From Verrucomicrobiota bacterium JB024 (GTDB lineage Bacteria > Verrucomicrobiota > Verrucomicrobiia > Opitutales > Cerasicoccaceae), in assembly GCA_030673825.1 (NCBI GenBank), contig JAUTCS010000069.1, forward strand, positions 1 through 64,000: a stretch of 64,000 nt of DNA, read 5' to 3'. Made by a program: the position numbers and the translations under genes. The notes under the pieces were generated by a model that was not told the origin of the DNA, did not search any database, and saw only the letters and a program-made list of their open reading frames with translations. Below are positions 1 through 64,000 of this stretch, one piece after another; positions within the stretch are counted from its first letter, which is position 1; each line of letters starts with the position of its first letter.

Positions 1-390
1 CTCGGCTCCCATGGGAGGGCCTATGCGACTTCCGCGGGCAAGGTCCTGATCGCCCACCGCGATGAAGCCCTCTGGGAGAGTTACGCCCCGGTTCCCGAGG
101 AGCGGTCCAGCTCCATCACCCCGTACACGAACATCGACAAGAAACGCTTTATCGCGCAGCTCCGGCAAGCGCGTGAACGCGGAATCGCCTGGAACCAGCG
201 CGAGTCGAGTTCGGACCATGTGTCGCTGGCCGCCGTGGTGCGCGAGCCCTTTATCCCGCAGGCGCGGCTGGCCGTCGCGCTGCTTATGCGTTACGAGGAA
301 CTGCGCCTGCGCGACGAAGCCGAGCTGGAGCATGCGCTGTTGGCGCTCGCCTCCGACCTGGAGCGCATGCTGGGCGGATACGGAAAATAG
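1..390 (+). CDS. IclR family transcriptional regulator, C-terminal effector domain (5' truncated by window edge)
   Basis: Only the last 129 residues are present, read in frame from base 1. The segment starting GRAYATSAGKVLIA, followed by TPYTNIDKKRFIAQLRQARE and then RGIAWNQRESSSDHVSLAAVV, matches the ligand-binding half of IclR regulators (the T/S-A-x-GKxxLA turn, the T-x-x-T-I-D-x-x-x-L helix, and the G-x-A-x-x-x-E followed by V-x-x-x-A-A-x-V strand). The DNA-binding helix-turn-helix lies outside the window. A perfect 11-bp hairpin begins at the stop codon, so transcription probably ends here. It converges on the prepilin-like gene at 488-1159. IclR proteins often regulate sugar-acid or aromatic catabolism; the target here cannot be read. 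Family assignment is fairly sure, function is not. Confidence 0.75.
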   Translation, partial: LGSHGRAYATSAGKVLIAHRDEALWESYAPVPEERSSSITPYTNIDKKRFIAQLRQARERGIAWNQRESSSDHVSLAAVVREPFIPQARLAVALLMRYEELRLRDEAELEHALLALASDLERMLGGYGK

Positions 391-420
391 CCGGCGCCCA
401 CGACGCCGGCTATTTCGAGA
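386..420. terminator. Bidirectional intrinsic terminator after the IclR gene
   Basis: AATAGCCGGCG (386-396) pairs perfectly over 11 bp with CGCCGGCTATT (404-414) around a 7-nt loop. The stem overlaps the IclR stop codon. T-rich sequence follows on the plus strand, and TTTTCC follows on the minus strand, so it could serve both convergent genes. Confidence 0.8.
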
Positions 421-487
421 TTTTCAGGGGGCAGCGTGTTGTCTTTATACAGTCCTACTGCCGATCCGCGTTCTTCGTGAAGAGGAC

Positions 488-1159
488 CTACCGGACGGGA
501 ATTCCCGTCATGAGTTCGCTGCCGTTGGCCCTCACCTCATCCTTCGACAGGAACTCGACGTGCCCGTCGGCAAAGGCGTAGTTCGAGCCTTTGCCGTCAT
601 GGTAATCACTCAGGAAGGATTCCCCGGCCCCCGTGCTGAGGGAATGCAGCACGGTGTTGGCACCGGTCCAGACCTCACCGTAGAAGATCGTTTTCGCCGG
701 ATCGGGGATGATGGCGAAGTACTTACGGGTGGTGTTGCTGGCGATGCCGTTGACGTGGACATAGACGTTCAGGCCGTAGCTGCACGGCGTGCTGACGATG
801 CTCTCGGTGCGCACGACGTTATCGGCCGGGCAGCGGAAAACACTGTCGCCTTCATCGATCCGCGGAGAGGTGTCGCCGAAGTAATCCAGGATCTGGACGG
901 CCCACCGGCTGCGGTCCCCGTCCTCGTTCTTGTGAACCAGCGGCATCTTGCCGTTATGGTCGTTGATGTAGGTCAGGGTGGCCCCCATGATCTGACGCAG
1001 GTTGGAGGCGCAGACGGTGAGTTGGCCTTTCTCGCGGACCTTGCTCACGGCGGTCATGCACATCGTGGCGAGGATGCCGATGATCACTACGATCACCAGC
1101 AGCTCGACCAAGCTAAACCCAGCCTGAGGGCCGATGCGGATAGGCCGTTTCGTCTTCAT
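488..1159 (-). CDS. Prepilin-like protein with N-terminal methylation motif and H-x9-DG C-terminus
   Basis: A 223-residue protein. After a short basic leader (MKTKRPIRIGPQAG) comes the type IV prepilin cleavage/methylation motif GFSLVELLVIVVIIGILATM, giving one hydrophobic N-terminal helix. The C-terminal half is the soluble domain typical of planctomycete/verrucomicrobial pseudopilins and ends with YHDGKGSNYAFADGHVEFL, which holds the H-x9-DG signature. Family knowledge: such proteins are processed by a prepilin peptidase and held in the inner membrane or a pseudopilus, but the role of this large clade is unknown. It is the third gene of a minus-strand series (sialidase-like, PEP-CTERM, this gene). 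A start six codons upstream is possible; neither start has a convincing Shine-Dalgarno sequence. Conserved cysteines flank the variable middle. Confidence 0.85.
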   Translation of the reverse strand: MKTKRPIRIGPQAGFSLVELLVIVVIIGILATMCMTAVSKVREKGQLTVCASNLRQIMGATLTYINDHNGKMPLVHKNEDGDRSRWAVQILDYFGDTSPRIDEGDSVFRCPADNVVRTESIVSTPCSYGLNVYVHVNGIASNTTRKYFAIIPDPAKTIFYGEVWTGANTVLHSLSTGAGESFLSDYHDGKGSNYAFADGHVEFLSKDEVRANGSELMTGIPVR

Positions 1160-1211
1160 CCGGGGGCAGTATACCATGTTTTTATCTGAACGGGGCAGGG
1201 TGGGACTGGCG

Positions 1212-2030
1212 TTAGCGGCGGAAGCGACGCACCCGGCGGGCAAGTACGGCGAGTCCCAGGACAATGACGCCCAGGGCGGCTCCGGTCTCAGCCGGTTCGG
1301 GCACGCTGACCACCTGGATGGAGTTCAGGAAGCCACGGTTCTCATTCTCTGTGACGCCGGTGGCGAAAATCACCAGATAGGGGTCCGCTTCGCTCAGCGT
1401 AACCGTCAGCTTGACGTAGTTGGAGCCTTCGATCCAGGAGCCGACGACCGAGTTGGTCGAGGTGCCATCCGGCGAGTCCACGTACGGGGTGGTGTCGATG
1501 CTGGCCGTGCTGGCGGTGCTCATTCCCCAGAAGCCAATCGTGGCCCCGAAGGTAGGAGCGCGGTTCGTGTTGGCGCCGGTGACGTAAATGTCGTAAGTTC
1601 CGGCTCCCAGCCCGCCGATGGCGATGCCTACCACGACATCATAGGAGATGCCGTCGCGGCCCACGGAGGTGCCGCTGAAGACGCCGGTATTTGTGTCCGT
1701 GCCCATCTCGATGGAGACCGGTGCGCCGGCAAAGGTCAGGACGGCCTGATTAAGTGTGGAGGAGCGACCGAGGTTGAGCGTGACGCCATCGGCGGCCGAG
1801 CCGTCACCCCAGAAGACCCCGGAGGTCACGTCGGCGGTCTGCACCTTGTTCCAGGACGTGCCCGTGTACTCGCTGTCAACCGTGTGATAGGGGCTGTTGC
1901 TCTGATCGGTCCCGGTCACGGTGATGGGGCCAAAGTCGAGCATCAGGACGTTGGCGGCGGCGGAGCCAGCGGCAATCAGCAGCAGGGCACCGGAGAAAAC
2001 GAGGGAGCGGGTATGGGATAGAATCTTCAT
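1212..2030 (-). CDS. PEP-CTERM sorting domain-containing secreted protein
   Basis: 272 residues. An N-terminal signal peptide (about residues 1-26, ending in AAGSAAA) is followed by a beta-rich Ser/Thr/Gly/Asn body and a C-terminal PEP-CTERM tripartite signal: SVPEPAETGAAL, a transmembrane stretch LGVIVLGLAVLA, and an Arg-rich tail (RRVRRFRR). Family knowledge: PEP-CTERM proteins are exported and processed by an exosortase (not in this window), usually with an exopolysaccharide locus. The body resembles no domain I can name. It lies 52 bases upstream of the prepilin-like gene and 141 bases downstream of the sialidase-like gene, all on the minus strand. Two TTATCGnATAA-like dyads lie just upstream, so it may also have its own promoter. 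Confidence 0.88.
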   Translation of the reverse strand: MKILSHTRSLVFSGALLLIAAGSAAANVLMLDFGPITVTGTDQSNSPYHTVDSEYTGTSWNKVQTADVTSGVFWGDGSAADGVTLNLGRSSTLNQAVLTFAGAPVSIEMGTDTNTGVFSGTSVGRDGISYDVVVGIAIGGLGAGTYDIYVTGANTNRAPTFGATIGFWGMSTASTASIDTTPYVDSPDGTSTNSVVGSWIEGSNYVKLTVTLSEADPYLVIFATGVTENENRGFLNSIQVVSVPEPAETGAALGVIVLGLAVLARRVRRFRR

Positions 2031-2077
2031 GGTGTATGGTGTTTCGTGGGTGAATCTTCGATGAACGAATAAGTCTC

Positions 2078-2107
2078 TTATCGGATAAATTTTTGGTTAT
2101 CGTATAA
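2078..2107. promoter_or_regulatory. Pair of TTATC-type dyads upstream of a PEP-CTERM gene
   Basis: TTATCGGATAA (2078-2088) is an odd-length palindrome. TTATCGTATAA (2097-2107) is a close second copy 19 bp further on, about two helical turns. They sit 48-77 bases upstream of the PEP-CTERM start at 2030. A related TTATCGGGGTAA occurs at 34427-34438, upstream of another PEP-CTERM gene. The regulator is unknown. Confidence 0.4.
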
Positions 2108-2171
2108 GGCCCGCAATTCATTTTCATGAGATATGGGCAAGGCTGTTCCACAGGGGGAACAACTTTCGGCC

Positions 2172-3902
2172 TCAGTTCACGGCGATGCTTGAGAGGCTCA
2201 GACTCCAGGCCGGATTCCCGGATTTTCGTGGCCGTGGCCAAGCCGGGGCTTCCGACAGACCGCCGAAACTGATCTTGCGCAGGACCGGCCCGGGGAGGCG
2301 GACAGGCGGGTTGTCATTGAGCTGAAGCGTCACACCGTGGTTCTCAAGCGTGACTGTGAAAGGGTTCCAATCCCCTTCGGACGCATGCCCGATCAGTTGC
2401 CATGCGTTATCCCCCGCCCGTGCCGCTTCGTAGCGGGGTTGTCCCGTGGTGGGGTCCATGCTCACCCTCAGGCGTACGCCCGCTCGGGTTTTTCCACCGA
2501 CTTCCAGGATGCTCATGTTGCGGGCGAGTGCGTCGAGACGTGTTTCGAATTGCAGGGTCAGCTTTTCCTTTGCCGTCAGCTCCGGGGGCAGGACCAGAGC
2601 GAGCGAGCTCTCCGGGAGGGAAAAACGCGCAAGCGTGTCATCAAGGGTAAGGCCCTGGCGGGCCCCGCGCGGAAGCAGAAACGGCCGTGTGAAGTCGGGC
2701 AGAGGCTCGACCCGAGTCGCACCGATATTCGCGTAGCCATGCTCACCGCGGCCCTGCGTGTACACCAGGTAAAGGGCATCACCGGAGACGATCCCGTCCG
2801 GATAGCACGCCAGCCCATTCTCAGGCTGCACGAGAGGACCGGGCAGGAGCAGGTTGGGATCGTCCACGGGGGAGAGAAAAAGGCTTAGGCCGAAACGGGT
2901 GTTCCAGCTGGACTGCGGGACGGAGCGGACCCAGTCGTTGGCCACGGCGAGGAGGCCCTCGCTAGGGGACGCCTTGGCTGCGAAGGGGCGGGCGCTGAGG
3001 CTGTCAATCTCCACCGGTACGGCCTCGGTCCAGCTCAGGCCGCCGTCCCGGCTCTCTCCGGTCAGCAGGGTGCGGTAATCCTCACGTCCCGGATCGGGCA
3101 TGCGGCTGGTGTTGCGGGCAAGAAAGCGCAATGTGCCGTCTGCCTGCTCGTAGAGCGAGAGCTCCCAATGATAGATCTGGTCGTCGTCGCCGTGCTGAGC
3201 CGGATCGCCGCCATGCCCGGACCACTGGGCTCCGGCGATGGGTTCGCTCCAGTACCACGAAGTGCCGTTATCGTCGCTTATCAGCACAGCCTGGAGACGG
3301 TTGCGAATCCAGAGGCCTTTTTTGCTGACGGGTGGCAGGCTGCATGGGATGAGGATCCGACCCTTGCTCGTGACAAGACCGTGCCCCGTCGGAAATCCCG
3401 TTAGCCGATCCTGCACCGCTCCGGGCGCAGCGGGCACATCCTGATGGGTCCAGGTCTTGCCATCAGTGGTACGCGAGACAACCAGTCGCCCCTCGGACGG
3501 CATACTCCAGGCGCAGTACAGATCCTCGTCGTGGACATTGACCAGGGCTGGCTGCCACGGAACCGCCCAGCCATAGATATCGGAGAAAAGCGTTTGCGGC
3601 GGACTCCAGATCGTGAAATCCGTACTAGTACTGAGGTACAGGGCCTGGCCCGGTTTGCCTTCGGAGCCGTTGGGATTACCCATCCAGACGGCCAGATAGG
3701 TTCCCTGAAAGCGGACCACATCCGGGGCGTGGCTGTAGCGGGGCTCACCCTCGACTCCCGTATCCTCATAGACATACCCGATCGAAACCTCGGGTGAATA
3801 TACGGGAATCCCTGCCGCTTCACCAGTCAGTGCAAATAAAGCGGACGGCGCGCATACGCTGAGGAGCAGGAATCGGGGCGAGAAATAAGCGGGGTCCATC
3901 AT
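2172..3902 (-). CDS. Secreted sialidase-like (BNR/Asp-box) glycosidase
   Basis: 576 residues starting at the MMDPAYFS methionine, chosen because a signal peptide follows directly (FLLLSVCAPSALFALTGEA). The body is a six-bladed propeller type with Asp-box motifs (S-x-D-x-G-x-T/S-W), for example SDDNGTSWYW and SRDGGLSW, plus a degenerate TTDGKTW. An early RYSHAPDVVRFQGTYLAVW segment is typical of exo-sialidase-like or uncharacterised BNR hydrolases. The last ~150 residues form a separate beta-sandwich (LamG-like) module. Family knowledge: this fold covers sialidases and other exo-glycosidases, so the substrate cannot be set from the family alone. It is first in the minus-strand series with a PEP-CTERM gene and a prepilin-like gene. 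A GGTGCA operator candidate lies in its promoter region. An upstream start at 3980 would bury the signal peptide. Confidence 0.75.
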   Translation of the reverse strand: MMDPAYFSPRFLLLSVCAPSALFALTGEAAGIPVYSPEVSIGYVYEDTGVEGEPRYSHAPDVVRFQGTYLAVWMGNPNGSEGKPGQALYLSTSTDFTIWSPPQTLFSDIYGWAVPWQPALVNVHDEDLYCAWSMPSEGRLVVSRTTDGKTWTHQDVPAAPGAVQDRLTGFPTGHGLVTSKGRILIPCSLPPVSKKGLWIRNRLQAVLISDDNGTSWYWSEPIAGAQWSGHGGDPAQHGDDDQIYHWELSLYEQADGTLRFLARNTSRMPDPGREDYRTLLTGESRDGGLSWTEAVPVEIDSLSARPFAAKASPSEGLLAVANDWVRSVPQSSWNTRFGLSLFLSPVDDPNLLLPGPLVQPENGLACYPDGIVSGDALYLVYTQGRGEHGYANIGATRVEPLPDFTRPFLLPRGARQGLTLDDTLARFSLPESSLALVLPPELTAKEKLTLQFETRLDALARNMSILEVGGKTRAGVRLRVSMDPTTGQPRYEAARAGDNAWQLIGHASEGDWNPFTVTLENHGVTLQLNDNPPVRLPGPVLRKISFGGLSEAPAWPRPRKSGNPAWSLSLSSIAVN

Positions 3903-4285
3903 CGAACAGTGAAACCGCGGGTTGAGCTTAACAATGGGAAAACCGGCTTGCCTCAGCCGTGCGTTCCGCAAGTGGAACACTCCTCGCGGTCAGCGACGTT
4001 CACTTCCGGCTGCCGGTAATGTGCATTGAGGTGAGTACGTATCAGGTCGCCGGGAAATTCGTCTGCAGTGTAAACGGAGAGACGGTGCTCTGAGGTGCAA
4101 ACAGGGCGGTATCCCAGCTCCCGGAAATGCCTCCAAAGCATAATATTTAGGTTGTTCGGATGGAGTATTACTTCTTTGTGCTCCATGGTGCACAATTCTG
4201 TTGACAAGGCTATCTCGGAGCTCTTTTTTAGGCATGAACAATGAGGCCCAGGGCCCATTCCCCAACTAACCCTTATTTCCCAGTT
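3903..4285. other. Divergent intergenic region with an operator candidate
   Basis: 383 bases between the sialidase-like gene (minus) and a PEP-CTERM-like gene (plus). No convincing gene is visible; short open frames here lack coding character. The region is more AT-rich than its neighbours. It contains the near-perfect 20-bp dyad at 4176-4195, followed by TTGACA, a possible -35 element for the plus-strand gene. Confidence 0.6.
4176..4195. promoter_or_regulatory. Class 1 operator candidate (GGTGCA dyad), site A
   Basis: TTGTGCTCCATGGTGCACAA: 9 of 10 base pairs of the 20-bp dyad are complementary. It lies between divergent genes. The half-site GGTGCA followed by an A/T-rich end recurs in the divergent promoters at 6443-6462 and 10788-10807, the latter beside a LacI gene. 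Binding by LacI regulator 1 is inferred. Confidence 0.55.
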
Positions 4286-5146
4286 ATGAAAAAGATACTC
4301 CTACTCAGTGGTCTCGTACTGTCGTCATCTTTGACGCTTCAGGCCCAGCTCGCGGACGGTTTTGAGCAGTACACGGCCGGCGTCACCCTCAATGGGGACA
4401 ACGGCGGAAGTGGTCCCTGGACGAGTGCCTGGACGGCCAGCACGGGCTCGGGGATGGTGACGGCAAAGACCCTCGTCTACTCGAGTGGCTCGGTCTACTC
4501 CTACGGCGGCAACAACGTGATGAGCCAGGGCTTCAGTCCCAGCACCGACAACACCAGCTACCAGACGCACCGCAGCTTCACCGCCTATGACGGTGCCACC
4601 ACGAGCGAGTTCTTTGTCAGCTTTTTGATCAATACGCCCAACATCGGCGCGGGTTCCGACGACTTCCTGCAGATCTGGATCGGCTCTGCCACCGCCTCCA
4701 CCTCTACCGCGTCGCAGACGGACAAGTTCGGCTTTATCCTCCGCAACGGGGATATCCGCGCCCTCTCGCCGACTCAGGAGGTGAGCTCCAGCATCGAAAT
4801 GGCGAACGACAACACGTACATGGTGGTGATGCGTATTTCGACAGATGCCCCCAATGGTACCGCGAACCAGTACGACCAGGTTGATCTCTATCTGAACCCG
4901 ACCTCCACCCTGAGCGAATCGACCCCGATCGCGACCGCGGTGACCTCGGCGAGTGTCTCTTCTCTCACGCAGCTCGGCGTGCGCTTCGCGCTTTACGAGG
5001 CCGATACGGATGGTGCCTACATTGACAACGTCATGATTGGCGACACTTGGAACGCCGTCGTCATCCCTGAAAAGTCCACCTTCATGCTGCCCGCTCTGGC
5101 CCTGGGAGCTGCCTGGCTGATCGGTCGCCGCAAGAAAAAGGGCTGA
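4286..5146 (+). CDS. Secreted protein with PEP-CTERM-like C-terminus (PEK variant)
   Basis: 286 residues, starting at MKKILLLSGLVLSSSLTLQA, a clear signal peptide. The body (DGFEQYTAGVTLNGDNGG onward) is a beta-sandwich rich in Thr/Ser and Asn of the kind common to verrucomicrobial PEP-CTERM proteins. The C-terminus VIPEKSTFMLPALALGAAWLIGRRKKKG keeps the layout of motif, hydrophobic helix and basic tail, but the motif reads P-E-K instead of P-E-P. It may be a divergent sorting signal or one that is no longer recognised. It is monocistronic, with a strong terminator at 5180. The upstream dyad at 4176 suggests joint control with the sialidase-like operon that diverges from it. Function unknown. 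Confidence 0.8.
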   Translation: MKKILLLSGLVLSSSLTLQAQLADGFEQYTAGVTLNGDNGGSGPWTSAWTASTGSGMVTAKTLVYSSGSVYSYGGNNVMSQGFSPSTDNTSYQTHRSFTAYDGATTSEFFVSFLINTPNIGAGSDDFLQIWIGSATASTSTASQTDKFGFILRNGDIRALSPTQEVSSSIEMANDNTYMVVMRISTDAPNGTANQYDQVDLYLNPTSTLSESTPIATAVTSASVSSLTQLGVRFALYEADTDGAYIDNVMIGDTWNAVVIPEKSTFMLPALALGAAWLIGRRKKKG

Positions 5147-5179
5147 TCGCTGATTTGGATCGAAACGTATCTTTTTCAG

Positions 5180-5220
5180 ATCCTCCCACTGGCTGCTCTG
5201 GCCGTGGGAGGATTTTTGTT
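5180..5220 (+). terminator. Intrinsic terminator after the PEK-variant gene
   Basis: ATCCTCCCAC (5180-5189) and GTGGGAGGAT (5204-5213) form a perfect 10-bp stem followed by a TTTTTGTTT tract. Confidence 0.9.
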
Positions 5221-5607
5221 TGTCGGGCGGTTGGAGGCAGCTTCCGGTGTTCTCTGTGGTTGCCCGGTCGTTTGTACTAAAGACTGGATACACCGGACGG
5301 TATTTTATACTCTACCTGTGATCTCGTCCACAGGAGATGATTAGATAGCCAGGTGGCTTGGGTTTCAGGAATCCGGCCAAGTGCCAGAGCGAATGCTGGA
5401 GGGAGTTTCTATTTTGTCTGGTGCTTATCGCCTCTACTGGACGGGCGCTGTCAGCCAGTCCGGCATGGGTCGGCGGCCGTGCCGTTCCGGCGACTCCGTT
5501 GCTCCACTCGACCTTAAAAAGCTTGGTGGACTTGGCCTCTGCAGTCCTTGACCAGAAGAGCTCAGAGCTCTTCGTGCCTTGGTGGCCAAATCGTTGGGAT
5601 AAGGGGA
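5221..5607. other. Gene-free stretch with repeat-like remnant
   Basis: Open frames exist on both strands, but neither reads like protein and neither has a start signal. The segment around 5570-5586 (TTCGTGCCTTGGTGG) resembles the AAGGCACGAAG-type dispersed intergenic sequence seen in many environmental bacterial genomes, so this may be a degenerate repeat. I see no operator or RNA gene. Confidence 0.5.
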
Positions 5608-6327
5608 TTACTCTCCCTTGACCGGCGACCACAGGTCCTGGGGGCCACCCCTGTTGTAGGGGTGCTTGGCTATCGCCTCCGCGTCCTCGAAGAAACGGAC
5701 GGAGCCATCCACCATGAGGGCGTCGCGGCCGCCGTTGTAGGTGCTTAGCGGCTTGTTGGATAAATAGGTCGGCTCGTACACGCTGTAGCCGGGGACCGTG
5801 TTTTTCCCGGTGGAGCCCATGAGACCCTCGGTAGCCAGAATGGTGTCGGCCGGGTTCGTAATGGAGGCGACGGGGTAGCCGGTTTCGTACTCGTTCCCCG
5901 CTGCGTCTCGGTTCTTTTGCTGCAGGCGCTCATTCATGGCGTAACTGGTGATGTAGGGGCGTCCGCCGTTATCCCGGACCATCTCCACGATGACGGGGGA
6001 GAGATACGGCGAGTCGAACAGCGCGTCGCCGACGGGCTTATAATTGGGGTCCAGCTCGGCGTACTCAAGCGTCGCTCGTCGCCAGTAGGCGGCGGGGGAG
6101 GAGTTGACGTGGAAGACCGGCGGGAGCCTGCCCCCGTGCTCGCTCGCATACATGGCAAAGGCGTTCCCCAGCGAACGGAGGTTGCTAACGTTGGTCGAGT
6201 GGTTTGCGCTTTCACGGACCTTGCCGATGGTAGGTATGAGAATCCCGGCGAGGGCGCCGATCACGGCTATGACCACCAGCAGCTCGATCAGGGAAAACGC
6301 CCGCCTCACCGGTCGTGGCTGTGCCAT
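5608..6327 (-). CDS. Prepilin-like protein with N-terminal methylation motif
   Basis: 239 residues from MAQPRPVRR, chosen because it gives a normal short basic prepilin leader before AFSLIELLVVIAVIGALAG. Starts at 6369 or 6453 would give unusually long leaders. After the helix come the conserved NLRSLGNAFAMYASEHGGRLPP region and a C-terminal segment (NGGRDALMVDGSVRFF) with the DG of the H-x9-DG signature; the conserved His position appears to be replaced here. It is transcribed divergently from the GH71/99-like enzyme, with only 149 bases between starts. That region carries the GGTGCA dyad and a second perfect inverted repeat. It probably sits at the inner membrane; role unknown. Confidence 0.85.
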   Translation of the reverse strand: MAQPRPVRRAFSLIELLVVIAVIGALAGILIPTIGKVRESANHSTNVSNLRSLGNAFAMYASEHGGRLPPVFHVNSSPAAYWRRATLEYAELDPNYKPVGDALFDSPYLSPVIVEMVRDNGGRPYITSYAMNERLQQKNRDAAGNEYETGYPVASITNPADTILATEGLMGSTGKNTVPGYSVYEPTYLSNKPLSTYNGGRDALMVDGSVRFFEDAEAIAKHPYNRGGPQDLWSPVKGE

Positions 6328-6424
6328 GAGGGAAACTCGAACAAGATATATCGGGGAAATGCGGGGCATGAGATCGTCTTTACGGATTATGGGCGTATTT
6401 TCCGGTGTATTAAGCGCTATTTTT

Positions 6425-6440
6425 AGCTTGTGTTCAAGCT
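6425..6440. promoter_or_regulatory. AGCTTG/CAAGCT inverted repeat in divergent promoter
   Basis: AGCTTG-TGTT-CAAGCT is a perfect 6+4+6 inverted repeat directly beside operator site B, between the prepilin-like gene and the GH71/99-like gene. It could be a second regulator site. No other copy was noticed. Confidence 0.3.
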
Positions 6441-6442
6441 TT

Positions 6443-6462
6443 TTGTGCACCACGGTGCATTA
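6443..6462. promoter_or_regulatory. Class 1 operator candidate (GGTGCA dyad), site B
   Basis: TTGTGCACCACGGTGCATTA has 7 of 10 dyad pairs and shares the TTGTGC and GGTGCA halves with site A at 4176. It lies 15 bases before the GH start at 6477 and would overlap promoter or leader sequence. Confidence 0.5.
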
Positions 6463-6476
6463 ACTTGTTTTGCTCT

Positions 6477-9400
6477 ATGAATATCCCTACCCAGCTTCGT
6501 TGCCTCTGTCTTTCATTTGTCTTGCTGCTGCCTTTGTTCGCGGCTGGAGCCGGGATCGAGGTTGAGCCGGAGGCGAAAGCACCCGGCGTGGATTATAAGG
6601 CCGAGCAGGCACTTCTGGTGATTCCTTCTACATTGAAAGGTCCGTATCAGGTGAAAGCCGGGGCGGTGGATATTACGGGCGACGAGAATTTCGCGGCCAC
6701 CGTGGAGGTCGAGCGGCTTGAGCGTTTGGCGGCCTCCGGCGAATGCGAGGCAAACCTTGTGATCGAGTTTGCCAACGGTGAGATTTGGAAATGGGGCTAC
6801 AATGCGCGGGAGAAGGTGATCGTCGACGCTCACCGTGGCGAGGAACTGATCTACCGCAACGGATGGACGGCCACGGCGCCGACGGGCCTCAAGGTCGTCC
6901 GGATCGGCCAGTCCGTTTTCTTTGAGCAGGCGGGACGTCTGGTCTATTATCGCCCCCTGGAGGGCAGGAGCGTCTCCCGGCTCTGGCTGGAGGTGGACAA
7001 CCGCACCGGCCAGGGCGCCGATATCCGGCTGAGCGGGATTGAGGTTTCCCCACTGGGGACAGTGGACGCGCCAACGGCCCCCTACGCGCGGCCTTTCGCG
7101 AAAAAGGTCTTCATGAACGTGCTCGGATGGATGCCGCCGGAGAAGTTCCCCGCCACCTTTGCCGAGCAATATTACGACTTCCCGGCCCTGCCGGTGGCAG
7201 ACGGGATACGCGGGCAGGTCGAGGCGATGGGGAAGCACGGGGTTGACGCTGTGCTGCTGGATTTCCTCGGCACCAAGCGCCCCTCGATGATCCTGCCGCA
7301 GTTCGACATGTCGGACGCATGGTTGAAAGCCATCCGTGAATCCAGCACTCCGCAGATGCAGTTCGCCCCGTTCTGGGAGTACGACTCGGGCGGCGCGGAC
7401 CCTTACCACAGTTCCGCGGGCATCGGTACGGACAACCTCGCCGACGCGGCCCGCTTCGTGGCCGACATCATCGAGTACAACTACCGCCGCTATCAGGAAG
7501 ACCCCGAGCTGTACCGCCTGCAAGGCCGCCCCGTGGACTTCCTCTACAACTCGATGATCTACAACGAACCGGAGTTCTGGCGCGACGTGCGGGCGCATCT
7601 GACCGACTCGCTCGGCATGGCGCCCATTTTCTCGCTCGGGCCGGGCGGGCTGCCGATGACGCTGCACGCGGAGTTCGACCCGGACTATTTTCACCGCTAC
7701 ACCGACGAGTACTTCGAGTCCGTTTTCGTCTTCAACCTGTGGGGGCCCACCGCGGATGTTTTCCCCGGCAAGATCATGGACCACTACCGGGACCGGGAGC
7801 CGCCGGTGCAGGTCATCGGGACGGCCGTGCCGGGCTACTGGAGCGTCCGGCATAATCACCGCACGATCGTGCATCCGCGCTTCACGGAGCGCTTGCGGGA
7901 GTCCCTCGGTGAGAGTCTGGCTGCCGACGTTGATGGCGTGCATGTCACGACCTGGAACGACTTCTGGGAGAATACGCACTTCGTCCCCAGCTTCTCCTTT
8001 CTCGATTCCCGCCTGGAAGTACTCAGCGCGATGACGGCGAAGTGGAAGGGCGAACCCGCCCGGGATGGAGCGAGCCGCATGCCCCGGGCCATCCTCTCGT
8101 ACCGCAAGGTCGTCTATCCCGGCGAGCCCATTGATTTCGAACTGTTGTTCTTGCCAACGGAAGGCTTCGGTGGCGAAACCACGGCAACGGTCCGTTTTTA
8201 CAACGAGGACGGGGCGGAGCTCTTCGCGGGGCGGGTGGAAGCATCCGTCTCTGACGATCTGGTCCCGGTGCGCGCTTCCGAGGTTGGGGAGGAGTGGGTC
8301 CTGCCAAGGTCTTTCCCGCAGAAAACGGCGATCACGGTCGAGGCCGTCATCGAGCAGGGCGGGGAGGAATTTGCCTGCTACAATCTGCCGCAGATCGCCG
8401 TCCTGCCGTTCAGCTTCCTCGACCCGGACCTGCTACTTTACTCCGTGCCGCTGCACCGGCTGATACCGGATGGAACGGACGCCGAGCTGGAGATCAACGG
8501 CGAGCTCGCCGGCACCGTTACGACGGACGGGCTGGTCGGCTACCGACTGGCGGGCGGCGAGGACGGCCTGCAGTTCGCCGTCACCCGCAACAGCCATGCC
8601 GTGCGCATGATGGCGGACGCGGAGCTGGCCGGGTCGGAGTTTTTCCCGGGGCGTAACTCGAAGATCGTTTTACAGCCCAACCGTTACGAGTGCTTCATCG
8701 ACGCGATGAGCGATCAGGGGCGCCGCCCGATGGTTCCGGAGATTCAGAACTGGCGCGCGGCGAAGTCCCTCTATCCGATCGAGCTCGGGGGCGACAGCTA
8801 CTACGCGGCGCTGGTGCTGGATGCAGAGGGGCACTACGCCTACACGCCGATTGTCTGGACGCAGTTCGAGCGGGAGGGCGCCCGGTGCGTCGGCTCATAC
8901 GTCTTTAACGGGATCGAGCAGGGATACGTCCGCAACCGCAGCGCCGCCGGACGCGATATCGAGTTCGGCACGCGGGCCAACAACCCGAAGACCGTCTTTT
9001 TACGACCTGACTTCCCGGTTATGGCGTGGGGACCCGAGACCGGTCCGGTCAGCCTGCCGATCGACTTCCTGCCGCCCGCCGCGGCGTCGGTCGAGTGCGT
9101 GTTTCGCTTCGAGCACTCCGGCGAGCCACAGGTGATCCTGGGGCAGTCTCATCACTCGCGGCAACTGGACTTGCGCATCAACGAGGCCGATCAGTTCGTG
9201 CTCAGCCGTGTCGATGAGACGGGGCAGAGCGTGGAGCTGATCTCCCCCGTGCTGAAGCCTGGTGTCGTCCACCAGGTGGTGGGCGTGTACGATGGCTTAG
9301 AACTGCGCCTGTACGTCAATGGCGTCGAGGTGGACAGTGCTCCGTGTCGGGGCGTGCGGACCGGCGAGGGCATCTGGTTGGGCGGGATCGGCGACGAGCG

Positions 9401-9512
9401 TTTCCAGGGCGAGCTGGTCCGGATGAATGTCTTTAACGGCGCTCTCTCCGCCGATCAGGTGGAGGCAATGCACGAACGCCTGGAACTGCTTGAGCTGAAC
9501 GCGCCGAACTGA
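6477..9512 (+). CDS. Secreted GH71/GH99-like glycoside hydrolase with C-terminal LamG domain
   Basis: 1011 residues from MNIPTQLRCLCLSFVLLL, a signal peptide ending near FAAGAG. Residues ~1-200 form an N-terminal beta-sandwich. From ~205 (KKVFMNVLGWMPPEKF) to ~510 runs a TIM-barrel-like domain with features of GH71/GH99 endo-acting alpha-glycosidases: FWEYDSGG, DFLYNSMIYNEPEFW and the late signature TTWNDFWENTHFVPS near residue 491. Ig-like and beta-sandwich modules follow, then a LamG/concanavalin-like domain at ~870-1005 (HQVVGVYDGLELRLYVNG). Family knowledge: GH71 cleaves alpha-1,3-glucan and GH99 alpha-mannosides; the actual substrate is unknown. It converges on LacI regulator 1. The shared operator class upstream suggests that regulator controls it. 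Confidence 0.7.
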   Translation: MNIPTQLRCLCLSFVLLLPLFAAGAGIEVEPEAKAPGVDYKAEQALLVIPSTLKGPYQVKAGAVDITGDENFAATVEVERLERLAASGECEANLVIEFANGEIWKWGYNAREKVIVDAHRGEELIYRNGWTATAPTGLKVVRIGQSVFFEQAGRLVYYRPLEGRSVSRLWLEVDNRTGQGADIRLSGIEVSPLGTVDAPTAPYARPFAKKVFMNVLGWMPPEKFPATFAEQYYDFPALPVADGIRGQVEAMGKHGVDAVLLDFLGTKRPSMILPQFDMSDAWLKAIRESSTPQMQFAPFWEYDSGGADPYHSSAGIGTDNLADAARFVADIIEYNYRRYQEDPELYRLQGRPVDFLYNSMIYNEPEFWRDVRAHLTDSLGMAPIFSLGPGGLPMTLHAEFDPDYFHRYTDEYFESVFVFNLWGPTADVFPGKIMDHYRDREPPVQVIGTAVPGYWSVRHNHRTIVHPRFTERLRESLGESLAADVDGVHVTTWNDFWENTHFVPSFSFLDSRLEVLSAMTAKWKGEPARDGASRMPRAILSYRKVVYPGEPIDFELLFLPTEGFGGETTATVRFYNEDGAELFAGRVEASVSDDLVPVRASEVGEEWVLPRSFPQKTAITVEAVIEQGGEEFACYNLPQIAVLPFSFLDPDLLLYSVPLHRLIPDGTDAELEINGELAGTVTTDGLVGYRLAGGEDGLQFAVTRNSHAVRMMADAELAGSEFFPGRNSKIVLQPNRYECFIDAMSDQGRRPMVPEIQNWRAAKSLYPIELGGDSYYAALVLDAEGHYAYTPIVWTQFEREGARCVGSYVFNGIEQGYVRNRSAAGRDIEFGTRANNPKTVFLRPDFPVMAWGPETGPVSLPIDFLPPAAASVECVFRFEHSGEPQVILGQSHHSRQLDLRINEADQFVLSRVDETGQSVELISPVLKPGVVHQVVGVYDGLELRLYVNGVEVDSAPCRGVRTGEGIWLGGIGDERFQGELVRMNVFNGALSADQVEAMHERLELLELNAPN

Positions 9513-9606
9513 TCGGTTGCCGTAGTTTCGTTGGTCTATGGAGAGTGCGCGTCGCCGGGTGATTCAGCCCAGCCCGGCACGCGTGCTCCCGGACCCGTCC
9601 ACTCCG

Positions 9607-10644
9607 CTAGGCAACGCCGTTCTGGCGCGGGGCCGGGCCGGTGGAGGCGCGTTCGATGATCTTGACGGGGATGCTCGTGCCCTTGTGGTTGCGCTCGGGA
9701 GCGTCGGGGCCGCCGCTGATCATGCGCCAGAGTTGCTCGGCGGCGGCGAGGCCGACGAGCTCCCGGACCTTTGATGTCGTGGTCAGGGAAGGGGAGAGAA
9801 ACGGTGCGAAATAGTCGTCCCCCATACCCGTAATCGAGACATCCTCGGGGATGCGCAGGCCGATGCTGCGGATGCCTTTCATCGCTCCCATGGCCAGAGA
9901 GTCGTTGTCGCAGACGATGGCCGTTGGCCGGGATTTGTGCCGAATCGCTGAGATGGCGCACTCCGCGGCCTGTTCGGGCTTCCAGTCGCAGAGCTTGATC
10001 CAGTCCATATCGATCTGCAGGCCGAACTTCTGCATCGTCTTCAGGTAACCATGGTAGCGCTTGTCGATGACATCCTCGTTGTTTTCCCCGCGCAGGTAGG
10101 CGATGCGCGTGTGGCCGAGATTGACCAGGTGGGTGATGATCTGATCCATGGCCCCCAGGTCGTCGGCGGAGACGTGGGGCACTTTGACCGACTCGACATT
10201 CGGCCCGATGATGACGAACGGGATGTTGTCCTTCTTCAGCTCCTCGAAAAACTTGTTCGTGGCCTTCTGGTTGGACGGGGCGATGATCAGCCCCTCCACG
10301 CGGTGGCAGACGGCTTCGTGAAAGCTCAGCTGCTCGATCTCGGGCTTGTTCTCCGTGGTGTACACGAGCGTGGAGTATGACTCCTCCATGAAGTACCGCT
10401 GGATCGGACCGAGAATCCCGCCGATATCCTTGGTCGAGTGCGACATGACGACTGCGATCGACTGGGTCTTGCCGGACATGACGCCCTTGACCAGTCGGTT
10501 CGGCTTGTAGTGGTACTGCTGGGCCACCTCCTTGACATGCTTTTTGACGGCCTCGGAGATGCGTGGGTCGTCGTTGAGCGCACGGGAGATGGTCGTGTGG
10601 GAGACTTTGCAGATCTCGGCGAGTTGTCGGAGTCCAATAGCCAT
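9607..10644 (-). CDS. LacI family transcriptional regulator 1
   Basis: 345 residues. An N-terminal helix-turn-helix (LRQLAEICKVSHTTISRALN) and hinge (YHYKPNRLVKGVMSGK) are followed by the periplasmic-binding-protein-like effector domain with the usual landmarks: VEGLIIAPS, VSADDLGAM, NLGHTRIAYLRG, RPTAIVCDNDSLAMGAM and DVSITGMGDD. It acts in the cytoplasm as a sugar-responsive repressor or activator. It diverges from the GH110-like gene, 267 bases apart. The intergenic region carries a GGTGCA element like those at 4176 and 6443, making this protein the best candidate for controlling module 1. The start is fixed by the usual short distance from ATG to the helix-turn-helix. The inducer is unknown. 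Confidence 0.92.
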   Translation of the reverse strand: MAIGLRQLAEICKVSHTTISRALNDDPRISEAVKKHVKEVAQQYHYKPNRLVKGVMSGKTQSIAVVMSHSTKDIGGILGPIQRYFMEESYSTLVYTTENKPEIEQLSFHEAVCHRVEGLIIAPSNQKATNKFFEELKKDNIPFVIIGPNVESVKVPHVSADDLGAMDQIITHLVNLGHTRIAYLRGENNEDVIDKRYHGYLKTMQKFGLQIDMDWIKLCDWKPEQAAECAISAIRHKSRPTAIVCDNDSLAMGAMKGIRSIGLRIPEDVSITGMGDDYFAPFLSPSLTTTSKVRELVGLAAAEQLWRMISGGPDAPERNHKGTSIPVKIIERASTGPAPRQNGVA

Positions 10645-10787
10645 TTAAAGCGTCAGGGTGGAGGGCGGTTACTTTTTATATTCACAGAGTTTACAGGGAA
10701 TTTTAGGGCAAAGTGAATCTTTTAAATTTCATTATGTAAGTTGTTTGTATTAAGCATAATAAGTTTGATTATGGGTTTTGATTTAAA

Positions 10788-10807
10788 TAGGTTTACATGG
10801 TGCATAA
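10788..10807. promoter_or_regulatory. Class 1 operator candidate (GGTGCA half-site), site C
   Basis: The right half (CATGGTGCATAA) matches sites A and B. The left half is poorly conserved, although TTTACATGGTGCATAAA keeps TTTA/TAAA ends. It lies between LacI regulator 1 and the GH110-like gene, with TTGACA at 10813-10818 just beyond it. Confidence 0.45.
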
Positions 10808-10911
10808 AGATGTTGACATGCGCAGCCCTCTGACAGAGTGTATTTTCAATGAGTATCTCGCCCGCCCCCGGGCGTTCCCCGGCATCGGTTGGATTGCCAT
10901 GAGTTGATGTT

Positions 10912-12738
10912 ATGAGAGCTCGGACTTCGATGCAGTATCCCGTCATGATTCAAGCGCCCCTAATTTCCCTGCTGTTCACAATCCTTTCGCTGGTCGCGAC
11001 AGGCGTCCATGCGCAAATGGAAGCCATACAGGAGTCTGCGCAGGCGCGTCTCAACAACCTCGGCCCGGATGTTCGCGTGGTCGAGTTGGAACCGGGTGAA
11101 TACCGTGTGTCTTCGAACGGCCAGCGGGCGGCCTTTGTGCTGCGCGGGCTGGAGGACGTCGTCATCGACGGGAACGGCTCGACGATCGTGGTCGAGGATT
11201 TCAAGTCCGCGTTCTTCATCGCCGATTGCAGCAATGTGACGATCCAGAACTTTGTGCTCGATATGGACCCGTTGCCCTACTTGCAAGGGCGGGTTCGCGA
11301 GGTGGACGAGGCGGCGCGCAGTGTCCTGGTCGAACTGGATAAAGGCTTTGCGGGGATGGAGGTGCTCAAGGCCTACTTCAAGCTCAAGCTCGCCGTGCTC
11401 TATGACGATGCCGGGCGCTTGCTTCCGTCGCAGTCGGACTGCTCCGTGTCCGGTGTGGGGGAGGCGGGAGCGGGAATGATTCGCGTCCAGCTCAGTCCCT
11501 ATGACACGGACCTGAGTCTGGCGGACTGCGGCTATGCGCCGGGCGTACGTATGGCCCTGACCGGAAAAGGGCAGCCCATCATCGAGCAGCACGATTGCAG
11601 CGGTATGGTTTTTAAAAACGTCACGGTCCACGCCTCGGCCGGGTTGGCTGTCTATGAGCGTGCCGCCGATGAGGGCAGCGTCTATGAGGGCTGTTCCATC
11701 GTACGTCTTCCCGCTTCGGACCGTCTGCTGGCGGGCAATGCCGACGGCTTCCACTCGTCGATGGCCGTGGAGGGCCCGGCGTACCTGAGCTGTGAGGTTT
11801 CGTCGATCTGCGACGATGCCTTCGCCGTGCACGGCTTTTTCTCGCTCTTGCTTGAGTCATCCGCGCCGGACCGGATCGAGATTGCGCCCCTGTTACGCCG
11901 CGACTTCGAGGTCGGCAGTGAGCTCAACTTTCACGACATCCACAGCCTGGAACCGCTGGGTAGCGCCCGCGTCACCGCTATCGTGTCCAGCCGCGACCCG
12001 GCGAAGCTCAAGGCCGCGCACGACCTGAGCGCGGCGGCGACCCGCGAGGGGCAGCGCATCATCCGCATGGCCAGCGAGGAGGTGCTGACCGTAACCCTGG
12101 ACCGGGAGGTGGATCTGCCCGCGCTCACCCTGATCGAGTCCGAGGCGATGTGCGGGGCCGGTAGCGTGGTTAAAGATTGCCGCATCGACAATGTCCGGGG
12201 CCGTGCGATCCTGCTCCAGACGACTGACGCGCTGGTCGAGCATAACACGGTCTCCTGGCTCACCCTGCCGGGCATCGAAGTCAGCGGCGAGATTCCGTGG
12301 ATGCAGGGACCCTTCTCCAAAAACGTTATCGTGCAGGGCAACACGTTCGAAGACGTCGGTTTTGGCCTGTCGGGCAAGGCCTCGTACAAGACCGCGATGG
12401 GGGCGATCAGCCTGCATGCTTACTACAGCGGTCCGCTGAAGGAGAACCTGTACCTGATCCAGGATGTGCTGATCGCAGACAATGTGGTCCGCGGCTCTGG
12501 CCTGCCCGCGTACTCCGTTATCAATGCCGAGGGCGTGACCATAGAGGGGAATGTTTTTGAGGATGTAAACACGCTGCCGGTGCGACGGGCGGGCGAAGAC
12601 CTGGGCGTGGATGCCTCGGGTGATTTTGTGGTGGCCTCGGTCGCTGACCTGGAGGTCGCCGACAATGATTTTATCAATCTGGTGAGTGGTGAGGCGCAGA
12701 CGCCGGAGCCTGTCCAGAAGCGAAGAATTCGGAAGTAA
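10912..12738 (+). CDS. Secreted GH110-like parallel beta-helix glycosidase
   Basis: 608 residues with a signal peptide (IQAPLISLLFTILSLVATGVHA); starts at 10930 or 10945 are equally possible. The protein is a right-handed beta-helix: repeated short strands with NVTIQNFVLD, GMVFKNVTVHASAGLAVYE and VEHNTVSW. Two segments fit GH110 alpha-galactosidases: ADGFH with DDAFAVHG (about residues 277-303, family pattern ADGFH...DDaxNVHG) and RGRAILLQTTDALVEHN (~428-445). Family knowledge: characterised GH110 enzymes remove alpha-1,3-galactose, including from carrageenan oligomers. That fits a sulfated galactan diet, but the substrate is inferred. A pectate-lyase-like function cannot be excluded. The next gene starts 4 bases after the stop, so the two form an operon. 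Confidence 0.65.
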   Translation: MRARTSMQYPVMIQAPLISLLFTILSLVATGVHAQMEAIQESAQARLNNLGPDVRVVELEPGEYRVSSNGQRAAFVLRGLEDVVIDGNGSTIVVEDFKSAFFIADCSNVTIQNFVLDMDPLPYLQGRVREVDEAARSVLVELDKGFAGMEVLKAYFKLKLAVLYDDAGRLLPSQSDCSVSGVGEAGAGMIRVQLSPYDTDLSLADCGYAPGVRMALTGKGQPIIEQHDCSGMVFKNVTVHASAGLAVYERAADEGSVYEGCSIVRLPASDRLLAGNADGFHSSMAVEGPAYLSCEVSSICDDAFAVHGFFSLLLESSAPDRIEIAPLLRRDFEVGSELNFHDIHSLEPLGSARVTAIVSSRDPAKLKAAHDLSAAATREGQRIIRMASEEVLTVTLDREVDLPALTLIESEAMCGAGSVVKDCRIDNVRGRAILLQTTDALVEHNTVSWLTLPGIEVSGEIPWMQGPFSKNVIVQGNTFEDVGFGLSGKASYKTAMGAISLHAYYSGPLKENLYLIQDVLIADNVVRGSGLPAYSVINAEGVTIEGNVFEDVNTLPVRRAGEDLGVDASGDFVVASVADLEVADNDFINLVSGEAQTPEPVQKRRIRK

Positions 12739-12742
12739 CGGT

Positions 12743-14692
12743 ATGGAAAAAATCAATACAGCGGACGCTGACATCGCGATCATTGGCGGCAGCTTCGGAG
12801 CCATCGCTGCGGCGCAGGCCTGCCTTGAGCGGGGCTACCGCGTGATCATGACTGAGCAGTACCCGTGGATCGGCGGGCAGGTTACCAGCCAGGCGCTGTG
12901 CGCGCTGGACGAGTATCACGATCCGATCTCGGAGGGCGGCGTCGGGTATAGCCGACGATACGGTCAGTTCCGGCAGGCGCTGCGCGACTATTACACGCGG
13001 GGCTACAAGCTCTCGCGCTTCGGCAGCGAGCAGAAGCATTTCAACGCGGGCAACTCTATGAACTCCATGGTCGTGGCAGAGCCAACGGCGGCCCGTCAGG
13101 TGATCGAGGATCTTTTTGCTGACGCGGTTGCTGACGGGCGTCTGCAGGTGTACACCGAGCATGTGCCCGTCAGCGCCGAGGTGCAGGGCAGGCGCATTCA
13201 GTCCGTGGTCTGCCGTTCTCTGCGGGAGGATGACTCCCGGCTGAAGATTCGCGCCCGGTTTTTTCTCAGCGGTGACGAGGTAGGCGACCTTTACCCGTTG
13301 CTGGACATCCCGTACATGATCGGTTCGGAGAGTCACGCCGAGTACGGTGAGCCGCATGCGCCCGAGCTGGGGAACCCCGAGGCCGTGCAGAGTTTCACTT
13401 ACTGCATCGCAGTGGAGTACGCGCCCGGCGAGGACCACACGATTGATAAGCCCGAGGACTATGAGTACTGGAAGGCGCTGCACGGGCATCTCTTTTTTCT
13501 CGATGCGCCGGGAGCGCGCGGCAGTGACCCGGCCCTGATGTTCCGTGCCAAGAAGGGGCGCAACGAGCTGCCCATCCCGCCCGCTTTCTATTACCGCAGC
13601 GTGGTGGACCAGCGTAACTTCGACGATCCGCGCCAGCCCCGCAGCCGCACGATCATCAACACGACCGGCAACGACTACTTCCATGGCAACTTCATCGACA
13701 GCCCGGACAAGGCCCGTATCCAGGCCGAAGCGCGTGCGCTCTCACGGGCTTACCTTTACTGGATTCAGACGGAAGCGCCGCGGGACGACGGTGGCCACGG
13801 CTACCCGGAGATTCGTCCGCTGCCTGAGCTGACGGGCACGCCGGACGGGATCGCCATGGGGCCTTACATCCGCGAGGGGCGGCGCCTGAAAGCGTACACC
13901 GTGGTCACGGAGAACAGTATCTCCTCCGCGGTCCAACTGGGCGCGCGCGCTCAACCGTACCGGGACTCGACCGGGCTGGGCTGCTTTATCATCGACATTC
14001 ACCGCCGAGTAGGTGGCGAGGAGAGCATTAGCCAGATGGCCCGGCCCTACCAGATTCCGCTCAGTGCGCTGATGACGCCAGAGCTGGATAACTTCGCGGT
14101 CGCGGGCAAGGGCATCGGGGTGACCCAGATCGCCAACGGAGCCTACCGCCTGCACAATATCGAGTGGGGCATCGGCGAGGCCGCTGGCGAGTTCGCCGCC
14201 TTCGCGCTGGACGAGGACCTGCCGTCGCGCCCGCTGGAGGGGCTGCGCCTGAAAGCCTGCCAGAGCCGACTGGTCAAGGCCGGGGTGCCGCTGGTGTGGT
14301 TCGAGGACCTGTCGTATGAGCACCCGGCCTTCGAGGCGGTGCAGATGCTGACCATCTGCGGGCTCCTGCCGCTGGACGGGCGGCACCTGCGGCTGAATCC
14401 CTTTTACAGCGTCGCACGCTGCCGCAAGCTGGCGGACCATATCTTTGACCGGCTCAAGGCCGAGGGCGTTGATTATGGCGACCTGCGACAGATGGTGGTT
14501 GAGATGCACTGCACACGCTTCACCGAGATGCTGCGGCATGTTTACCTGCTGCTGGAGCGCGTTGGTTGGCCGGAAGCCTTTCTCGCGGATGCGCCTTTCT
14601 CCCTGGCGGACCTCGACCTCGATATCCTGTTTCAGGACATCATCCCCGAGGGGATGCACGACAAGGAAGTCTCCCTGCCAGCGGGGCGGTGA
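12743..14692 (+). CDS. FAD-dependent oxidoreductase
   Basis: 649 residues. The N-terminus carries a Rossmann dinucleotide-binding motif, ADIAIIGGSFGAIAAAQACL (about residues 8-27), followed by RGYRVIMTE and the WIGGQVTSQ segment typical of the FAD-dependent oxidoreductase family PF12831. Other family landmarks are FLSGDEVGDLYPLL and IANGAYRLHNIEWGIGEAAGEF near the C-terminal FAD-binding loop. There is no signal peptide, so it is cytoplasmic. It follows the GH110-like gene by 4 bases and is probably cotranscribed. Members often sit in sugar-degradation loci of Verrucomicrobia and Planctomycetes and are presumed to oxidise a sugar or sugar acid; the actual substrate is unknown. The start at 12743 gives the normal short lead into the FAD motif. 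Confidence 0.85.
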   Translation: MEKINTADADIAIIGGSFGAIAAAQACLERGYRVIMTEQYPWIGGQVTSQALCALDEYHDPISEGGVGYSRRYGQFRQALRDYYTRGYKLSRFGSEQKHFNAGNSMNSMVVAEPTAARQVIEDLFADAVADGRLQVYTEHVPVSAEVQGRRIQSVVCRSLREDDSRLKIRARFFLSGDEVGDLYPLLDIPYMIGSESHAEYGEPHAPELGNPEAVQSFTYCIAVEYAPGEDHTIDKPEDYEYWKALHGHLFFLDAPGARGSDPALMFRAKKGRNELPIPPAFYYRSVVDQRNFDDPRQPRSRTIINTTGNDYFHGNFIDSPDKARIQAEARALSRAYLYWIQTEAPRDDGGHGYPEIRPLPELTGTPDGIAMGPYIREGRRLKAYTVVTENSISSAVQLGARAQPYRDSTGLGCFIIDIHRRVGGEESISQMARPYQIPLSALMTPELDNFAVAGKGIGVTQIANGAYRLHNIEWGIGEAAGEFAAFALDEDLPSRPLEGLRLKACQSRLVKAGVPLVWFEDLSYEHPAFEAVQMLTICGLLPLDGRHLRLNPFYSVARCRKLADHIFDRLKAEGVDYGDLRQMVVEMHCTRFTEMLRHVYLLLERVGWPEAFLADAPFSLADLDLDILFQDIIPEGMHDKEVSLPAGR

Positions 14693-14782
14693 GTGAGCCG
14701 AACCTTCAGGTCGGTTGCCTATCCACGTCCGTGCTTTTTCGGGAAGGCTGGTCAATGCGAAACGGAGCGGAGAAGATGAGGG

Positions 14783-15484
14783 TCACCACCCGCCCTGTGC
14801 GATTTTATCAGCCTGCTGCTGCTCCATTTCGGGGGAGAGGAGTTTGATAGAGCCGTCGAAGTAGAGGTAGTTGCGTCCGCCGCGGTGCGCCATATTCGGA
14901 GCCACTGTGTTGATCGGGCTCATCTCCTGATCAATGTCCCGCAGCATCCAGGTGACGGCGGGGTTGCGCTTCTCCATGTAATCGTGCATCTGCATCGAGG
15001 GCCGCGAGCTCAGGTAGCCAAAGGGGTAATTGATGCCGTTGGCATAGGACGCCATGATGCCGTAGGTGCGCACGTTGGAGTAGCCCCTGACTGTCGCTGG
15101 TTCAGGTTGGGCCGGGCAGAAAAAGGCTTTGTTCAGACGTACGTTATTGTCCAGCGGCAGGTCCATATACGGCGAGAGGTGGGTCGTCATGACGTTGTTG
15201 ATTCCCAGCCGGTAATTGGCGTGCTGGGGCACGGTCAGGCCGCCGTTGTTCGGGCCGGGGGGCAACCAGTCATTGTGTTCGCTCACGTACAGGAGCATTG
15301 CGGCATGAATCTGCCGGAGGTTTCCCTGGCACTGAAGGGTGTTCGCACGATCCCGTATCGAGCCGACGACAGGAATCAGGATACCGGTCAGGATTCCGAT
15401 AATCGCCATGACAACCAGCAACTCGGTCAGACTGAACGCCCGGGCGACTCGGCCGCGGCAGATGCTCTTAACGCTCATATTCAT
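14783..15484 (-). CDS. Prepilin-like protein with N-terminal methylation motif and H-x9-DG C-terminus
   Basis: 233 residues: basic leader MNMSVKSICRGRVARA, then FSLTELLVVMAIIGILTGIL (methylation motif and membrane helix), then the NLRQIHAAMLLYVSEHNDWLPP region shared with its paralogues. The C-terminal signature is HRGGRNYLYFDGSIKLL (H-x9-DG). It diverges from a PEP-CTERM gene across a 380-base region that holds two TTACA-type operator candidates, so both may answer to LacI regulator 2. It converges on the FAD oxidoreductase gene. Predicted to be inner-membrane or pseudopilus associated; function unknown. Confidence 0.88.
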   Translation of the reverse strand: MNMSVKSICRGRVARAFSLTELLVVMAIIGILTGILIPVVGSIRDRANTLQCQGNLRQIHAAMLLYVSEHNDWLPPGPNNGGLTVPQHANYRLGINNVMTTHLSPYMDLPLDNNVRLNKAFFCPAQPEPATVRGYSNVRTYGIMASYANGINYPFGYLSSRPSMQMHDYMEKRNPAVTWMLRDIDQEMSPINTVAPNMAHRGGRNYLYFDGSIKLLSPEMEQQQADKIAQGGW

Positions 15485-15711
15485 GGGGTAGGGGTGATGT
15501 TAGGTGGCTGGATATTTTCGGCAAGATAAACGCAGGGATACCGGCTGTCTGGCTTGGGTGGAATATCGGAGGGGGAGTCGCCGGAATGATCGTCTGGCAG
15601 GTACAACGAGTCAGGAGATTGTCGTTATCCTCTGATCGGATGATTGCCGTAGACCTGAATGTGTTCCCTTCAAGCTATGTCTGTGCCTGCTGAATACAAT
15701 AACCGGATGGC

Positions 15712-15723
15712 TTACACTTGTAA
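15712..15723. promoter_or_regulatory. Class 2 operator candidate (TTACA-CT-TGTAA)
   Basis: TTACACTTGTAA is a 5+2+5 perfect dyad matching the TTTACA-nn-TGTAAA palindrome that overlaps the start of LacI regulator 2. Confidence 0.55.
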
Positions 15724-15785
15724 TCTTTGACCGTTGCTTCCGCGATCAATGCCCTGCCGATTAATCGGTGAAGATGAGTTTTGGA

Positions 15786-15798
15786 TTACATGTGAAAG
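15786..15798. promoter_or_regulatory. Class 2 operator candidate (TTACATGTGAAAG)
   Basis: TTACATGTGAAAG is identical, base for base, to 20613-20625 in the LacI 2/GH4 divergent promoter. It lies 67 bases upstream of the PEP-CTERM start. Confidence 0.6.
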
Positions 15799-15864
15799 TA
15801 TAGATTGCGTTGAGCCATGCCATCGGGTGGGCATGATTTATGGCGAACCAAAACCTCAACGCTA

Positions 15865-16617
15865 ATGAAGACCCATAAACACACTCTATACATTTGTTTG
15901 TCCCTGCTCGCTGTTTTACTCTCACAGGCTGCGTATTCGCAGACCGTGGTTGTCAATTCCGGTTGGTCGGGGCGTTTGAACGACAGCGACCTAGACGGAG
16001 TCCCCAGCGGCGGCGTCTACGATACCGGGGCCACTTTTTTGAACGGACTTCTGGGCACCAACTACGGTAAGGCTGACGCCAAGTTCGATACGATCAATGC
16101 GACCGGGCTCGATAGTTTTGATTTCGGGTCGGCCGAAATCTCTTTCTATCTCTACAACAAGCAAAACGTCGGGGATACCTCACTGCTGCAAACGGTTAAC
16201 GTGATCCTGTACACCTCCACCGTGACGGACGGGGCCTCCATGGCTGACTGGTCCCCCTCCTACAGCTCGGCCACGACGGATATCGCCACATTCACCGCGG
16301 TGCTGACGCCATCCTCGGCCACGGGGCAGTTTTACACGATCTCTGGCGCGGAGCTCAACGCGGCAATTGCTTCGGTCTTCTCCGAAATCACCACGACTCA
16401 GCAGCTCGGGATCCGCTTCGAGTTTGAGAACTATCCGACTTCGACCGACGGCAATAACCACTTCTACTCGATTCAAGGCTTTTCCACCACGACTGAGGCC
16501 CGGCGCCCCACGATCACCTTCACGGCTATCCCTGAGCCCTCGACGCTTGGTTTCGGCTTTGGCGCGGTCGGGCTATTCGTAGTGTGCGTAGCGGGCCGAT
16601 ACCTCCGCCGCAAGTGA
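15865..16617 (+). CDS. PEP-CTERM sorting domain-containing secreted protein
   Basis: 250 residues from MKTHKHTLYICLSLLAVLLS, with a signal peptide cut near AAYSQ. The body (VVVNSGWSGRLNDSDLDG onward) is a beta-rich domain with no named relative that I recognise. The C-terminus AIPEPSTLGFGFGAVGLFVV followed by RYLRRK is a canonical PEP-CTERM signal. A strong terminator follows at 16705. The upstream region has two class 2 operator candidates, which links its expression to LacI regulator 2 and the GH4/sulfatase operon about 5 kb away. A longer start at 15817 would bury the signal peptide. Confidence 0.88.
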   Translation: MKTHKHTLYICLSLLAVLLSQAAYSQTVVVNSGWSGRLNDSDLDGVPSGGVYDTGATFLNGLLGTNYGKADAKFDTINATGLDSFDFGSAEISFYLYNKQNVGDTSLLQTVNVILYTSTVTDGASMADWSPSYSSATTDIATFTAVLTPSSATGQFYTISGAELNAAIASVFSEITTTQQLGIRFEFENYPTSTDGNNHFYSIQGFSTTTEARRPTITFTAIPEPSTLGFGFGAVGLFVVCVAGRYLRRK

Positions 16618-16704
16618 CTGGGGCTTGTCTCTGCCATAACGCCTGGCTGACGTAGCGGCGTTCTCTGTCGACACGCACGGTTTCAGACAAAACTACTGCT
16701 TTGC

Positions 16705-16738
16705 ATCTCCCCGTCTACTGGCGGGGAGATTTTTTTTG
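16705..16738 (+). terminator. Intrinsic terminator after PEP-CTERM gene
   Basis: ATCTCCCCG (16705-16713) pairs perfectly with CGGGGAGAT (16722-16730), and a run of eight T follows. Confidence 0.93.
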
Positions 16739-16975
16739 TGTGTACCGGAGAGCAGCTCTCCCCGCCTCGTATCCATCAGAGTGAAGAGCAAGTTGCTCTC
16801 TTCTCTGGGCGTGAGGTTCATTGTGCGGACAGAGACAACGCTGCTCTTAGCCAGCATGAGGGAGCGCATGGAAATTTATCCTCTTCTCACGGGATTGTCG
16901 GATCAGCAGAAGGTTGAGGCTTTCGTCTGTGCAAGCGCACGGATGCACGTTCATGCGCAGGTGCGTGTTGTTTAC

Positions 16976-17022
16976 AAAAACACGCCCTGCGGCCCCTTTG
17001 TGGGTGGGGCGCGCAGGGCGTG
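16976..17022 (-). terminator. Intrinsic terminator after GH5-like gene
   Basis: A long GC-rich hairpin (16981-16996 with 17006-17022, one bulged base) is followed on the minus strand by TTTTTG, matching the A-run at 16976-16980. It lies 64 bases past the stop of the GH5-like gene. Confidence 0.85.
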
Positions 17023-17085
17023 GAGAGTTTTGCCGTGGCAGATCCTGTCGGATCAGAGAGGCGGTTGTTTGTTTTTCCGGTTGGG

Positions 17086-19383
17086 CTACTTCGTTTCCTT
17101 GCGGACGATCTCGATGTACGTCGAGGGTCCACCGGTGAGTTTGCTCATGTCCACCTTGAGGATTAGAGCGCTCTTGCCGCTTTCGATTTTGACCGGGTCG
17201 GCACGGGTTCCATTTTGGTGAAGCGTCCAGGCTTCATACTGGTTGGGACTGGTCCCGGGCATCGTCATTTGAAAGCGAGCGGCTCGGACAATGACGGGCA
17301 GTTTTCCGAAATCGAGCACCTTGAGCCAGTTGTTGGGCGTCGTCTCAAACCGCATGTCCGTGTTGTGCGCATCGGTCGCGACAATGAGCAGGATGTGGGC
17401 GCTTGTTTTCAGCGGGGCTCCGTCCAGGGACGAGGCGAGCAGGGCAACCGGGCACCCTTGGTTGACGAAGGCCATGTCGTCGAGCCGGGCGGTTGCTTTC
17501 TCATCGAGAGCGGCTCCCTGGCTCAGGGGCGTATTCACGGAAAAGTATCGCTGCGTCCGGCTCAGCAGGAGCTCACCGGTGTCACTCTCGAAGATGCCCG
17601 CCGCCGGGTCGGACTGATTATCGGCGGGCAGCACGCCCTTGTCCTTGAGGTCTCGCAAGACGGCGGCGGTGACCTGGTTGTCCGGCACGTCCACGGCCTC
17701 TTCGGAGCCGATGGTAGTGGTGACCGTCGCGCCTTTGGTTGGTTTCAGCACGACCGCGGGCTGGACATCCGGTTCTGGGGTGGCGGTTCCCTGTCCGCGG
17801 ATGGTGTTGCCGAACCGGCTGACGAGGGCGAGGCGGGTCAGCTCCGAGGAGAGCGCGTCTCCCAGAAGGGGAGAGGAGCGGATGTCCTCCGGCGTGCCCA
17901 GGTCAATCTCCACGGGGTTATCCGAGGGGCGAACGTCTCCGCGGGCGTACAGTAGCGCCGCCATGCGCTCGGCGGCGCGCAGCGGCGGGTCCCGGTAAAC
18001 GCGGAAGAAGCGGATCGGTGCGTCCATTTCCAGACCGACGGGGAAGGCATGCTGCGCGATCATCTGCCAGCCCTGGAGCGAGGCGTAGGCGGGGATGATC
18101 AGGCCGGTCTCGTGCCGCCATTGGTTGTAGAAGGGCGAGCCCCACTCGGTGACGATGAACGGCTTTTCCAGAGAGCGGCGACCGGAGAGAATGCAGACCA
18201 TCGCGGCACCCATCTCGATCAGGCTGCGGTTGTGCATGGAGGCCCCGGCACCAAAGCCGTGCGGGTGGTCGTGGTAGCTGTGCGTATCAACCATCGAGAG
18301 CTCGTCCATCGTCGCCAACACCTGAAGGGAGCCGCCGGTATTGTAGTCGGTCACGGGCACGCGGATGCCGACCTCGTTGCGCAGGTAGTCCGCCTCCCAT
18401 GCGTAGGTGTCCTGCTCGGTGTCGATGAAGAAGTTGAGCAGGTCCGTATAGGCCGCTCCCGATTGCGCCGAGGGCCACTGTGCCTGCTCGAAGCTTGTCA
18501 GGTCGGGCTGTCCCCAGGCTTCGGCCAGCTGTTCCGGGCTGGCGTAGTTCCACTCCAGCCAAGCCCTGAACTCGGGCAGCAGCCCTTCGATGATAGCGTC
18601 GCGTTTTTTGCTGGAGGGACGCAGGAGAAAACTCAGCGTCGGCTCGTTGCGGGCTCCGACGAGGACGATCTGCGGGTCGTCCTTCAGCGCGAGCCCGGTG
18701 TACGGGTTGACGGTGTTGAAGAGCAGGCTGACGCCTTTTTCCCAGTGCTCGCGGGCCTGTGGATCGTAGTACGTGGTCGCCTTCATCTCCAGCCCGCGCT
18801 CGAAGCCCATCGTGCTCTCGGTGGCGTGAAACATGACGGACGAGCTCGTCGCATCCATTGCGACGTACACGCCCTCGCGCTTCAGGTTGGCCATCAGGCG
18901 CAGCAGGATGTCCAGCCGCTCGGGGTTGAACTTAAGATCCCCGGGCGCCTGGTTCATCAGATACAGGTCGGTCCAGTGCAGGCGCACGCAGTTGTACCCG
19001 GCCCTTGCGATCTGCCGGGCGAGCTCATCGAGCTGCTCGGGCGTGTGGTAGGAAAAATCGATCAGGGGAAGGGCGGCACAGAAAAGCCGCAGCGGCTCAT
19101 CCGGGCGCTCCTCGAACACCAGCTCGCCGCGTGCGTTGATGGTGGCGAACCCGTACTGACCGGCTTCTCCTTTTTCGCGCAGGAAGGAGAAGTCCAGCGG
19201 CGTTCCGGCCTGGACGAGCAGATCTGACATATCGATGGGGAGCCAGACCTCCGGCTCCGGTTCGGTGATGGCGGGGCGCGGTGCGCTGGTCAGACCGTGG
19301 GCCCCCAGCGTAGAACTCAGCAGCAGTGCCGAGAAGGTTCGGCAGAGGAGGGTACGGGACTTGGTCGGAAAACGAAACAACAT
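17086..19383 (-). CDS. Secreted GH5-like (clan GH-A) glycoside hydrolase
   Basis: 765 residues with an N-terminal signal peptide (FSALLLSSTLGAHG). A TIM-barrel catalytic domain runs from ~60 to ~480. It shows early barrel motifs (ARQIARAGYNCVRLHW), the acid/base candidate Glu247 in GARNEP and the nucleophile candidate Glu413 in VTEWGSP, the arrangement of clan GH-A retaining hydrolases such as GH5. A His-rich SYHDHPHGFG segment lies between them. The C-terminal third is a beta-sandwich or Ig-like region, possibly substrate-binding. No specific GH5 subfamily can be read. It is monocistronic, with its own terminator, and tail-to-tail with the PEP-CTERM gene. Upstream, 88 bases separate it from the co-directional LacI regulator 2. 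Confidence 0.7.
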   Translation of the reverse strand: MLFRFPTKSRTLLCRTFSALLLSSTLGAHGLTSAPRPAITEPEPEVWLPIDMSDLLVQAGTPLDFSFLREKGEAGQYGFATINARGELVFEERPDEPLRLFCAALPLIDFSYHTPEQLDELARQIARAGYNCVRLHWTDLYLMNQAPGDLKFNPERLDILLRLMANLKREGVYVAMDATSSSVMFHATESTMGFERGLEMKATTYYDPQAREHWEKGVSLLFNTVNPYTGLALKDDPQIVLVGARNEPTLSFLLRPSSKKRDAIIEGLLPEFRAWLEWNYASPEQLAEAWGQPDLTSFEQAQWPSAQSGAAYTDLLNFFIDTEQDTYAWEADYLRNEVGIRVPVTDYNTGGSLQVLATMDELSMVDTHSYHDHPHGFGAGASMHNRSLIEMGAAMVCILSGRRSLEKPFIVTEWGSPFYNQWRHETGLIIPAYASLQGWQMIAQHAFPVGLEMDAPIRFFRVYRDPPLRAAERMAALLYARGDVRPSDNPVEIDLGTPEDIRSSPLLGDALSSELTRLALVSRFGNTIRGQGTATPEPDVQPAVVLKPTKGATVTTTIGSEEAVDVPDNQVTAAVLRDLKDKGVLPADNQSDPAAGIFESDTGELLLSRTQRYFSVNTPLSQGAALDEKATARLDDMAFVNQGCPVALLASSLDGAPLKTSAHILLIVATDAHNTDMRFETTPNNWLKVLDFGKLPVIVRAARFQMTMPGTSPNQYEAWTLHQNGTRADPVKIESGKSALILKVDMSKLTGGPSTYIEIVRKETK

Positions 19384-19471
19384 GCAGACTTTATGCCGGT
19401 TGGTCGGGGGCTACGGCAATCGGCGGTTTACTTAAACATGAAAGTGAAATAGCCGCCTGCTGACCGCTGCC

Positions 19472-20497
19472 TTACTGGCGGGGAGGGCAGGAGGGGCCGT
19501 CGCACCAGGAGCCGTTCAGGAGCGTGCGCAGGGGGTAGGCGGGCAGGCCGAGTTCGTTCTGGTTGATCTGGCCGACGAGCCGCTCGACAGCGGTCTCCCC
19601 GAGGATCTCGGAGCGGTGATCGACACCGGCGATTTGCGGGAGCACGGGCGGGCGCGAGATCAGCGCCAGGGCGATATCCTGCGGGACGCGTACCGAGGCA
19701 TCTTCCAGCAGATGGTTGATCCGGTTAAAGGGTGACAGCAGCACGTCCGGTTTTTTCCGGTCGATCCAGGCCAGGACCTTGTCCATCTGTCCGGGCTCGG
19801 TGATGTGCTTGATCAGGCTGAGCACGAGCGGCTTGAGCCCGTGCAGGCTCGCCTCGATCGTATAACCGGCGGTGGTCAGGTGTTCGGTGCGCTCCTCGTA
19901 GTCGCGGGAGGAGAGCAGCCCGATCTTGCGGTAGCCGAGGGCGTGCAGCTTCTCGACGGCCAGCCGGGCGATCTGGTACTGGTTGTTGGTGACCAGGTGA
20001 AAAAGCGGCTCATGCGAGTAGCCGAAGGCGATCGCGGAAAAATGCTTCCACGGCAGGTTCAGCCAGGTGTGGGCCTTGGGCATGGACGGCAGTAGCAGCC
20101 CTTGGATGCGGCGGGCCCTCAGGATGGAGCTGAAGCGCCGCTCGGTCATGCCCTTTTCATAGAGCCAGAAATCTTCGAGCTGATAGCCCATCTGCTGCGC
20201 CTTGCGCTGGGCCCCCTTCAGATGCAGGCCGTACATGGTGCGCGTGTACTCGCGGTCCTCCCACGCGTTGATCCAGGCGAGCGTGGCCTGGTAGCGTGGC
20301 TGGTGGCTGGTGTAGCGATGATAGATGAGCGAGGTCAGCGCGGGGTCCGGGCGATAGCCGAGCTGCTTGGCCGTGGCACGGACGCGTTCCTTCGTCGCCT
20401 CGGAGATGGAGGGATGATTGCGCAGCGCGAGAGATACGGTGACGTGGGAGACGCCCACGACTTTTGCAATGTCGGTGAGGGTAACGCGCCTTTTCAT
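19472..20497 (-). CDS. LacI family transcriptional regulator 2
   Basis: 341 residues beginning MKRRVTLTDIAKVVGVSHVT, a textbook LacI helix-turn-helix, with hinge YRPDPALTSLIYHRYTSHQP. The effector domain has VEKLHALGYRKIGLLSSRDYE and the hydrophobic-repeat pattern of sugar-binding LacI regulators, but lacks the common VDND-type loop (it reads VTNNQYQIARLAVEKL). The ATG lies inside the palindrome at 20496-20511, which points to autoregulation. It diverges from the GH4 gene by 202 bases. Copies of the same operator type lie before a PEP-CTERM/prepilin-like pair 5 kb away. Probable role: sugar-responsive control of module 2. Confidence 0.93.
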   Translation of the reverse strand: MKRRVTLTDIAKVVGVSHVTVSLALRNHPSISEATKERVRATAKQLGYRPDPALTSLIYHRYTSHQPRYQATLAWINAWEDREYTRTMYGLHLKGAQRKAQQMGYQLEDFWLYEKGMTERRFSSILRARRIQGLLLPSMPKAHTWLNLPWKHFSAIAFGYSHEPLFHLVTNNQYQIARLAVEKLHALGYRKIGLLSSRDYEERTEHLTTAGYTIEASLHGLKPLVLSLIKHITEPGQMDKVLAWIDRKKPDVLLSPFNRINHLLEDASVRVPQDIALALISRPPVLPQIAGVDHRSEILGETAVERLVGQINQNELGLPAYPLRTLLNGSWCDGPSCPPRQ

Positions 20498-20511
20498 TTA
20501 CAAGTGTAAAT
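20496..20511. promoter_or_regulatory. Class 2 operator overlapping the LacI 2 start codon
   Basis: ATTTACAAGTGTAAAT: seven of eight dyad pairs match (only the central AG breaks symmetry). It covers the first bases of the lacI 2 start region, so binding would block its own expression. Confidence 0.65.
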
Positions 20512-20612
20512 CGACGATGGCCTGCCGAATGTCAAGTGAAGGATACCCGATGTCCGGGGGGAGAATTCCTTTAACTGTGATGTATTGCGGGCAATCCGCG
20601 CCCTCATAATAC

Positions 20613-20625
20613 TTACATGTGAAAG
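20613..20625. promoter_or_regulatory. Class 2 operator candidate in GH4 promoter
   Basis: TTACATGTGAAAG, an exact copy of 15786-15798, lies 75 bases upstream of the chosen GH4 start. Confidence 0.6.
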
Positions 20626-20699
20626 CTTTGGCCGCGTTGTCGGAGTCTGGGGCCTGTGAGAGATTTATCCCATCAATAAAATTCAAGGACGGGATACTG

Positions 20700-22289
20700 A
20701 TGGTCAATGACAACCAAACGCACACGAAGAGCCTTTCCGGTCGTGACACGCGGACAAAGAGAAACGGGCGCAACCACGCGGACTCACTCTCTGTGAACGG
20801 CAACGGACGGGCGCACGAAAAGCCGCTTGATGACCGCGAAAGGGGGCACGCCGCCCATACGCAGGATGCCGCTTCCGCCGGGTTGCCGGGCGTGTTTTCC
20901 CGTCCGATCAAACTGACTTTCCTCGGGGCGGGAAGTTCCTTCGCTCCGCGCCTGATCAACGACCTGATGCGTATCCCCGGCAACAAGGGCGGCACCGTCG
21001 CCCTCGTGGATGTGGATACCGAGCGGCTGCGCACGATGCACGAGCTGATCCGTAAGCTCGCCGCCCGTCTCGGGGCCAAGGACTGGAAAATCGTGGCCTC
21101 CCCCCAGCGCAAGAAAGTGCTGCGCGGCACCGATTACCTGATCAGCTGCATCGAGGTTAGCGGCCTGTCCTGCGTGCGCATCGACAACGATATTCCGGCC
21201 CGCTATGGGATCGACCAGTGCATTGGCGACACCATCGGGCCGGGCGGACTTTTCAAGGGGCTGCGCACGATCCCGGAGTGGCTGGCGGTGCTCAAGGATG
21301 CCGAGCGCTACTGCCCGGAGGCGATCGTGCTCAACTACACCAACCCGATGAACATGCTGTGCCTCGCTGCCGGCCGCACGAGCTCGATGCAGGTGGTGGG
21401 CTTGTGCCACTCCGTCCAGGGCACAAGCAAAGTGCTGGCCCAGCGCGCCGGGGTGCCCTATGAGGAGATGGAGTGGGAATGCGCCGGGATCAACCACCTG
21501 GCCTGGTTCACCAAGCTGCGGCATCAGGGCAAGGACCTGTACCCGCTGCTCAAGCGCAAGGCCCGTGGGGATATCAGCCGCGCGCTGCGGGAAGCCGCCC
21601 GGGGCCGTGAGGCCAAAGACGTCACCAACTGGGTGCCGCCGGTCGAGCGCGAGGACCTCATCCGCAAGGACATGATGCTGCACTTCGGTGCATTCATTAC
21701 CGAGTCCAGCGGCCACCTGTCCGAGTACCTGCCGTACTACCGTAAGAACTCCGAGATCCTCAAGCTGTACGCCCGCGAGGGCTACGACGGCACCTCGTCC
21801 TTTTACGCCGATAACTGGCCGCAGTGGCGCCAGAAAGCCGATGACAGCCGCATGGCCATGCTCAGCGGCGAGGAGTCCATCGACTGGGAACGCAGTTGGG
21901 AGTATGCGACGTGGATCATCGAGGCCCGTGAAAAGAATGTGCCCTTCTGCATCCATGGCAACGTGATGAACAGCAGGGCCGGGGGCGATACGCTCATCTC
22001 GAACCTGCCGGCGAACGGCTGTGTAGAGGTGGCCTGCATGGTGGACCGTAACGGTGTCCAGCCGGTGCGCTACGGCGCGCTGCCGCCGCAGATGGCCGCC
22101 CTGTGCACGAGCAACATGTCGATGTTCGACCTCGGGGCACAGGCCGCCATCGAAAAGAGCGTGGACCTGGCCATCTATGCGCTGTTGCTTGATCCGTTGA
22201 CCGCCGCCGTCTGCAACCCGGCTGCGATCAAGAAGATGACGGTCGAGATGTTCAAGGCGCAGGAGGAGTACCTGAAGGGCTACCGTTGA
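20700..22289 (+). CDS. GH4 family NAD-dependent glycosidase (alpha-galactosidase/alpha-glucosidase type)
   Basis: 529 residues, no signal peptide. After a ~65-residue polar extension comes the NAD-binding fold IKLTFLGAGSSFAPRLINDL (~69-88) and GTVALVDVDTERL. GH4 landmarks are NYTNPMNML, GLCHSVQGT (metal-ligand Cys near 235, with His) and GINHLAWF. GH4 enzymes use NAD+ and a divalent metal and act by redox elimination in the cytoplasm. The CHSVQGT motif is typical of the MelA-like alpha-galactosidase/alpha-glucosidase branch. The N-terminal extension is longer than usual and low in hydrophobic residues, so the true start may be further downstream; a GTG start at 20619 overlaps an operator and is unlikely. 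A sulfatase gene follows 125 bases later on the same strand. Confidence 0.85.
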   Translation: MVNDNQTHTKSLSGRDTRTKRNGRNHADSLSVNGNGRAHEKPLDDRERGHAAHTQDAASAGLPGVFSRPIKLTFLGAGSSFAPRLINDLMRIPGNKGGTVALVDVDTERLRTMHELIRKLAARLGAKDWKIVASPQRKKVLRGTDYLISCIEVSGLSCVRIDNDIPARYGIDQCIGDTIGPGGLFKGLRTIPEWLAVLKDAERYCPEAIVLNYTNPMNMLCLAAGRTSSMQVVGLCHSVQGTSKVLAQRAGVPYEEMEWECAGINHLAWFTKLRHQGKDLYPLLKRKARGDISRALREAARGREAKDVTNWVPPVEREDLIRKDMMLHFGAFITESSGHLSEYLPYYRKNSEILKLYAREGYDGTSSFYADNWPQWRQKADDSRMAMLSGEESIDWERSWEYATWIIEAREKNVPFCIHGNVMNSRAGGDTLISNLPANGCVEVACMVDRNGVQPVRYGALPPQMAALCTSNMSMFDLGAQAAIEKSVDLAIYALLLDPLTAAVCNPAAIKKMTVEMFKAQEEYLKGYR

Positions 22290-22414
22290 TTGAGTATCGA
22301 GAGACGGTTTAGGTCTTGTTCCCGGGGAGCGTTCCTGTTTCCCTTGGGGGTCTGCTTGGGTTGCCAGGAGGTATGGTGAGTCTGTCTCCGGCTGGTGACC
22401 CTAACTCGTGATTC

Positions 22415-23845
22415 ATGCCTGCTATGACGACATCCAGCTCCGGCGATCAGCGCCCGAACATCCTCCTCATTTACACCGACCAGCAGCGCTGGAGTGCGCT
22501 GGGGGCCAACGGCAACCCGCACATCCGCACGCCTAATCTCGACCGCCTAGCCGCGCGCGGGACGAACTTCGACCACTGCTTTGTGCAGAACCCGGTGTGC
22601 ATGCCCAGCCGGATCAGCCTGTTTTCCGGGCGCTATCCCTCGTCGCTGGGCATCACGCATATGGGAGTGCCGGTGCCGGAGACGCTCCCGATCCTGCCGA
22701 AGATGCTCAAGCCCTACGGCTACCGCACGGCGAACTTCGGCAAGCTGCACTTTCTCCCGCACGCCAACCGCGATCACCGCGAAGCCCACCCGGATTACGG
22801 TTTCGACTGCCTGGAGGTCTCCGATGAGCCCGGTGTGTATGAGGACGCCTACCGCGCCTGGGTGCGGGCCAAGGCGCCCGACCAGCTCGACTGCCTCAGC
22901 GTCGGCCTGCCTCCGGCGCGGCATACGTGGCTGAAGATGATGGGCGCGAGCGACACGGTTAACCATCCCTCGGCGGAGGGCCGCGACGATTTCAAGGGCG
23001 CGGTGGTGTTCCCCGGGCGCGAGGATATCACGCACAGCGCCTTTGTCGGTGCGCGCACGGTCGATTATATCTCCCGGCAGCACGTGGACGGGGATCCGTT
23101 TTTCTGTGTGGCCAGTTTCTTTGCCCCGCACGCGCCCTGGTTCATCCCGCAGCGTTTTCTCGACGAGTACGATCCGCAGGAGCTGGGCTTCCCGGATTGC
23201 CCGGCGGAGGACGACATGAGCACCGAGCAGTCCCGCAACCGCCTGCTCTCGGCGCGTCAGGGCTACTACGCTGCCGTCACGGAGGTGGACCTCTATGTTG
23301 GGCAGATCCTCGAAGCGCTGGAGGCCAACGGCCTGGCCGAGCGTACGATCATCGTCTTTACCTCTGACCACGGAGAGTGGCTGGGCGAGTATGGCCGCTG
23401 GGGCAAGAGCTGCCCCGGTTCGGACGTGATCAGCCGCGTGCCCATGATCGTTTACGATCCGCGCCATCCCACCGGGCAAGCCTGTACCCGCATTGTCGAG
23501 TCCGTCGATCTGGTGCCGACGCTGCTTGATCTGGCGGCGATCCAGCCGATGAGCCGACTGCACGGGAGCAGCTTTGCCGCCGCCGTCCGTGGTCAGCCGT
23601 TCGAAGGTAAGGAGGCCGCCCTCATGGAGTTTAACGGCTGGAAAAATATCCGCACCGAGTCCCACCGCTACCTGCTCTACGAGGATGGCCGGGAGCAGCT
23701 CTGGGACCTGGAGGAAGACCCTTGCGAAAGCCGCGACGTGGCCGCCGATCCCGCCCGCCAGGAGGTTCTGGCGAAGCACCGCCTGCTCATGCTCCGACGC
23801 ATGCTGGAGATGGAGCGCCCGTTGCCGCGCAGCTGGCAGTACTGA
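22415..23845 (+). CDS. Formylglycine-dependent sulfatase (sulfatase 1), no signal peptide
   Basis: 476 residues. N-terminal RPNILLIYTDQQRWSALG holds the first metal-binding Asp pair. The activation motif C-M-P-S-R at Cys62 would be oxidised to formylglycine. GYRTANFGKLHF and FTSDHGEWLGEYG supply the remaining active-site Lys/His and Asp-His metal ligands. The C-terminus has the usual LWDLEEDPCESRDVA segment. It belongs to the S1-type alkaline-phosphatase superfamily; the sulfated sugar is unknown. The protein begins MPAMTTSSSGDQRPN, without a signal peptide, so it probably acts inside the cell, consistent with the GH4 gene upstream. It converges on a frameshifted gene. Confidence 0.9.
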   Translation: MPAMTTSSSGDQRPNILLIYTDQQRWSALGANGNPHIRTPNLDRLAARGTNFDHCFVQNPVCMPSRISLFSGRYPSSLGITHMGVPVPETLPILPKMLKPYGYRTANFGKLHFLPHANRDHREAHPDYGFDCLEVSDEPGVYEDAYRAWVRAKAPDQLDCLSVGLPPARHTWLKMMGASDTVNHPSAEGRDDFKGAVVFPGREDITHSAFVGARTVDYISRQHVDGDPFFCVASFFAPHAPWFIPQRFLDEYDPQELGFPDCPAEDDMSTEQSRNRLLSARQGYYAAVTEVDLYVGQILEALEANGLAERTIIVFTSDHGEWLGEYGRWGKSCPGSDVISRVPMIVYDPRHPTGQACTRIVESVDLVPTLLDLAAIQPMSRLHGSSFAAAVRGQPFEGKEAALMEFNGWKNIRTESHRYLLYEDGREQLWDLEEDPCESRDVAADPARQEVLAKHRLLMLRRMLEMERPLPRSWQY

Positions 23846-23896
23846 CCGCGTGCCGCCCGCCGGTACGGCTCTGGGGCGAAGATAAATTCACACCGC

Positions 23897-25254
23897 TTAT
23901 TCAGCGGGGGTGAGGGTGAATTCGTCAAAGTCCACCGTGACCTGGTCATTCCCTCCGATCACGAGCTGGAAGTATCTACCGGGATCGATCTGATCCACGG
24001 GACGCCAGGGTAGCGTCGTGCCCGCCAGCGAGGAGGTAAAGCTGGCGGCGGACTTTTGCCCGGTCACCTTAACGGCGGTATAGGTCTTGGTGGCAGGGTT
24101 AAAGGTGATCTCAAACGAAATGTAATCGCCCAGCTCGGAGTAGTCCGTGTAGTTGCCGAGGCTGACGGGCGTGTTGTTGCCCGTGGCAGTACCGGTCCAC
24201 AGTTGAAACTCCCCGTTGGTGAAGACGACCGTCGTCCAGTACCTCGATCCGCCGGGCCACGGCGTCGTAGGGGGCCAGCCCGTGACGGAACCGGTGGTCG
24301 CGGACGAGGTATTGGCGAAGGAGCATGGTTTCGCTGAACCCCGGGGGAACCTCGTTGATCCCGGCCATGTCCACGCGTCCGGTCTGGATCGTGGTGCCGT
24401 AAAGGGTGGATGAACGGTCGAATTTACCGTCGCCGCGGACATTCCAGTTGCGGGTGTCACTCGCCGAAGTGGTGTTGACAGATGAGTCCGGCCAACTGCC
24501 CTGCATGTCCGCATAATAGGTATCGGTCGGCCAGGCTCCGTAGTGGTTGCTATGGCCGTCGGGGGCGAGCTGCCCCGAGTAAGCGACCGGCGCATGCCCA
24601 ATGATCACGAGCGCCCAGTCGTCGCCGGGGTTTGCCTCGTAGTAATCTTTGATAACCGCTTTCATCGCCTCCCGTTCAGCGAGGCGACCGGCATAGTTGT
24701 TGGGATTGGTGGAGGAGGCGGGGTAAACCTCCCCGGGGGCCATCGTGGCGGTAAACCGTCCACCCGTCTGCGACAAGGTCGAGCTGGAGCTGTTCGAGTT
24801 CCGGAGCCAGAGCCGCCGCCTGGGTTTCATCGACATACAGGAGAACCTTTCCTCGCTGTTCGACGAGGGGCAGGTTATACCCGGCCACGATGGCACCACT
24901 GGCCGAGCCGTGATGGACGGAGTATTCGTAGGCGATCCCGGGCTGCGCGCCGGTGTCCGCCCAGGAGTGGGTGCCGCCCGGAAGCGTGATGGCCGTGCCC
25001 CAGTACGTTTCACCTTTTCTCATCCGCCATATCTGCGGGGAACTGGTGCTGTACGAAGCGGGAAGGGGCCACGCCAGGGTGACAAACGGCGGGGTGGCGC
25101 TGGTGGTGGCTGTGACTTGCAGCACCGTATTGGGCATGGTGGCCACGGCAGGCTGCGGCGACAGGCAGGCGAACAGGGCTGCCGCCATCAATGCGCCGTA
25201 CCGGGCGGGACGGTGGGGTGATGGCTGGGTGCAGGGATGGGGGATGAGGGACAT
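23897..25254 (-). pseudogene. Frameshifted secreted gingipain-like (C25-type) protein
   Basis: Three minus-strand reading frames join into one product. The first (from 25254) gives a signal peptide, a fibronectin-III-like domain and KVLLYVDETQ followed by DLVADGWTVYRHD. A second frame continues with YEANPGDDWALVIIGHAPV, DGHSNHYGAWPTDTYY and GRVDMAGINEVP up to LVRDHRFRHG. A third gives a beta-sandwich end (TTVVFTNGEFQLW to LTPAE). The first shift lies in the homopolymer CCCCGGGGG at 24731-24739; the second lies near 24225-24262. The IIGHAPVAYSG and GAWP segments recall C25 peptidase-fold proteins of Verrucomicrobia and Bacteroidota. The abrupt change to an unrelated C-terminal domain suggests an internal deletion as well. 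It starts 19 bases after GH10 on the same strand. Sequencing error could explain the first shift. Confidence 0.65.
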
Positions 25255-25273
25255 GGCGACGAGAGAAGGACGA

Positions 25274-26680
25274 TCACGTCGGGGATAACTGAGTGGGACC
25301 GGAAACATTTGCAGTCGTGCAGTCCAGGGTCAGGGTATAGTCCGCAACCGTGTCTTTATGCAGCCCGACGCGGTGTGTGCTGATGCAGCCGTGCGCGGCC
25401 CCGAGGCTCACCTGATAGTCCCCGTAAAAGCCCGAAAACTCGCAGGTGCCCTCGTCGTCGGTGCGGGTCTGCAAGCGGGTGGTCCACTCTTCGCGGATCA
25501 AGTGCCGCAGGGTCTCGTAGACCGGCTTGGGGCTGAGGTCTTCGCGCAGGAGGGCGGCGCGGAGTTCGCCTTCCTTGCCGTGGGCCATCCCGTCGGCGAG
25601 ATTCCACCAGTAGATGGCTTCGACGCCGGGATGGCTGAACCACAGACGGTAGAGACGGCGGGCGAGGGCGGCCTGGAGTTTCTCGGCAACAGTGGGCGGG
25701 AGGTCGGGATAAACGGGGATGGTGATTTCCGAGATGTGGACCGGGCGGCTCGGGAAGGCGTTTGCGTGCAAGTCGAGCACGTCGAGAAGGCGGGAAGGGT
25801 TCAGCAGCTCATCCCGCGCGTTGATCAGGTCGTGCACGGTGGTGGTGAGCCCGTTTTCGTCGTAAAAGAAATAGTGGTACTGGAGCCCGAGTCCATCGAT
25901 CCGGCATCCGCGCAGGCGCAGGTTATCCTCCAGCAGGTGAAGCCCTGTCGTCTGCCCTTGGAAGGCCCGCCAGGAGTATTGCGTCGCCTCGTTGAGAAAC
26001 AGGCGTGTCCCGGTGGGGAACGCTTCGGCGGCGCAGTTGTAAGCCTCCTCCATGTAGCTGTGGGAGAGCTGGGTAACCTCCGGGCACTGGTGTCGCTCCA
26101 TGGGTTCATTGACCACATCCCATGTGCGGATGCGTTTGCCGTAGCGCTGGGCGAGGTCGCGGATACGTTCGGCGCTCAGGCGAGTGGCTTCGTCCGGGGC
26201 AGAGGGTAGCCAGTCGGGCAGCAGCCGGTGCCAGACCAGGCAATGCCCTTTGGGGGTGACGCCGTGGCACTCGCAAAAATCCGTGACGAGGTCAGGTGGC
26301 GGGCGACGGGAAATGGGCGGGCTGTCCGCGGTGTAGCGTGGCTGACCCCTGACCGGCTCGAGCCCGCCCCAGTAAAAGGGGACAACGCCACTGTTGAAGA
26401 TTTCCAGAAAAGCGCGCTCGTAGGTTCGGTTCTGGTCCTCGCTCTCATAGCCGCCGAGTTGGAAGAGATTGCAGCCGAAAAGGAAATCGTGGCGGGTTTG
26501 TCGAACGGTTACGACGGTGTTGGGCACGGGTGCGCCATCGCTGTCCACCACGCGCAGCCTCATGTGTCCCATGCGGTGACGGCGGATGCCGTCGTTGAAG
26601 TGCGCCTCAAACCCGCTGTCGGGGGCGTCGAAGTGAGCTAGCAATTGAGCCTGGAGATGCGTGAAGTCGCGGTCGGACAT
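25274..26680 (-). CDS. GH10 family endo-beta-1,4-xylanase-like enzyme, cytoplasmic
   Basis: 468 residues. A short N-terminal beta domain (RLRVVDSDGAPVPNTVVTVR) leads into a GH10 barrel: DFLFGCNLF, VPFYWGGLEPVRGQP, CHGVTPKGHCLVWH, the acid/base Glu192 in TWDVVNEP and the nucleophile Glu318 in HISEITIP, then YWWNLADGMAHG. These are the diagnostic GH10 positions. Known GH10 enzymes cleave beta-1,4-xylan or related beta-1,3-xylan and glucuronoxylan. There is no signal peptide (MSDRDFTHLQAQ), which is unusual for an endo-xylanase and points to action on imported oligosaccharides. The frameshifted gingipain-like gene follows in the same direction. The upstream region is shared divergently with the lamin-tail protein gene. 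Confidence 0.9.
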   Translation of the reverse strand: MSDRDFTHLQAQLLAHFDAPDSGFEAHFNDGIRRHRMGHMRLRVVDSDGAPVPNTVVTVRQTRHDFLFGCNLFQLGGYESEDQNRTYERAFLEIFNSGVVPFYWGGLEPVRGQPRYTADSPPISRRPPPDLVTDFCECHGVTPKGHCLVWHRLLPDWLPSAPDEATRLSAERIRDLAQRYGKRIRTWDVVNEPMERHQCPEVTQLSHSYMEEAYNCAAEAFPTGTRLFLNEATQYSWRAFQGQTTGLHLLEDNLRLRGCRIDGLGLQYHYFFYDENGLTTTVHDLINARDELLNPSRLLDVLDLHANAFPSRPVHISEITIPVYPDLPPTVAEKLQAALARRLYRLWFSHPGVEAIYWWNLADGMAHGKEGELRAALLREDLSPKPVYETLRHLIREEWTTRLQTRTDDEGTCEFSGFYGDYQVSLGAAHGCISTHRVGLHKDTVADYTLTLDCTTANVSGPTQLSPT

Positions 26681-27002
26681 GATCTTGGAAAGGGAGCGTT
26701 CTGAGTTGTGCGTCTATGCTGTGACGTGCCCGTCAAGGCTTCAACGGGCTCGTCGTCTTATCTATAAAATGAAATCGGATCGCTATGATATCGAAAGGGC
26801 TTTCGGACAGAGATGTACGCGTGTCAATCGGGTGACGATGTCACGGTTGGGAAACTGTTGAGTGGAGCACAGGTTAAAATGCGCGCTCCTGCCGGGCAGG
26901 GGTCTTTTCTTTGTTGAAAAAGAGTCCCAGTCCGCAAAGCGATCATCCCCGTCCGTCCCTTTTTTCCGGTCCACGCGCTGGGCCTCTCTCGCTATCCATA
27001 CT
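26681..27002. other. Divergent intergenic region with hairpin leader
   Basis: 322 bases between GH10 (minus) and the giant lamin-tail gene (plus). CCTGCCGGGCAGG (26888-26900) followed by a pyrimidine run GGTCTTTTCTTT could form a terminator-like hairpin about 100 bases before the plus-strand start, possibly an attenuator. The AT-rich part near 26750-26800 is the likely promoter zone. No gene seen. Confidence 0.45.
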
Positions 27003-30000
27003 ATGTTTTACAAAAATCTGCTCTGCTGTGCCTTGTCCGTTTTCGGGCTTGCTGCCGTTTCCACTGCATCCGCCCAGGAGCTTCTGTTGACGGAGCTGCT
27101 GTCCAACGAGAACTCCTCCGGAGGGGAGGACTTTTGGGAACTGACCAACGTCGGCACGCAGGCCGTCGATCTATCCGGCTGGTCGTGGGACGACGACAGC
27201 CGCGCGGCGGGTACCGTGCCGATCCCCGCGGGTACGACGATCGCACCGGGCGAGTCTGTGGTCTTTACGGCGATGGACGCCGCCGGTTTCCGCGCTTGGT
27301 GGAACCTGCCGGCGAGCGTGCAGGTGATCAGTAATGCCAACGCCCCCGGTTTGGGCAAGAATGACGGGGTGGCGCTGTTTGACGCCGACTCGAACGAGGT
27401 CTTTTTCTTCACTTACGCTGCCGCTGGTTTCACGCTCCCGGACGGGAGAGACTCGCTCGGCGGGCACGCCGGGACCTCCGCTGGTGGTTCCTCGGATACG
27501 CAGTCCGTGATCATCGACCCGGCCTTCGGCATCGCGACCCCGCGCTACACCTACGCGGACGGCGTGATCCTGGGGACGACGGCCTCCACCCTCGATGCTT
27601 CCGACATCGCCTCGCCGGGCGTGGTCAGCGGGAGCAGTGCGGGCGATCACCTGATCCTCACGGAGCTGCTCTCGAATCAAGTGTACGGCAGCGGCGAAGA
27701 TTTTTGGGAGCTGACGAATATCGGGCTGCTCCCGATCAATCTCGGCGACTGGTCGTGGGACGATGACAGCCGCGCGGCGGGCACCGTGGCGATCCCGGCC
27801 GATACCTATATTGCTTGTGGGGAGTCGGTCATTTTTACCGCGATGGATGCCGCCGGTTTTCGCGCGTGGTGGGGCCTGCCCGAAACGGTGCAGGTGATCA
27901 GCGACGCGAACGCGCCGGGTTTCGGCAAGAATGATGGGGTGGCGCTGTTTGACGCCGACTCGAACGAAGTCTTTTTCTTCACCTACGCCGCCGCCGGTTT
28001 CACGCTCTCGGACGGCGGGGCTTCGCTCGGCGGGCATGCCGGCGCGTCCGCCGGAGGGACGCTGGACTCGCAGGCGCTCGTCATCGATCCGGTTTTCGGC
28101 GCCGATGCTCCTCGTTACACCTATGCGACAACCGCCTCCGCGCTCAACGCCAGTGACTACGGCACGCCCGGCAGCAGCGGCCTCACCGCGGGCGGCCCGA
28201 GTTTCGACCTTACGCTTGAGATTACCCCGACGACTTTTTCAGAAAGCGCAGCCAATCCCGCCGCTAGCGGCACGGTGACGCGTAGTGGTGACACCACTAC
28301 GGAGCTGGTCGTTGACCTTAGCTCAAGCGACGAGGGCGAGGCCGCCGTGCCCGCCACGGTGACGATCCCCGCCGGGAGCGCCTCGGCCAGCTTCGACGTT
28401 ACCGCGGTTGACGATTCCTTCCCGGACGGTTCGCAGTCCGTTACCATCACCGCTTCCGCCGAGGGCGCGTATCCCGGCACCGCCGAGCTGACCGTCGAGG
28501 ACGATGGTGACGTGCTCGCGATCCAAGTTATGTTGACCGAAGTGCTCTCCAGTGAATCCGACGGCGCTCCCTCCGGGGCGGAGGATTACTGGGAGCTGAC
28601 GAACTTCGGTGAGACTACGGCGGACATCAGCGGCTACAGTTGGCATGACAGCGGGCGTTCCGCCGCCACCGCCGCCGCCTGGGCGCTGCCTGAGGGAACG
28701 ACCATCGCTGCGGGCGAGTCGGTCATCTTCACCGAGGCCGATCCCGCCGCTTTCCGTGCCTGGTGGGGGCTGTCGGAGAGCGTGCAGGTCTTCCAGTCGG
28801 TCGGGGCTCCCGGCCTGGGCAAGGGCGACGGCGTGTCGTTCTTCGACGCCGACGGTAACGAGCTCTTTTACTTCACCTACGCCGGAGGCGGCTTTACCCT
28901 GGAGGACGGCTCGGCGTCCACCGCGGCCAGTGAACACGCGGGCTTCGCGGGTGGCGGGGCGGAAACCGCCGCTCTGGTCTGGGTGCCCTCCTCGGGCACG
29001 GACAACCCACGCTACACGGCTGCGACCGGCAGCAACTACGGCACCTTCCAGGCTGTCTCGCCCGCCACGGATCTCGGCTCGCCGGGTAACCGGGGCGTGA
29101 TCATCCCGACCGTCGGCATCGCGGACACCTTTGTCACGGAGGGTAACGCGGGTACGGTGACGCTTTCGTTCGAAGTCACCCGCAACGTCGCTGACACGGC
29201 CTTCACGGTGGACTACGCCGTTACCGGAGGCACGGCCACTGCCGGGAGCGACTTCGTCGAACTATCTGCCGGGACGCTGAGCTTTACCCAGGGCGGCGGA
29301 CTCATGCAGACGATCGATATCACGGTCAACGGCGATGTCGAATCGGAGCCGGACGAAACCATCGTCGTCACCCTTTCCAATCTGAGCGACAGCATCGCCA
29401 CGACCGTCATCGGCACCGCGTCGGCCACCGGCACCATCCTAAACGACGACGCCGTCGCGCCCTCCATTGACGGCCAGCCCGGCGCGACCACGGTTGCCGC
29501 CGGTGGCGTGGCCTACTTGAAGATTAATGCCAGCGGCCTTCCCGCCCCGAGCATCCAGTGGTACGTGGGCGAATCCGGCGACACCTCGAGCCCCATTGAC
29601 GGGGCGACCTCGGACACGCTCATCACCGACGGCCTGAGCGAGACGACGAATTTCTGGGCGCAGGTCTCCAACAGCGCTGACACGGTGAACAGCGACACCG
29701 TGACGGTGACGGTTGTCCCCGGCGTCACTTCTGTGGATCTCTCGACCTACGTGCGCATCGGTCGCTACGACCTGCCCGAGCCGACCCGCACGGCCCTGCC
29801 TGCGGGCACGCCGGTGCATAATCTGCTCTGCCAGGAGGCGTCCGGCGTCACCTATAACTGGGACACGGACACGCTCTTTCTCGTTGGGGACGGTGGCCGC
29901 TCAGTCACGCAGGTTACCAAGACCGGTGAGCTCATCGACACCATGACGCTCGCGCTCGGCAGTAGCCCGCAGGGGACGGATTTTTATGACACCGAGGGGA

Positions 30001-32471
30001 TCGCTTATATCGGTGGTGGACAGTTCGTCTTCACCGAGGAGCGCGATCGTCAGTTGGTCAAGTTCACCTACGCCGCGGGCACGACCCTCACGCGCGCCGA
30101 CACGCTGACCGTCAAGCTCGGCACCTACGTGGACAACACCGGCACCGAGGGTCTTTCCTACGACCCGTTCACCGGCGGTTTCATCTGCCTGAAGGAAATC
30201 TCGCCCATCGGTATTTTCCTCACGGGGGTGGACTTCGACGCGGGCACCGCTACCAACGGCTCCGCCTCCACCGTAAACTCCGTTGACCTCTTCGACCCGG
30301 CGTTGACGGGCATGACCGATGTGGCCGACGTCTTCGCGTTTTCCAATCTGCCCTCCATGTCCGGCCAGTCGCAGGAAGAAAACCTCTTGATCCTCAGCCA
30401 GGAGGACGCCCGCGTGGTCAACATCGACCGCTCTGGTAACATCCTCAGCACGCTGACCATCACCAGCGATCTGGGCAACCCCCTCTCAGCGGCCAACCAG
30501 CAGCACGAGGGGATCACGATGGACGCCGCCGGTTACATCTACATCGTGAACGAAAACGGCGGGGGCGATAGCGATCACCCGCAGCTCTGGGTCTATGCCG
30601 TCTCCGAGGTTCCGAATCAGGCGCCGACCGCTGTTGCACTCGACAACGCAGCCACCTCGATCCTGGAAAATACCAGCACCGCCTACGCGATCAAGCTGGC
30701 CGACATCGTCGTGGAGGATGACGGCCTCGGGACAAACGAGCTGAGCCTCTCAGGAACGGATGCCGCCGCCTTTGAAATCGTCGGGCTGGAACTCTACCTT
30801 AAGGCCGGGGTCGTCCTCGACTACGAGACGAAGACCAGCTACTCGGTCACCATCGAGGTGGACGACGCTTCGCTCGGCTCTACGCCCGATGCCTTTGTCG
30901 GCTACACGCTGCTGGTCGATGACCAGGAGGTCGAGTTGCCGCCCGCTCCGGCGCTGATCATCTCCGAGGTGGCCCCGTGGTCGAGTGGCGACAGCCCGGT
31001 CGGTTCCGACTGGTTCGAGGTCACCAACACCAGCGACAGTCCGGTCGATATCACCGGGTGGAAGGTGGACGACGGCTCCGCCGACTTCTCCCGAGCTGTC
31101 GCGCTCAATGGTGTGACGACCATCGCCGCGGGCGAGTCTGTCATCTTTATCGAGTCCGACACGCCTTCGGTCACGGCGGCTGCCTTCATCTCCAACTGGT
31201 TCGGAGAAAGCGCTCCGGACGGCCTCCAGATCGGGTCCTACACCGGTTCCGGACTGGGGCTTAGCACCAATGGTGACGGGGTTTATCTCTTTGACGGGAC
31301 GGGCAATGTACAGGCCAGTGTTACCTTCGGGGCTTCGCCCTCGGGCACAACTTTCGCCACGTTCGACAACACGGTCGGCCTCGACGGCACCGCGATCACG
31401 CTATTGAGCGTGGACGGGTTCCATGGGGCCTTCACCGCAGTCAACGACCCCGCCGAGGTCGGCTCGCCCGGCGTGGCCCCCGGCGGGCGGCTTGTCGTGA
31501 CGGAGGTGGCCCCGTGGTCGAGCGGTAACAGCCCGCTCGGCGCCGACTGGTTCGAAGTCACCAACACCGGGGCTCGCACGGTGGACATCACCGACTGGAA
31601 AATGGACGACGGCTCCGAGTCGCCGGTGGCCGCCGTGCCGCTGACGGGGATCACGAGCATCGCGCCCGGAGAGTCCGTTATTTTCATCGAGATCGAAACG
31701 ACACTCGCCGACGCGCAGGCCGGATTCGTCAGTGTCTGGTTTGGCGGTAGCCTGCCCGAGGGTCTCCAGATCGGGGGCTACAGCGGCTCCGGCGTGGGGC
31801 TGAGCACGGGCGGCGACGCCGTCAACCTCTACGATACCGCCGGGGTACGCCGGGCCAATGTCGCCTTTGGGGCCAGTCCCTCCAGTGCGCCCTATGCCAC
31901 GTTCGACAACGCCGACGGGCTCGATGTCGTCACGTTGACGCAGTTCAGCGCGGTCGGGGTGAACGGCGCCTTTACCGCGGAAGGTGACGCGAACGAGATC
32001 GGCTCGCCCGGGACGATTGCCCGCAGCTTCACCGGGGGCTACAATGCTTGGGCCGACGCCCATCCCGGTATCGACCTGACGGATACGGCGGCCCGGGTGA
32101 ACGGCAACAGCCTGCCGAACCTCGTGCTCTACGCCTTCGGCCTGGACCCGGACGTGAACAACAGCGGGGCCCAGCTCCAGATCGAGGACGGCGTCCTGAC
32201 CCAGCGCGGTGAGCAGGCGCTCAATATCGAGTCCGAAGGGCTCGGGACGGACTTTGCCATCCGCTTCCTTCGCTTGAGTAACGCCGACCAGGTGGGGCTC
32301 ACCTATACGGTGCAGTTTAGCCACGACCTGGAGACGTGGAGCTCGTCCACCGTCGAGCCCACGGTGCTCGTGACGGACGGGGAGGTCGAGGCCGTCAGCC
32401 TGCCGTATCCTTTCTTCACCCCCGAGGGGCGCAAGGCGCGCTTCGCCCGCATCAAGATCACCCAGAACTAA
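27003..32471 (+). CDS. Giant secreted lamin-tail-domain protein with Calx-beta, Ig-like and SdiA-regulated-like domains
   Basis: 1822 residues from MFYKNLLCCALSVFGLAAVS (signal peptide ending ASAQ). Visible modules: three lamin-tail-like domains at ~27-395 and ~505-700 (ELLLTELLSNE, LILTELLSNQ, VMLTEVLSSE); a Calx-beta-like domain at ~401-502 and another at ~705-817 (TFVTEGNAGTVTLSFEV, SEPDETIVVTLSN); an Ig-like domain at ~818-905; an SdiA-regulated/phytase-like beta-propeller at ~913-1203 (EASGVTYNWDTDTLFLVGDG); a cadherin-like stretch; two more lamin-tail domains from ~1315 and ~1495 (EVAPWSSG); and a C-terminal verrucomicrobial beta domain. The first two units are near-identical. It is probably a surface or secreted adhesive or binding protein. 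It is followed after 24 bases by a PEP-CTERM gene, so likely an operon. Confidence 0.8.
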   Translation: MFYKNLLCCALSVFGLAAVSTASAQELLLTELLSNENSSGGEDFWELTNVGTQAVDLSGWSWDDDSRAAGTVPIPAGTTIAPGESVVFTAMDAAGFRAWWNLPASVQVISNANAPGLGKNDGVALFDADSNEVFFFTYAAAGFTLPDGRDSLGGHAGTSAGGSSDTQSVIIDPAFGIATPRYTYADGVILGTTASTLDASDIASPGVVSGSSAGDHLILTELLSNQVYGSGEDFWELTNIGLLPINLGDWSWDDDSRAAGTVAIPADTYIACGESVIFTAMDAAGFRAWWGLPETVQVISDANAPGFGKNDGVALFDADSNEVFFFTYAAAGFTLSDGGASLGGHAGASAGGTLDSQALVIDPVFGADAPRYTYATTASALNASDYGTPGSSGLTAGGPSFDLTLEITPTTFSESAANPAASGTVTRSGDTTTELVVDLSSSDEGEAAVPATVTIPAGSASASFDVTAVDDSFPDGSQSVTITASAEGAYPGTAELTVEDDGDVLAIQVMLTEVLSSESDGAPSGAEDYWELTNFGETTADISGYSWHDSGRSAATAAAWALPEGTTIAAGESVIFTEADPAAFRAWWGLSESVQVFQSVGAPGLGKGDGVSFFDADGNELFYFTYAGGGFTLEDGSASTAASEHAGFAGGGAETAALVWVPSSGTDNPRYTAATGSNYGTFQAVSPATDLGSPGNRGVIIPTVGIADTFVTEGNAGTVTLSFEVTRNVADTAFTVDYAVTGGTATAGSDFVELSAGTLSFTQGGGLMQTIDITVNGDVESEPDETIVVTLSNLSDSIATTVIGTASATGTILNDDAVAPSIDGQPGATTVAAGGVAYLKINASGLPAPSIQWYVGESGDTSSPIDGATSDTLITDGLSETTNFWAQVSNSADTVNSDTVTVTVVPGVTSVDLSTYVRIGRYDLPEPTRTALPAGTPVHNLLCQEASGVTYNWDTDTLFLVGDGGRSVTQVTKTGELIDTMTLALGSSPQGTDFYDTEGIAYIGGGQFVFTEERDRQLVKFTYAAGTTLTRADTLTVKLGTYVDNTGTEGLSYDPFTGGFICLKEISPIGIFLTGVDFDAGTATNGSASTVNSVDLFDPALTGMTDVADVFAFSNLPSMSGQSQEENLLILSQEDARVVNIDRSGNILSTLTITSDLGNPLSAANQQHEGITMDAAGYIYIVNENGGGDSDHPQLWVYAVSEVPNQAPTAVALDNAATSILENTSTAYAIKLADIVVEDDGLGTNELSLSGTDAAAFEIVGLELYLKAGVVLDYETKTSYSVTIEVDDASLGSTPDAFVGYTLLVDDQEVELPPAPALIISEVAPWSSGDSPVGSDWFEVTNTSDSPVDITGWKVDDGSADFSRAVALNGVTTIAAGESVIFIESDTPSVTAAAFISNWFGESAPDGLQIGSYTGSGLGLSTNGDGVYLFDGTGNVQASVTFGASPSGTTFATFDNTVGLDGTAITLLSVDGFHGAFTAVNDPAEVGSPGVAPGGRLVVTEVAPWSSGNSPLGADWFEVTNTGARTVDITDWKMDDGSESPVAAVPLTGITSIAPGESVIFIEIETTLADAQAGFVSVWFGGSLPEGLQIGGYSGSGVGLSTGGDAVNLYDTAGVRRANVAFGASPSSAPYATFDNADGLDVVTLTQFSAVGVNGAFTAEGDANEIGSPGTIARSFTGGYNAWADAHPGIDLTDTAARVNGNSLPNLVLYAFGLDPDVNNSGAQLQIEDGVLTQRGEQALNIESEGLGTDFAIRFLRLSNADQVGLTYTVQFSHDLETWSSSTVEPTVLVTDGEVEAVSLPYPFFTPEGRKARFARIKITQN
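27085..28185 (+). repeat. Recent 570-bp tandem duplication inside the lamin-tail gene
   Basis: Two adjacent lamin-tail units are offset by exactly 570 bases: CGGAGCTGCT at 27091 and 27661, GGTCGTGGGACG at 27181 and 27751, and GACGCCGACTCGAACGA at 27381 and 27951. Long stretches are almost base-for-base identical, with mainly synonymous changes. The other lamin-tail units are much more diverged, so this duplication is young or kept alike by gene conversion. Confidence 0.85.
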
Positions 32472-32495
32472 TCCTCCGCCCCTTTACACACTGCC

Positions 32496-33101
32496 ATGAA
32501 ACATCTTTTCCTCGCCACTGCCGCGCTTGCGCTCGCCGCTCAGGCGGCTTCCGCCGACATCATCACCAGCGGCTCCGTCAATGTTGTCATCCCGACCGAT
32601 TATACCGGCGTCTACATCGATATCCAGAGTTTTACCTCGTCCACGGTTGACGACTGGGACTTCACCAGCTCGGACGTGAACTTCTTCTTCGGTGGCAGCG
32701 GGATTGCCAACGGGGAGGCCTTCCAGCCGGTTCGTCTCGGGACGGATAATCTGGATGCGGTCGTCAACCTGGTGCCCGGCTCCGTGGTGGACAGCAGCTC
32801 TGTCTTCGCCAGCGGTTTCGGCGGCTCGGAAAATGTCCACCTGGGCACTGGGGAGGGGCAGTTTTTGCCGGGCGAGATTGGCTATATCGGCTTCCGCCTG
32901 GAAGACGGCGGCGAGTACTACTACGGCTATATGCGGGTCCTGCTGGGCAACTCCAGTGTCGGCGGCACGGTCCTTGACTGGGCCTACGAGAGCACACCGG
33001 GGCTCGGCATCTCTGTCGTGCCCGAACCGTCTTCCTATGCTCTGCTGGGTGGGGTGGTATTCGGGCTCGGAGCGCTCGTGTGGCGTCGCCGTTGTCGCTA
33101 G
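32496..33101 (+). CDS. PEP-CTERM sorting domain-containing secreted protein
   Basis: 201 residues. Signal peptide MKHLFLATAALALAAQAASA, then a compact beta domain (DIITSGSVNVVIPTDYTGVY, GYIGFRLEDGGEYYYGYMRV) of the type found in many verrucomicrobial PEP-CTERM proteins, and a C-terminus VVPEPSSYALLGGVVFGLGA followed by LVWRRRCR. It starts 24 bases after the lamin-tail protein stop and is probably cotranscribed with it. It ends at a strong bidirectional terminator facing another PEP-CTERM gene. Role unknown; predicted exosortase substrate. Confidence 0.9.
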   Translation: MKHLFLATAALALAAQAASADIITSGSVNVVIPTDYTGVYIDIQSFTSSTVDDWDFTSSDVNFFFGGSGIANGEAFQPVRLGTDNLDAVVNLVPGSVVDSSSVFASGFGGSENVHLGTGEGQFLPGEIGYIGFRLEDGGEYYYGYMRVLLGNSSVGGTVLDWAYESTPGLGISVVPEPSSYALLGGVVFGLGALVWRRRCR

Positions 33102-33114
33102 TGCGCAGGCAAAT

Positions 33115-33158
33115 ACCAAAAAAGGATGGTCGTCTGGTTTCCCAGACAACCATCCTTA
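33115..33158. terminator. Bidirectional intrinsic terminator between convergent PEP-CTERM genes
   Basis: AAGGATGGTCGTCTGG (33122-33137) pairs with CCAGACAACCATCCTT (33142-33157) over 16 bp with one mismatch and a 4-nt loop. On the minus strand a run of seven T follows; on the plus strand only TTATG follows. Confidence 0.88.
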
Positions 33159-33210
33159 TGCCCTGATACACGACAGATACTGAAATCCTGCGGGAGCGTT
33201 TCCCGTATGC

Positions 33211-34245
33211 TTAAGCGTTGCGGTGCCGGAAGCGGCGACGCAGGAGGGCCAGCCCGAGGACGGTGATACCGGCTATGGCGGCGTAGGTGGAGGGTTCGGG
33301 GATAGCGTCGCCCAGAGAGAGCGAATAAATGCTCATATCGTACCCGAAGATGGTGTTGGTGCCGATGTCACCGGCGACGAAACGAAAACCGCCGTTGGTG
33401 CCCTGGCTGCCGACATCGGATACGTTGTAATCCACGTCCAGGACCGTGCCGGTTACGCTGAGGTTCTCGTCAAGGGTCTTCAGCGTAGCGTTCATCGCGC
33501 CGGTCGTGCCGTCAACCGAAAGAACGACGCGGTAGTTACCGCTGTAGCCTGAGTCCCAGTTAATGGTCCCGGCGCTCTGCAAGCCATCTGACCAAGTTGT
33601 GCCATTATAGGCTTCAAGAATGTTGTCAGCGCCGGTGCGGTACAGGTTGAGCGTTCCCTGAGAATTGAAGCGAACAACCATCGCGGTGGTCGAGAGGTTT
33701 GCTCCCGGGGTTTGGGAGGCCGAGATTTGGTCCAGGGTGTACCCATTGTTATAGGCGGAGGCGGACATCAGGGCCATGAAGACTTCGCCGCTGGGGTTCG
33801 CCAGCTTCTGGGCGGAGAAGTCCATCGTCCAGACCTGGGTTTCGGTGGTGGCGTGAGCGGAGGTGGAATAGACGAAGGAAGTGGGGTTGCCTCCGCCGAC
33901 ACCTGTACTTTTGGTGCTGCTGAGGCCGAGGTAGTTCCCCGCAGGACCGGAGCCGTGGATATCGATACTGTAGGTGGTGGTTATACCCTGCGTCGCGAAG
34001 GAGTTCGCTGTGCCGCGATAAGAAAACGTGCCAGCCCCTTCACTGTCGGTGAGAGTGCCTTGGGCGGCCGGGGGATTGACACCGTCGGTGGAACTACCGC
34101 TGCCGAGGACCGTCCCGGCCGAGTAACTGGAGAAATCCACGAGCTGGGCCTGGGCGCTGAGGCTGGCGAACAGGAGTCCAGAGGCGACCGCTACGGCGGC
34201 CAAACGGGCTGAGGAGACGGCCCGGGGGTATGTATGGGTTTTCAT
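33211..34245 (-). CDS. PEP-CTERM sorting domain-containing secreted protein
   Basis: 344 residues. Signal peptide at ~1-33 (RLAAVAVASGLLFASLSAQA), a long Ser/Thr/Gly-rich beta body (VDFSSYSAGTVLGSGSSTDG, TQVWTMDFSAQKL, SGNYRVVLSVDGTTGAMNAT) resembling a concanavalin-like sandwich, and a canonical C-terminus AIPEPSTYAAIAGITVLGLA with the tail LLRRRFRHRNA. It converges on another PEP-CTERM gene across a shared terminator. Its upstream region contains TTATCGGGGTAA, similar to the dyads before the PEP-CTERM gene at 1212-2030. Role unknown. Confidence 0.9.
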   Translation of the reverse strand: MKTHTYPRAVSSARLAAVAVASGLLFASLSAQAQLVDFSSYSAGTVLGSGSSTDGVNPPAAQGTLTDSEGAGTFSYRGTANSFATQGITTTYSIDIHGSGPAGNYLGLSSTKSTGVGGGNPTSFVYSTSAHATTETQVWTMDFSAQKLANPSGEVFMALMSASAYNNGYTLDQISASQTPGANLSTTAMVVRFNSQGTLNLYRTGADNILEAYNGTTWSDGLQSAGTINWDSGYSGNYRVVLSVDGTTGAMNATLKTLDENLSVTGTVLDVDYNVSDVGSQGTNGGFRFVAGDIGTNTIFGYDMSIYSLSLGDAIPEPSTYAAIAGITVLGLALLRRRFRHRNA

Positions 34246-34680
34246 GGGATGGTGCTGTGTATAGGGTTGGATACTGGGGTGAATGGAAATAATGACTAAA
34301 CTGAAACGGGTCCTCAGCAGATTGTTGTCGCTGCGCGGAAGAGTTGGTTGCCTTACCGTATTATATGTAACATCGATGTCTTGAAGTGTGTGAAGCTCTC
34401 TTCGGTTAGTATGGGGGGATTTTTACTTATCGGGGTAAACGGATTTCAGGGGTAATATCTGTAAAACTGAGTCGTGCCCTGAACAACGAGTCCGGGAGCA
34501 AGGACCGAACGGGTATTGGGAAAGAAGTGATTACCCTAATATGACAACGAAAGACATTATTTTCAACTGAAAATGATCGGCTGCTCCTAACTCGGGCTGA
34601 AAGACCGTCGGTGGGCGGGATCAGAGAAAGAACCCGGCCCTTGACCGGGGCATGGCCAGCTCAGGCAGATTGCCGACGCA
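34246..34680. other. Gene-free stretch upstream of PEP-CTERM gene
   Basis: 435 bases, AT-rich in the middle, with no coding signal. TTATCGGGGTAA lies at 34427-34438. Near the GH74-like stop, CCCGG (34633-34637) and CCGGG (34645-34649) form a small hairpin followed on the minus strand by TTCTTT, a weak terminator candidate for that gene. Confidence 0.45.
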
Positions 34681-36915
34681 TTAGCGGCGTGACGGCGTGG
34701 GCTCGCCATAGGCGAAGCCGGTGCCGGAGAAAGCCAGGTAGACCTTGCCGAAAACGTCCTTGTCGCCGTCCATGGCGTCGATCCAGTCAAAAACGCCCAA
34801 GGGATAACCGCCGATGCGATCCCAGGTCAGGCCTTCGTCGGTCGAGCGCCACAGGCCGGTTTCCCCGCCACTGACACCCGCCACATAGAGCGTGGGATAA
34901 GCGTCCGGACGAAGGGGCTTGCCGAAGCCGAAATTAAACGCCTGTTCGATGCCGGGCAAGGCGGTCCAGTTTTCACCACCGTCTGTCGAGCGCCACAGGC
35001 CGCCGACAGGGGGATGGCCTTGGTGGCCCTCGGCGAACCAAACGTGTCCGGCCTGGCCGGGAGCGGCCTTGAGCACGGAGTTGACCCGCCCGCTGACGGG
35101 ATTGCCCACCCGGGCAAAGGTGGCCCCGCCGTCGCGGGAGCGGTACACCCCTTTCTCCCGGTGGTAGAAGTAAAACGTATCAGCCAACACGCGGTCCGCG
35201 CAGAGCGGCTTGAGCGGGGACCAGGGGGCGACGGAGGCGTTGGCCGTAACATCGCCGAAATCGGAACGTGTCCACGTCGCGCCGCGGTTCGTCGTATAGC
35301 TGGGCAGGGCGTCGCCGGCTGGAGCCCAGACGAGGTGGTCCGGACTGTTGGCGGCCACGGCGATGACGCCGTAGGCCAAGCCCTCGGGGAGGGTCCGATT
35401 CTCGACGGCGGGGAAGCGCGTCCAAGTGCGTCCGCCGTCGGTGGAGTAACCGCTCTCCTCCACGTGGGGCGGGAAGTTCAGGTGGTTGTGAAACGCGCCC
35501 ACGATGAACTGCGGGTCCGCCGGGCACCAGTCCAGCGCCCACGCCGACATAAAGTACGGGAAACCGCGTTCGGCGTTGTACGCGTCCGGCTCGGCGGCGT
35601 GGAAGACGCCGATGTCCCACATGGCGGCGACGGGGCTGCCACCGGGCGGGGCGATGATGTCGTTGCCACAGGTCTCCTCAATGCCGTTGGTAGCCACCTG
35701 CCAGGCGATGTCGCCCTCCTTGGGATCGTCCACGTACCACACCCCGAAGCCCTCGGCGAACCAGAGCCGCCCGGCCGGGTCGAAGCCGCACTCGCCCACG
35801 CTAAGCCAGTAGCTCTCCTGCTGGCCGATCCAGCGGATGTCGTCGCTATTCAGGGTGAAACCGTGGGCGGTCCAGCTCTTGCCCTGATCCTTGGAGACAA
35901 AGGTGAGGCCGCCCTGGCGCAGGGCGAAAAGGTGTTGGTCGTCGAGCGGGTCCACGGCCAGCCCCCAGTAGGCCTGGTTACCGCCTGTCTCGCCGCCGGG
36001 TGTGATGTCCGTCCACTTGCCCGCCGGGGTCCGTTTCCAGATCGAGCCGGTGGCGCCGTCGGCGGAGTCGCAAGCGACGTAATAAGTTCCGTCCGTCCCG
36101 AGGGTTGCCTCTCGCACTCGGGCCGTGCTGCCGGGGCCGTCGGGTGCGAGGTCGGTCCAGGTTTCCCCGGCGTCGTTCGACTGGAAAATACCACTGCCAT
36201 CGGTCGTGACGTAAAGGGTGCGGGTGACGGTGATGCCGTCCTTGTTGTCCATCGTACCCGAGTCCGGATCGAAGACGATGGTGTTGACGCCGTGGTGGGG
36301 CGTCCCGGCAGGGATATCTGCGACGCGATCCCAGTGAACGCCCGCGTCGATGGTGCGCCAGAGGCCGTCCTGGATCGAGCCGTAGTAAACCACGGCATTG
36401 TTGTGCGGGTCGATCGCCAACCTCTCGCCCTCCTGTCGCCCTTCGCCGTTGGGCTCCATGGCCACGTTGTGTCCGGCGAACCCGGTTACCGTCCAGCGCT
36501 CTCCCCGGTCTGTGCTGCGGAATACCTCGTTGCGGAAGGCCATGTAGGCGACGTCCGGATCATCCGGTGCGCCGACCAGGCTGTCCACCCCGCCGTAGGC
36601 GCCGTAGGCGACATAGTCGGCAGGCATGCTCTGGTCCGTGACGATCTGCCTCCACTCCCAGGCCTCGGGGTCCCAGCGGTACGCGCCGGAGACATCCGTG
36701 CGCACGTACATCAGGCCCGGTTCGCTCGGGTGGATGTCCATCCCCACGACCCAGCCGCCCGCGCCGATCTTGAGCGGCTTCCACATATAGGAGTCGCTCA
36801 GGTCGGCGGCCTGCGAAGTGATCGAAACACCTGCTGCCAGCAGCGACAGGCACGCACCGGCCAGCCGGCGCCACGTGAAGGGGGACGAGGGGGAGGGGAG
36901 GGATGAAGTCAGCAT
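34681..36915 (-). CDS. Secreted GH74-like (xyloglucanase-type) beta-propeller protein
   Basis: 744 residues with a signal peptide (~1-36, LAGACLSLLAAGVSITSQAA). The N-terminus WKPLKIGAGGWVVGMDIHP followed by YVRTDVSGAYRWD matches the start of GH74 endoglucanase/xyloglucanase propellers. At least seven Asp-box repeats are visible (STDRGERW, SNDAGETW, SKDQGKSW, STDGGRTW, SRDGGATF, STDGGENW, STDEGLTW), fitting the two seven-bladed propellers of this family. Family knowledge: GH74 cleaves xyloglucan. The catalytic Asp of the first propeller is plausible in GMDIHP, but specificity is not proven. Some GH74-like proteins in marine bacteria act on other glucans or have no known activity. It is followed downstream by the gene-free region and preceded 128 bases upstream by a sulfatase gene on the same strand. 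Confidence 0.75.
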   Translation of the reverse strand: MLTSSLPSPSSPFTWRRLAGACLSLLAAGVSITSQAADLSDSYMWKPLKIGAGGWVVGMDIHPSEPGLMYVRTDVSGAYRWDPEAWEWRQIVTDQSMPADYVAYGAYGGVDSLVGAPDDPDVAYMAFRNEVFRSTDRGERWTVTGFAGHNVAMEPNGEGRQEGERLAIDPHNNAVVYYGSIQDGLWRTIDAGVHWDRVADIPAGTPHHGVNTIVFDPDSGTMDNKDGITVTRTLYVTTDGSGIFQSNDAGETWTDLAPDGPGSTARVREATLGTDGTYYVACDSADGATGSIWKRTPAGKWTDITPGGETGGNQAYWGLAVDPLDDQHLFALRQGGLTFVSKDQGKSWTAHGFTLNSDDIRWIGQQESYWLSVGECGFDPAGRLWFAEGFGVWYVDDPKEGDIAWQVATNGIEETCGNDIIAPPGGSPVAAMWDIGVFHAAEPDAYNAERGFPYFMSAWALDWCPADPQFIVGAFHNHLNFPPHVEESGYSTDGGRTWTRFPAVENRTLPEGLAYGVIAVAANSPDHLVWAPAGDALPSYTTNRGATWTRSDFGDVTANASVAPWSPLKPLCADRVLADTFYFYHREKGVYRSRDGGATFARVGNPVSGRVNSVLKAAPGQAGHVWFAEGHQGHPPVGGLWRSTDGGENWTALPGIEQAFNFGFGKPLRPDAYPTLYVAGVSGGETGLWRSTDEGLTWDRIGGYPLGVFDWIDAMDGDKDVFGKVYLAFSGTGFAYGEPTPSRR

Positions 36916-37043
36916 GACGGAACGAGTGAGGTCAGAAAAACCTCATCGTCCGTACAAGGCGACCCTGAATTACCCCGGCAGAGGGCAATGTCAGTGAATC
37001 CGTTAAAACCATTCCCGCTTGGGCGGTAATATCCCGTGTCCGC

Positions 37044-38555
37044 TCAGGCTCCGGCGACGCGCAGCATGGGGAGCGGCTCCTTACCCATCTCGGCGTCGAG
37101 CAGCTTGCGGGTCAGGCGGTACTTCAAATCCTGGGAGTCCGGGTCGTCCCAGAGGTTGTTAACCTCGCCGGGATCGGTCTCCAGATCGAAGAGTTCGCCG
37201 TAGTCGCGGTGGTAGTACACGGTCAACTTGTAGCGCTCGTCCACGTAGGTTTTGACATGGAGAGTGGTGGGCTGATGGCGGTGCTCGACCACGGCATGGT
37301 CGCGGGCCGCCTCTTGCTGCCCCAGCCAGACCGCGCTCTGGTCCACGCCGCTCATGCGGCCCGGGATGCGCTGCCCGGCGAACTTGAGAAAGGTCGGCGC
37401 GAGGTCCACCAGGCTCTGCATGGCGTCGGTTTCCTTCCCCTCGGGGACGTGACCGGGCCAGCTGACAAGGTAGGGCAGACGGATCAGGTCCTCATAGTGG
37501 AAGGCGCCCTTGGCGATCAGCCCATGCTGGCCGAAGAAATGCCCATGGTCCGTGGTGAAGACGATCAGCGTGTTTTCCGCCAGGCCGAGCTCTTCGAGCC
37601 GGTCGAGGATTTTGCCGATGGCGGCGTCCATGCAGGTGACCATGCCGTAGTAGATGGCCATGTCGCGGGCGCGGTCTTCCTGCGAACGCAGGTGCGAGTT
37701 AAAGCCGTGCAGCCCGGGGATGTGATCCTCGAACCAGTCCGAGAAGTCCGGGTGCTCCTCTTGCGTGAGCTGGAAGTGGGGCGGGTTGCGGTCGTGCTCG
37801 TGCGCGGTAATGCTGGGCACGTCCATCTTGGCCGGATCGTAAAGGCTGTCCCAGGGCTCGGGGACGATGTACGGGGGGTGAGGGTCGAAGAAGCTGGACC
37901 ACAGGAAGAAGGGTTTGCCTTCCTCCTTGTAGTGTTCGAGGCGGGCGATGGACCGCTCCGCTATCCAGGTGTTATAGTGCAGCTCGGCAGGGATGTTCCA
38001 GCGGCCGTACTGCTCGGGGGTGTTGCCGGTGGGCGGACGGAAGTAGTCGCGCCAGTTCGTGGCGCCCTTTTCCTCCATCCACAGCGCGTAGTGCTGCCCG
38101 ACGTGCGCCTCGTCGGTATGGTTGCGGGTCAGCTCCACATGATTGAATCCGTAGAAGGGGCCATGAAAATCACGCCAGAAATCCAGGTCGTGCAGGATGG
38201 GGTAGGCCTCCAGCGAAGGATATTCCTCGGTGCTCTCCAGCGGCTGGAAGTGGGCCTTGCCGATGAGAGTGGCGTCATAGCCGCCCTGCTGGAGCGCCTC
38301 GCCGAGCGTGGGCACGCGTTCGTCCAGCTTCGTCCCGAGGTTATAGGCTCCGTGCTGGCTGGGATACTGGCCGGTGATGATCGACGCGCGCGAAGGTGTG
38401 CAGGTCGGGTTCGGGCAGTAGGCGCGGCTGAACAGCGTGCCCCGGGCGGCGAGCCGGTCCAGATTCGGCGTCTGGATGGCGGGGTTCCGGCAGCCCAGGG
38501 TGTTCCAGTGCTGCTGGTCGCTGGTGATCAACAAGATATTCGGTGTAGAGCTCAT
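37044..38555 (-). CDS. Formylglycine-dependent sulfatase (sulfatase 2), no signal peptide
   Basis: 503 residues. TPNILLITSDQQHWNTLGC supplies the metal-binding Asp; the formylglycine motif C-T-P-S-R is at Cys52; GYDATLIGKAHF and FTTDHGHFFGQHG hold the active-site Lys/His and Asp-His. C-terminal LFDLETDPGEVNNLW is typical. There is no signal peptide. It is co-directional with, and upstream of, the GH74-like gene, and divergent from the clan GH-A gene (264 bases between starts). A half-site TTTTACACG lies in that divergent region. Substrate unknown; the family includes choline- and glycan sulfatases. Confidence 0.9.
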   Translation of the reverse strand: MSSTPNILLITSDQQHWNTLGCRNPAIQTPNLDRLAARGTLFSRAYCPNPTCTPSRASIITGQYPSQHGAYNLGTKLDERVPTLGEALQQGGYDATLIGKAHFQPLESTEEYPSLEAYPILHDLDFWRDFHGPFYGFNHVELTRNHTDEAHVGQHYALWMEEKGATNWRDYFRPPTGNTPEQYGRWNIPAELHYNTWIAERSIARLEHYKEEGKPFFLWSSFFDPHPPYIVPEPWDSLYDPAKMDVPSITAHEHDRNPPHFQLTQEEHPDFSDWFEDHIPGLHGFNSHLRSQEDRARDMAIYYGMVTCMDAAIGKILDRLEELGLAENTLIVFTTDHGHFFGQHGLIAKGAFHYEDLIRLPYLVSWPGHVPEGKETDAMQSLVDLAPTFLKFAGQRIPGRMSGVDQSAVWLGQQEAARDHAVVEHRHQPTTLHVKTYVDERYKLTVYYHRDYGELFDLETDPGEVNNLWDDPDSQDLKYRLTRKLLDAEMGKEPLPMLRVAGA

Positions 38556-38654
38556 GGTTGGGAGTGGCTAAAAAGAGATATCCTCCGCTTTGTCTTCGTG
38601 TTGCCAGGTTATTGGTTTTTCGCGTGACTGGGGCGGGGGCTGGATAGGCACGAT

Positions 38655-38668
38655 TTTACACGTCAATT
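38655..38668. promoter_or_regulatory. Possible class 3 operator half-site
   Basis: TTTACACG followed by TCAATT: only the left half matches the TTTACACGTGTAAA pattern of module 4. It lies between sulfatase 2 and the clan GH-A gene. Confidence 0.25.
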
Positions 38669-38818
38669 TAGATTGATTACAGGTAGGGGACAATACAATA
38701 TTGATAACGTTTTTAATTTATGTTGCGCTTCGATGTCAACGGACATAACCCGGCCGACTCGACTGACTTGTTTTCGGACTTCCCTGACACCGGATTACCT
38801 CCAAGCGCCCCCTCCCTC

Positions 38819-41278
38819 ATGAAAATAGGCCGATGGTTCTTCATTGTAGCGATAACGTTCGCGGTCTCATTGTGGACGCAAGCGGCTTTCGGTCAACCCA
38901 TCGGGGTAAAGCCCGGTAACCCCGACTGGAGGTTTGCCGACGACATGTACTCAAGTCGGCTGACAGAGGAGGAAACGCGCTTCTCGCTGCCGGTGGATAT
39001 CGAGGTGCCCGTGCAGCTTGATTTCTCCGTGCACCAGGGGGACCGGAAGCTCTTCTGGGCGACGGTGTACGGGGTACGTCTTCTGGATGAGGCGGGCGAT
39101 GGGGTGGAAGTCCTCTGCCTGTTGCGTGGCACGCGCATCATGATCCGCCGGATCGAGGGCGGTGAAACGCTCGATACGCCAACCTCCGTCCAGAATAACA
39201 TCGACCTTCTGCTGGCGGACAAGTTCGATGGGCGGTACAAGATGCGGATTCTCGTCAACCACACGGAAGCGCGTGTCTATCTCGGCTTTTACGGGGACGA
39301 GCCGGTCTTCATCCAGGGCTTGGCCACGGGGGATTTCACCCGGTTTAACCGGATCGAGTATTTTGCCGCTGCCGTCGAGGCGTCGATCTCTGCGCCGCAG
39401 ATAAAGGCTCTCCCCAACGAGGCGCTGCCCGTCCTGAACGAGCGCCCCGACGTGGGGTATGCCATGCCCACTTGGCGGGACTTCGTCGGCGTGCACTATC
39501 AGTACCGTTCGCCCATCATCAACTACCGGGATACGGCCTTTGCGGTAAACGAGCAGTGGTTCGCGGATAACGGAGGCTCGATCGTGCGTCTGCTCGGGAT
39601 GCTTTTCAAGCCGCATGAACGCCATCTGTGGAAGTCGAGCGACGATCCGGAGGAGATCACCGCTGTCGTGGAGAAACAGCGGAACGTCATCCGGAACCAG
39701 CTCACCCGCTACTACCGCGGCAACAAGGTGGACGTGGACAAGTTCGTTATCCAGATCGGCAACGAGATCAACCGTCCGGGCCCCTACAACAACGAGGCTT
39801 ACCTGACGGAGCGGTACGCGCCCTATGTCTTCGAGCCCTTTATCACCGTGGCTCGTGAGGTGAGCCAGGACCAGTTCGGGGATCCGGACCGCATCCAGGT
39901 ACTCTATGGCTCCATCGCGCGCAGCTCCGCGCCCGACGCCATGGCTTGGCTGCGCATGACGACGGACCGACCCCTGACGGGCAGCTACGACGCCTCCATG
40001 GCGGGGAAGGACCCCCTGTCGTATGTGGACTACCTGGCGATACACTATATCCAGAAGGGCTCTTTTACGACGGAGTACCTAAACTATCTTTACGACACCT
40101 ATGTGAAGACCGGACGCGTGCGCGGCATCTGGTCCACCGAGGAACTGGGCACCGGCGATGCGTTCGAGATCAATGGCCCCAAGGTGCTCGGCAGCATCGT
40201 CCGCTACATGGACTGGTGGTCCCGGCACGATTGGGAGCCCGACAAGGGTAAGATTTTTTTCTTCAGCGACTATCGCACTGCTGTCGGTTATCCCTCGGCG
40301 CTGCCGATGGAGCAGGCGATGGACGACTTTCTGGAGAATGCTCCGCTCCGCAACCTGACCGACCAGGTGCAGGCTGACGGCAGCGAAGATTTGGAGACTT
40401 ACGTTTTCGCCCGCCGGGACCTGCCAGGGCATTTCGCGGCCGTGCTGCTGTCCGACCGTTATACCTGGAATCGGGCCATCAAAGGGAAAACGTGGATCGG
40501 TGACCTGCGCATCCCGCTCGACGAGGAGGCCAATGGAGCCGGGCCATTCCGGGTGGTGGTCAAGCGCCTGCGCCGGAGCTCCTTCGAACTCGTTTCCTCC
40601 CAGATCGTGGAGCCGGACAGCGGCTGGCTGACCATACCGTTAAACACCGAGCTGGATCAGTCCCGGTGGGAGGAGCTGGTTGTTTTCGCCACCGCGGCGG
40701 AGGGCGACTTTGGCGTGGCACTGGAGGATCAGGTGATGATCCCGGAACCCAACAAACTCGTCGAGGGCGGCGAGATCATTTCCTTCCATTACGGCAATTA
40801 CGTCTGGCTGCCCCTGCGCGGGGGATTGGACGAGGGAATGCTTGGTGACACGCATGCCCTGAACGTTTACTTTTACGACGGAAACCGGAGCGACTACGAG
40901 GTCGATCTGCTCAACGACTACGAACCGGGCAGTGTCGTGGAAATGACTTTTGAGCTGTTTGGTATCGGCGACCCGGAAAAGTCAAAGGGCATCCGCGTGT
41001 ACTGGGATGACGTGCTCATCCTGGAGGGGGCGGATGAGCCGGTCGAGACGGCGCTGTACCAGGTGGTCGCGCCGCTGGACCTCTCCCGCGGGAAGCACCG
41101 GCTGAGCTTTGCGTACGACGACCTGCAGGAGCGCTTTTACTGGCCGTCTCTCACGGCCATGCGCATCCGGCGCGTGGAGGATGTGGACGGCTCAGAGCTG
41201 CCCGCGTCGAACTACCAGATGGCCAACTGGAAGGGCCGGGCCGTCCGCGAAGAGCTGAAGGACAAGTTTACCGAGTAA
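38819..41278 (+). CDS. Secreted clan GH-A-like glycoside hydrolase with flanking beta-sandwich domains
   Basis: 819 residues from MKIGRWFFIVAITFAVSLWT (signal peptide cut near AFGQ). Residues ~30-210 form a concanavalin-like sandwich (YKMRILVNHTEARVYLGFYG). A barrel follows from ~220 to ~540, with candidate catalytic Glu316 in IQIGNEIN and Glu441 in STEELG, spaced as in clan GH-A retaining enzymes. The remaining ~270 residues are beta-rich modules ending VYWDDVLILEG and KHRLSFAYDDL. I cannot assign a GH family; the Asn-Glu/Glu pattern and acidic motifs recall agarase- or GH39-like enzymes. The start was chosen for the signal peptide; an upstream ATG at 38720 would bury it. Confidence 0.6.
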   Translation: MKIGRWFFIVAITFAVSLWTQAAFGQPIGVKPGNPDWRFADDMYSSRLTEEETRFSLPVDIEVPVQLDFSVHQGDRKLFWATVYGVRLLDEAGDGVEVLCLLRGTRIMIRRIEGGETLDTPTSVQNNIDLLLADKFDGRYKMRILVNHTEARVYLGFYGDEPVFIQGLATGDFTRFNRIEYFAAAVEASISAPQIKALPNEALPVLNERPDVGYAMPTWRDFVGVHYQYRSPIINYRDTAFAVNEQWFADNGGSIVRLLGMLFKPHERHLWKSSDDPEEITAVVEKQRNVIRNQLTRYYRGNKVDVDKFVIQIGNEINRPGPYNNEAYLTERYAPYVFEPFITVAREVSQDQFGDPDRIQVLYGSIARSSAPDAMAWLRMTTDRPLTGSYDASMAGKDPLSYVDYLAIHYIQKGSFTTEYLNYLYDTYVKTGRVRGIWSTEELGTGDAFEINGPKVLGSIVRYMDWWSRHDWEPDKGKIFFFSDYRTAVGYPSALPMEQAMDDFLENAPLRNLTDQVQADGSEDLETYVFARRDLPGHFAAVLLSDRYTWNRAIKGKTWIGDLRIPLDEEANGAGPFRVVVKRLRRSSFELVSSQIVEPDSGWLTIPLNTELDQSRWEELVVFATAAEGDFGVALEDQVMIPEPNKLVEGGEIISFHYGNYVWLPLRGGLDEGMLGDTHALNVYFYDGNRSDYEVDLLNDYEPGSVVEMTFELFGIGDPEKSKGIRVYWDDVLILEGADEPVETALYQVVAPLDLSRGKHRLSFAYDDLQERFYWPSLTAMRIRRVEDVDGSELPASNYQMANWKGRAVREELKDKFTE

Positions 41279-41295
41279 AGTCGCGGCCGGGCTGG

Positions 41296-41508
41296 CTAGG
41301 AGGGCTCGGACATGGACGGGTGGATGTACGAGGAGGTGTACCAGACCTCCTTCGGGAAGGGGCCGTCGTCTGTATTGGGTGTGTGGATACGGCTGAGCCG
41401 GTCGATCAGTGAGAGATGTCGCAGGGCCGGGGTCTTGACGGGGAAGCGCCCGTAACAGTCAAAGAAATCGTAGCGGTGCTGGTCGTCGGTGATGAAAAGG
41501 ATGTTCAT
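41296..41508 (-). pseudogene. Truncated sulfatase remnant
   Basis: A 70-residue frame starts MNILFITDDQHRYDFFDCYG, the classical N-terminus of a sulfatase with the metal-binding Asp pair. After PVKTPALRHLS it jumps to a C-terminal-like segment (IHTPNTDDGPFPKEVW) and stops. The formylglycine motif, lysine, and all other active-site residues are missing, so about 400 residues have been lost, apparently by one internal deletion. It is non-functional as a sulfatase. It diverges from the small secreted protein gene by 100 bases. Confidence 0.7.
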
Positions 41509-41608
41509 GGGCAGGCCGTGAATTTTGGAATGGGGTTGACCCGGTGGTATGTGTCGTTTTAAGAACGTTATCGAATTGGCGCAGCCGACGCCTAACACCC
41601 AACGCATA

Positions 41609-42247
41609 ATGAAATACCTGACCCTCCCGAAAGCCCTCAGAATATCCGCCGTGCTGCTCCTGTGCACGGCTGTCGTGCACGCCGATCCGATCCTGGCGTG
41701 GAAATTGGAACAGAAGCCGGCCCCGCAGCAGCTGGCAGCCTCCGTGGTCGATGTCGCCCTGGAAACCGGGCATGGCCTGAACACGCTGGAACGAACGGGT
41801 GTGAAGGAACAGACCGGGCTGAACCGGGTTTACAGCAGTACAGGCTGGAACACGACCGACACCCTCGACAAGGACACGAAGTACATCGGGTTCAAAATGA
41901 CGGTCAAGCCGGGCCAGACAATTGTGCTGGCCTCGCTCGACTACCGCATCTCCGGCGGCAAGCCCGCCCCCGGCAAGGGCCGCTGGGGCTACTCGACGGA
42001 CGGGGGTAAGACCTGGACGCTCCAGGAGCCGTTCCTGATCCCCGAAAACTCCTCGCGCACGGGCTTCGACATGGGCTCATGGCGCTTCCAGAACTTTACG
42101 GTTCATGCCGGCCAGACGGTGATCTTCCGCTTCTGGGCCTACGGCAAAGAAAACATCGGCGGCAACGGTGCTCCCCGCCCGGGCTCCAACGTTCGCCTCT
42201 GGGGTGGCTACGGCAACGACCTTATCCTGCAAGGAAAGGTGCAATAA
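41609..42247 (+). CDS. Small secreted protein of unknown function
   Basis: 212 residues from MKYLTLPKALRISAVLLLCT (signal peptide cut near VVHADP). The mature part is one beta-rich domain: LAWKLEQKPAPQQLAASVVD, TKYIGFKMTVKPGQTIVLAS, and an Asp-box-like YSTDGGKTWT. This recalls the extracellular beta-sandwich modules attached to verrucomicrobial PEP-CTERM proteins, but here there is no C-terminal sorting motif and no transmembrane tail. It has a strong terminator and stands alone between remnants of degraded genes. Function unknown. It could be the surviving part of a formerly larger protein or a free carbohydrate-binding module. Confidence 0.7.
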   Translation: MKYLTLPKALRISAVLLLCTAVVHADPILAWKLEQKPAPQQLAASVVDVALETGHGLNTLERTGVKEQTGLNRVYSSTGWNTTDTLDKDTKYIGFKMTVKPGQTIVLASLDYRISGGKPAPGKGRWGYSTDGGKTWTLQEPFLIPENSSRTGFDMGSWRFQNFTVHAGQTVIFRFWAYGKENIGGNGAPRPGSNVRLWGGYGNDLILQGKVQ

Positions 42248-42314
42248 GCATACCCGAGCCCTTTCAGCGCAAAGCCATTTCTTTTCAGATTGTTCCGGTC
42301 CAAGGCCGGGCAAG

Positions 42315-42350
42315 ACCCCGCAGAAAAAAATACTGCGGGGTTTTCTTTTG
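42315..42350 (+). terminator. Intrinsic terminator after the small secreted protein gene
   Basis: ACCCCGCAG (42315-42323) pairs with CTGCGGGGT (42333-42341), followed by TTTTCTTTT. Confidence 0.92.
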
Positions 42351-42389
42351 CCGTGACGCTTTCCACGCTGAGATAAAGACGCCCGCTCC

Positions 42390-43143
42390 AGAATGCCGGG
42401 GCGGGCGTGGAGGTTGCCGTTGTCGTCCGTGGCGCGTCGCCATTCGACCGTGGGGTAGGGCAGACCGTTGTCCACCTCGACCGTCAGCTCAGGCAGTACG
42501 CCTTCTTCTTTCAGGATCGGAGCGAGTGCGGCGCGGGCTTCGTTCACGTCCGCGAAGCCTTTCAGATGCGTGATCCCGGGCAGGTCCGGCAGCGGCGGAA
42601 GCTCCATGCCCTGCGGCGTATATTTGAGGCTCTCGCCGACCAGGACGACACGGCCTCCGGCCTTGGCGAACGCGAGAATGCGCTCGCGGGTGTCCTTTTC
42701 CACGTGGGAGCTGTTGGGGACGATGGCAGCTTCTGCTTGTCGAGGAGCCCGTCTTTGATCTGGCTCCCGGTGATGAAACCGACCTGCATGCCCTCAAAGA
42801 TGCCCTCGTAGATGCGGTCCGTCTGCGACATCTGCGCGCGAGAGAGCCCGTCCTCGGTGCGGCTGGAGTGCGGGGAGCTGGCGTTGGCGAAGAGCAGCAC
42901 CACATCGTTGGGCTGCTCCTGGAAGGCCGCGATGGCCGGAGCGGTCCGCTGCAAATCGAGCGAAGCGCGCCCGCTGCCCAGCAGGACTTTGGCGTCGAGC
43001 AGGAGGATGGGGAGCTCGGGCCAGTCGGAGAGATCGCCGTCAATGGCGAGCTCTTTTGTGTTTTGGAGGCGGTAGGCGGTGTATTCGGGTTGCGCGTGAA
43101 GCAGGCTGGTCGCCGGTTGGAGAAGGGAGAGGTATGGTTTCAT
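42390..43143 (-). pseudogene. Frameshifted fragment of a beta-galactosidase-type (GH42-like) protein
   Basis: One minus-strand frame from 43143 encodes a ~140-residue piece ending GFITGSQIKDGLLDKQKL. A second frame then continues with IVPNSSHVEKDTRERILAFAKAGGR and VVLVGESLKYTPQG up to VEWRRATDDNGNL, where homology-like sequence stops. The shift lies at about 42725-42740. The pattern (a yKLLIVPN-type strand, then GGRVVLVGES) is that of the trimerisation/GATase-like domain of GH42-like beta-galactosidases. A segment LAIDGDLSDWP resembles the start of a CBM9-type domain. Neither the catalytic barrel nor the C-terminal end is present. It is a decayed gene next to the truncated sulfatase. Confidence 0.6.
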
Positions 43144-43168
43144 TGCGGAGTCAGTGTATAGTCAGGCT

Positions 43169-43203
43169 GCGCTCCCGCTGATACCGTAGGCATGCGGGAG
43201 CGC
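43169..43203 (-). terminator. Hairpin downstream of the symporter gene
   Basis: GCGCTCCCGC (43169-43178) pairs perfectly with GCGGGAGCGC (43194-43203), 15-nt loop. It lies 50 bases past the symporter stop. No T-run follows, so factor-independent termination is uncertain. Confidence 0.4.
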
Positions 43204-43252
43204 GGCGACCGTAAAGGAGGTTAATGCCGGTTTAGATGCCAGGCTGGGCCAG

Positions 43253-45295
43253 TCAGGACTTGCCGCTTTTGTCCTGCTCGTGTGTGGGGTCCGAGGCGAC
43301 GTCCTCGGTGACTTCGCCGTCGTGGGCGAGAGCGACTTCGTCGAGATTCTGGTGGCCGACGACGGTACCGTCGTCCAGCTCGTTGACCACTTCGAGCTTC
43401 AGGCGGCGGAAGAGGGCGAGAATGTCTCGCGTGCCGCCCCAGGTGAACCAGACCGCCGTGACCAGCGCCATGAAGACGGGGACGCCGATGGCGGCGACGT
43501 GCCAGAAGGTCTTCCAGACTTCAATCGGCCACGGGGCAATGAAGTTCCAGAGCCCGCCAATGCAGAAAATACCGAACCACAGCATACTCCAGACAAACAA
43601 ACCGATGGTGATCAGCTTGTCGGACTTGGTGAAGTTGGAGTTGAAGTTCATGATGCGGGCAAAGATACCGCGCTTGACGAAGGGGATCTGCGGGTCGCGT
43701 TTTTCGCCGACCTCGTCGGTGATGCGGGCGTACTTGCCGCGGTGCAGCATACGCTCGAGGTTAAAGTCTTCCTTGCAGGTGAGCAGGGAGACCACCACGT
43801 AGACGATGATGGCCGTGAGGCTCGCGGAAAAGGACACCTGCATGCCGTTCAGCGGGAACACATCCTGCCAGACGATGCGGGCGGTAATACCCCCGACGGA
43901 GAGCACCGAGCCAGTCAGCAAGGCCGCCCACGCTGCCTGTGTGGTGCCTTTTTTCCAATACAATCCACCGATGATGACCGCTCCGGCACCCCCGATGTAA
44001 ATGCCCTGGGTGACCACCCACCACATGATAATGTACTCGGTCTGGGGGAAGAATGCCCCGAAGAGGAAGGCGAAAACCGCCACCCCCGTAATGGACAGCC
44101 GCAGGGCGCGGATGTGCTGTTTGGCGCCGAAGGGACGCTTGCGCAGCGGCACGAGCACGTCCTGAATGAACAGGCTGCCCCAGGAGTGCAGGTGTGTGGA
44201 GTCTCCTCCGAAGATGCCCATGATCAGTACCGCACAGAAGGCGCCCTTGACGCCGACGGGCAGCATGTGGGAGACGGCCATGGGGATGCGCATCTGCTCG
44301 CGGGTGTGCTCGTCCGGGATCAGGGAAAGGTCGTGCATGACCTGCGCGGCCTGTTGGGCGAAGTCCGGGTGCAGCAGGTAGGTCAGCGCGCAGGTCGCCA
44401 GCAGAAAGGTGAGGGCGGATTTACCATAAGCGCGCCAGCGGCCCAGGATGTTGCCCATCCGGTTTTCGTGCGGGGTCAGGCCCGCCGAGTTGTAGGCGTT
44501 CTGGTTCTGCCAGGCCATGGTGCCGTAGATGTTGAGGCAGGCTGCCATCAGCACGTACCACAGGTTAAAGTCCTCCACCGCCAGCGAGTCGAAGGGGTTG
44601 AGCCAGGACTGGCCCGCGGGGCGGTCGGCCAGGACCGTGGAGATCTCCGACCAGTCGAACATGAACAGCAGCGCGACGATGATGACCAGGTAAAGGATCT
44701 GCGAGACGATACCCTCCAGGCAGTCGGTCACCATGACGGTGATCTGACCACCAGCCAGGGTCAGCATGAGGGTGATCGACAGCAGCACGGACATCACGAG
44801 CATGTACGTGGGAATGTTTGAGCCCAGGATGGTCACCATCGGCGGTAAACCGACAAAGGCCGTGATGAATTGCGCGCCCACCGCCGGGATGATCCCGAAG
44901 TTGACGATCCCGGCGAAGAACCCAAGGCAGCCGGTAAAGACACGGAAGCGCTTGCTGTAGCGGATTTCAAAGAACTGGGCCAGTGTCATCGAACGCGTCT
45001 CGCGGTAGCGGTAGATGACGAAACCGGTAATTGCGATCATCAGCCCCACGGGGACGTTGATCCATTGCCACCACGTCCAGGTGAACCCCGCCTTCGCGAT
45101 GACTTCAAATGTCGCGGCGAAAACCACAGCCCCGGCGGACATTTCGCCCGATGCCACGGCCAGCAGGTAGCGCCCGGCTACACGACCCCCCGCCATGAAG
45201 TCTGCCACACTGCGCATGTAGCGTTGGGTTAAGGCGCCGACACCGAAAACAATGATAAGGGCGAAGGCTACGAGGCCCCAGTCCAGTAGATGCAT
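43253..45295 (-). CDS. Sodium:solute symporter (SSS family)
   Basis: 680 residues with about 13-15 hydrophobic helices, starting MHLLDWGLVAFALIIVFGVG. SSS-family features: DFMAGGRVAGRYLLAVASGE, the early STYSA-like SAGAVVFAATFEV loop, LAQFFEIRYSKRFRVFTG, and GIIPAVGAQFITAFVGLPP. The long acidic C-terminal tail (ELDDGTVVGHQNLDEVALAH onward) is cytoplasmic. Family members co-transport sugars, sugar acids, sialic acid or amino acids with Na+. It is the only recognisable nutrient transporter in the window and the likely import route for a monosaccharide or small product of the surrounding enzymes. It diverges from LacI regulator 3 across a 543-base region with a TTTACG/CGTAAA dyad. Confidence 0.9.
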   Translation of the reverse strand: MHLLDWGLVAFALIIVFGVGALTQRYMRSVADFMAGGRVAGRYLLAVASGEMSAGAVVFAATFEVIAKAGFTWTWWQWINVPVGLMIAITGFVIYRYRETRSMTLAQFFEIRYSKRFRVFTGCLGFFAGIVNFGIIPAVGAQFITAFVGLPPMVTILGSNIPTYMLVMSVLLSITLMLTLAGGQITVMVTDCLEGIVSQILYLVIIVALLFMFDWSEISTVLADRPAGQSWLNPFDSLAVEDFNLWYVLMAACLNIYGTMAWQNQNAYNSAGLTPHENRMGNILGRWRAYGKSALTFLLATCALTYLLHPDFAQQAAQVMHDLSLIPDEHTREQMRIPMAVSHMLPVGVKGAFCAVLIMGIFGGDSTHLHSWGSLFIQDVLVPLRKRPFGAKQHIRALRLSITGVAVFAFLFGAFFPQTEYIIMWWVVTQGIYIGGAGAVIIGGLYWKKGTTQAAWAALLTGSVLSVGGITARIVWQDVFPLNGMQVSFSASLTAIIVYVVVSLLTCKEDFNLERMLHRGKYARITDEVGEKRDPQIPFVKRGIFARIMNFNSNFTKSDKLITIGLFVWSMLWFGIFCIGGLWNFIAPWPIEVWKTFWHVAAIGVPVFMALVTAVWFTWGGTRDILALFRRLKLEVVNELDDGTVVGHQNLDEVALAHDGEVTEDVASDPTHEQDKSGKS

Positions 45296-45838
45296 GATAC
45301 GAAAGGGTTAGTGTGTGAGGTAAACGTGGAAGGGTTAATAGGACGATCAGGCCCCGTCTGGGAGCGCTTTAAGCTCAGGTGGGGGCGTGTGTTTTTTACG
45401 TGCGATCACCCCTGAGGGATGGCCGTGGTTATGGGTATTGTGTATTAAGAACGTTTGCAATTTCGAGTTAAAAAGAGCGGGTAATGGTTTTTTATGTGAA
45501 ATCGGGGGCGCTTGGATGGCAGATTGCTGCCAGCTCATGGCACCCGAACGGGGCCTGGCGGGGCGATTTTTACGATTTTGCGTAAAGGTTTACCCATAAG
45601 ACTGTGCTAAAGCTTGCATGTTTGGCAAGTCTGGATGTGGCAGGGTTGAATAAACACCGGGAAGGAAGGTCTGCTCGGGCGAACCGAAGAGCCGTGGGCT
45701 GCATCTAGGTGGTACAGGAAGGGAGCTTTAGCACGGCTGAACGCTGTAGGTGATGCAGCTTTTTTTGGACTTGGTGTTGAAGGCGGTGGGGTGCTAGGTT
45801 GCCCGCAGAATGCCCGATCCCTTCCCAGAAAGGTTGCC
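45296..45838. other. Long divergent intergenic region (symporter / LacI 3)
   Basis: 543 bases, no coding signal on either strand. It holds the dyad at 45569-45586. A good Shine-Dalgarno sequence AGAAAGG (45827-45833) fixes the LacI 3 start. The length leaves room for an undetected small RNA or leader, but I see no specific structure. Confidence 0.5.
45569..45586. promoter_or_regulatory. Operator candidate TTTACG-6-CGTAAA
   Basis: TTTACG (45569-45574) and CGTAAA (45581-45586) are perfect inverted half-sites with a 6-base spacer. The half-site resembles TTTACA of the class 2/3 operators but the spacing differs. It lies between the symporter and LacI regulator 3. Confidence 0.45.
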
Positions 45839-46834
45839 ATGGTAACGCTTAAAAATGTCGCCGAGGAAGCGGGGGTTTCCGTCCGAACTGTGTCCGTCGT
45901 GCTCAACGGCAAGGCGACCGAAGGACGCATCAGCAAGGCAATTGAAGCCCGCATCCTCAAGATCGCCGCCGAGATGGATTATCGGCCAAACGCGATGGCG
46001 CGGGCCACGCGTACGCGCCGGACGCTGCAGATCGGCGTTCTGGTCCGTGAACTGTCCAACCCCAACACGGGCAGGAACATCGAGATGATCGGACAGTACC
46101 TCCAGCAACGCGGCTATAAAATTCTGCTCGGTCTCAGCAACGGACGTGTCGAGGTTGCGCGTGCCTACCTGAGCGATTTTCTCCGGGGCATGGTGGATGG
46201 CATTCTCAATATGGAGCCCGCTCTGGGGACGGCAGATTTTCGCAAGGCGGGCGTTCGGGTGCCCTATGTCCACCTTCAGCGGAGATCGCCCGGGTTCAAC
46301 CTGCGGATCGATTGGGAGGATGGGGTCCGGCAGATCGTGAACCACTTTGCCGGTTTGGGGCATCGCACCTTCGGGTTCATCTCGGGACCGGCCAAAGACC
46401 CGAGCTCGCATGCGCGGTTGAGGGGATTTGAGCGCGTGATGAAAAATCATCCCGCCGGCGCGGTGGGCTGTGTGCGCTATGGCGACTGGAGTCTGGAAGC
46501 CGGACTGGCGCATATGCCTGAGCTTCGTCGCGAAGGCTGCACAGCCGTCATTGGGGCCAACGATATGATGGCGATCGGGGCCATCCGTTGGGCGCACATG
46601 TGCGGGCTGTCGGTGCCGGGAGATTTTTCCGTTGCCGGGTTTGACGATACACTCAGCGCCCGGCTGATCTGGCCCAGCCTGACCAGCGTTAACGTCCCGA
46701 TGCCGAGGGTAGCTGAGCTCTCAGTCGAGGCACTGGTGAATATGATCGAAGGCAAGCCAGGTGGCCCTGCCGTGCTCATGCCGATGACCTTGTGTGTCCG
46801 CGATTCCAGTGGGCCGTGCCCGGCGTCGGCGTGA
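45839..46834 (+). CDS. LacI family transcriptional regulator 3
   Basis: 331 residues from MVTLKNVAEEAGVSVRTVSV, a standard LacI helix-turn-helix, with hinge YRPNAMARATRTRRT. The start is supported by AGAAAGG five bases upstream. The effector domain has LQIGVLVRELSNPNTGR, VNHFAGLGHRTFGFISGP, AVIGANDMMAIGAIRWA and DFSVAGFDDT, all usual LacI landmarks. It diverges from the Na+ symporter, which it probably regulates, and lies upstream of the prepilin-like and acetylesterase genes on the same strand. Inducer unknown. It and LacI 4 are the two local candidates for binding the CACGTGTAA palindromes. Confidence 0.93.
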   Translation: MVTLKNVAEEAGVSVRTVSVVLNGKATEGRISKAIEARILKIAAEMDYRPNAMARATRTRRTLQIGVLVRELSNPNTGRNIEMIGQYLQQRGYKILLGLSNGRVEVARAYLSDFLRGMVDGILNMEPALGTADFRKAGVRVPYVHLQRRSPGFNLRIDWEDGVRQIVNHFAGLGHRTFGFISGPAKDPSSHARLRGFERVMKNHPAGAVGCVRYGDWSLEAGLAHMPELRREGCTAVIGANDMMAIGAIRWAHMCGLSVPGDFSVAGFDDTLSARLIWPSLTSVNVPMPRVAELSVEALVNMIEGKPGGPAVLMPMTLCVRDSSGPCPASA

Positions 46835-46894
46835 GCGTGTTGGCTATCCGGCCAGGTTCAGTGGCTTTTTCGCGATTGAGAAGAAGATAATCGC

Positions 46895-46923
46895 TTGACA
46901 ACAATTCACGTGTAAAGTAATGG
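46895..46923 (+). promoter_or_regulatory. Promoter with embedded class 3 operator candidate
   Basis: TTGACA (46895-46900) and TAATGG (46918-46923) are separated by 17 bases. The spacer contains TTCACGTGTAAA (46905-46916), whose right half equals the CGTGTAA half of the perfect palindrome at 50505. It precedes the prepilin-like gene at 46965. Confidence 0.5.
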
Positions 46924-46964
46924 TGGGCATCTCGTTTTACTTGTAGCTTTTACCACCCCAAAAA

Positions 46965-47624
46965 ATGGCGAGTTCTTTCCGGACCACGACTTCTCTTGAC
47001 GCTGGCGGAATCGTGTGCCGCTTGCGTTTCCGGCCCGCGTTTTCCCTGGTGGAACTGTTGACTGTCATCGCGGTGATCAGTGTGTTGTCGATTCTGGTCG
47101 TGGCAGGCCTGAATGTGGTCAGGGAAAACGCCAACCAGACCAAGTGTGCCGCCAACCTGCGGCAGATTTATGTGGCCTGTAACCTGTTCAGCAACGAGCA
47201 CGGCATGAAGGTGATTCCCGCCAATACGCTCAACGCGCTGAACGACGGGGACTATTTGTCGAAAAATTCCGAGGTTTGGATTTGCCCCAGCGATGAGGCT
47301 CCTGTCTTGGGACCGGGTGAGAATCGCCTGTTCATAGACATTTCCTACGCGCGCAACGGCGAGCTGACAGGATGGCCCAACGCGACTGACGGCCCCAGCT
47401 ACTGGGCTCAGTCCAAGGCGTCCATTTTGCAAATCGATGAGCCGGAGAAGATCGCCTTCTGGGCGGATGCCAGCACCTACTGGATGAACCAGGCGCCCAG
47501 CAATCGCAATGTGGTCTTTCGTCACCGGGGCCATGCTAATGTCATTTTCCTCGATGGACACATCGACGGTGTCGACGAATCCGAGGCGAACGATTTCTAC
47601 CTGAATCACATGAAGTACGAATAG
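46965..47624 (+). CDS. Prepilin-like protein with N-terminal methylation motif and H-x9-DG C-terminus
   Basis: 219 residues. Leader MASSFRTTTSLDAGGIVCRL is somewhat long, followed by the prepilin motif AFSLVELLTVIAVISVLSIL and the NLRQIYVACNLFSNEHG region. The C-terminus carries HRGHANVIFLDGHIDGV (H-x9-DG). It lies 28 bases upstream of the acetylesterase gene on the same strand; a promoter with an embedded operator candidate precedes it. It appears to be the first gene of an operon with the acetylesterase and LacI regulator 4. Membrane-anchored or pseudopilus component of unknown function. Confidence 0.88.
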   Translation: MASSFRTTTSLDAGGIVCRLRFRPAFSLVELLTVIAVISVLSILVVAGLNVVRENANQTKCAANLRQIYVACNLFSNEHGMKVIPANTLNALNDGDYLSKNSEVWICPSDEAPVLGPGENRLFIDISYARNGELTGWPNATDGPSYWAQSKASILQIDEPEKIAFWADASTYWMNQAPSNRNVVFRHRGHANVIFLDGHIDGVDESEANDFYLNHMKYE

Positions 47625-47652
47625 AAGTTCGTCGGGATACAAGGTGCCGGAG

Positions 47653-49257
47653 ATGAGTTATGGTTTGAGAAGTGAGTGGACGACGGGCGGCAGCGGTATC
47701 CGGCCCGCTGTGGAGAGCTCGGCTGGCCGGACAGACAAGCCCGTGGCCCTGCGCCTGCCCAACCTCGTGGGCGACAACATGGTGCTCCAGGCGGGCGAAG
47801 CGGTCCGCCTGTGGGGATGGGCGGTCCCTGGCGAGCCGGTGCACGTGCGCTTTGCTGGTCAATCGAGTGGAACTCTCGCGGATGCGGATGGGCGCTGGGA
47901 GCTTTTTCTGGAGCCGATGGAGCCCTGCGCCGTTGGGCGGTACCTTGTGGTGAGCGCGGCCAGCGGCGAGCGCCAACTCCGGGAGGTGCTCGTCGGCCAG
48001 GTCTGGGTATGCAGTGGCCAGTCGAACATGGCTATGCGCGTCGCGCAGATCAAGGGCACGGAGCGATTACTCAAGGCCGAAAAACTGCCGCAGGTTCGCG
48101 CATTTAACCTGCCTTGGGAGGGCGGTTGGACGCCTCGCGAGGATGTGCGGGCGCGTTGGCGAGAGGTGGGACGGAGCGAGCTGAGCTGGCTCTCGGCGGT
48201 GGCCTGTGTCTTTGCCGGAGAACTGCACGCCAGGCTGGGGCAGCCGGTCGGCTTACTCGTCAGCCATGTGGGCGGGTCGAACGGGGAGGCGTGGATCGGG
48301 CGCTCCGCGCTGCTGGAAAACCCCCGCCTGAAGAGGATTCACGAGGTGATCCGCCAGCGCGAAGCGGCCTGCCCTCAGCTGGCCTCCCGTGGCCACGGCT
48401 ATTTCCGGAAATGGCTCTATGACTTCAAGGCCTACTGGCGCGCGTTTTGCCAGTGGCGGGATCGCGCCGAGGCCAGCCGCGGCGATCCTCCGGCGGTTCC
48501 GGTCGGCCTCGTGGACAAGCAGACGCCGAGCGTTTTTTACAATGGGATGATCGCGCCGCTGACCCGTTACACGATCAAGGGATTCCTCTGGTATCAGGGC
48601 GAGGCTAACGCCAATAACGTCAATCTGGCGTATGAGTACCGCCATCTGCTCCCGACCTTGATCACGAGCTGGCGAAAAGCCTGGGGGCGCGATGACTTGC
48701 CGTTTTATTTTGTCCAATTACCCGACTTTGTGGCGCCACAGGAGGATGCCTGGGCGCTCATGCGCGAGTCGATGCTGAAAACGATGCGCGAGGTTCCGCA
48801 CACCGGGATGGCAGTGACCATCGGCCTGGGGGAACCGGGCGATATTCACCCGCCGGACAAGATTCCCGTCGGACAGCGGCTGGCGCGGATCGCCCTGGCC
48901 AAGACCTATGGGGTTGACCTGGTGTACTCGGGGCCGCTCTTCGAGCGGGTTGTTGCGGAGTCGGGGAGACTGCGGCTAACGTTCAGTCATGCCGCTGGTG
49001 GACTGGAACCACAGGCGCAGGTGCTGGACGGGTTCCAGGTGGCTTCGGCGGATGGGCCGTTCGTGCCTGCCCAGGCAGTGATCGAGGACGGACAGGTAAT
49101 CGTATCGAGCGAATCGGTGCCACACCCGGTGCATGTCCGCTACGCCTGGGCGAATAATGTCCGGCCCTCGCTCTTCAATACAGCGGGGTTGCCGGCTACA
49201 CCGTTCCGTACGGATACGCGCTTACTCCCGGGACAGATGGGGGAGGACGAGCGATGA
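47653..49257 (+). CDS. Sialate O-acetylesterase-type carbohydrate esterase, no signal peptide
   Basis: 534 residues. LPNLVGDNMVLQAGEAVRLW is the usual start of the family. VWVCSGQSNMAM holds the SGNH-type nucleophile Ser124; WYQGEANANN and the catalytic dyad Asp397-x-His399 in GDIHPPDKIPVGQRLA complete the SASA pattern. It removes O-acetyl groups from sugars; the family is named for 9-O-acetyl-sialic acid but includes xylan and pectin acetylesterases, so a plant or algal glycan is equally likely. The start ATG has AAGGTG upstream. A GTG 9 bases earlier is possible. No signal peptide is seen, although family relatives are usually exported. The stop overlaps a possible upstream start of LacI regulator 4 (ATGA at 49254-49257). 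Confidence 0.88.
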   Translation: MSYGLRSEWTTGGSGIRPAVESSAGRTDKPVALRLPNLVGDNMVLQAGEAVRLWGWAVPGEPVHVRFAGQSSGTLADADGRWELFLEPMEPCAVGRYLVVSAASGERQLREVLVGQVWVCSGQSNMAMRVAQIKGTERLLKAEKLPQVRAFNLPWEGGWTPREDVRARWREVGRSELSWLSAVACVFAGELHARLGQPVGLLVSHVGGSNGEAWIGRSALLENPRLKRIHEVIRQREAACPQLASRGHGYFRKWLYDFKAYWRAFCQWRDRAEASRGDPPAVPVGLVDKQTPSVFYNGMIAPLTRYTIKGFLWYQGEANANNVNLAYEYRHLLPTLITSWRKAWGRDDLPFYFVQLPDFVAPQEDAWALMRESMLKTMREVPHTGMAVTIGLGEPGDIHPPDKIPVGQRLARIALAKTYGVDLVYSGPLFERVVAESGRLRLTFSHAAGGLEPQAQVLDGFQVASADGPFVPAQAVIEDGQVIVSSESVPHPVHVRYAWANNVRPSLFNTAGLPATPFRTDTRLLPGQMGEDER

Positions 49258-49388
49258 GCGATAGCGTTCTGCCCCGTATGCGTGTCCAGCGGCCTGTTGG
49301 TTATGACATCTCTTCCCGTGATGGGGAGGAGGGGGATACTGTGGATTTCTCTTTTCCTTTGCGACGTCGGATACTAGCGTCTCCTGTT

Positions 49389-50468
49389 ATGCCGCCTCTT
49401 GAGAAACAGGGAGTTGTAAACATGACGGACGTGGCCAAGTCCCTTGGGCTTTCCCGCGTGACCGTGTCCGCCGTGCTCAATAACCGGCACCGCAAGGCTG
49501 GCATCAGCGACGAAACCGCCGTCAAGGTGAAGGAGGCGGCGCGGGAGCTCGGTTATTTCCGCAACGACCTGGCCATGGCGATGAAGAGCGGGCACAACCT
49601 CGTGATTGGCGCCATGGTAAGTAATCTGGCGACCGCCTGGGTCGGCCGGATACTCAGCGGTATCTTGCAGGGCACCCGCGAAAGCGAGTACTTGATCAAG
49701 CTGGAGGAGGTGTCGGGCCCCCAGGCGGAAGAGGCCGCGCTCTCCCGGTTTATCGGGCAGCGTGTGGCGGGCATTCTCTGCTGTAATTTTCACCCGGAAG
49801 AAGAGTTCGTCGCCGATTTTGCCCGGACGACGTCCCGGTATTCCGTGCCCGTGGTCACCGTTTCTTCCAGCCCTTCGCTGCCGGGCTCGCGCATCTTGTC
49901 CGACGACTACTCCGGCAGCGCACAGGCCGTTAAGCACCTGTGGGAGCTTGGGCACAGGAATATCTGCTACATCAACGGGATGGGCAAGTATGACTGGATC
50001 CGGGACCGTACGCAGGGCTTTCTCGATGCCTTGGAACAACTGGGGGGCAAGCTCCGCGCCGATACCGTCGTACAGTCTCCTTTCGACGCGAATGAAATGG
50101 AGGCGACAGTGCGGCATCTGCTCGGTAAAAAGCGAAGCCGACCCACGGCGGTAGTGTGTATCAATGATATCGCCGGGGCCATTTGCCTACGGGTGGCGCG
50201 CTCGCTCGGGCTCGATGTCCCCGGGGACCTTTCGGTCGTCTGCTACGAGGGCGGGGTGGCCGCCTACACGGATCCGCCACTGACCGTGGTTCGCCAACCC
50301 TTTACGGAGATGGGTTTGCGTTGCGTCAAAGAGTTGCTGGCCATGATCGATATGAACCGTGATGCCGCGCGACGCAGGAAGAAGCCCGAGAACATCGTGC
50401 TGCCGCTGACGTTCCAGCCTGGGAGCTCGACGGCGGCCTGTCCGGCCCGCGGTGCGTCTCGCCGTTAA
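49389..50468 (+). CDS. LacI family transcriptional regulator 4
   Basis: 359 residues from MPPLEKQGVVN, then the helix-turn-helix MTDVAKSLGLSRVTVSAVLN and hinge LGYFRNDLAMAMKSG. Effector-domain landmarks include HNLVIGAMVSNLATAW, LWELGHRNICYINGMGKYDW, RPTAVVCINDIAGAICL and DLSVVCYEGG. Three starts compete: 49254 (ATGA overlap with the esterase stop, translational coupling), 49389, and 49422 (preceded by AGGGAG). I chose the middle one because it gives the normal length before the helix-turn-helix. It is the regulator closest to the perfect palindrome at 50505, which precedes the sulfatase-GH130-sulfatase operon, and is its most likely controller. Confidence 0.9.
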   Translation: MPPLEKQGVVNMTDVAKSLGLSRVTVSAVLNNRHRKAGISDETAVKVKEAARELGYFRNDLAMAMKSGHNLVIGAMVSNLATAWVGRILSGILQGTRESEYLIKLEEVSGPQAEEAALSRFIGQRVAGILCCNFHPEEEFVADFARTTSRYSVPVVTVSSSPSLPGSRILSDDYSGSAQAVKHLWELGHRNICYINGMGKYDWIRDRTQGFLDALEQLGGKLRADTVVQSPFDANEMEATVRHLLGKKRSRPTAVVCINDIAGAICLRVARSLGLDVPGDLSVVCYEGGVAAYTDPPLTVVRQPFTEMGLRCVKELLAMIDMNRDAARRRKKPENIVLPLTFQPGSSTAACPARGASRR

Positions 50469-50504
50469 CCTCTAGAATGGTGTTGACGTAAGCACTGCCT
50501 TTGC

Positions 50505-50520
50505 CATTACACGTGTAATG
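50505..50520. promoter_or_regulatory. Class 3 operator: perfect 16-bp palindrome CATTACACGTGTAATG
   Basis: Every base pair is symmetrical around a central CpG, the usual architecture of LacI-family operators. It sits 77 bases upstream of the sulfatase 3 start and 37 bases after the LacI 4 stop. Related sequences with the core ACACGTGT or CACGTGTAA lie at 46905, 57212 and 57358. Confidence 0.7.
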
Positions 50521-50596
50521 AAAAGAAGGGAGATAATTCCCCTTCTCTTCCTCAAATGCTTTTCCTTCAGCCTTTCCCCATTCTGAGCCCACGCCC

Positions 50597-52000
50597 ATGA
50601 AAACAAAGAAGCCCAATATTCTGCTGATGATGGCCGACGACCATCGCGGACAATCGATCGGAGCTCTCGGAGAGAATCTCCTGAGCACGCCTACGATGAA
50701 CCGGCTGATCCGGGAGGGAGCGTGCTTTACGCGTAATGCGCATACCGGTAGTTATCATCCTGCTGTTTGCATCCCGACGCGGGCCGCGCTCCATACCGGC
50801 ACCTGTGTTTACGAGGCGAGCCGGCAGAAGGATTTCCGGGATGCGGACTTTCCGGATAGCCACACGATCAACCCGGAGCGTGTGACCCTTGGCGAAGCCC
50901 TGCGTGGAGAGGGGTACCACAGCTATTTCATCGGGAAATGGCATAACGACAATGCCTCGCTGAACCGTTCGTACTGTGATGGCCGGTATATCTTCCTCGG
51001 GGGCATGAGCGACCATTACCAGGTGTTGCTGAATGACTATGACCCGACCGGCGAGTATCCGGATGAGAAGCGCTACGTCATCCCACGGCACGACACCGAA
51101 CTGTACAGCGAGGCTGCCATCGAGTTTCTGGACGGTTATAAGGACGAGTCGCCTTTCTTCCTGACAGTGGCGTTTACCTCCCCGCACGATCCCCGTCAGG
51201 CGCCCGAAGACTTTTCCGTGCCAGGAGGGAAGGATGGCATTCCGCTTCCGCCGAATTTCCAGCAGCACCCCTTCGATCAGGGGCACCGGGATATCCGGGA
51301 TGAGCAACTGGCGGCCTTCCCGCGCGAGGAGGACGAGGTCCGCCGCCACATTGGCGACTACTACGCGATGATCCAGCATCAGGACACCCATATGGGGCTG
51401 ATACTGGAGGCACTGGAGCGCCGCGGCGAACTGGAGAACACGATCATTATCTATACCGGCGATCATGGGCTGGCTGTCGGCCAGCACGGGTTGATGGGTA
51501 AGCAGAACCTGTACGAGCCCTCTGTCCGGGTGCCGCTGATCCTGCGTGGGCCGGGTATCCCCCAGGGCTTGCGTTCGGAGGCGCTGACATACACGCCCGA
51601 TCTGTTCCCGACGCTGTGCGCGTTGACAGAGACCGTTGTACCCGAAACGGTGACCGCCCGCAGCCTGATGCCGCTGATAGAGGGAGAAACCCGGTCCCTG
51701 CACGAACACCAGTTTTGCCTGTACTTCAACCTCCAGCGCTCGGTCAGCGACGGACGCTTCAAGCTGATCCGTTACTATGAACAGGAGCCCGACTGGACCG
51801 GGCTTTCAACGGGGACGGACACGGTGCAGCTTTTCGACCTGCATGAAGACCCGTCGGAAACGCGCAATCTCTACGGCAAACAGGCCTATCTGCCACAGGC
51901 GCGGCGGCTGGCCGAGGCGCTCCGTGAGCACATGTGCCGGCACGACGACATGCTCAAGGATGTTCCCATCCTGATCGATGCCCTTGCGCATACTTCCTGA
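50597..52000 (+). CDS. Formylglycine-dependent sulfatase (sulfatase 3), no signal peptide
   Basis: 467 residues. KPNILLMMADDHRGQSIGAL has the metal-binding Asp pair. The activation motif is C-I-P-T-R at Cys58, within the general C-x-P-x-R rule but with Thr instead of the usual Ser/Ala. GYHSYFIGKWHND and YTGDHGLAVGQHGLMGKQNL supply the other active-site residues. The C-terminus has LFDLHEDPSETRNLYG. There is no signal peptide. It is the first gene of a plus-strand operon: GH130 starts 26 bases after its stop, followed by another sulfatase. It is preceded by the perfect palindrome. Predicted to remove sulfate from an intracellular oligosaccharide. Confidence 0.9.
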   Translation: MKTKKPNILLMMADDHRGQSIGALGENLLSTPTMNRLIREGACFTRNAHTGSYHPAVCIPTRAALHTGTCVYEASRQKDFRDADFPDSHTINPERVTLGEALRGEGYHSYFIGKWHNDNASLNRSYCDGRYIFLGGMSDHYQVLLNDYDPTGEYPDEKRYVIPRHDTELYSEAAIEFLDGYKDESPFFLTVAFTSPHDPRQAPEDFSVPGGKDGIPLPPNFQQHPFDQGHRDIRDEQLAAFPREEDEVRRHIGDYYAMIQHQDTHMGLILEALERRGELENTIIIYTGDHGLAVGQHGLMGKQNLYEPSVRVPLILRGPGIPQGLRSEALTYTPDLFPTLCALTETVVPETVTARSLMPLIEGETRSLHEHQFCLYFNLQRSVSDGRFKLIRYYEQEPDWTGLSTGTDTVQLFDLHEDPSETRNLYGKQAYLPQARRLAEALREHMCRHDDMLKDVPILIDALAHTS

Positions 52001-52026
52001 CCTTTGAACCTTCATTATTATTATCC

Positions 52027-52962
52027 ATGACGGCCACACTTGCTTCACCGAAAACCCTTCTCCAGCGCCACCCGGCCAATCCGCTGTTGGCCCCCACCAG
52101 CATGCCGATTCCTTGCTCAGCCGTGTTTAACAGCGGTGCGGTGAGCTTTGACGGAAAGGTGCTGCTGCTGATGCGGGTGGAGGACCTGGCCCGTGACAAC
52201 CACTTCCACATCGCCACCAGCGAGGATGGTGTGCACTTCGAGGTCTCGGAAGAGCCCATCGAGTACCCCTTGCGCGAGACCGAGGAGAAGTTCCTCGACA
52301 ACCGCTTCGACATGCGCATCACGCCGCTGGAGGGCACGTACTACGTCTCCCATGCCAGTTGGCTGGGCGGCTTCGGGTGCTGCTCCGGACTGGCGCGCAC
52401 GGATGATTTTCGCACGCTGACGGCGGTGGGTGAGCTGTCCGTCCCCTCGAACCGCAACGCCGCCCTGTTCCCCGAGAAGATCAACGGGCGTTACGCGCGG
52501 CTGGAGCGTCCGCAGGATATTGACGGCTCGGGGCGCATCTGGGTCAGCTACTCCCCCGATCTCATCTACTGGGGCGACGCGCAGCCGATCCTCCTGCCGA
52601 AGACGCCCTGGAGCCGCAACAAAAGTGGACCGGGTGCAGTGCCGATCAAGACCGATAAAGGCTGGCTGTGTATTTACCATGCGGTGGCGGACAACTGCGC
52701 CACCTCGAACTACTACCTGGGCGTGATGCTGCTGGACCTGGATCAGCCGCACAAGGTGCTGGCTGCGCCGCGGCAGTTCATCCTCCAGCCCGAGATGCCG
52801 TACGAGTGCATGGGGCAGGTGCCCAATGTCGTCTTTACCAACGGGGCGGTCGTCATGCCCGACGGCATGGTGAACGTCTACTACGGCGGCGCGGACACCT
52901 GCGTGTGCCTGGCGCAGGTCCCGTTGGATGAGCTGCTGGAGTTCTGCCTGACGCAGGCGTAA
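52027..52962 (+). CDS. GH130 family glycoside phosphorylase (beta-mannoside phosphorylase type)
   Basis: 311 residues, no signal peptide. The start ATG lies 26 bases after the sulfatase 3 stop. Family features: HPANPLLAPTSMPIPCSAVF, NSGAVSFDGKVLLLMRVED (five-bladed propeller start), HFHIATSEDGVHFEVSEEP, and the catalytic region NRFDMRITPLEGTYYVSHAS with the conserved proton-donor Asp. PGAVPIKTDKGWLCIYHAV follows later. GH130 enzymes phosphorolyse beta-1,4- or beta-1,2-mannosides, releasing mannose 1-phosphate in the cytoplasm; some act as hydrolases. The context between two sulfatases suggests a sulfated or formerly sulfated mannose-containing oligosaccharide, but specificity cannot be read. 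Confidence 0.9.
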   Translation: MTATLASPKTLLQRHPANPLLAPTSMPIPCSAVFNSGAVSFDGKVLLLMRVEDLARDNHFHIATSEDGVHFEVSEEPIEYPLRETEEKFLDNRFDMRITPLEGTYYVSHASWLGGFGCCSGLARTDDFRTLTAVGELSVPSNRNAALFPEKINGRYARLERPQDIDGSGRIWVSYSPDLIYWGDAQPILLPKTPWSRNKSGPGAVPIKTDKGWLCIYHAVADNCATSNYYLGVMLLDLDQPHKVLAAPRQFILQPEMPYECMGQVPNVVFTNGAVVMPDGMVNVYYGGADTCVCLAQVPLDELLEFCLTQA

Positions 52963-52997
52963 TTCCGCGCTGTTTCCGCCACTCACTTTTTTATCTC

Positions 52998-54464
52998 ATG
53001 GACAAGCCTGTCTCTCCCGCGTCGGCCGGTCTGGACCGGCGGCCCAACGTCGTCTTTATCTTCACCGATCAGCATCGGGCGGACATGCTCTCGTGCACCG
53101 GAGAGACGCCCGTGCGCACGCCTCACCTCGATCGCCTGGCCGCCGGGGGGACGCGCCTGACGCGGGCCCGCTGTACGACGCCGCTGTGCATGCCCTCGCG
53201 CACCACGTACTTCACCGGCTGCTCCGCCCGGCGCAACGGCACGCTGGCAAATGAGATTCGCCTGAACGCTGGAGGCGCGCACTTGGCGACGCGGCTGCGT
53301 GAGGCCGGATACGCCCTGGCCCTGGCGGGTAAGAATCATGCCTTTACGGACGATGAGCTTCGGCAGTGGGATTTCGTCGAGCTGTACCACATGCACGGCA
53401 AGGAGGAGAAGGACTACTGCTCGCCTCCGACGGAGGCCGAGCGGGCTGTGGCGAAGTGGCGTCAGGAGTGCGTGCCATTTTTCGAGGCGGCTGTCCACGA
53501 GCCCCAGCCGGGCCGCGCGGAAGACGACCCCGCCATCGCCCAGACCGATCACGCCTTGCGCTTTCTCGAAGACCAGGCTGTGGAAGGGGCGGAGCACCCG
53601 TTCTTTCTGTGGCTCTCATACGAGGCGCCACATTTTCCTTATGTGCTGCCCGAGCCGTGGTTCTCGCGCCATGATCCTGCTCGGATGCCCGGACTGATGG
53701 ATGAGGAACTTTGGAAAAATGTGGGGCCGGTCCGCCTGCGTCTGCAACATGCCGGTCTACGCATGGACGAGATGACCGATACCGACATCCGGCGAGTCCA
53801 GGCCAGCTATTGCGGGATGATCGAGCTCGTGGACGAGCAGGTCGGGCGTGTGCTCGATGCACTTGAACGGCTAAAAATGCGGGAGAACACGCTCATCGTT
53901 TTTGTCGCTGATCACGGGGACTTTTGGGGGCATCGTGGTCTGATTGGCAAGAGCAACGCGCTCTACGAGGACCTGCTGCGTATCCCGACGATATGGAGCC
54001 TGCCGGGACAGGTGGAGGGTCGCACGAGCTCCGCGATCATCGAGAATACCGACTTTACCCCGACGTTGCTGGACCTGCTTGGGCTGGACCCGATGGCGAG
54101 CGCGCAGGGGAGCTCCTATGCGACCGTCTTGCAAGGGGCGAGCGACAGGCACCGCGATTTCTCGATCGGGGAAAGCAGCCTGGGGCTCCCTGCGCTTACG
54201 GTCGATGAGCTGGAGGCGGCGGTCCTGCGACGTGACGAACTCTTTTCCCAAGAGGGACCGATGTGGTTCGTCAACCGCATCGGCGGTCTCACTCGCAGTC
54301 TGTATCGCCCGCCGTACAAGCTGATCACCCATGAGCAGGACGCGTCCGAACTCTACGACCTCGAGAACGATCCGGGTGAGCGTGAGAACCTGGCGGCACA
54401 GCCTGCCATGCGCCCGGTGTTGGGGGAACTGCTCCGGCAACTGGAAACTACGTCGCTGGCCTGA
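52998..54464 (+). CDS. Formylglycine-dependent sulfatase (sulfatase 4), no signal peptide
   Basis: 488 residues. RRPNVVFIFTDQHRADMLSC carries the first metal ligands. The activation motif is C-M-P-S-R at Cys64. GYALALAGKNHAF and FVADHGDFWGHRGLIGKSNA provide Lys, His and Asp-His. The C-terminus has LYDLENDPGERENLA. The N-terminus MDKPVSPASAGLDRRPN has no signal peptide. It is the last gene of the sulfatase-GH130-sulfatase operon, 35 bases after GH130, and converges on the GH86-like gene. It is more like sulfatase 1 and sulfatase 2 in its motifs than like sulfatase 5. Substrate unknown. Confidence 0.9.
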   Translation: MDKPVSPASAGLDRRPNVVFIFTDQHRADMLSCTGETPVRTPHLDRLAAGGTRLTRARCTTPLCMPSRTTYFTGCSARRNGTLANEIRLNAGGAHLATRLREAGYALALAGKNHAFTDDELRQWDFVELYHMHGKEEKDYCSPPTEAERAVAKWRQECVPFFEAAVHEPQPGRAEDDPAIAQTDHALRFLEDQAVEGAEHPFFLWLSYEAPHFPYVLPEPWFSRHDPARMPGLMDEELWKNVGPVRLRLQHAGLRMDEMTDTDIRRVQASYCGMIELVDEQVGRVLDALERLKMRENTLIVFVADHGDFWGHRGLIGKSNALYEDLLRIPTIWSLPGQVEGRTSSAIIENTDFTPTLLDLLGLDPMASAQGSSYATVLQGASDRHRDFSIGESSLGLPALTVDELEAAVLRRDELFSQEGPMWFVNRIGGLTRSLYRPPYKLITHEQDASELYDLENDPGERENLAAQPAMRPVLGELLRQLETTSLA

Positions 54465-54577
54465 AGCTTTTGTATTAACACGCGCCTGAGAATGTCGCTG
54501 GGCCGCGCGTTTATTGATGACACGGTTAAGGCGTTTTCCCCTGTTTGGTTTCTTGTGTCCACAGGTGCGCGGAGTGC

Positions 54578-57178
54578 TCAGGGACGGCGGTGACGAGCGG
54601 AGCCGAAGTTGCGGGATGATGTTTCCTGACCCTGTGCCGTTGCCGCGGAGGCGGACGGCGACCCGTCGGATTCGACGGGGGCCTGGGCGGTTTGTTCCGG
54701 GGTGGTGGGCGTGCTGTTATCTTTTATCTCGGTCTTGGATGCGGCTTGATCCTCAGATGACATCTGTTGGTCCGTGGTTGCCGCTTCCAGCGGCGCGTCG
54801 CTGACGTACTGGCAGACGAGCGCGACACTGCTGATGTATCCCCCCGCGATGGGGGTGTAAACCGTCACCGTGTTTGTCTCTTGGACAAGTTCGGCGGGGA
54901 TTTCTATCTCCTTATAGCCGAAGTAAGCACCCTGCAGGTTCGCGTCATCGAGCGACACGGTGAAGTTCTTTCCATTAAAGGAAACGTCGAGGTTGCCCTT
55001 GAAGCCGTTTTCCCGTCCCAGGCTGACGCGCAGCCGGGCCTTTTCGGGCGCCTCCGCAGCGGGGACATCTACGGTGAAGGTGACGGGCTTGCCCGTGGGC
55101 CGGAGCGTCTTGTCGCCGTAGTAGGTTTTCTCAGTCAGCAGCTCCCAGGGCTCCAGAGGTTCGCCAAAAGTGACGGTGATGATCGATGTCTCCTCCACGG
55201 CGAGCGGTATGGCCTTCAGCGATTCCAGTGGCACGGTTTCGAAGATGAGCTCGCCGTTTTCCAGATAAAGACGTGTTTGGGTGGCGGAGACGATCTCGTC
55301 GGCCTCGATGTCGTGGATGTCGAGGTCAAGGCTCGTGCGATAGGGGTTCATGTTGTTGACCGCCACACGGAGGACATTGTCCTCTAGAACGGCGTGGGTG
55401 TACATGAGGTCGTCATCGCTATCGCAGGGGACGAACGTGCCGGCGTAGTCCTGCCACATGTCGAGGAAGTAGCGCTCCTTGGTCAGAACAAGTTGGCCGT
55501 TTTCATCGTAGCGGTAGAGGTTGCTGGGGCAGTCTTTGCGCCACCACATGACCGGCAGAAAGAAGGGGACCACCATGTCGAACTCGTTGGGGCGGTTCAG
55601 GTAGCGCAGTCGGTAGGAGTTGAAAGTTTTCAGACGGATCCAGTGGTCGATGTCGGAGGCTCCCTCGTGGAGCGAGCCGCTCTCGGAGATGACGATCGGC
55701 TTGACGTTGTCGGTCAGTACCATGTGGTTGCGGAAGAGGTCCAGAACGGCCTCCAGACGGCCAGAGAGAAAGCCCTGGGCGGCGGTGGGGCGCTGCGGGT
55801 CGTTGACGATGAGCTCCTTGCTGTCGTAGAAGTGATGTGAGTAAAAGTCGAGGTGCCCGGCGGTCAGATCCATGAAGCGCAGGTGGTCGCGGGCAACGTC
55901 GAAGTTATTTCGATCGATCATCAGCCAGGCGCTGGTTGGGCCGCCCACCTGCATGTCCGGTAGTGATTCGTGGATACGGTCGGCCACGGTGTTGTGAAAT
56001 TCGGCCAGGAGTTTCCAGGAGTCGTAACGGGGGTCGAGGTGGTAGGACCACTCGTTGGCGATGTCGGACTCGTTTTTGACCTCGACGTAGGTCGGGAGGT
56101 AACCGCCCATGCGTGTTTCCTCCGCCACAAGGTAACGGGCGGCCAAATCCGCAGCGGCGTCGAAGTGCTCGACGGCGGGTGTTCCGCGTTCATTGGGTTG
56201 GCGTGTGTTCTGTGCGTCCATCCAGGTCGGCCAGTTGTCAAGGCACTCGATGTAAACGAAATCCTCCGGCAGTGCGGAGCGCAGGCGCGCAACCTCGGCG
56301 GGGTCGGGCTTGCTGTACCAGGTGAAGAATTCCTCGTCCACCCAGCCGGGGCGCTCCGGGTCTTGCTTGAGGGTGGGAGTGTGCTTTGCGCCCCAGGCAT
56401 GTTCCAGGCTTTCGCGCAGCTTGGTCATGGTGCGCCCGGGCATATAGCCGCGCTCAGTGTAGTAGGGGCGGGCTTCCCACAGGGCGGGCGGTCCGTCGAT
56501 GTTGCTATAGACGCGTTGGTATTTTTCAGGCTCAAACTCGGTGATGCCCTCGATGCTGCGAATGCTCAACGGATAGACGTTGACCGTGACCGGGCGGATC
56601 GGCAGGTCTTCGCCCAGAATGCCCCAGGCCCGGTCGTCGAAGATTGGAGAAATGCCGCCGGGGTCATTGGGCAGGAAGGTGATGGACTTGATCGTGCTGT
56701 GGCCCTCCAGGATAATGGCGCAGCCTTCGCCGTCAGCGGGCAGGGGGTCCATGGTACGCAGCTTCAGTCGGATAAAGGTCGGCTTTTGCTCCCATGCTTT
56801 GGCGGACATTTTTTCGCCGGGCTTGACCAGGGTGACCTTCAAGTCTTGCAGGTCGGTGCCGTCGATGCGGCATGCGTGCAGCAGTGGTAAGACGTTTACC
56901 AACTCGGGGGGAAGCTCCAGCGTCACCTCGCCATCCACGGTCAGGGGGTCCATGGGCAACTGGATGGAGAACAGCCGCTGCTCGTCGGAGTTGACATGTT
57001 TGCGGATGTCGGCCCGGTATTCAGGCTGGTCGGCCAGACTGAACAGGCTGCTTAGTCGCTCTTTCTCCATTTGCGCCTCAGGGGGAAGAGTCGTGGCATT
57101 CAACGCCGGGGAGGCAGTTAAGGCCAGCAGGAGAAGGACTGAGGGCATCGTCATGGAGACAGGTAAACTGAAGCTCAT
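54578..57178 (-). CDS. Secreted GH86-like beta-agarase/porphyranase
   Basis: 866 residues with a signal peptide (~1-28, LLLLALTASPALNA). N-terminal beta domain, then a barrel with LPTYVEVKNESDIANEWSYH (candidate acid/base Glu near 368) and PIVISESGSLHEG (candidate nucleophile Glu near 497), and between them RHHFYDSK-like and FLDMWQDYAGTFVPCDSDDD segments. This arrangement, including the V-K-N-E motif, is what I know from GH86 beta-agarases and porphyranases. C-terminal beta-sandwich domains follow, then an unusual ~65-residue low-complexity tail rich in Ser, Thr, Gln and Glu that ends RHRRP. Sulfated red-algal galactan is a consistent substrate given the many sulfatases, but the family call needs confirmation. 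It diverges from a PEP-CTERM gene. Confidence 0.6.
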   Translation of the reverse strand: MSFSLPVSMTMPSVLLLLALTASPALNATTLPPEAQMEKERLSSLFSLADQPEYRADIRKHVNSDEQRLFSIQLPMDPLTVDGEVTLELPPELVNVLPLLHACRIDGTDLQDLKVTLVKPGEKMSAKAWEQKPTFIRLKLRTMDPLPADGEGCAIILEGHSTIKSITFLPNDPGGISPIFDDRAWGILGEDLPIRPVTVNVYPLSIRSIEGITEFEPEKYQRVYSNIDGPPALWEARPYYTERGYMPGRTMTKLRESLEHAWGAKHTPTLKQDPERPGWVDEEFFTWYSKPDPAEVARLRSALPEDFVYIECLDNWPTWMDAQNTRQPNERGTPAVEHFDAAADLAARYLVAEETRMGGYLPTYVEVKNESDIANEWSYHLDPRYDSWKLLAEFHNTVADRIHESLPDMQVGGPTSAWLMIDRNNFDVARDHLRFMDLTAGHLDFYSHHFYDSKELIVNDPQRPTAAQGFLSGRLEAVLDLFRNHMVLTDNVKPIVISESGSLHEGASDIDHWIRLKTFNSYRLRYLNRPNEFDMVVPFFLPVMWWRKDCPSNLYRYDENGQLVLTKERYFLDMWQDYAGTFVPCDSDDDLMYTHAVLEDNVLRVAVNNMNPYRTSLDLDIHDIEADEIVSATQTRLYLENGELIFETVPLESLKAIPLAVEETSIITVTFGEPLEPWELLTEKTYYGDKTLRPTGKPVTFTVDVPAAEAPEKARLRVSLGRENGFKGNLDVSFNGKNFTVSLDDANLQGAYFGYKEIEIPAELVQETNTVTVYTPIAGGYISSVALVCQYVSDAPLEAATTDQQMSSEDQAASKTEIKDNSTPTTPEQTAQAPVESDGSPSASAATAQGQETSSRNFGSARHRRP

Positions 57179-57438
57179 AATAGGGGTGGTGGGAAGGTTG
57201 AATATTATGTATACACGTGTAAAGTAGCAAGGTGTGCAACGTCAAGCTCCTTCGTTTATTGAGCTCTTTTGAGGCTTAAAATGGGGGCTGAGCGTAGCGC
57301 ATTTTTTAACGGAATCTTCTGATTATCCATATTCGGGAAGAAAAAACGTCTTGACTTCACACGTGTAATGTTGATGCTTACATACCTGTCAGCGGAATCA
57401 TTGCAGGCCGCGAAAAATCCCTAACCCAAAATTATCCC
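57179..57438. promoter_or_regulatory. Divergent promoter region with two class 3 operator candidates
   Basis: 260 bases between the GH86-like gene and a PEP-CTERM gene. TACACGTGTA (57212-57221) is a perfect 10-bp palindrome near the GH86-like start. ACACGTGT (57359-57366), inside TTCACACGTGTAATG, lies near the PEP-CTERM side and follows a TTGACT -35-like element (57351-57356). Each gene thus has its own copy. Confidence 0.55.
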
Positions 57439-58263
57439 ATGAAAAAAGTATCTCTATTCGCATTGCTATCATCGTCTCTGGCGTTTGCTTCCTCCCTGGT
57501 AACGGCCACGGAAATCGACTTCACCGAGGCCGAGGGCTACAACGCAGCCACGCTAAATGGCCAGCAGGGCTGGACAGGTAGCACCGGCTATTACATCCCA
57601 GCCTGGTATGGCGAAACCACCGCTGCCAATCTGAACTTTGCTGACATGTACTACGGTGGCGAGACGCTGGACACGGCAGCGGGGACCATCACCTACGCGC
57701 TTGATTTCAACTTCACCTACGATTTGCCGACCGTGGCCACGAATATCAATGGGATGTCGGTGAAGCTCTCCACTAGCAGCACCAGCGCCAATACGACCAA
57801 CATCGGTCTGAATTATTCGACAACGGGCAATTTCGTTTTCTTCTATTTCTCGGGTGCGGGGAGCTACCTGGCCGGCAATGGTCTCGCACCGACCGCGCTC
57901 GGCCTGAATGCGGCGACCTCGGACTATGTGAGCGATTCGCTCCGTATCACTGTGGAGATGACGAAGGGCGCAACCGCTTCGGATTGGACGCTGACGACCA
58001 CGCTGTATAACATCGATACCGACACGGTTCTGCGCACGATCTCCTCGACGGCCGGGGTTACGTCCGAGGCCTTCTTCAGTGCCGACTCGATCTTTGCGGG
58101 ATTCAACAGCGGCGCGAACAGTGCCAACGGTGGCTACAGCGAATTCAATGTCGAGCGCTTCGAGATCACGTCCGTTCCGGAGCCTGCGGGTGCCGGTTTT
58201 GCGCTGGGCGCGATCGGCCTGCTCTTTGCCTTCTGGCGCATGCGCGCTCGCAAGACGAAGTAA
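57439..58263 (+). CDS. PEP-CTERM sorting domain-containing secreted protein
   Basis: 274 residues. Signal peptide MKKVSLFALLSSSLAFASSL with cleavage near VTATE; body starting EIDFTEAEGYNAATLNGQQG, a concanavalin-like sandwich rich in Thr/Ser/Asn; C-terminus SVPEPAGAGFALGAIGLLFA followed by FWRMRARKTK. The body begins like the PEK-variant protein at 4286-5146 (GFEQYTAGVTLNGDNGG), suggesting the two share a domain. It diverges from the GH86-like gene, with shared class 3 operators, so probably coexpressed with it. Predicted exosortase substrate; function unknown. Confidence 0.9.
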   Translation: MKKVSLFALLSSSLAFASSLVTATEIDFTEAEGYNAATLNGQQGWTGSTGYYIPAWYGETTAANLNFADMYYGGETLDTAAGTITYALDFNFTYDLPTVATNINGMSVKLSTSSTSANTTNIGLNYSTTGNFVFFYFSGAGSYLAGNGLAPTALGLNAATSDYVSDSLRITVEMTKGATASDWTLTTTLYNIDTDTVLRTISSTAGVTSEAFFSADSIFAGFNSGANSANGGYSEFNVERFEITSVPEPAGAGFALGAIGLLFAFWRMRARKTK

Positions 58264-58335
58264 GGCCGACAGGGGTTAGGGGCGTTCGACTGCGAGGGTT
58301 TTCTTCGTGGTTGGCGCTCGATGACAGAGGCGCTT

Positions 58336-58369
58336 CCCGTCTTGTCTGCTTTAGCAGGCGAGACGCGGG
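58336..58369 (+). terminator. Hairpin after PEP-CTERM gene
   Basis: CCCGTCTTGTCTGC and GCAGGCGAGACGCGGG pair with G-T wobbles and a two-base bulge, loop TTTA. There is no clear T-run, so termination is uncertain. Confidence 0.4.
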
Positions 58370-58456
58370 AGCACCATGTTTTAAAGGCCGAGAGGCCTAC
58401 GAGTCCGGAGATGGATGCTTTCCATTTTTACCCATTATACCTGAGTTTATATTGAG

Positions 58457-60133
58457 ATGAAGCCTGTCTCCTTTCCCCCGAATGTGGTCATGATGATCGT
58501 CGATGACCTGGCCTACGGGGACCTGTCCTGCCTGGGGAATCCCTACACGCGCACTGCGGCGCTGGATGCGCTGCACGAGCAGAGTGTGCGGATGACGCAC
58601 TATTGCTCGGGACCGTTGTGTACTCCGGCGCGTGCCGCGCTGCTGACGGGCCGTCATCCGTACCGTACGCGCGCGATCGATACATATCTGGGTCGCTCGA
58701 ATCTGGACGGCGGGGAAGTGACGCTGGCGCATTTGTTTCAGCGTGCGGGCTACCGTACCGGGCTCTTTGGCAAGTGGCACTTGGGCGATACGCGTCCGAA
58801 TGACCCGAACTCGATGGGCTTTGACGAGGCCTTGTACCACACTGGCGGCGGTTTGCGTCAGCCCGCCAATCACGGCTGTGACAGTTACTTTGATCCCGAT
58901 CTTTTGCACAATGGCCACCGTGTCACTACGCAGGGCTACTGCACCGACATCTTCACGGATGCGGCCTGCGATTTCATGCGTACGGCACAGGAACCGTTTT
59001 TCTGCTACCTCGCCTTCAACGCCGTGCATACGCCGTTGGAGATTGTTGAGCACTGGGCTGATCCGTTTCGCCAGCAGGGGCTCCCCGAGGTCTGGTGCAG
59101 GCTCTACGGCATGCTGCAAAATTTGGACGAAAACATCGGCAAGGTCTCGGCCTGCCTGGAGGAGCTGAAGCTGACCGAGAACACCATCGTGTTGTTCACC
59201 GCGGATCATGGTCCCTGCGGCTCTGCGTCCCACCAGGGAACGGTTCGCTTCAATGCCGGATTGCGCGGGCATAAAGGGCAATTCTACGAGGGGGGCGTTC
59301 GTGTGCCGTGCTTTTGGTCGTGGCCGTCGCGCTGGCAGAGCCGGGATGTGAACCTACTGAGCAACCCAATCGATGTGATGAAGACACTGGCCGAGCCGTG
59401 CGGTTTGTCGTTGCCGTCTGACCGTAAGCTCGACGGAGCTTCCCTATCAACTGTCCTTGCGGGTGAAGAGCCGGGCCAGACGCTGTCCGAACGTTCGATC
59501 TGCCTGCAGTGGCACCGGGGGGCGCGTCCGACCAAGGGGTTGAACGCCGTCTGCATCGGTCCGCGCTACAAGTGGTACTCCGTGGAACCCGGCAAGGTAG
59601 AATTGTACGACCTGGAAAACGATCCCCATGAGGCTCACGATTTAGCTGCCACTGAGGAGGAAATCGCCGGGGCCATGGGTGCGACGTATGCCGCGTGGTT
59701 CGACGATGTTTGCGGTGAGCGTCAACTGCTCGACCCCGAGCGCGAACCGGGCGTTCCGATTCTCATGGCTGCGGACGATGAGCTGCCAACGCTGCTAACC
59801 TGGCAGGATTGGGTGCCCTATGAAGGGGAGGAAGGGTGGTCGCGTGACAACCCCGGCTATTGGCTGGCCACGGTGGAGGAGCGAGCCGTTTACCGGATAC
59901 TTGTCGAGTCTGAGGTGGGCGCACCGGCGTTGCCGCTGGTCTTTCAATTCGGTCCGGTGGAACTGCGCCTGCCGGCGGTCGAAAAGGTGCAGGCCCTTTG
60001 CTTTGAGCTGGAACTGCCCGCCGCCTCGGCGCAACTGCACTGCTACTACGAACAAGCTGGCGCCAGGGTGGGGCCGCGCTATGTGAGCATTCGTCGCCAA
60101 AAGACAGGGGATCACGCGCGGACGAAGGCATGA
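58457..60133 (+). CDS. Formylglycine-dependent sulfatase (arylsulfatase type, sulfatase 5), no signal peptide
   Basis: 558 residues. PPNVVMMIVDDLAYGDLSCL carries the metal-binding Asp pair in the arylsulfatase-A style. The activation motif is C-T-P-A-R at Cys55. GYRTGLFGKWHLGD and FTADHGPCGS provide the other catalytic residues, and RGHKGQFYEGGVRVPCFWSW is typical of arylsulfatases. A ~90-residue C-terminal beta domain (SEVGAPALPLVFQFGPVELR) is extra compared with sulfatases 1-4. There is no signal peptide (MKPVSFPPN). It lies 193 bases downstream of the PEP-CTERM gene and converges on the CBM/GH operon. Probably a different S1 subfamily from the others, hence a different sulfate ester. Confidence 0.92.
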   Translation: MKPVSFPPNVVMMIVDDLAYGDLSCLGNPYTRTAALDALHEQSVRMTHYCSGPLCTPARAALLTGRHPYRTRAIDTYLGRSNLDGGEVTLAHLFQRAGYRTGLFGKWHLGDTRPNDPNSMGFDEALYHTGGGLRQPANHGCDSYFDPDLLHNGHRVTTQGYCTDIFTDAACDFMRTAQEPFFCYLAFNAVHTPLEIVEHWADPFRQQGLPEVWCRLYGMLQNLDENIGKVSACLEELKLTENTIVLFTADHGPCGSASHQGTVRFNAGLRGHKGQFYEGGVRVPCFWSWPSRWQSRDVNLLSNPIDVMKTLAEPCGLSLPSDRKLDGASLSTVLAGEEPGQTLSERSICLQWHRGARPTKGLNAVCIGPRYKWYSVEPGKVELYDLENDPHEAHDLAATEEEIAGAMGATYAAWFDDVCGERQLLDPEREPGVPILMAADDELPTLLTWQDWVPYEGEEGWSRDNPGYWLATVEERAVYRILVESEVGAPALPLVFQFGPVELRLPAVEKVQALCFELELPAASAQLHCYYEQAGARVGPRYVSIRRQKTGDHARTKA

Positions 60134-60172
60134 CGCATTCCCTGGCTGTTGGAAGGCGCCGAAATGGCCCGG

Positions 60173-62551
60173 CTACTGTTCGACGCCTCCCAGTTGAATC
60201 AGACCCCAGAGCGAGGCGTCGGTGGAGTTGTCGAGACTACCTGACCAGACCGCGGTCTCTTCGCGGTTGCCATCCTCGTCGGAGCGCGTGACGACGATAT
60301 CGAAGCCCACCGTCTCGTCTGGATGCGGCGTGCGGGCAACGTCCCAGGGGATGAAAAAGCTCATGGTGTAGCCCTTGCCGTTATCCCATTCATCGATCTT
60401 GGGCTGGTTGTCGGGAAGGAGCTCCTGCCGCGCGCGGCTTCCCACACTGGCAAGATACAGCCGGGCGTCATCCCCGGAGATGCCGGGACTGGCGATGTAG
60501 TGGTAGCACTGGTCGGTGACGAAACCGGCGGGCGCGTTTTCGGGAGTGAAGTTGAGGAACACCTCGACCGAGTCCTGCGTCCAGATTCCGGCGAAACCGT
60601 CCACCGTGCTGAAGGCGGGCGAGTCGTCCTCGATCTCGGCCCGGACCCACAGCCCGCCCTTACCGGCGGCGACTTGTGCATGGGCGACGATGCCGCGTTC
60701 GGGGGCACGCTTGGCTTTGAGTTCCAGGGTGGGGGTGGTGGTCCAGTCCGGTGTGTCCGTAGCGGTCCAGGGCACGGTGACCGTATTGGTCTGGGTGGCG
60801 TCGATAGAACCGTAGCCGATGGCTTTCTCTTTATAAGCCCTCGCCGCGATGTCGGGCATGTCGCCGACGATGTAGATGGGAAGTTCGCCGACGGTAACGG
60901 TGTGGGTGCGGGCGGCGTCACTGAAGTCGCCGTCCCAGGAAACGACCTGAACAGGGTGGGTAAAATCGAGGGTGAGCTCGCTCTGTCCCTCGGTGCGCCA
61001 AAGCGCCCAGACGTACTGGTCCGGGGCGGCTTCGAAGAGCCGGTTGTAAAGTGCCGGATCGTCGCCGAGGTCCACCTCGCCCACGTAACGCCGGACCGGG
61101 TTAATCAGCTCGGCGAGGGTGCTGACGGCGCGGCCCAGGGGCTTGATCTGCCAGTCCCGGGTGTAGAGTCCGCCAGTCTGGCTGATGGTGTCGCCGTTCT
61201 GGTCGCGCAGGAGGAAAAAGAAGAATTTGTTGACCCCGGCGCCGCTGCTGATGGCCAGCAGGTGGGAGCGCACGTAGAGGGCGGCCTGCTGTTCGGGGCT
61301 GATGCGGTCGAGCGGTTCGGAGGGGTAGCCGTACTCGGTGCCCCAGATGGGTGCATTGTCACCGTTCTCAACCATGACCATGCGGTAGGCGCGCAGGCGG
61401 TCGGCGAGGCGCCCCTCCTCGGGGCTGGAGCGTCCGTGCATGTAGGGCTGGCACGCGGCGACATCGAAAAACTCCCTGCCGCCGGACTGGTAGATGGCGT
61501 TGAGATAACCGCCGGGGGTACCGGAGACCCCGGCCATGAGAACGGTCGCCGCAGGATCGATCGCCTTGATCGTACGATAGGCATTCTGGAGAAAGACCGT
61601 GTACTCCTGCGGTTGCGAACCGCTGTCCCACTGGTGGTTGACCTCGTTCATGATGCGGTAAGTATCCACCAGATGATTTAGGCGTCCGACAATGACGGCC
61701 ACGTAGAGCATCCACTGATTCTGGTCGCTGGCCACGACGAACCCGCCCCGGACGCCTTCGTTTTTACGGGCGGCCCAGCGGGGCGCGTAGCCAAGCGAGA
61801 CCAGGACATGGATGCCCGCCTCGGTGGCGGCTTCGATTTCCTTCTGCACGCGGCTCAGGTATTCCTCGTTCCACTGGCCGGGACCGTCGCCCTCGACGGA
61901 GGCCCAGTTAATGTTGTAGCGCATCCACTTCGCATTGACGGCGAGGAGCTCATCCACCGGGAGTTCGCGGACGACGAGGCCGACCGAATCGCGCAGGTCG
62001 TAGTCCTGCTCGTCCTCGACGAATTTCAGGTCGGGCGAGGAACTGGTCTTCACGAGGCTGACGTCTTTCCAGTAGACGGTGCCGGGGGAGTCCAGCCGTA
62101 GAGCAACCTGGACGGCTGCGGCTCCCTTGGGCGCTTTGAAGTCATAGGTGAGCGACTGCCACTGGTCTTGCGTTCCGGAGAGCAGGGGCGTCGAGAAACG
62201 GAAGTCCAGGTACGACATCATCTTCCCGTCCGGATAGGCGAAGTGGAATTGTGCCATGGCCTTTTGGACATCCGTCAGCTTGTACTGCGCCTCGAAGCGG
62301 TAACTGGCGCCGGGCTGGACGGGGATGGTCTGGTGCCACGAATGGTTCCCCCGTGTAAAGTCCGCGGGCAGGTTCTGGCGGAGAGCTGGGCCGTCGCCGT
62401 CATTGCTGGCGATGCTACAGCCGTAGCCGGCGGTCCAGTCCGCCGTCCAGGCGGAGTCACTGTGACGGAGGAGGTTTGTCTGCGCGAGGGCAGTGTTCAG
62501 GGGCACGGCAAACACAGCCGCGCCGAGCAGGGCGGTCAAAGACTTGAACAT
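60173..62551 (-). CDS. Secreted clan GH-A (GH39-like) hydrolase with N-terminal CBM and C-terminal CBM9-like domain
   Basis: 792 residues. Signal peptide MFKSLTALLGAAVFAVPLNT, then a CBM4/9/22-like jelly roll (~25-175: GNHSWHQTIPVQPGASYRFE, VQVALRLDSPGTVYWKDVSL), then a barrel with candidate acid/base Glu303 in YRIMNEVNHQW and nucleophile Glu406 in WGTEYGYP, as in GH39-like enzymes, and a C-terminal CBM9-like domain (~600-790: GIWTQDSVEVFLNFTPENAP, WSGSLDNSTDASLWGL). Secreted endo- or exo-glycosidase, substrate unknown. A TTG 9 bases upstream is a possible start, but the ATG gives the better signal peptide. It follows the stand-alone CBM gene by 12 bases and is the last gene of the operon. 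Confidence 0.72.
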   Translation of the reverse strand: MFKSLTALLGAAVFAVPLNTALAQTNLLRHSDSAWTADWTAGYGCSIASNDGDGPALRQNLPADFTRGNHSWHQTIPVQPGASYRFEAQYKLTDVQKAMAQFHFAYPDGKMMSYLDFRFSTPLLSGTQDQWQSLTYDFKAPKGAAAVQVALRLDSPGTVYWKDVSLVKTSSSPDLKFVEDEQDYDLRDSVGLVVRELPVDELLAVNAKWMRYNINWASVEGDGPGQWNEEYLSRVQKEIEAATEAGIHVLVSLGYAPRWAARKNEGVRGGFVVASDQNQWMLYVAVIVGRLNHLVDTYRIMNEVNHQWDSGSQPQEYTVFLQNAYRTIKAIDPAATVLMAGVSGTPGGYLNAIYQSGGREFFDVAACQPYMHGRSSPEEGRLADRLRAYRMVMVENGDNAPIWGTEYGYPSEPLDRISPEQQAALYVRSHLLAISSGAGVNKFFFFLLRDQNGDTISQTGGLYTRDWQIKPLGRAVSTLAELINPVRRYVGEVDLGDDPALYNRLFEAAPDQYVWALWRTEGQSELTLDFTHPVQVVSWDGDFSDAARTHTVTVGELPIYIVGDMPDIAARAYKEKAIGYGSIDATQTNTVTVPWTATDTPDWTTTPTLELKAKRAPERGIVAHAQVAAGKGGLWVRAEIEDDSPAFSTVDGFAGIWTQDSVEVFLNFTPENAPAGFVTDQCYHYIASPGISGDDARLYLASVGSRARQELLPDNQPKIDEWDNGKGYTMSFFIPWDVARTPHPDETVGFDIVVTRSDEDGNREETAVWSGSLDNSTDASLWGLIQLGGVEQ

Positions 62552-62563
62552 GACTGGCAATAC

Positions 62564-63112
62564 TTAGGAGTTGTCGCTGGCGGGAGAAACGGTCTCCAGC
62601 GTCGGGGTGTTCCAATAAACGGTACCGGGCGAATTCAGGCGCAGCGCGATCATGACCGAGCTGACATCCGCCGGGGCGGTAAAGGTGTAGGTCAGGCTTT
62701 TCCATCCGGTTTCGGTCCCGGAAAGCGTCTGGGTGGAGAGGCGGTACTTGCGGTAGTCCATGAGCTTACCCCCCGCGTCGGCGAAGTGAAACTGCGCCAT
62801 GGCTGCGCCGACGTTCTCAAGCTGGTATTGCACCGTAAAGGTATAGGTCTCCCCCGGTTGCACGGGGACGCGCAGCTGCCAGGAATGGTTACCGCTGGTG
62901 AAGCCAGCGGGCAGGGTCTGCCGAAGGACGGTCGTTTCGCCTCCGCCGGTTTTGGTGAGGCTGCATCCGTAGCCTGCCTTCCAGGTTTCATACCACGGCG
63001 GGGGCGTCGGGTGGAGCAGGTTGTCGGACGGGGGAGTGGGCATGGCCGTCGCTCCCGCGGCTGCGACGAGCAGCATAAGCGCGGCGGTGAGGGTGTGCGG
63101 CAGGATTTTCAT
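62564..63112 (-). CDS. Stand-alone secreted carbohydrate-binding module protein
   Basis: 182 residues: signal peptide MKILPHTLTAALMLLVAAAG, then a single jelly-roll module that is a clear paralogue of the N-terminal module of the next gene (shared WKAGYGCSL versus WTAGYGCSI, FTSGNHSWQLRVPVQPGETY versus FTRGNHSWHQTIPVQPGASY, AMAQFHFA in both, ALRLNSPGTVYW versus ALRLDSPGTVYW). There is no catalytic domain and no anchoring motif, so it should be free in the periplasm or outside. Its start codon overlaps the stop of the prepilin-like gene (ATGA), showing translational coupling; the GH follows 12 bases later. It may help bind or present substrate. The cysteine in AGYGCS is conserved between the two paralogues. 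Confidence 0.85.
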   Translation of the reverse strand: MKILPHTLTAALMLLVAAAGATAMPTPPSDNLLHPTPPPWYETWKAGYGCSLTKTGGGETTVLRQTLPAGFTSGNHSWQLRVPVQPGETYTFTVQYQLENVGAAMAQFHFADAGGKLMDYRKYRLSTQTLSGTETGWKSLTYTFTAPADVSSVMIALRLNSPGTVYWNTPTLETVSPASDNS

Positions 63113-63801
63113 CGGGCGAAGTTGTTGACGTAGCTATTGAGCTGTTCGGACTCGTTCCGGTGGAACAAGCTCACGTGCCCGTCGAGAAACAGGGCATTGA
63201 GTCCGCCGGAGTGGCGCCAGTCGGCTACGTTTTCGATCGTGTTAAGTGTGAAATTCATCGCGCCGTCGCCTGCCGCGCTGACCGTGCCCATGCTGTCGAT
63301 GAGTAGGACAGTCTGCGCGGGGTTCGAGTGCCACTCAAAGCGGGTTTGCTGTTCCCAACCCCGGGTGGGATGGATGCCGGAGCCCTCCGTCGGGAGGTTT
63401 TGGTAATTCATGGCGTAGGTGCGCTTGGCGTTACCGTTGGGATAGGTGGTGTATGCCGACGGGCACAGAAACAGGCTCTCTTCGTTCAGCCGTGGAAAGC
63501 GCAGGTCGAGGTAGTTCATCAACATGATGGACCATGAACTGCCTGCGGTCAGGCTTCGGTCGTTATTCGAGGTGGCCAGGAGCGTGTTGTTGTGCTCGAC
63601 GCCGTAGGTGATGAACGCCTGGCCGAGCTGGCGCAGGTTCGCTGCGCACTTGCTCTGCTCGCTGTGGGCTTTCACGCGGCTGATGGCGGACATGGTGATC
63701 ACTGCCAAGGCAGCAATTACGGCGATCGCGACAATGACTTCGATAAGCGTGAAGCCTTTGCGATGTCGTTGCCTGTCGGGGCGCTGTTGGTTTGGTTTCA
63801 C
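63109..63801 (-). CDS. Prepilin-like protein with N-terminal methylation motif and H-x9-DG C-terminus
   Basis: 230 residues from a GTG start giving leader VKPNQQRPDRQRHRKG, then FTLIEVIVAIAVIAALAVIT (methylation motif and helix), NLRQLGQAFITYGVEHNNTL, and the C-terminal HSGGLNALFLDGHVSLF (H-x9-DG). No ATG precedes the motif in frame, so a GTG (63801) or a TTG (63897) start is needed; I chose GTG for leader length. First gene of an operon with the CBM protein (ATGA overlap) and the GH. The tight coupling to a carbohydrate-binding protein is the strongest hint in this window that these prepilin-like proteins work in polysaccharide handling. Function unknown. Confidence 0.85.
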   Translation of the reverse strand: MKPNQQRPDRQRHRKGFTLIEVIVAIAVIAALAVITMSAISRVKAHSEQSKCAANLRQLGQAFITYGVEHNNTLLATSNNDRSLTAGSSWSIMLMNYLDLRFPRLNEESLFLCPSAYTTYPNGNAKRTYAMNYQNLPTEGSGIHPTRGWEQQTRFEWHSNPAQTVLLIDSMGTVSAAGDGAMNFTLNTIENVADWRHSGGLNALFLDGHVSLFHRNESEQLNSYVNNFAR

Positions 63802-63919
63802 CTTGGGGGAATAGGGGAGGGGTTGTTGTTGGCGACAAACTAGTGGGCTAGAGTTTGTCGCGCAAATCGAAAGGGGTTTTATTGTAAAGTTGAGCAAAGG
63901 GGCATTGAGGCGATATTTG

Positions 63920-63949
63920 CTTTACACGAGGTTTCGTCGTCGGTTGTAA
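63920..63949. promoter_or_regulatory. Possible operator half-sites between divergent genes
   Basis: TTTACACG (63921-63928) and TTGTAAA (63944-63950) are inverted TTTACA-like halves about 23 bases apart, in the region between the prepilin-like operon and a possible LacI gene. Spacing differs from the other sites. Confidence 0.3.
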
Positions 63950-63957
63950 ATGAGCCC

Positions 63958-64000
63958 GTGGCCAAGTCTTCTGACAAAAATCCCCGCAAGAACATCACAT
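63958..64000 (+). CDS. Possible start of a LacI family regulator (cut by window end)
   Basis: A GTG at 63958 opens a frame reading VAKSSDKNPRKNIT up to the window edge. A Lys-Asn-Ile-Thr sequence after a short basic leader is a frequent beginning of LacI-type helix-turn-helix domains (KNITLxDIA). Its divergent position next to an enzyme operon matches the other LacI genes here. Only 14 residues are visible, so this is tentative. Confidence 0.35.
   Translation, partial: MAKSSDKNPRKNIT

Follow-up and report, generated by a model that had tools for sequence, protein, structure and literature searches.

The window analysed here, a 64,000-nucleotide stretch at the start of a contig (C69) of Verrucomicrobiota bacterium JB024 (genome G000), encodes three adjacent genes on the reverse strand near its far end: a pseudopilin gene, whose prepilin-like product carries a C-terminal H-X9-DG motif (63109–63801), a gene for a stand-alone carbohydrate-binding module (CBM)-like protein of 182 aa (62564–63112), and a gene for a GH39-like enzyme of 792 residues (60173–62551). 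The upstream limit of the pseudopilin gene, approximately 63801, corresponds to a GTG start that we infer from the alignment with its counterpart at L010 in a related genome, G005, the longest open reading frame (ORF) being 63109–63897; the enzyme can be read as a TTG-initiated ORF (60173–62560), with the ATG at 62551 as the likelier start. The enzyme has a modular architecture, comprising an N-terminal CBM-like module that is a paralogue of the stand-alone protein (approximately 62042–62476), a catalytic domain delimited by alignment to PslG (60986–61957; profile positions 200–523, residues 199–522), and a C-terminal CBM9_1 domain (60188–60745; Pfam E 3.6e-13, 50.3 bits against a cut-off of 23.4, and E 5.4e-6 to 1i82). 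Divergently from these genes, a LacI-family regulator starts on the forward strand (63958–64000) and continues beyond the window to C69:65016, and the gap between it and the pseudopilin gene contains a palindromic operator candidate, TTTTATTGTAAAG (63877–63889), with one mismatch to CTTTAYNRTAAAG. The ORFs claimed in a first-pass annotation of this DNA were present where it had placed them; the pseudopilin gene falls just beyond the segment it covered (60173–63112).

The three genes are tightly packed. The stop codon of the pseudopilin gene (TGA) and the start codon of the CBM-like gene (ATG) overlap in an ATGA at 63109–63112, and the stop of the latter is separated from the enzyme ATG by 12 nt. 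The first-pass annotation had proposed translational coupling of the pseudopilin and CBM-like genes: the overlap is indeed there and suggests that the two may be coupled, but it is absent from the G005 counterpart, where the genes are separated by 2 nt.

The stand-alone protein and the enzyme N-terminal module both scored below the Pfam CBM_4_9 gathering cut-off of 25.9 bits (E 2.6e-4 and 21.8 bits for the former, 14.3 bits for the latter), and therefore neither copy was assigned to a numbered CBM family. The stand-alone protein is predicted to adopt a jelly-roll fold (pLDDT 81.8), with the CBM4-2 structure 4bj0 as best Foldseek match (E 1.8e-7), and a VIA comparison of the model with the CBM16 structure 2zey_B gave a Z-score of 13.9 and an rmsd of 2.9 over 130 aligned residues. 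Its solved neighbours included CBM4, CBM16, CBM22, hyaluronan-binding and porphyran-binding modules as well as other sandwiches, and since sandwich domains from toxins and tailspikes matched the model with equally high scores, the fold gives no ligand. Glycan binding by the stand-alone protein is thus not proven by the fold alone. Both this ORF and that of the enzyme begin, as judged by eye, with a signal-peptide-like N-terminus, and the two proteins are putatively secreted. Searches of plasmids (E 1e-3) and of viral contigs returned no relative of the stand-alone protein.

The catalytic domain of the enzyme matched PslG in a profile comparison (E 5e-7) and 5jvk in a single-sequence comparison (E 1.2e-6), both of which we take to be GH39 glycosidases. 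Glu303 and Glu406 are both kept in the PslG alignment, with the NE and TE motifs aligned, and correspond to residues that are presumably the catalytic ones of PslG. In Pfam, no GH39 model matched, and the sole catalytic match was to Cellulase GH5 (23.7 bits, cut-off 23.5). A structure model built from a two-row alignment reached a pLDDT of only 35.7, so that the fold is assigned from sequence. The enzyme is best described as GH39-like, with candidate acid/base and nucleophile glutamates, and it differs from PslG and 5jvk in that CBM4/16-like and CBM9 modules flank the catalytic domain. A porphyranase-like gene is located at 54578–57178, and the contig around the locus encodes sulfatases, GH10, GH4, GH42, GH130 and porphyranase-like proteins; this company hints at algal glycans as target but does not fix the ligand.

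The pseudopilin carries a clear N-terminal prepilin motif (N_methyl PF07963, E 4.3e-8 and 32.8 bits, cut-off 21.2; TIGR02532, 30.8 bits, cut-off 16.3), and its C-terminal H-X9-DG motif exceeded the cut-off of 19 bits for TIGR04294 (23.7–26.2 bits). With 18.5 bits against a cut-off of 23.3 for DUF1559 (PF07596), it was not filed in that family. The protein thereby resembles the H-X9-DG-CTERM proteins of TIGR04294, and it differs from that family at large in its association with a CBM-like protein and a GH39-like enzyme. The pseudopilin itself contained neither a CBM domain nor a sequence feature that would tie the CBM to a filament, and no relative of it was found on plasmids (E 1e-5).

The three-gene arrangement was also found in G005, a member of another genus of the same family (JAUIHT010000007.1; pseudopilin 9204–9896, CBM 9899–10450, enzyme 10457–12826). 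The three genes sit within a collinear block of seven genes common to the two genomes, with order and orientation kept, the others encoding the LacI regulator, a Gfo/Idh oxidoreductase, a PEP-CTERM-like protein and an oligogalacturonate-lyase-like (OGL-like) protein. Identities across the seven pairs range from 53.0 to 69.6%, with 59.1–61% for the pseudopilins (59.1% over 230 aa), 53.7% for the stand-alone CBM proteins, 68.4% over 788 aa for the enzymes and 69.6% for the LacI proteins, of which the one starting in the window contains a LacI HTH domain (E 4e-11) and a Peripla_BP_3 domain (E 3.8e-12). The OGL-like protein scored 22 bits against the OGL model, under its cut-off of 30. The PEP-CTERM-like protein (C69:66399–67181) matched neither PF07589 nor any other Pfam family at E 0.01, and owes its label to a tail recognized by eye on both orthologues. 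The tight order of pseudopilin, CBM and enzyme reported by the first-pass annotation thus holds in both genera, with 54–68% identity for the three proteins, and the arrangement is not a peculiarity of a single strain.

The arrangement is nevertheless rare, being found in two of the 372 genomes searched in the order. When the family was searched with the CBM, three of ten genomes gave a match (its own, G005 and a further relative, G008): both CBM copies are present in G005, with the gene context unchanged, whereas the G008 match is weak (27%) and lies inside a long frame. The order-level search with a CBM profile matched four of 372 genomes, with close copies in G000 and G005 only, and a search with the enzyme matched 17 of 273, near full length only in G005 besides its own genome. 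In a draw of 387 genomes from the phylum, 11 matched the CBM. The matches outside its own genome were all distant and fell in open frames 466 to 1338 residues long, except for one of 214; none came from G005. A contig scan, which detects close relatives only, gave L010 of G005 as its sole match. A further genome, G517, encodes a distant free CBM4-like protein (L115:1309–1935) with no pilin ORF seen alongside.

That the stand-alone protein and the N-terminal module of the neighbouring enzyme are close paralogues, as the first-pass annotation claimed, was borne out: they share 49% identity over query residues 4–177 with an E-value of 1.7e-49, which excludes chance, and the mature modules are 52.7% identical (77/146). 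Across the two genomes, the free copies share 57.7% identity and the enzyme copies 66.7%, against 50.4–52.7% between free and enzyme copies. In a quartet of the four copies, an ancestral duplication was favoured by every one of 2000 bootstraps and by 10 of the 11 informative sites (10 : 1 : 0). Judged from this quartet, the duplication is older than the split of the two genera, and both copies have been retained; a recent duplication confined to the strain is ruled out.

Each of the two divergent promoter regions in the block (pseudopilin/LacI and Gfo/Idh/PEP-CTERM-like) carries palindromes resembling CTTTAYNRTAAAG, in G000 as in G005, with six sites in total: position 63877 of the window, L005:8295 and L005:8385 in G000, and L010:9125, L010:6639 and L010:6714 in G005. 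Shuffling the window gave at least as many sites (one) in 5 of 100 cases, and the window palindrome by itself is thus not beyond chance; for L005 (three sites) this happened in 0 of 200 shuffles, and in 0 of 100 for L010 (four sites, the fourth of which lies inside the next ORF and was left out of the operator count). The 5.7-Mb G005 genome contains three exact 13-mer matches to CTTTAYNRTAAAG, all within the block. The three G000 block sites each have one mismatch, at an outer base, and the single exact match in that genome lies outside the block, inside a long ORF. Allowing up to one mismatch, matches across the whole genome were no more numerous than those of the reversed control in G005 (37 against 44), but they were in G000 (34 against 11). 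A wider operator regulon was not supported by the three places examined among the 31 in G000 outside the block: with ORF names assigned by eye, one lies inside an aspartate-kinase-like ORF, one is the exact match within the long ORF, and the third precedes a hydrolase-like ORF by about 80 bases. The locus combines a LacI protein with a palindromic operator candidate in the promoters of its putative targets, and the recurrence of the palindrome in the two promoter regions, in G000 as in G005, makes it probable that the block forms a single LacI regulon, presumably bound and regulated by the LacI protein that starts in the window. The shared palindrome and the conserved seven-gene block both go beyond what the first-pass annotation had proposed.

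The pseudopilin belongs to a large paralogous set, with 40 H-X9-DG matches in G000 at E 0.1 (24 above the cut-off; 150 of 154 candidates scored), compared to 20 in G005, 10 in G008 and five in the relative G006; one of 14 control genomes had a match, and none had one above the cut-off. When 35 of the 40 G000 pseudopilins were compared with 19 of the 20 from G005, the pseudopilin of the locus and its G005 counterpart were each other's best match (61% identity, 267 bits), far ahead of the best paralogue of the former within G000 (37%, 127 bits). Nine reciprocal best pairs were obtained, five of which have a homologous gene in common no more than three genes away. The pair at the locus has five neighbours of this kind and the pair C66:20981/L135 (70% identity) has four, so that two or more pseudopilins have kept their genomic surroundings between the genera. 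Ten PF00437 matches were found in G000, and the eight scanned with NCBIfam comprised three PilT-family ATPases over the cut-off, one partial frame just below the PilT-family cut-off, one GspE over the cut-off, and three nearest to GspE/PilB but below the cut-offs. PF01478 identified one prepilin peptidase.

Genes with PEP-CTERM-like tails were frequent among the direct neighbours of the G000 H-X9-DG genes (18/78, against 10/210 other genes of the same loci and 2/77 in control loci), as counted with a self-devised pattern that was fixed after these neighbours had been viewed; at five of the 40 places no gene was called, and neighbours there were taken by position. The association is weaker or absent in the relatives (6/40 against 3/84 in G005, 3/20 against 3/49 in G008, and 0/10 against 2/19 in G006). 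Linkage within 3 kb was also evaluated against uniform placement with G006 left out, using 32 of 54 (G000), 31 of 47 (G008) and 51 of 99 (G005) Pfam PEP-CTERM matches and 47 of 58, 41 of 55 and 40 of 59 LacI matches, respectively, as targets. Among the matches listed, Pfam PEP-CTERM was linked to at least five of 40 H-X9-DG genes in G000 (1.6 expected, p 0.02), at least four of 10 in G008 (0.5 expected, p 0.001) and none of 20 in G005 (1.05 expected). LacI was linked, again among the matches listed, to at least eight of 40 in G000 (2.4 expected, p 0.002), five of 20 in G005 (0.8 expected, p 0.001) and two of 10 in G008 (0.6 expected, p 0.13). A Pfam tally of 75 of the 78 neighbours (three that were distant or very small were left out, and the start of one LacI gene was corrected) and 75 of the 77 controls gave five LacI and four Laminin_G_3 proteins, neither family being among the 25 control families listed, and no difference for sulfatases (two against one in controls) or GH42 (three against two).

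Tapirins combine a pilus system with a ligand-binding part, which is the tapirin itself. The locus shares this combination with tapirins and with the lectin-bearing type IV pilin PilB of S. sanguinis, as described in excerpts of PMC8179133, but its binding-type part is a separate jelly-roll protein, whereas theirs resides in the pilin or tapirin. According to the available passages of PMC13274419, a pseudopilin within a glycan operon is already known: one gene in an alginate cluster of the Opitutales isolate Verruconatronum alginivorum encodes a pulG-like pseudopilin, which has 67 homologues. On alginate this cluster is raised as an operon, as is another pseudopilin encoded elsewhere than in the clusters (one replicate per treatment). 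That operon resembles the locus in its Opitutales origin and in placing a pseudopilin of a large paralogous set in a glycan cluster, theirs being substrate-induced; the likeness between the pseudopilins is by description and not by sequence. It differs in encoding alginate lyases, and the passages mention no free CBM paralogous to an enzyme module. Excerpts of PMC5394234 describe pili-like fibres of Planctomycetes that bind dextran. In the literature searched (titles and the starts of abstracts), no set of pseudopilin, free CBM and GH39 enzyme was recognized, and as far as these searches show, what is new is the free CBM paralogue beside a pseudopilin, together with its ancestral duplication and the palindrome common to both genomes.

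Taken together, we tentatively read the locus as a LacI-controlled glycan-use system in which the pseudopilin and the free CBM help to hold or draw glycan to the enzyme, a reading we hold at somewhat under even chances. In the presence of a glycan-derived inducer, LacI would leave the CTTTAYNRTAAAG operators, and three products would then be made jointly: the GH39-like glycosidase, which would act outside the cytoplasm and carry a CBM for targeting; a second, free version of this CBM; and the pseudopilin, which would serve this locus specifically. The pseudopilin would be processed by the prepilin peptidase and incorporated into a filament of the type IV pilus or type II secretion (T2SS) type, while the free CBM, in the periplasm or on the cell surface, would bind an identical or closely similar glycan. 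Together they would hold or draw the glycan chain to the enzyme, and the resulting fragments would be passed on to two further members of the regulon, the oxidoreductase and the OGL-like enzyme. The block in two genera, the palindrome, the ancestral duplication, the reciprocal match of the pseudopilins and the pilus machinery argue for this reading, as do the available parts of PMC13274419 and PMC5394234. It is weakened by the rarity of the arrangement, the lack of a sequence link between CBM and filament, a window site that by itself is not beyond chance and the mismatches in G000, and also by an H-X9-DG/PEP-CTERM link that is weaker or absent in relatives and the sequence-based enzyme fold. 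The capture-and-deliver arrangement suggested by the first-pass annotation is plausible; a pilus-type filament would then carry the CBM or deliver glycan to the enzyme, but a role in secretion, or a free CBM acting alone, would fit the same anatomy.

The pseudopilin could instead be a locus-specific T2SS part that exports the enzyme, and perhaps the CBM, with no capture involved and the CBM as a loose helper. This is a serious alternative though an unlikely one, and for the similar alginate cluster the authors of PMC13274419 propose, in the passages available, that a T2SS could be involved in alginase export. Candidate cargo genes adjoin the pseudopilin, and one GspE ATPase scored above its cut-off in G000. 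The 40 H-X9-DG matches in this one genome are, however, far above what a single secretion machine to our knowledge needs, and the genome also encodes PilT-family ATPases, which we know of no T2SS using. It is improbable that there is no joint machine, the free CBM being a periplasmic or surface sugar-binding protein that arose when a 5' part of the enzyme gene was duplicated, and the pseudopilin being just one among numerous co-regulated surface proteins and having no contact with it: the signal-peptide-like N-termini of both ORFs and the pilin-less CBM4-like protein of G517 would agree with this, but order and near-contact are kept in two genera at 59% (pseudopilin) and 54% (CBM) identity. 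Turnover of the cell's own exopolysaccharide in place of a food glycan is very improbable. PslG is a near solved relative of the enzyme, and the block has PEP-CTERM-like tails (by eye), a class of protein tied to exopolysaccharide in excerpts of PMC1569441; yet the PEP-CTERM-like protein has no Pfam match, and LacI control, the Gfo/Idh and OGL-like enzymes and the glycosidase, sulfatase and porphyranase-like genes of the contig all fit catabolism.

Returning to the glycan-use reading, the conserved set suggests filament proteins dedicated to particular glycans. A broader version, which we regard as doubtful, would have the H-X9-DG pseudopilins act as swappable glycan-specific filament subunits, each with its own regulator and a secreted beta-sandwich partner, such that a single pilus machine would be re-equipped from glycan to glycan. 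The partner in such a scheme would often be PEP-CTERM tagged, and at this locus it would be the free CBM. Near-orphan pseudopilin genes number in the tens in some Verrucomicrobiota. At this locus, gene order kept in two genera and a palindrome found in both link one of them to an enzyme and to a free CBM-like protein with which the enzyme has a module in common. It thereby offers a small, testable case of whether pseudopilins serve in glycan capture or in enzyme export.

In the JB024 genome, a gene for a PEP-CTERM-like protein, as called by our own pattern, directly adjoins 18 of the 40 places with H-X9-DG pseudopilin hits (loci L065-L097 and L005), and most of these neighbours are approximately 220–320 residues long. 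Outside this set of 40 hits, the window encodes another prepilin-like protein (47013-47624) with an HX9DG-like tail, flanked by a LacI gene (45839-46834) on one side and a sialate-esterase-like gene (47710-49257) on the other. Elsewhere in the window, the protein encoded at 54578-57178 carries the porphyranase domains PF18040 and PF18206, both above the cut-off and the only Pfam families to reach it, and a 70-residue ORF (41296-41508), whose N-terminus resembles a sulfatase on visual inspection, is possibly what is left of a gene.

In genome G517, a stand-alone CBM4-like protein whose N-terminus looks like a signal peptide (L115:1309-1935) adjoins a rhamnosidase-like gene, as judged by eye, and no pilin-like ORF was seen in the 3.4 kb inspected. 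Another H-X9-DG pseudopilin is shared between JB024 (C66:20981; L070:15951-16598) and G005, a genome from another genus of the Cerasicoccaceae (L135), with 70% identity across the two genera and four homologous neighbours; a gene resembling family 4 glycosidases by eye lies immediately 3′ of it. Also in G005, at L145:2476-5805, a glycosidase-like and an OGL-like gene, both assigned by eye, were found on either side of a pseudopilin, gene types which echo those of the main prepilin, CBM and GH39-like block.
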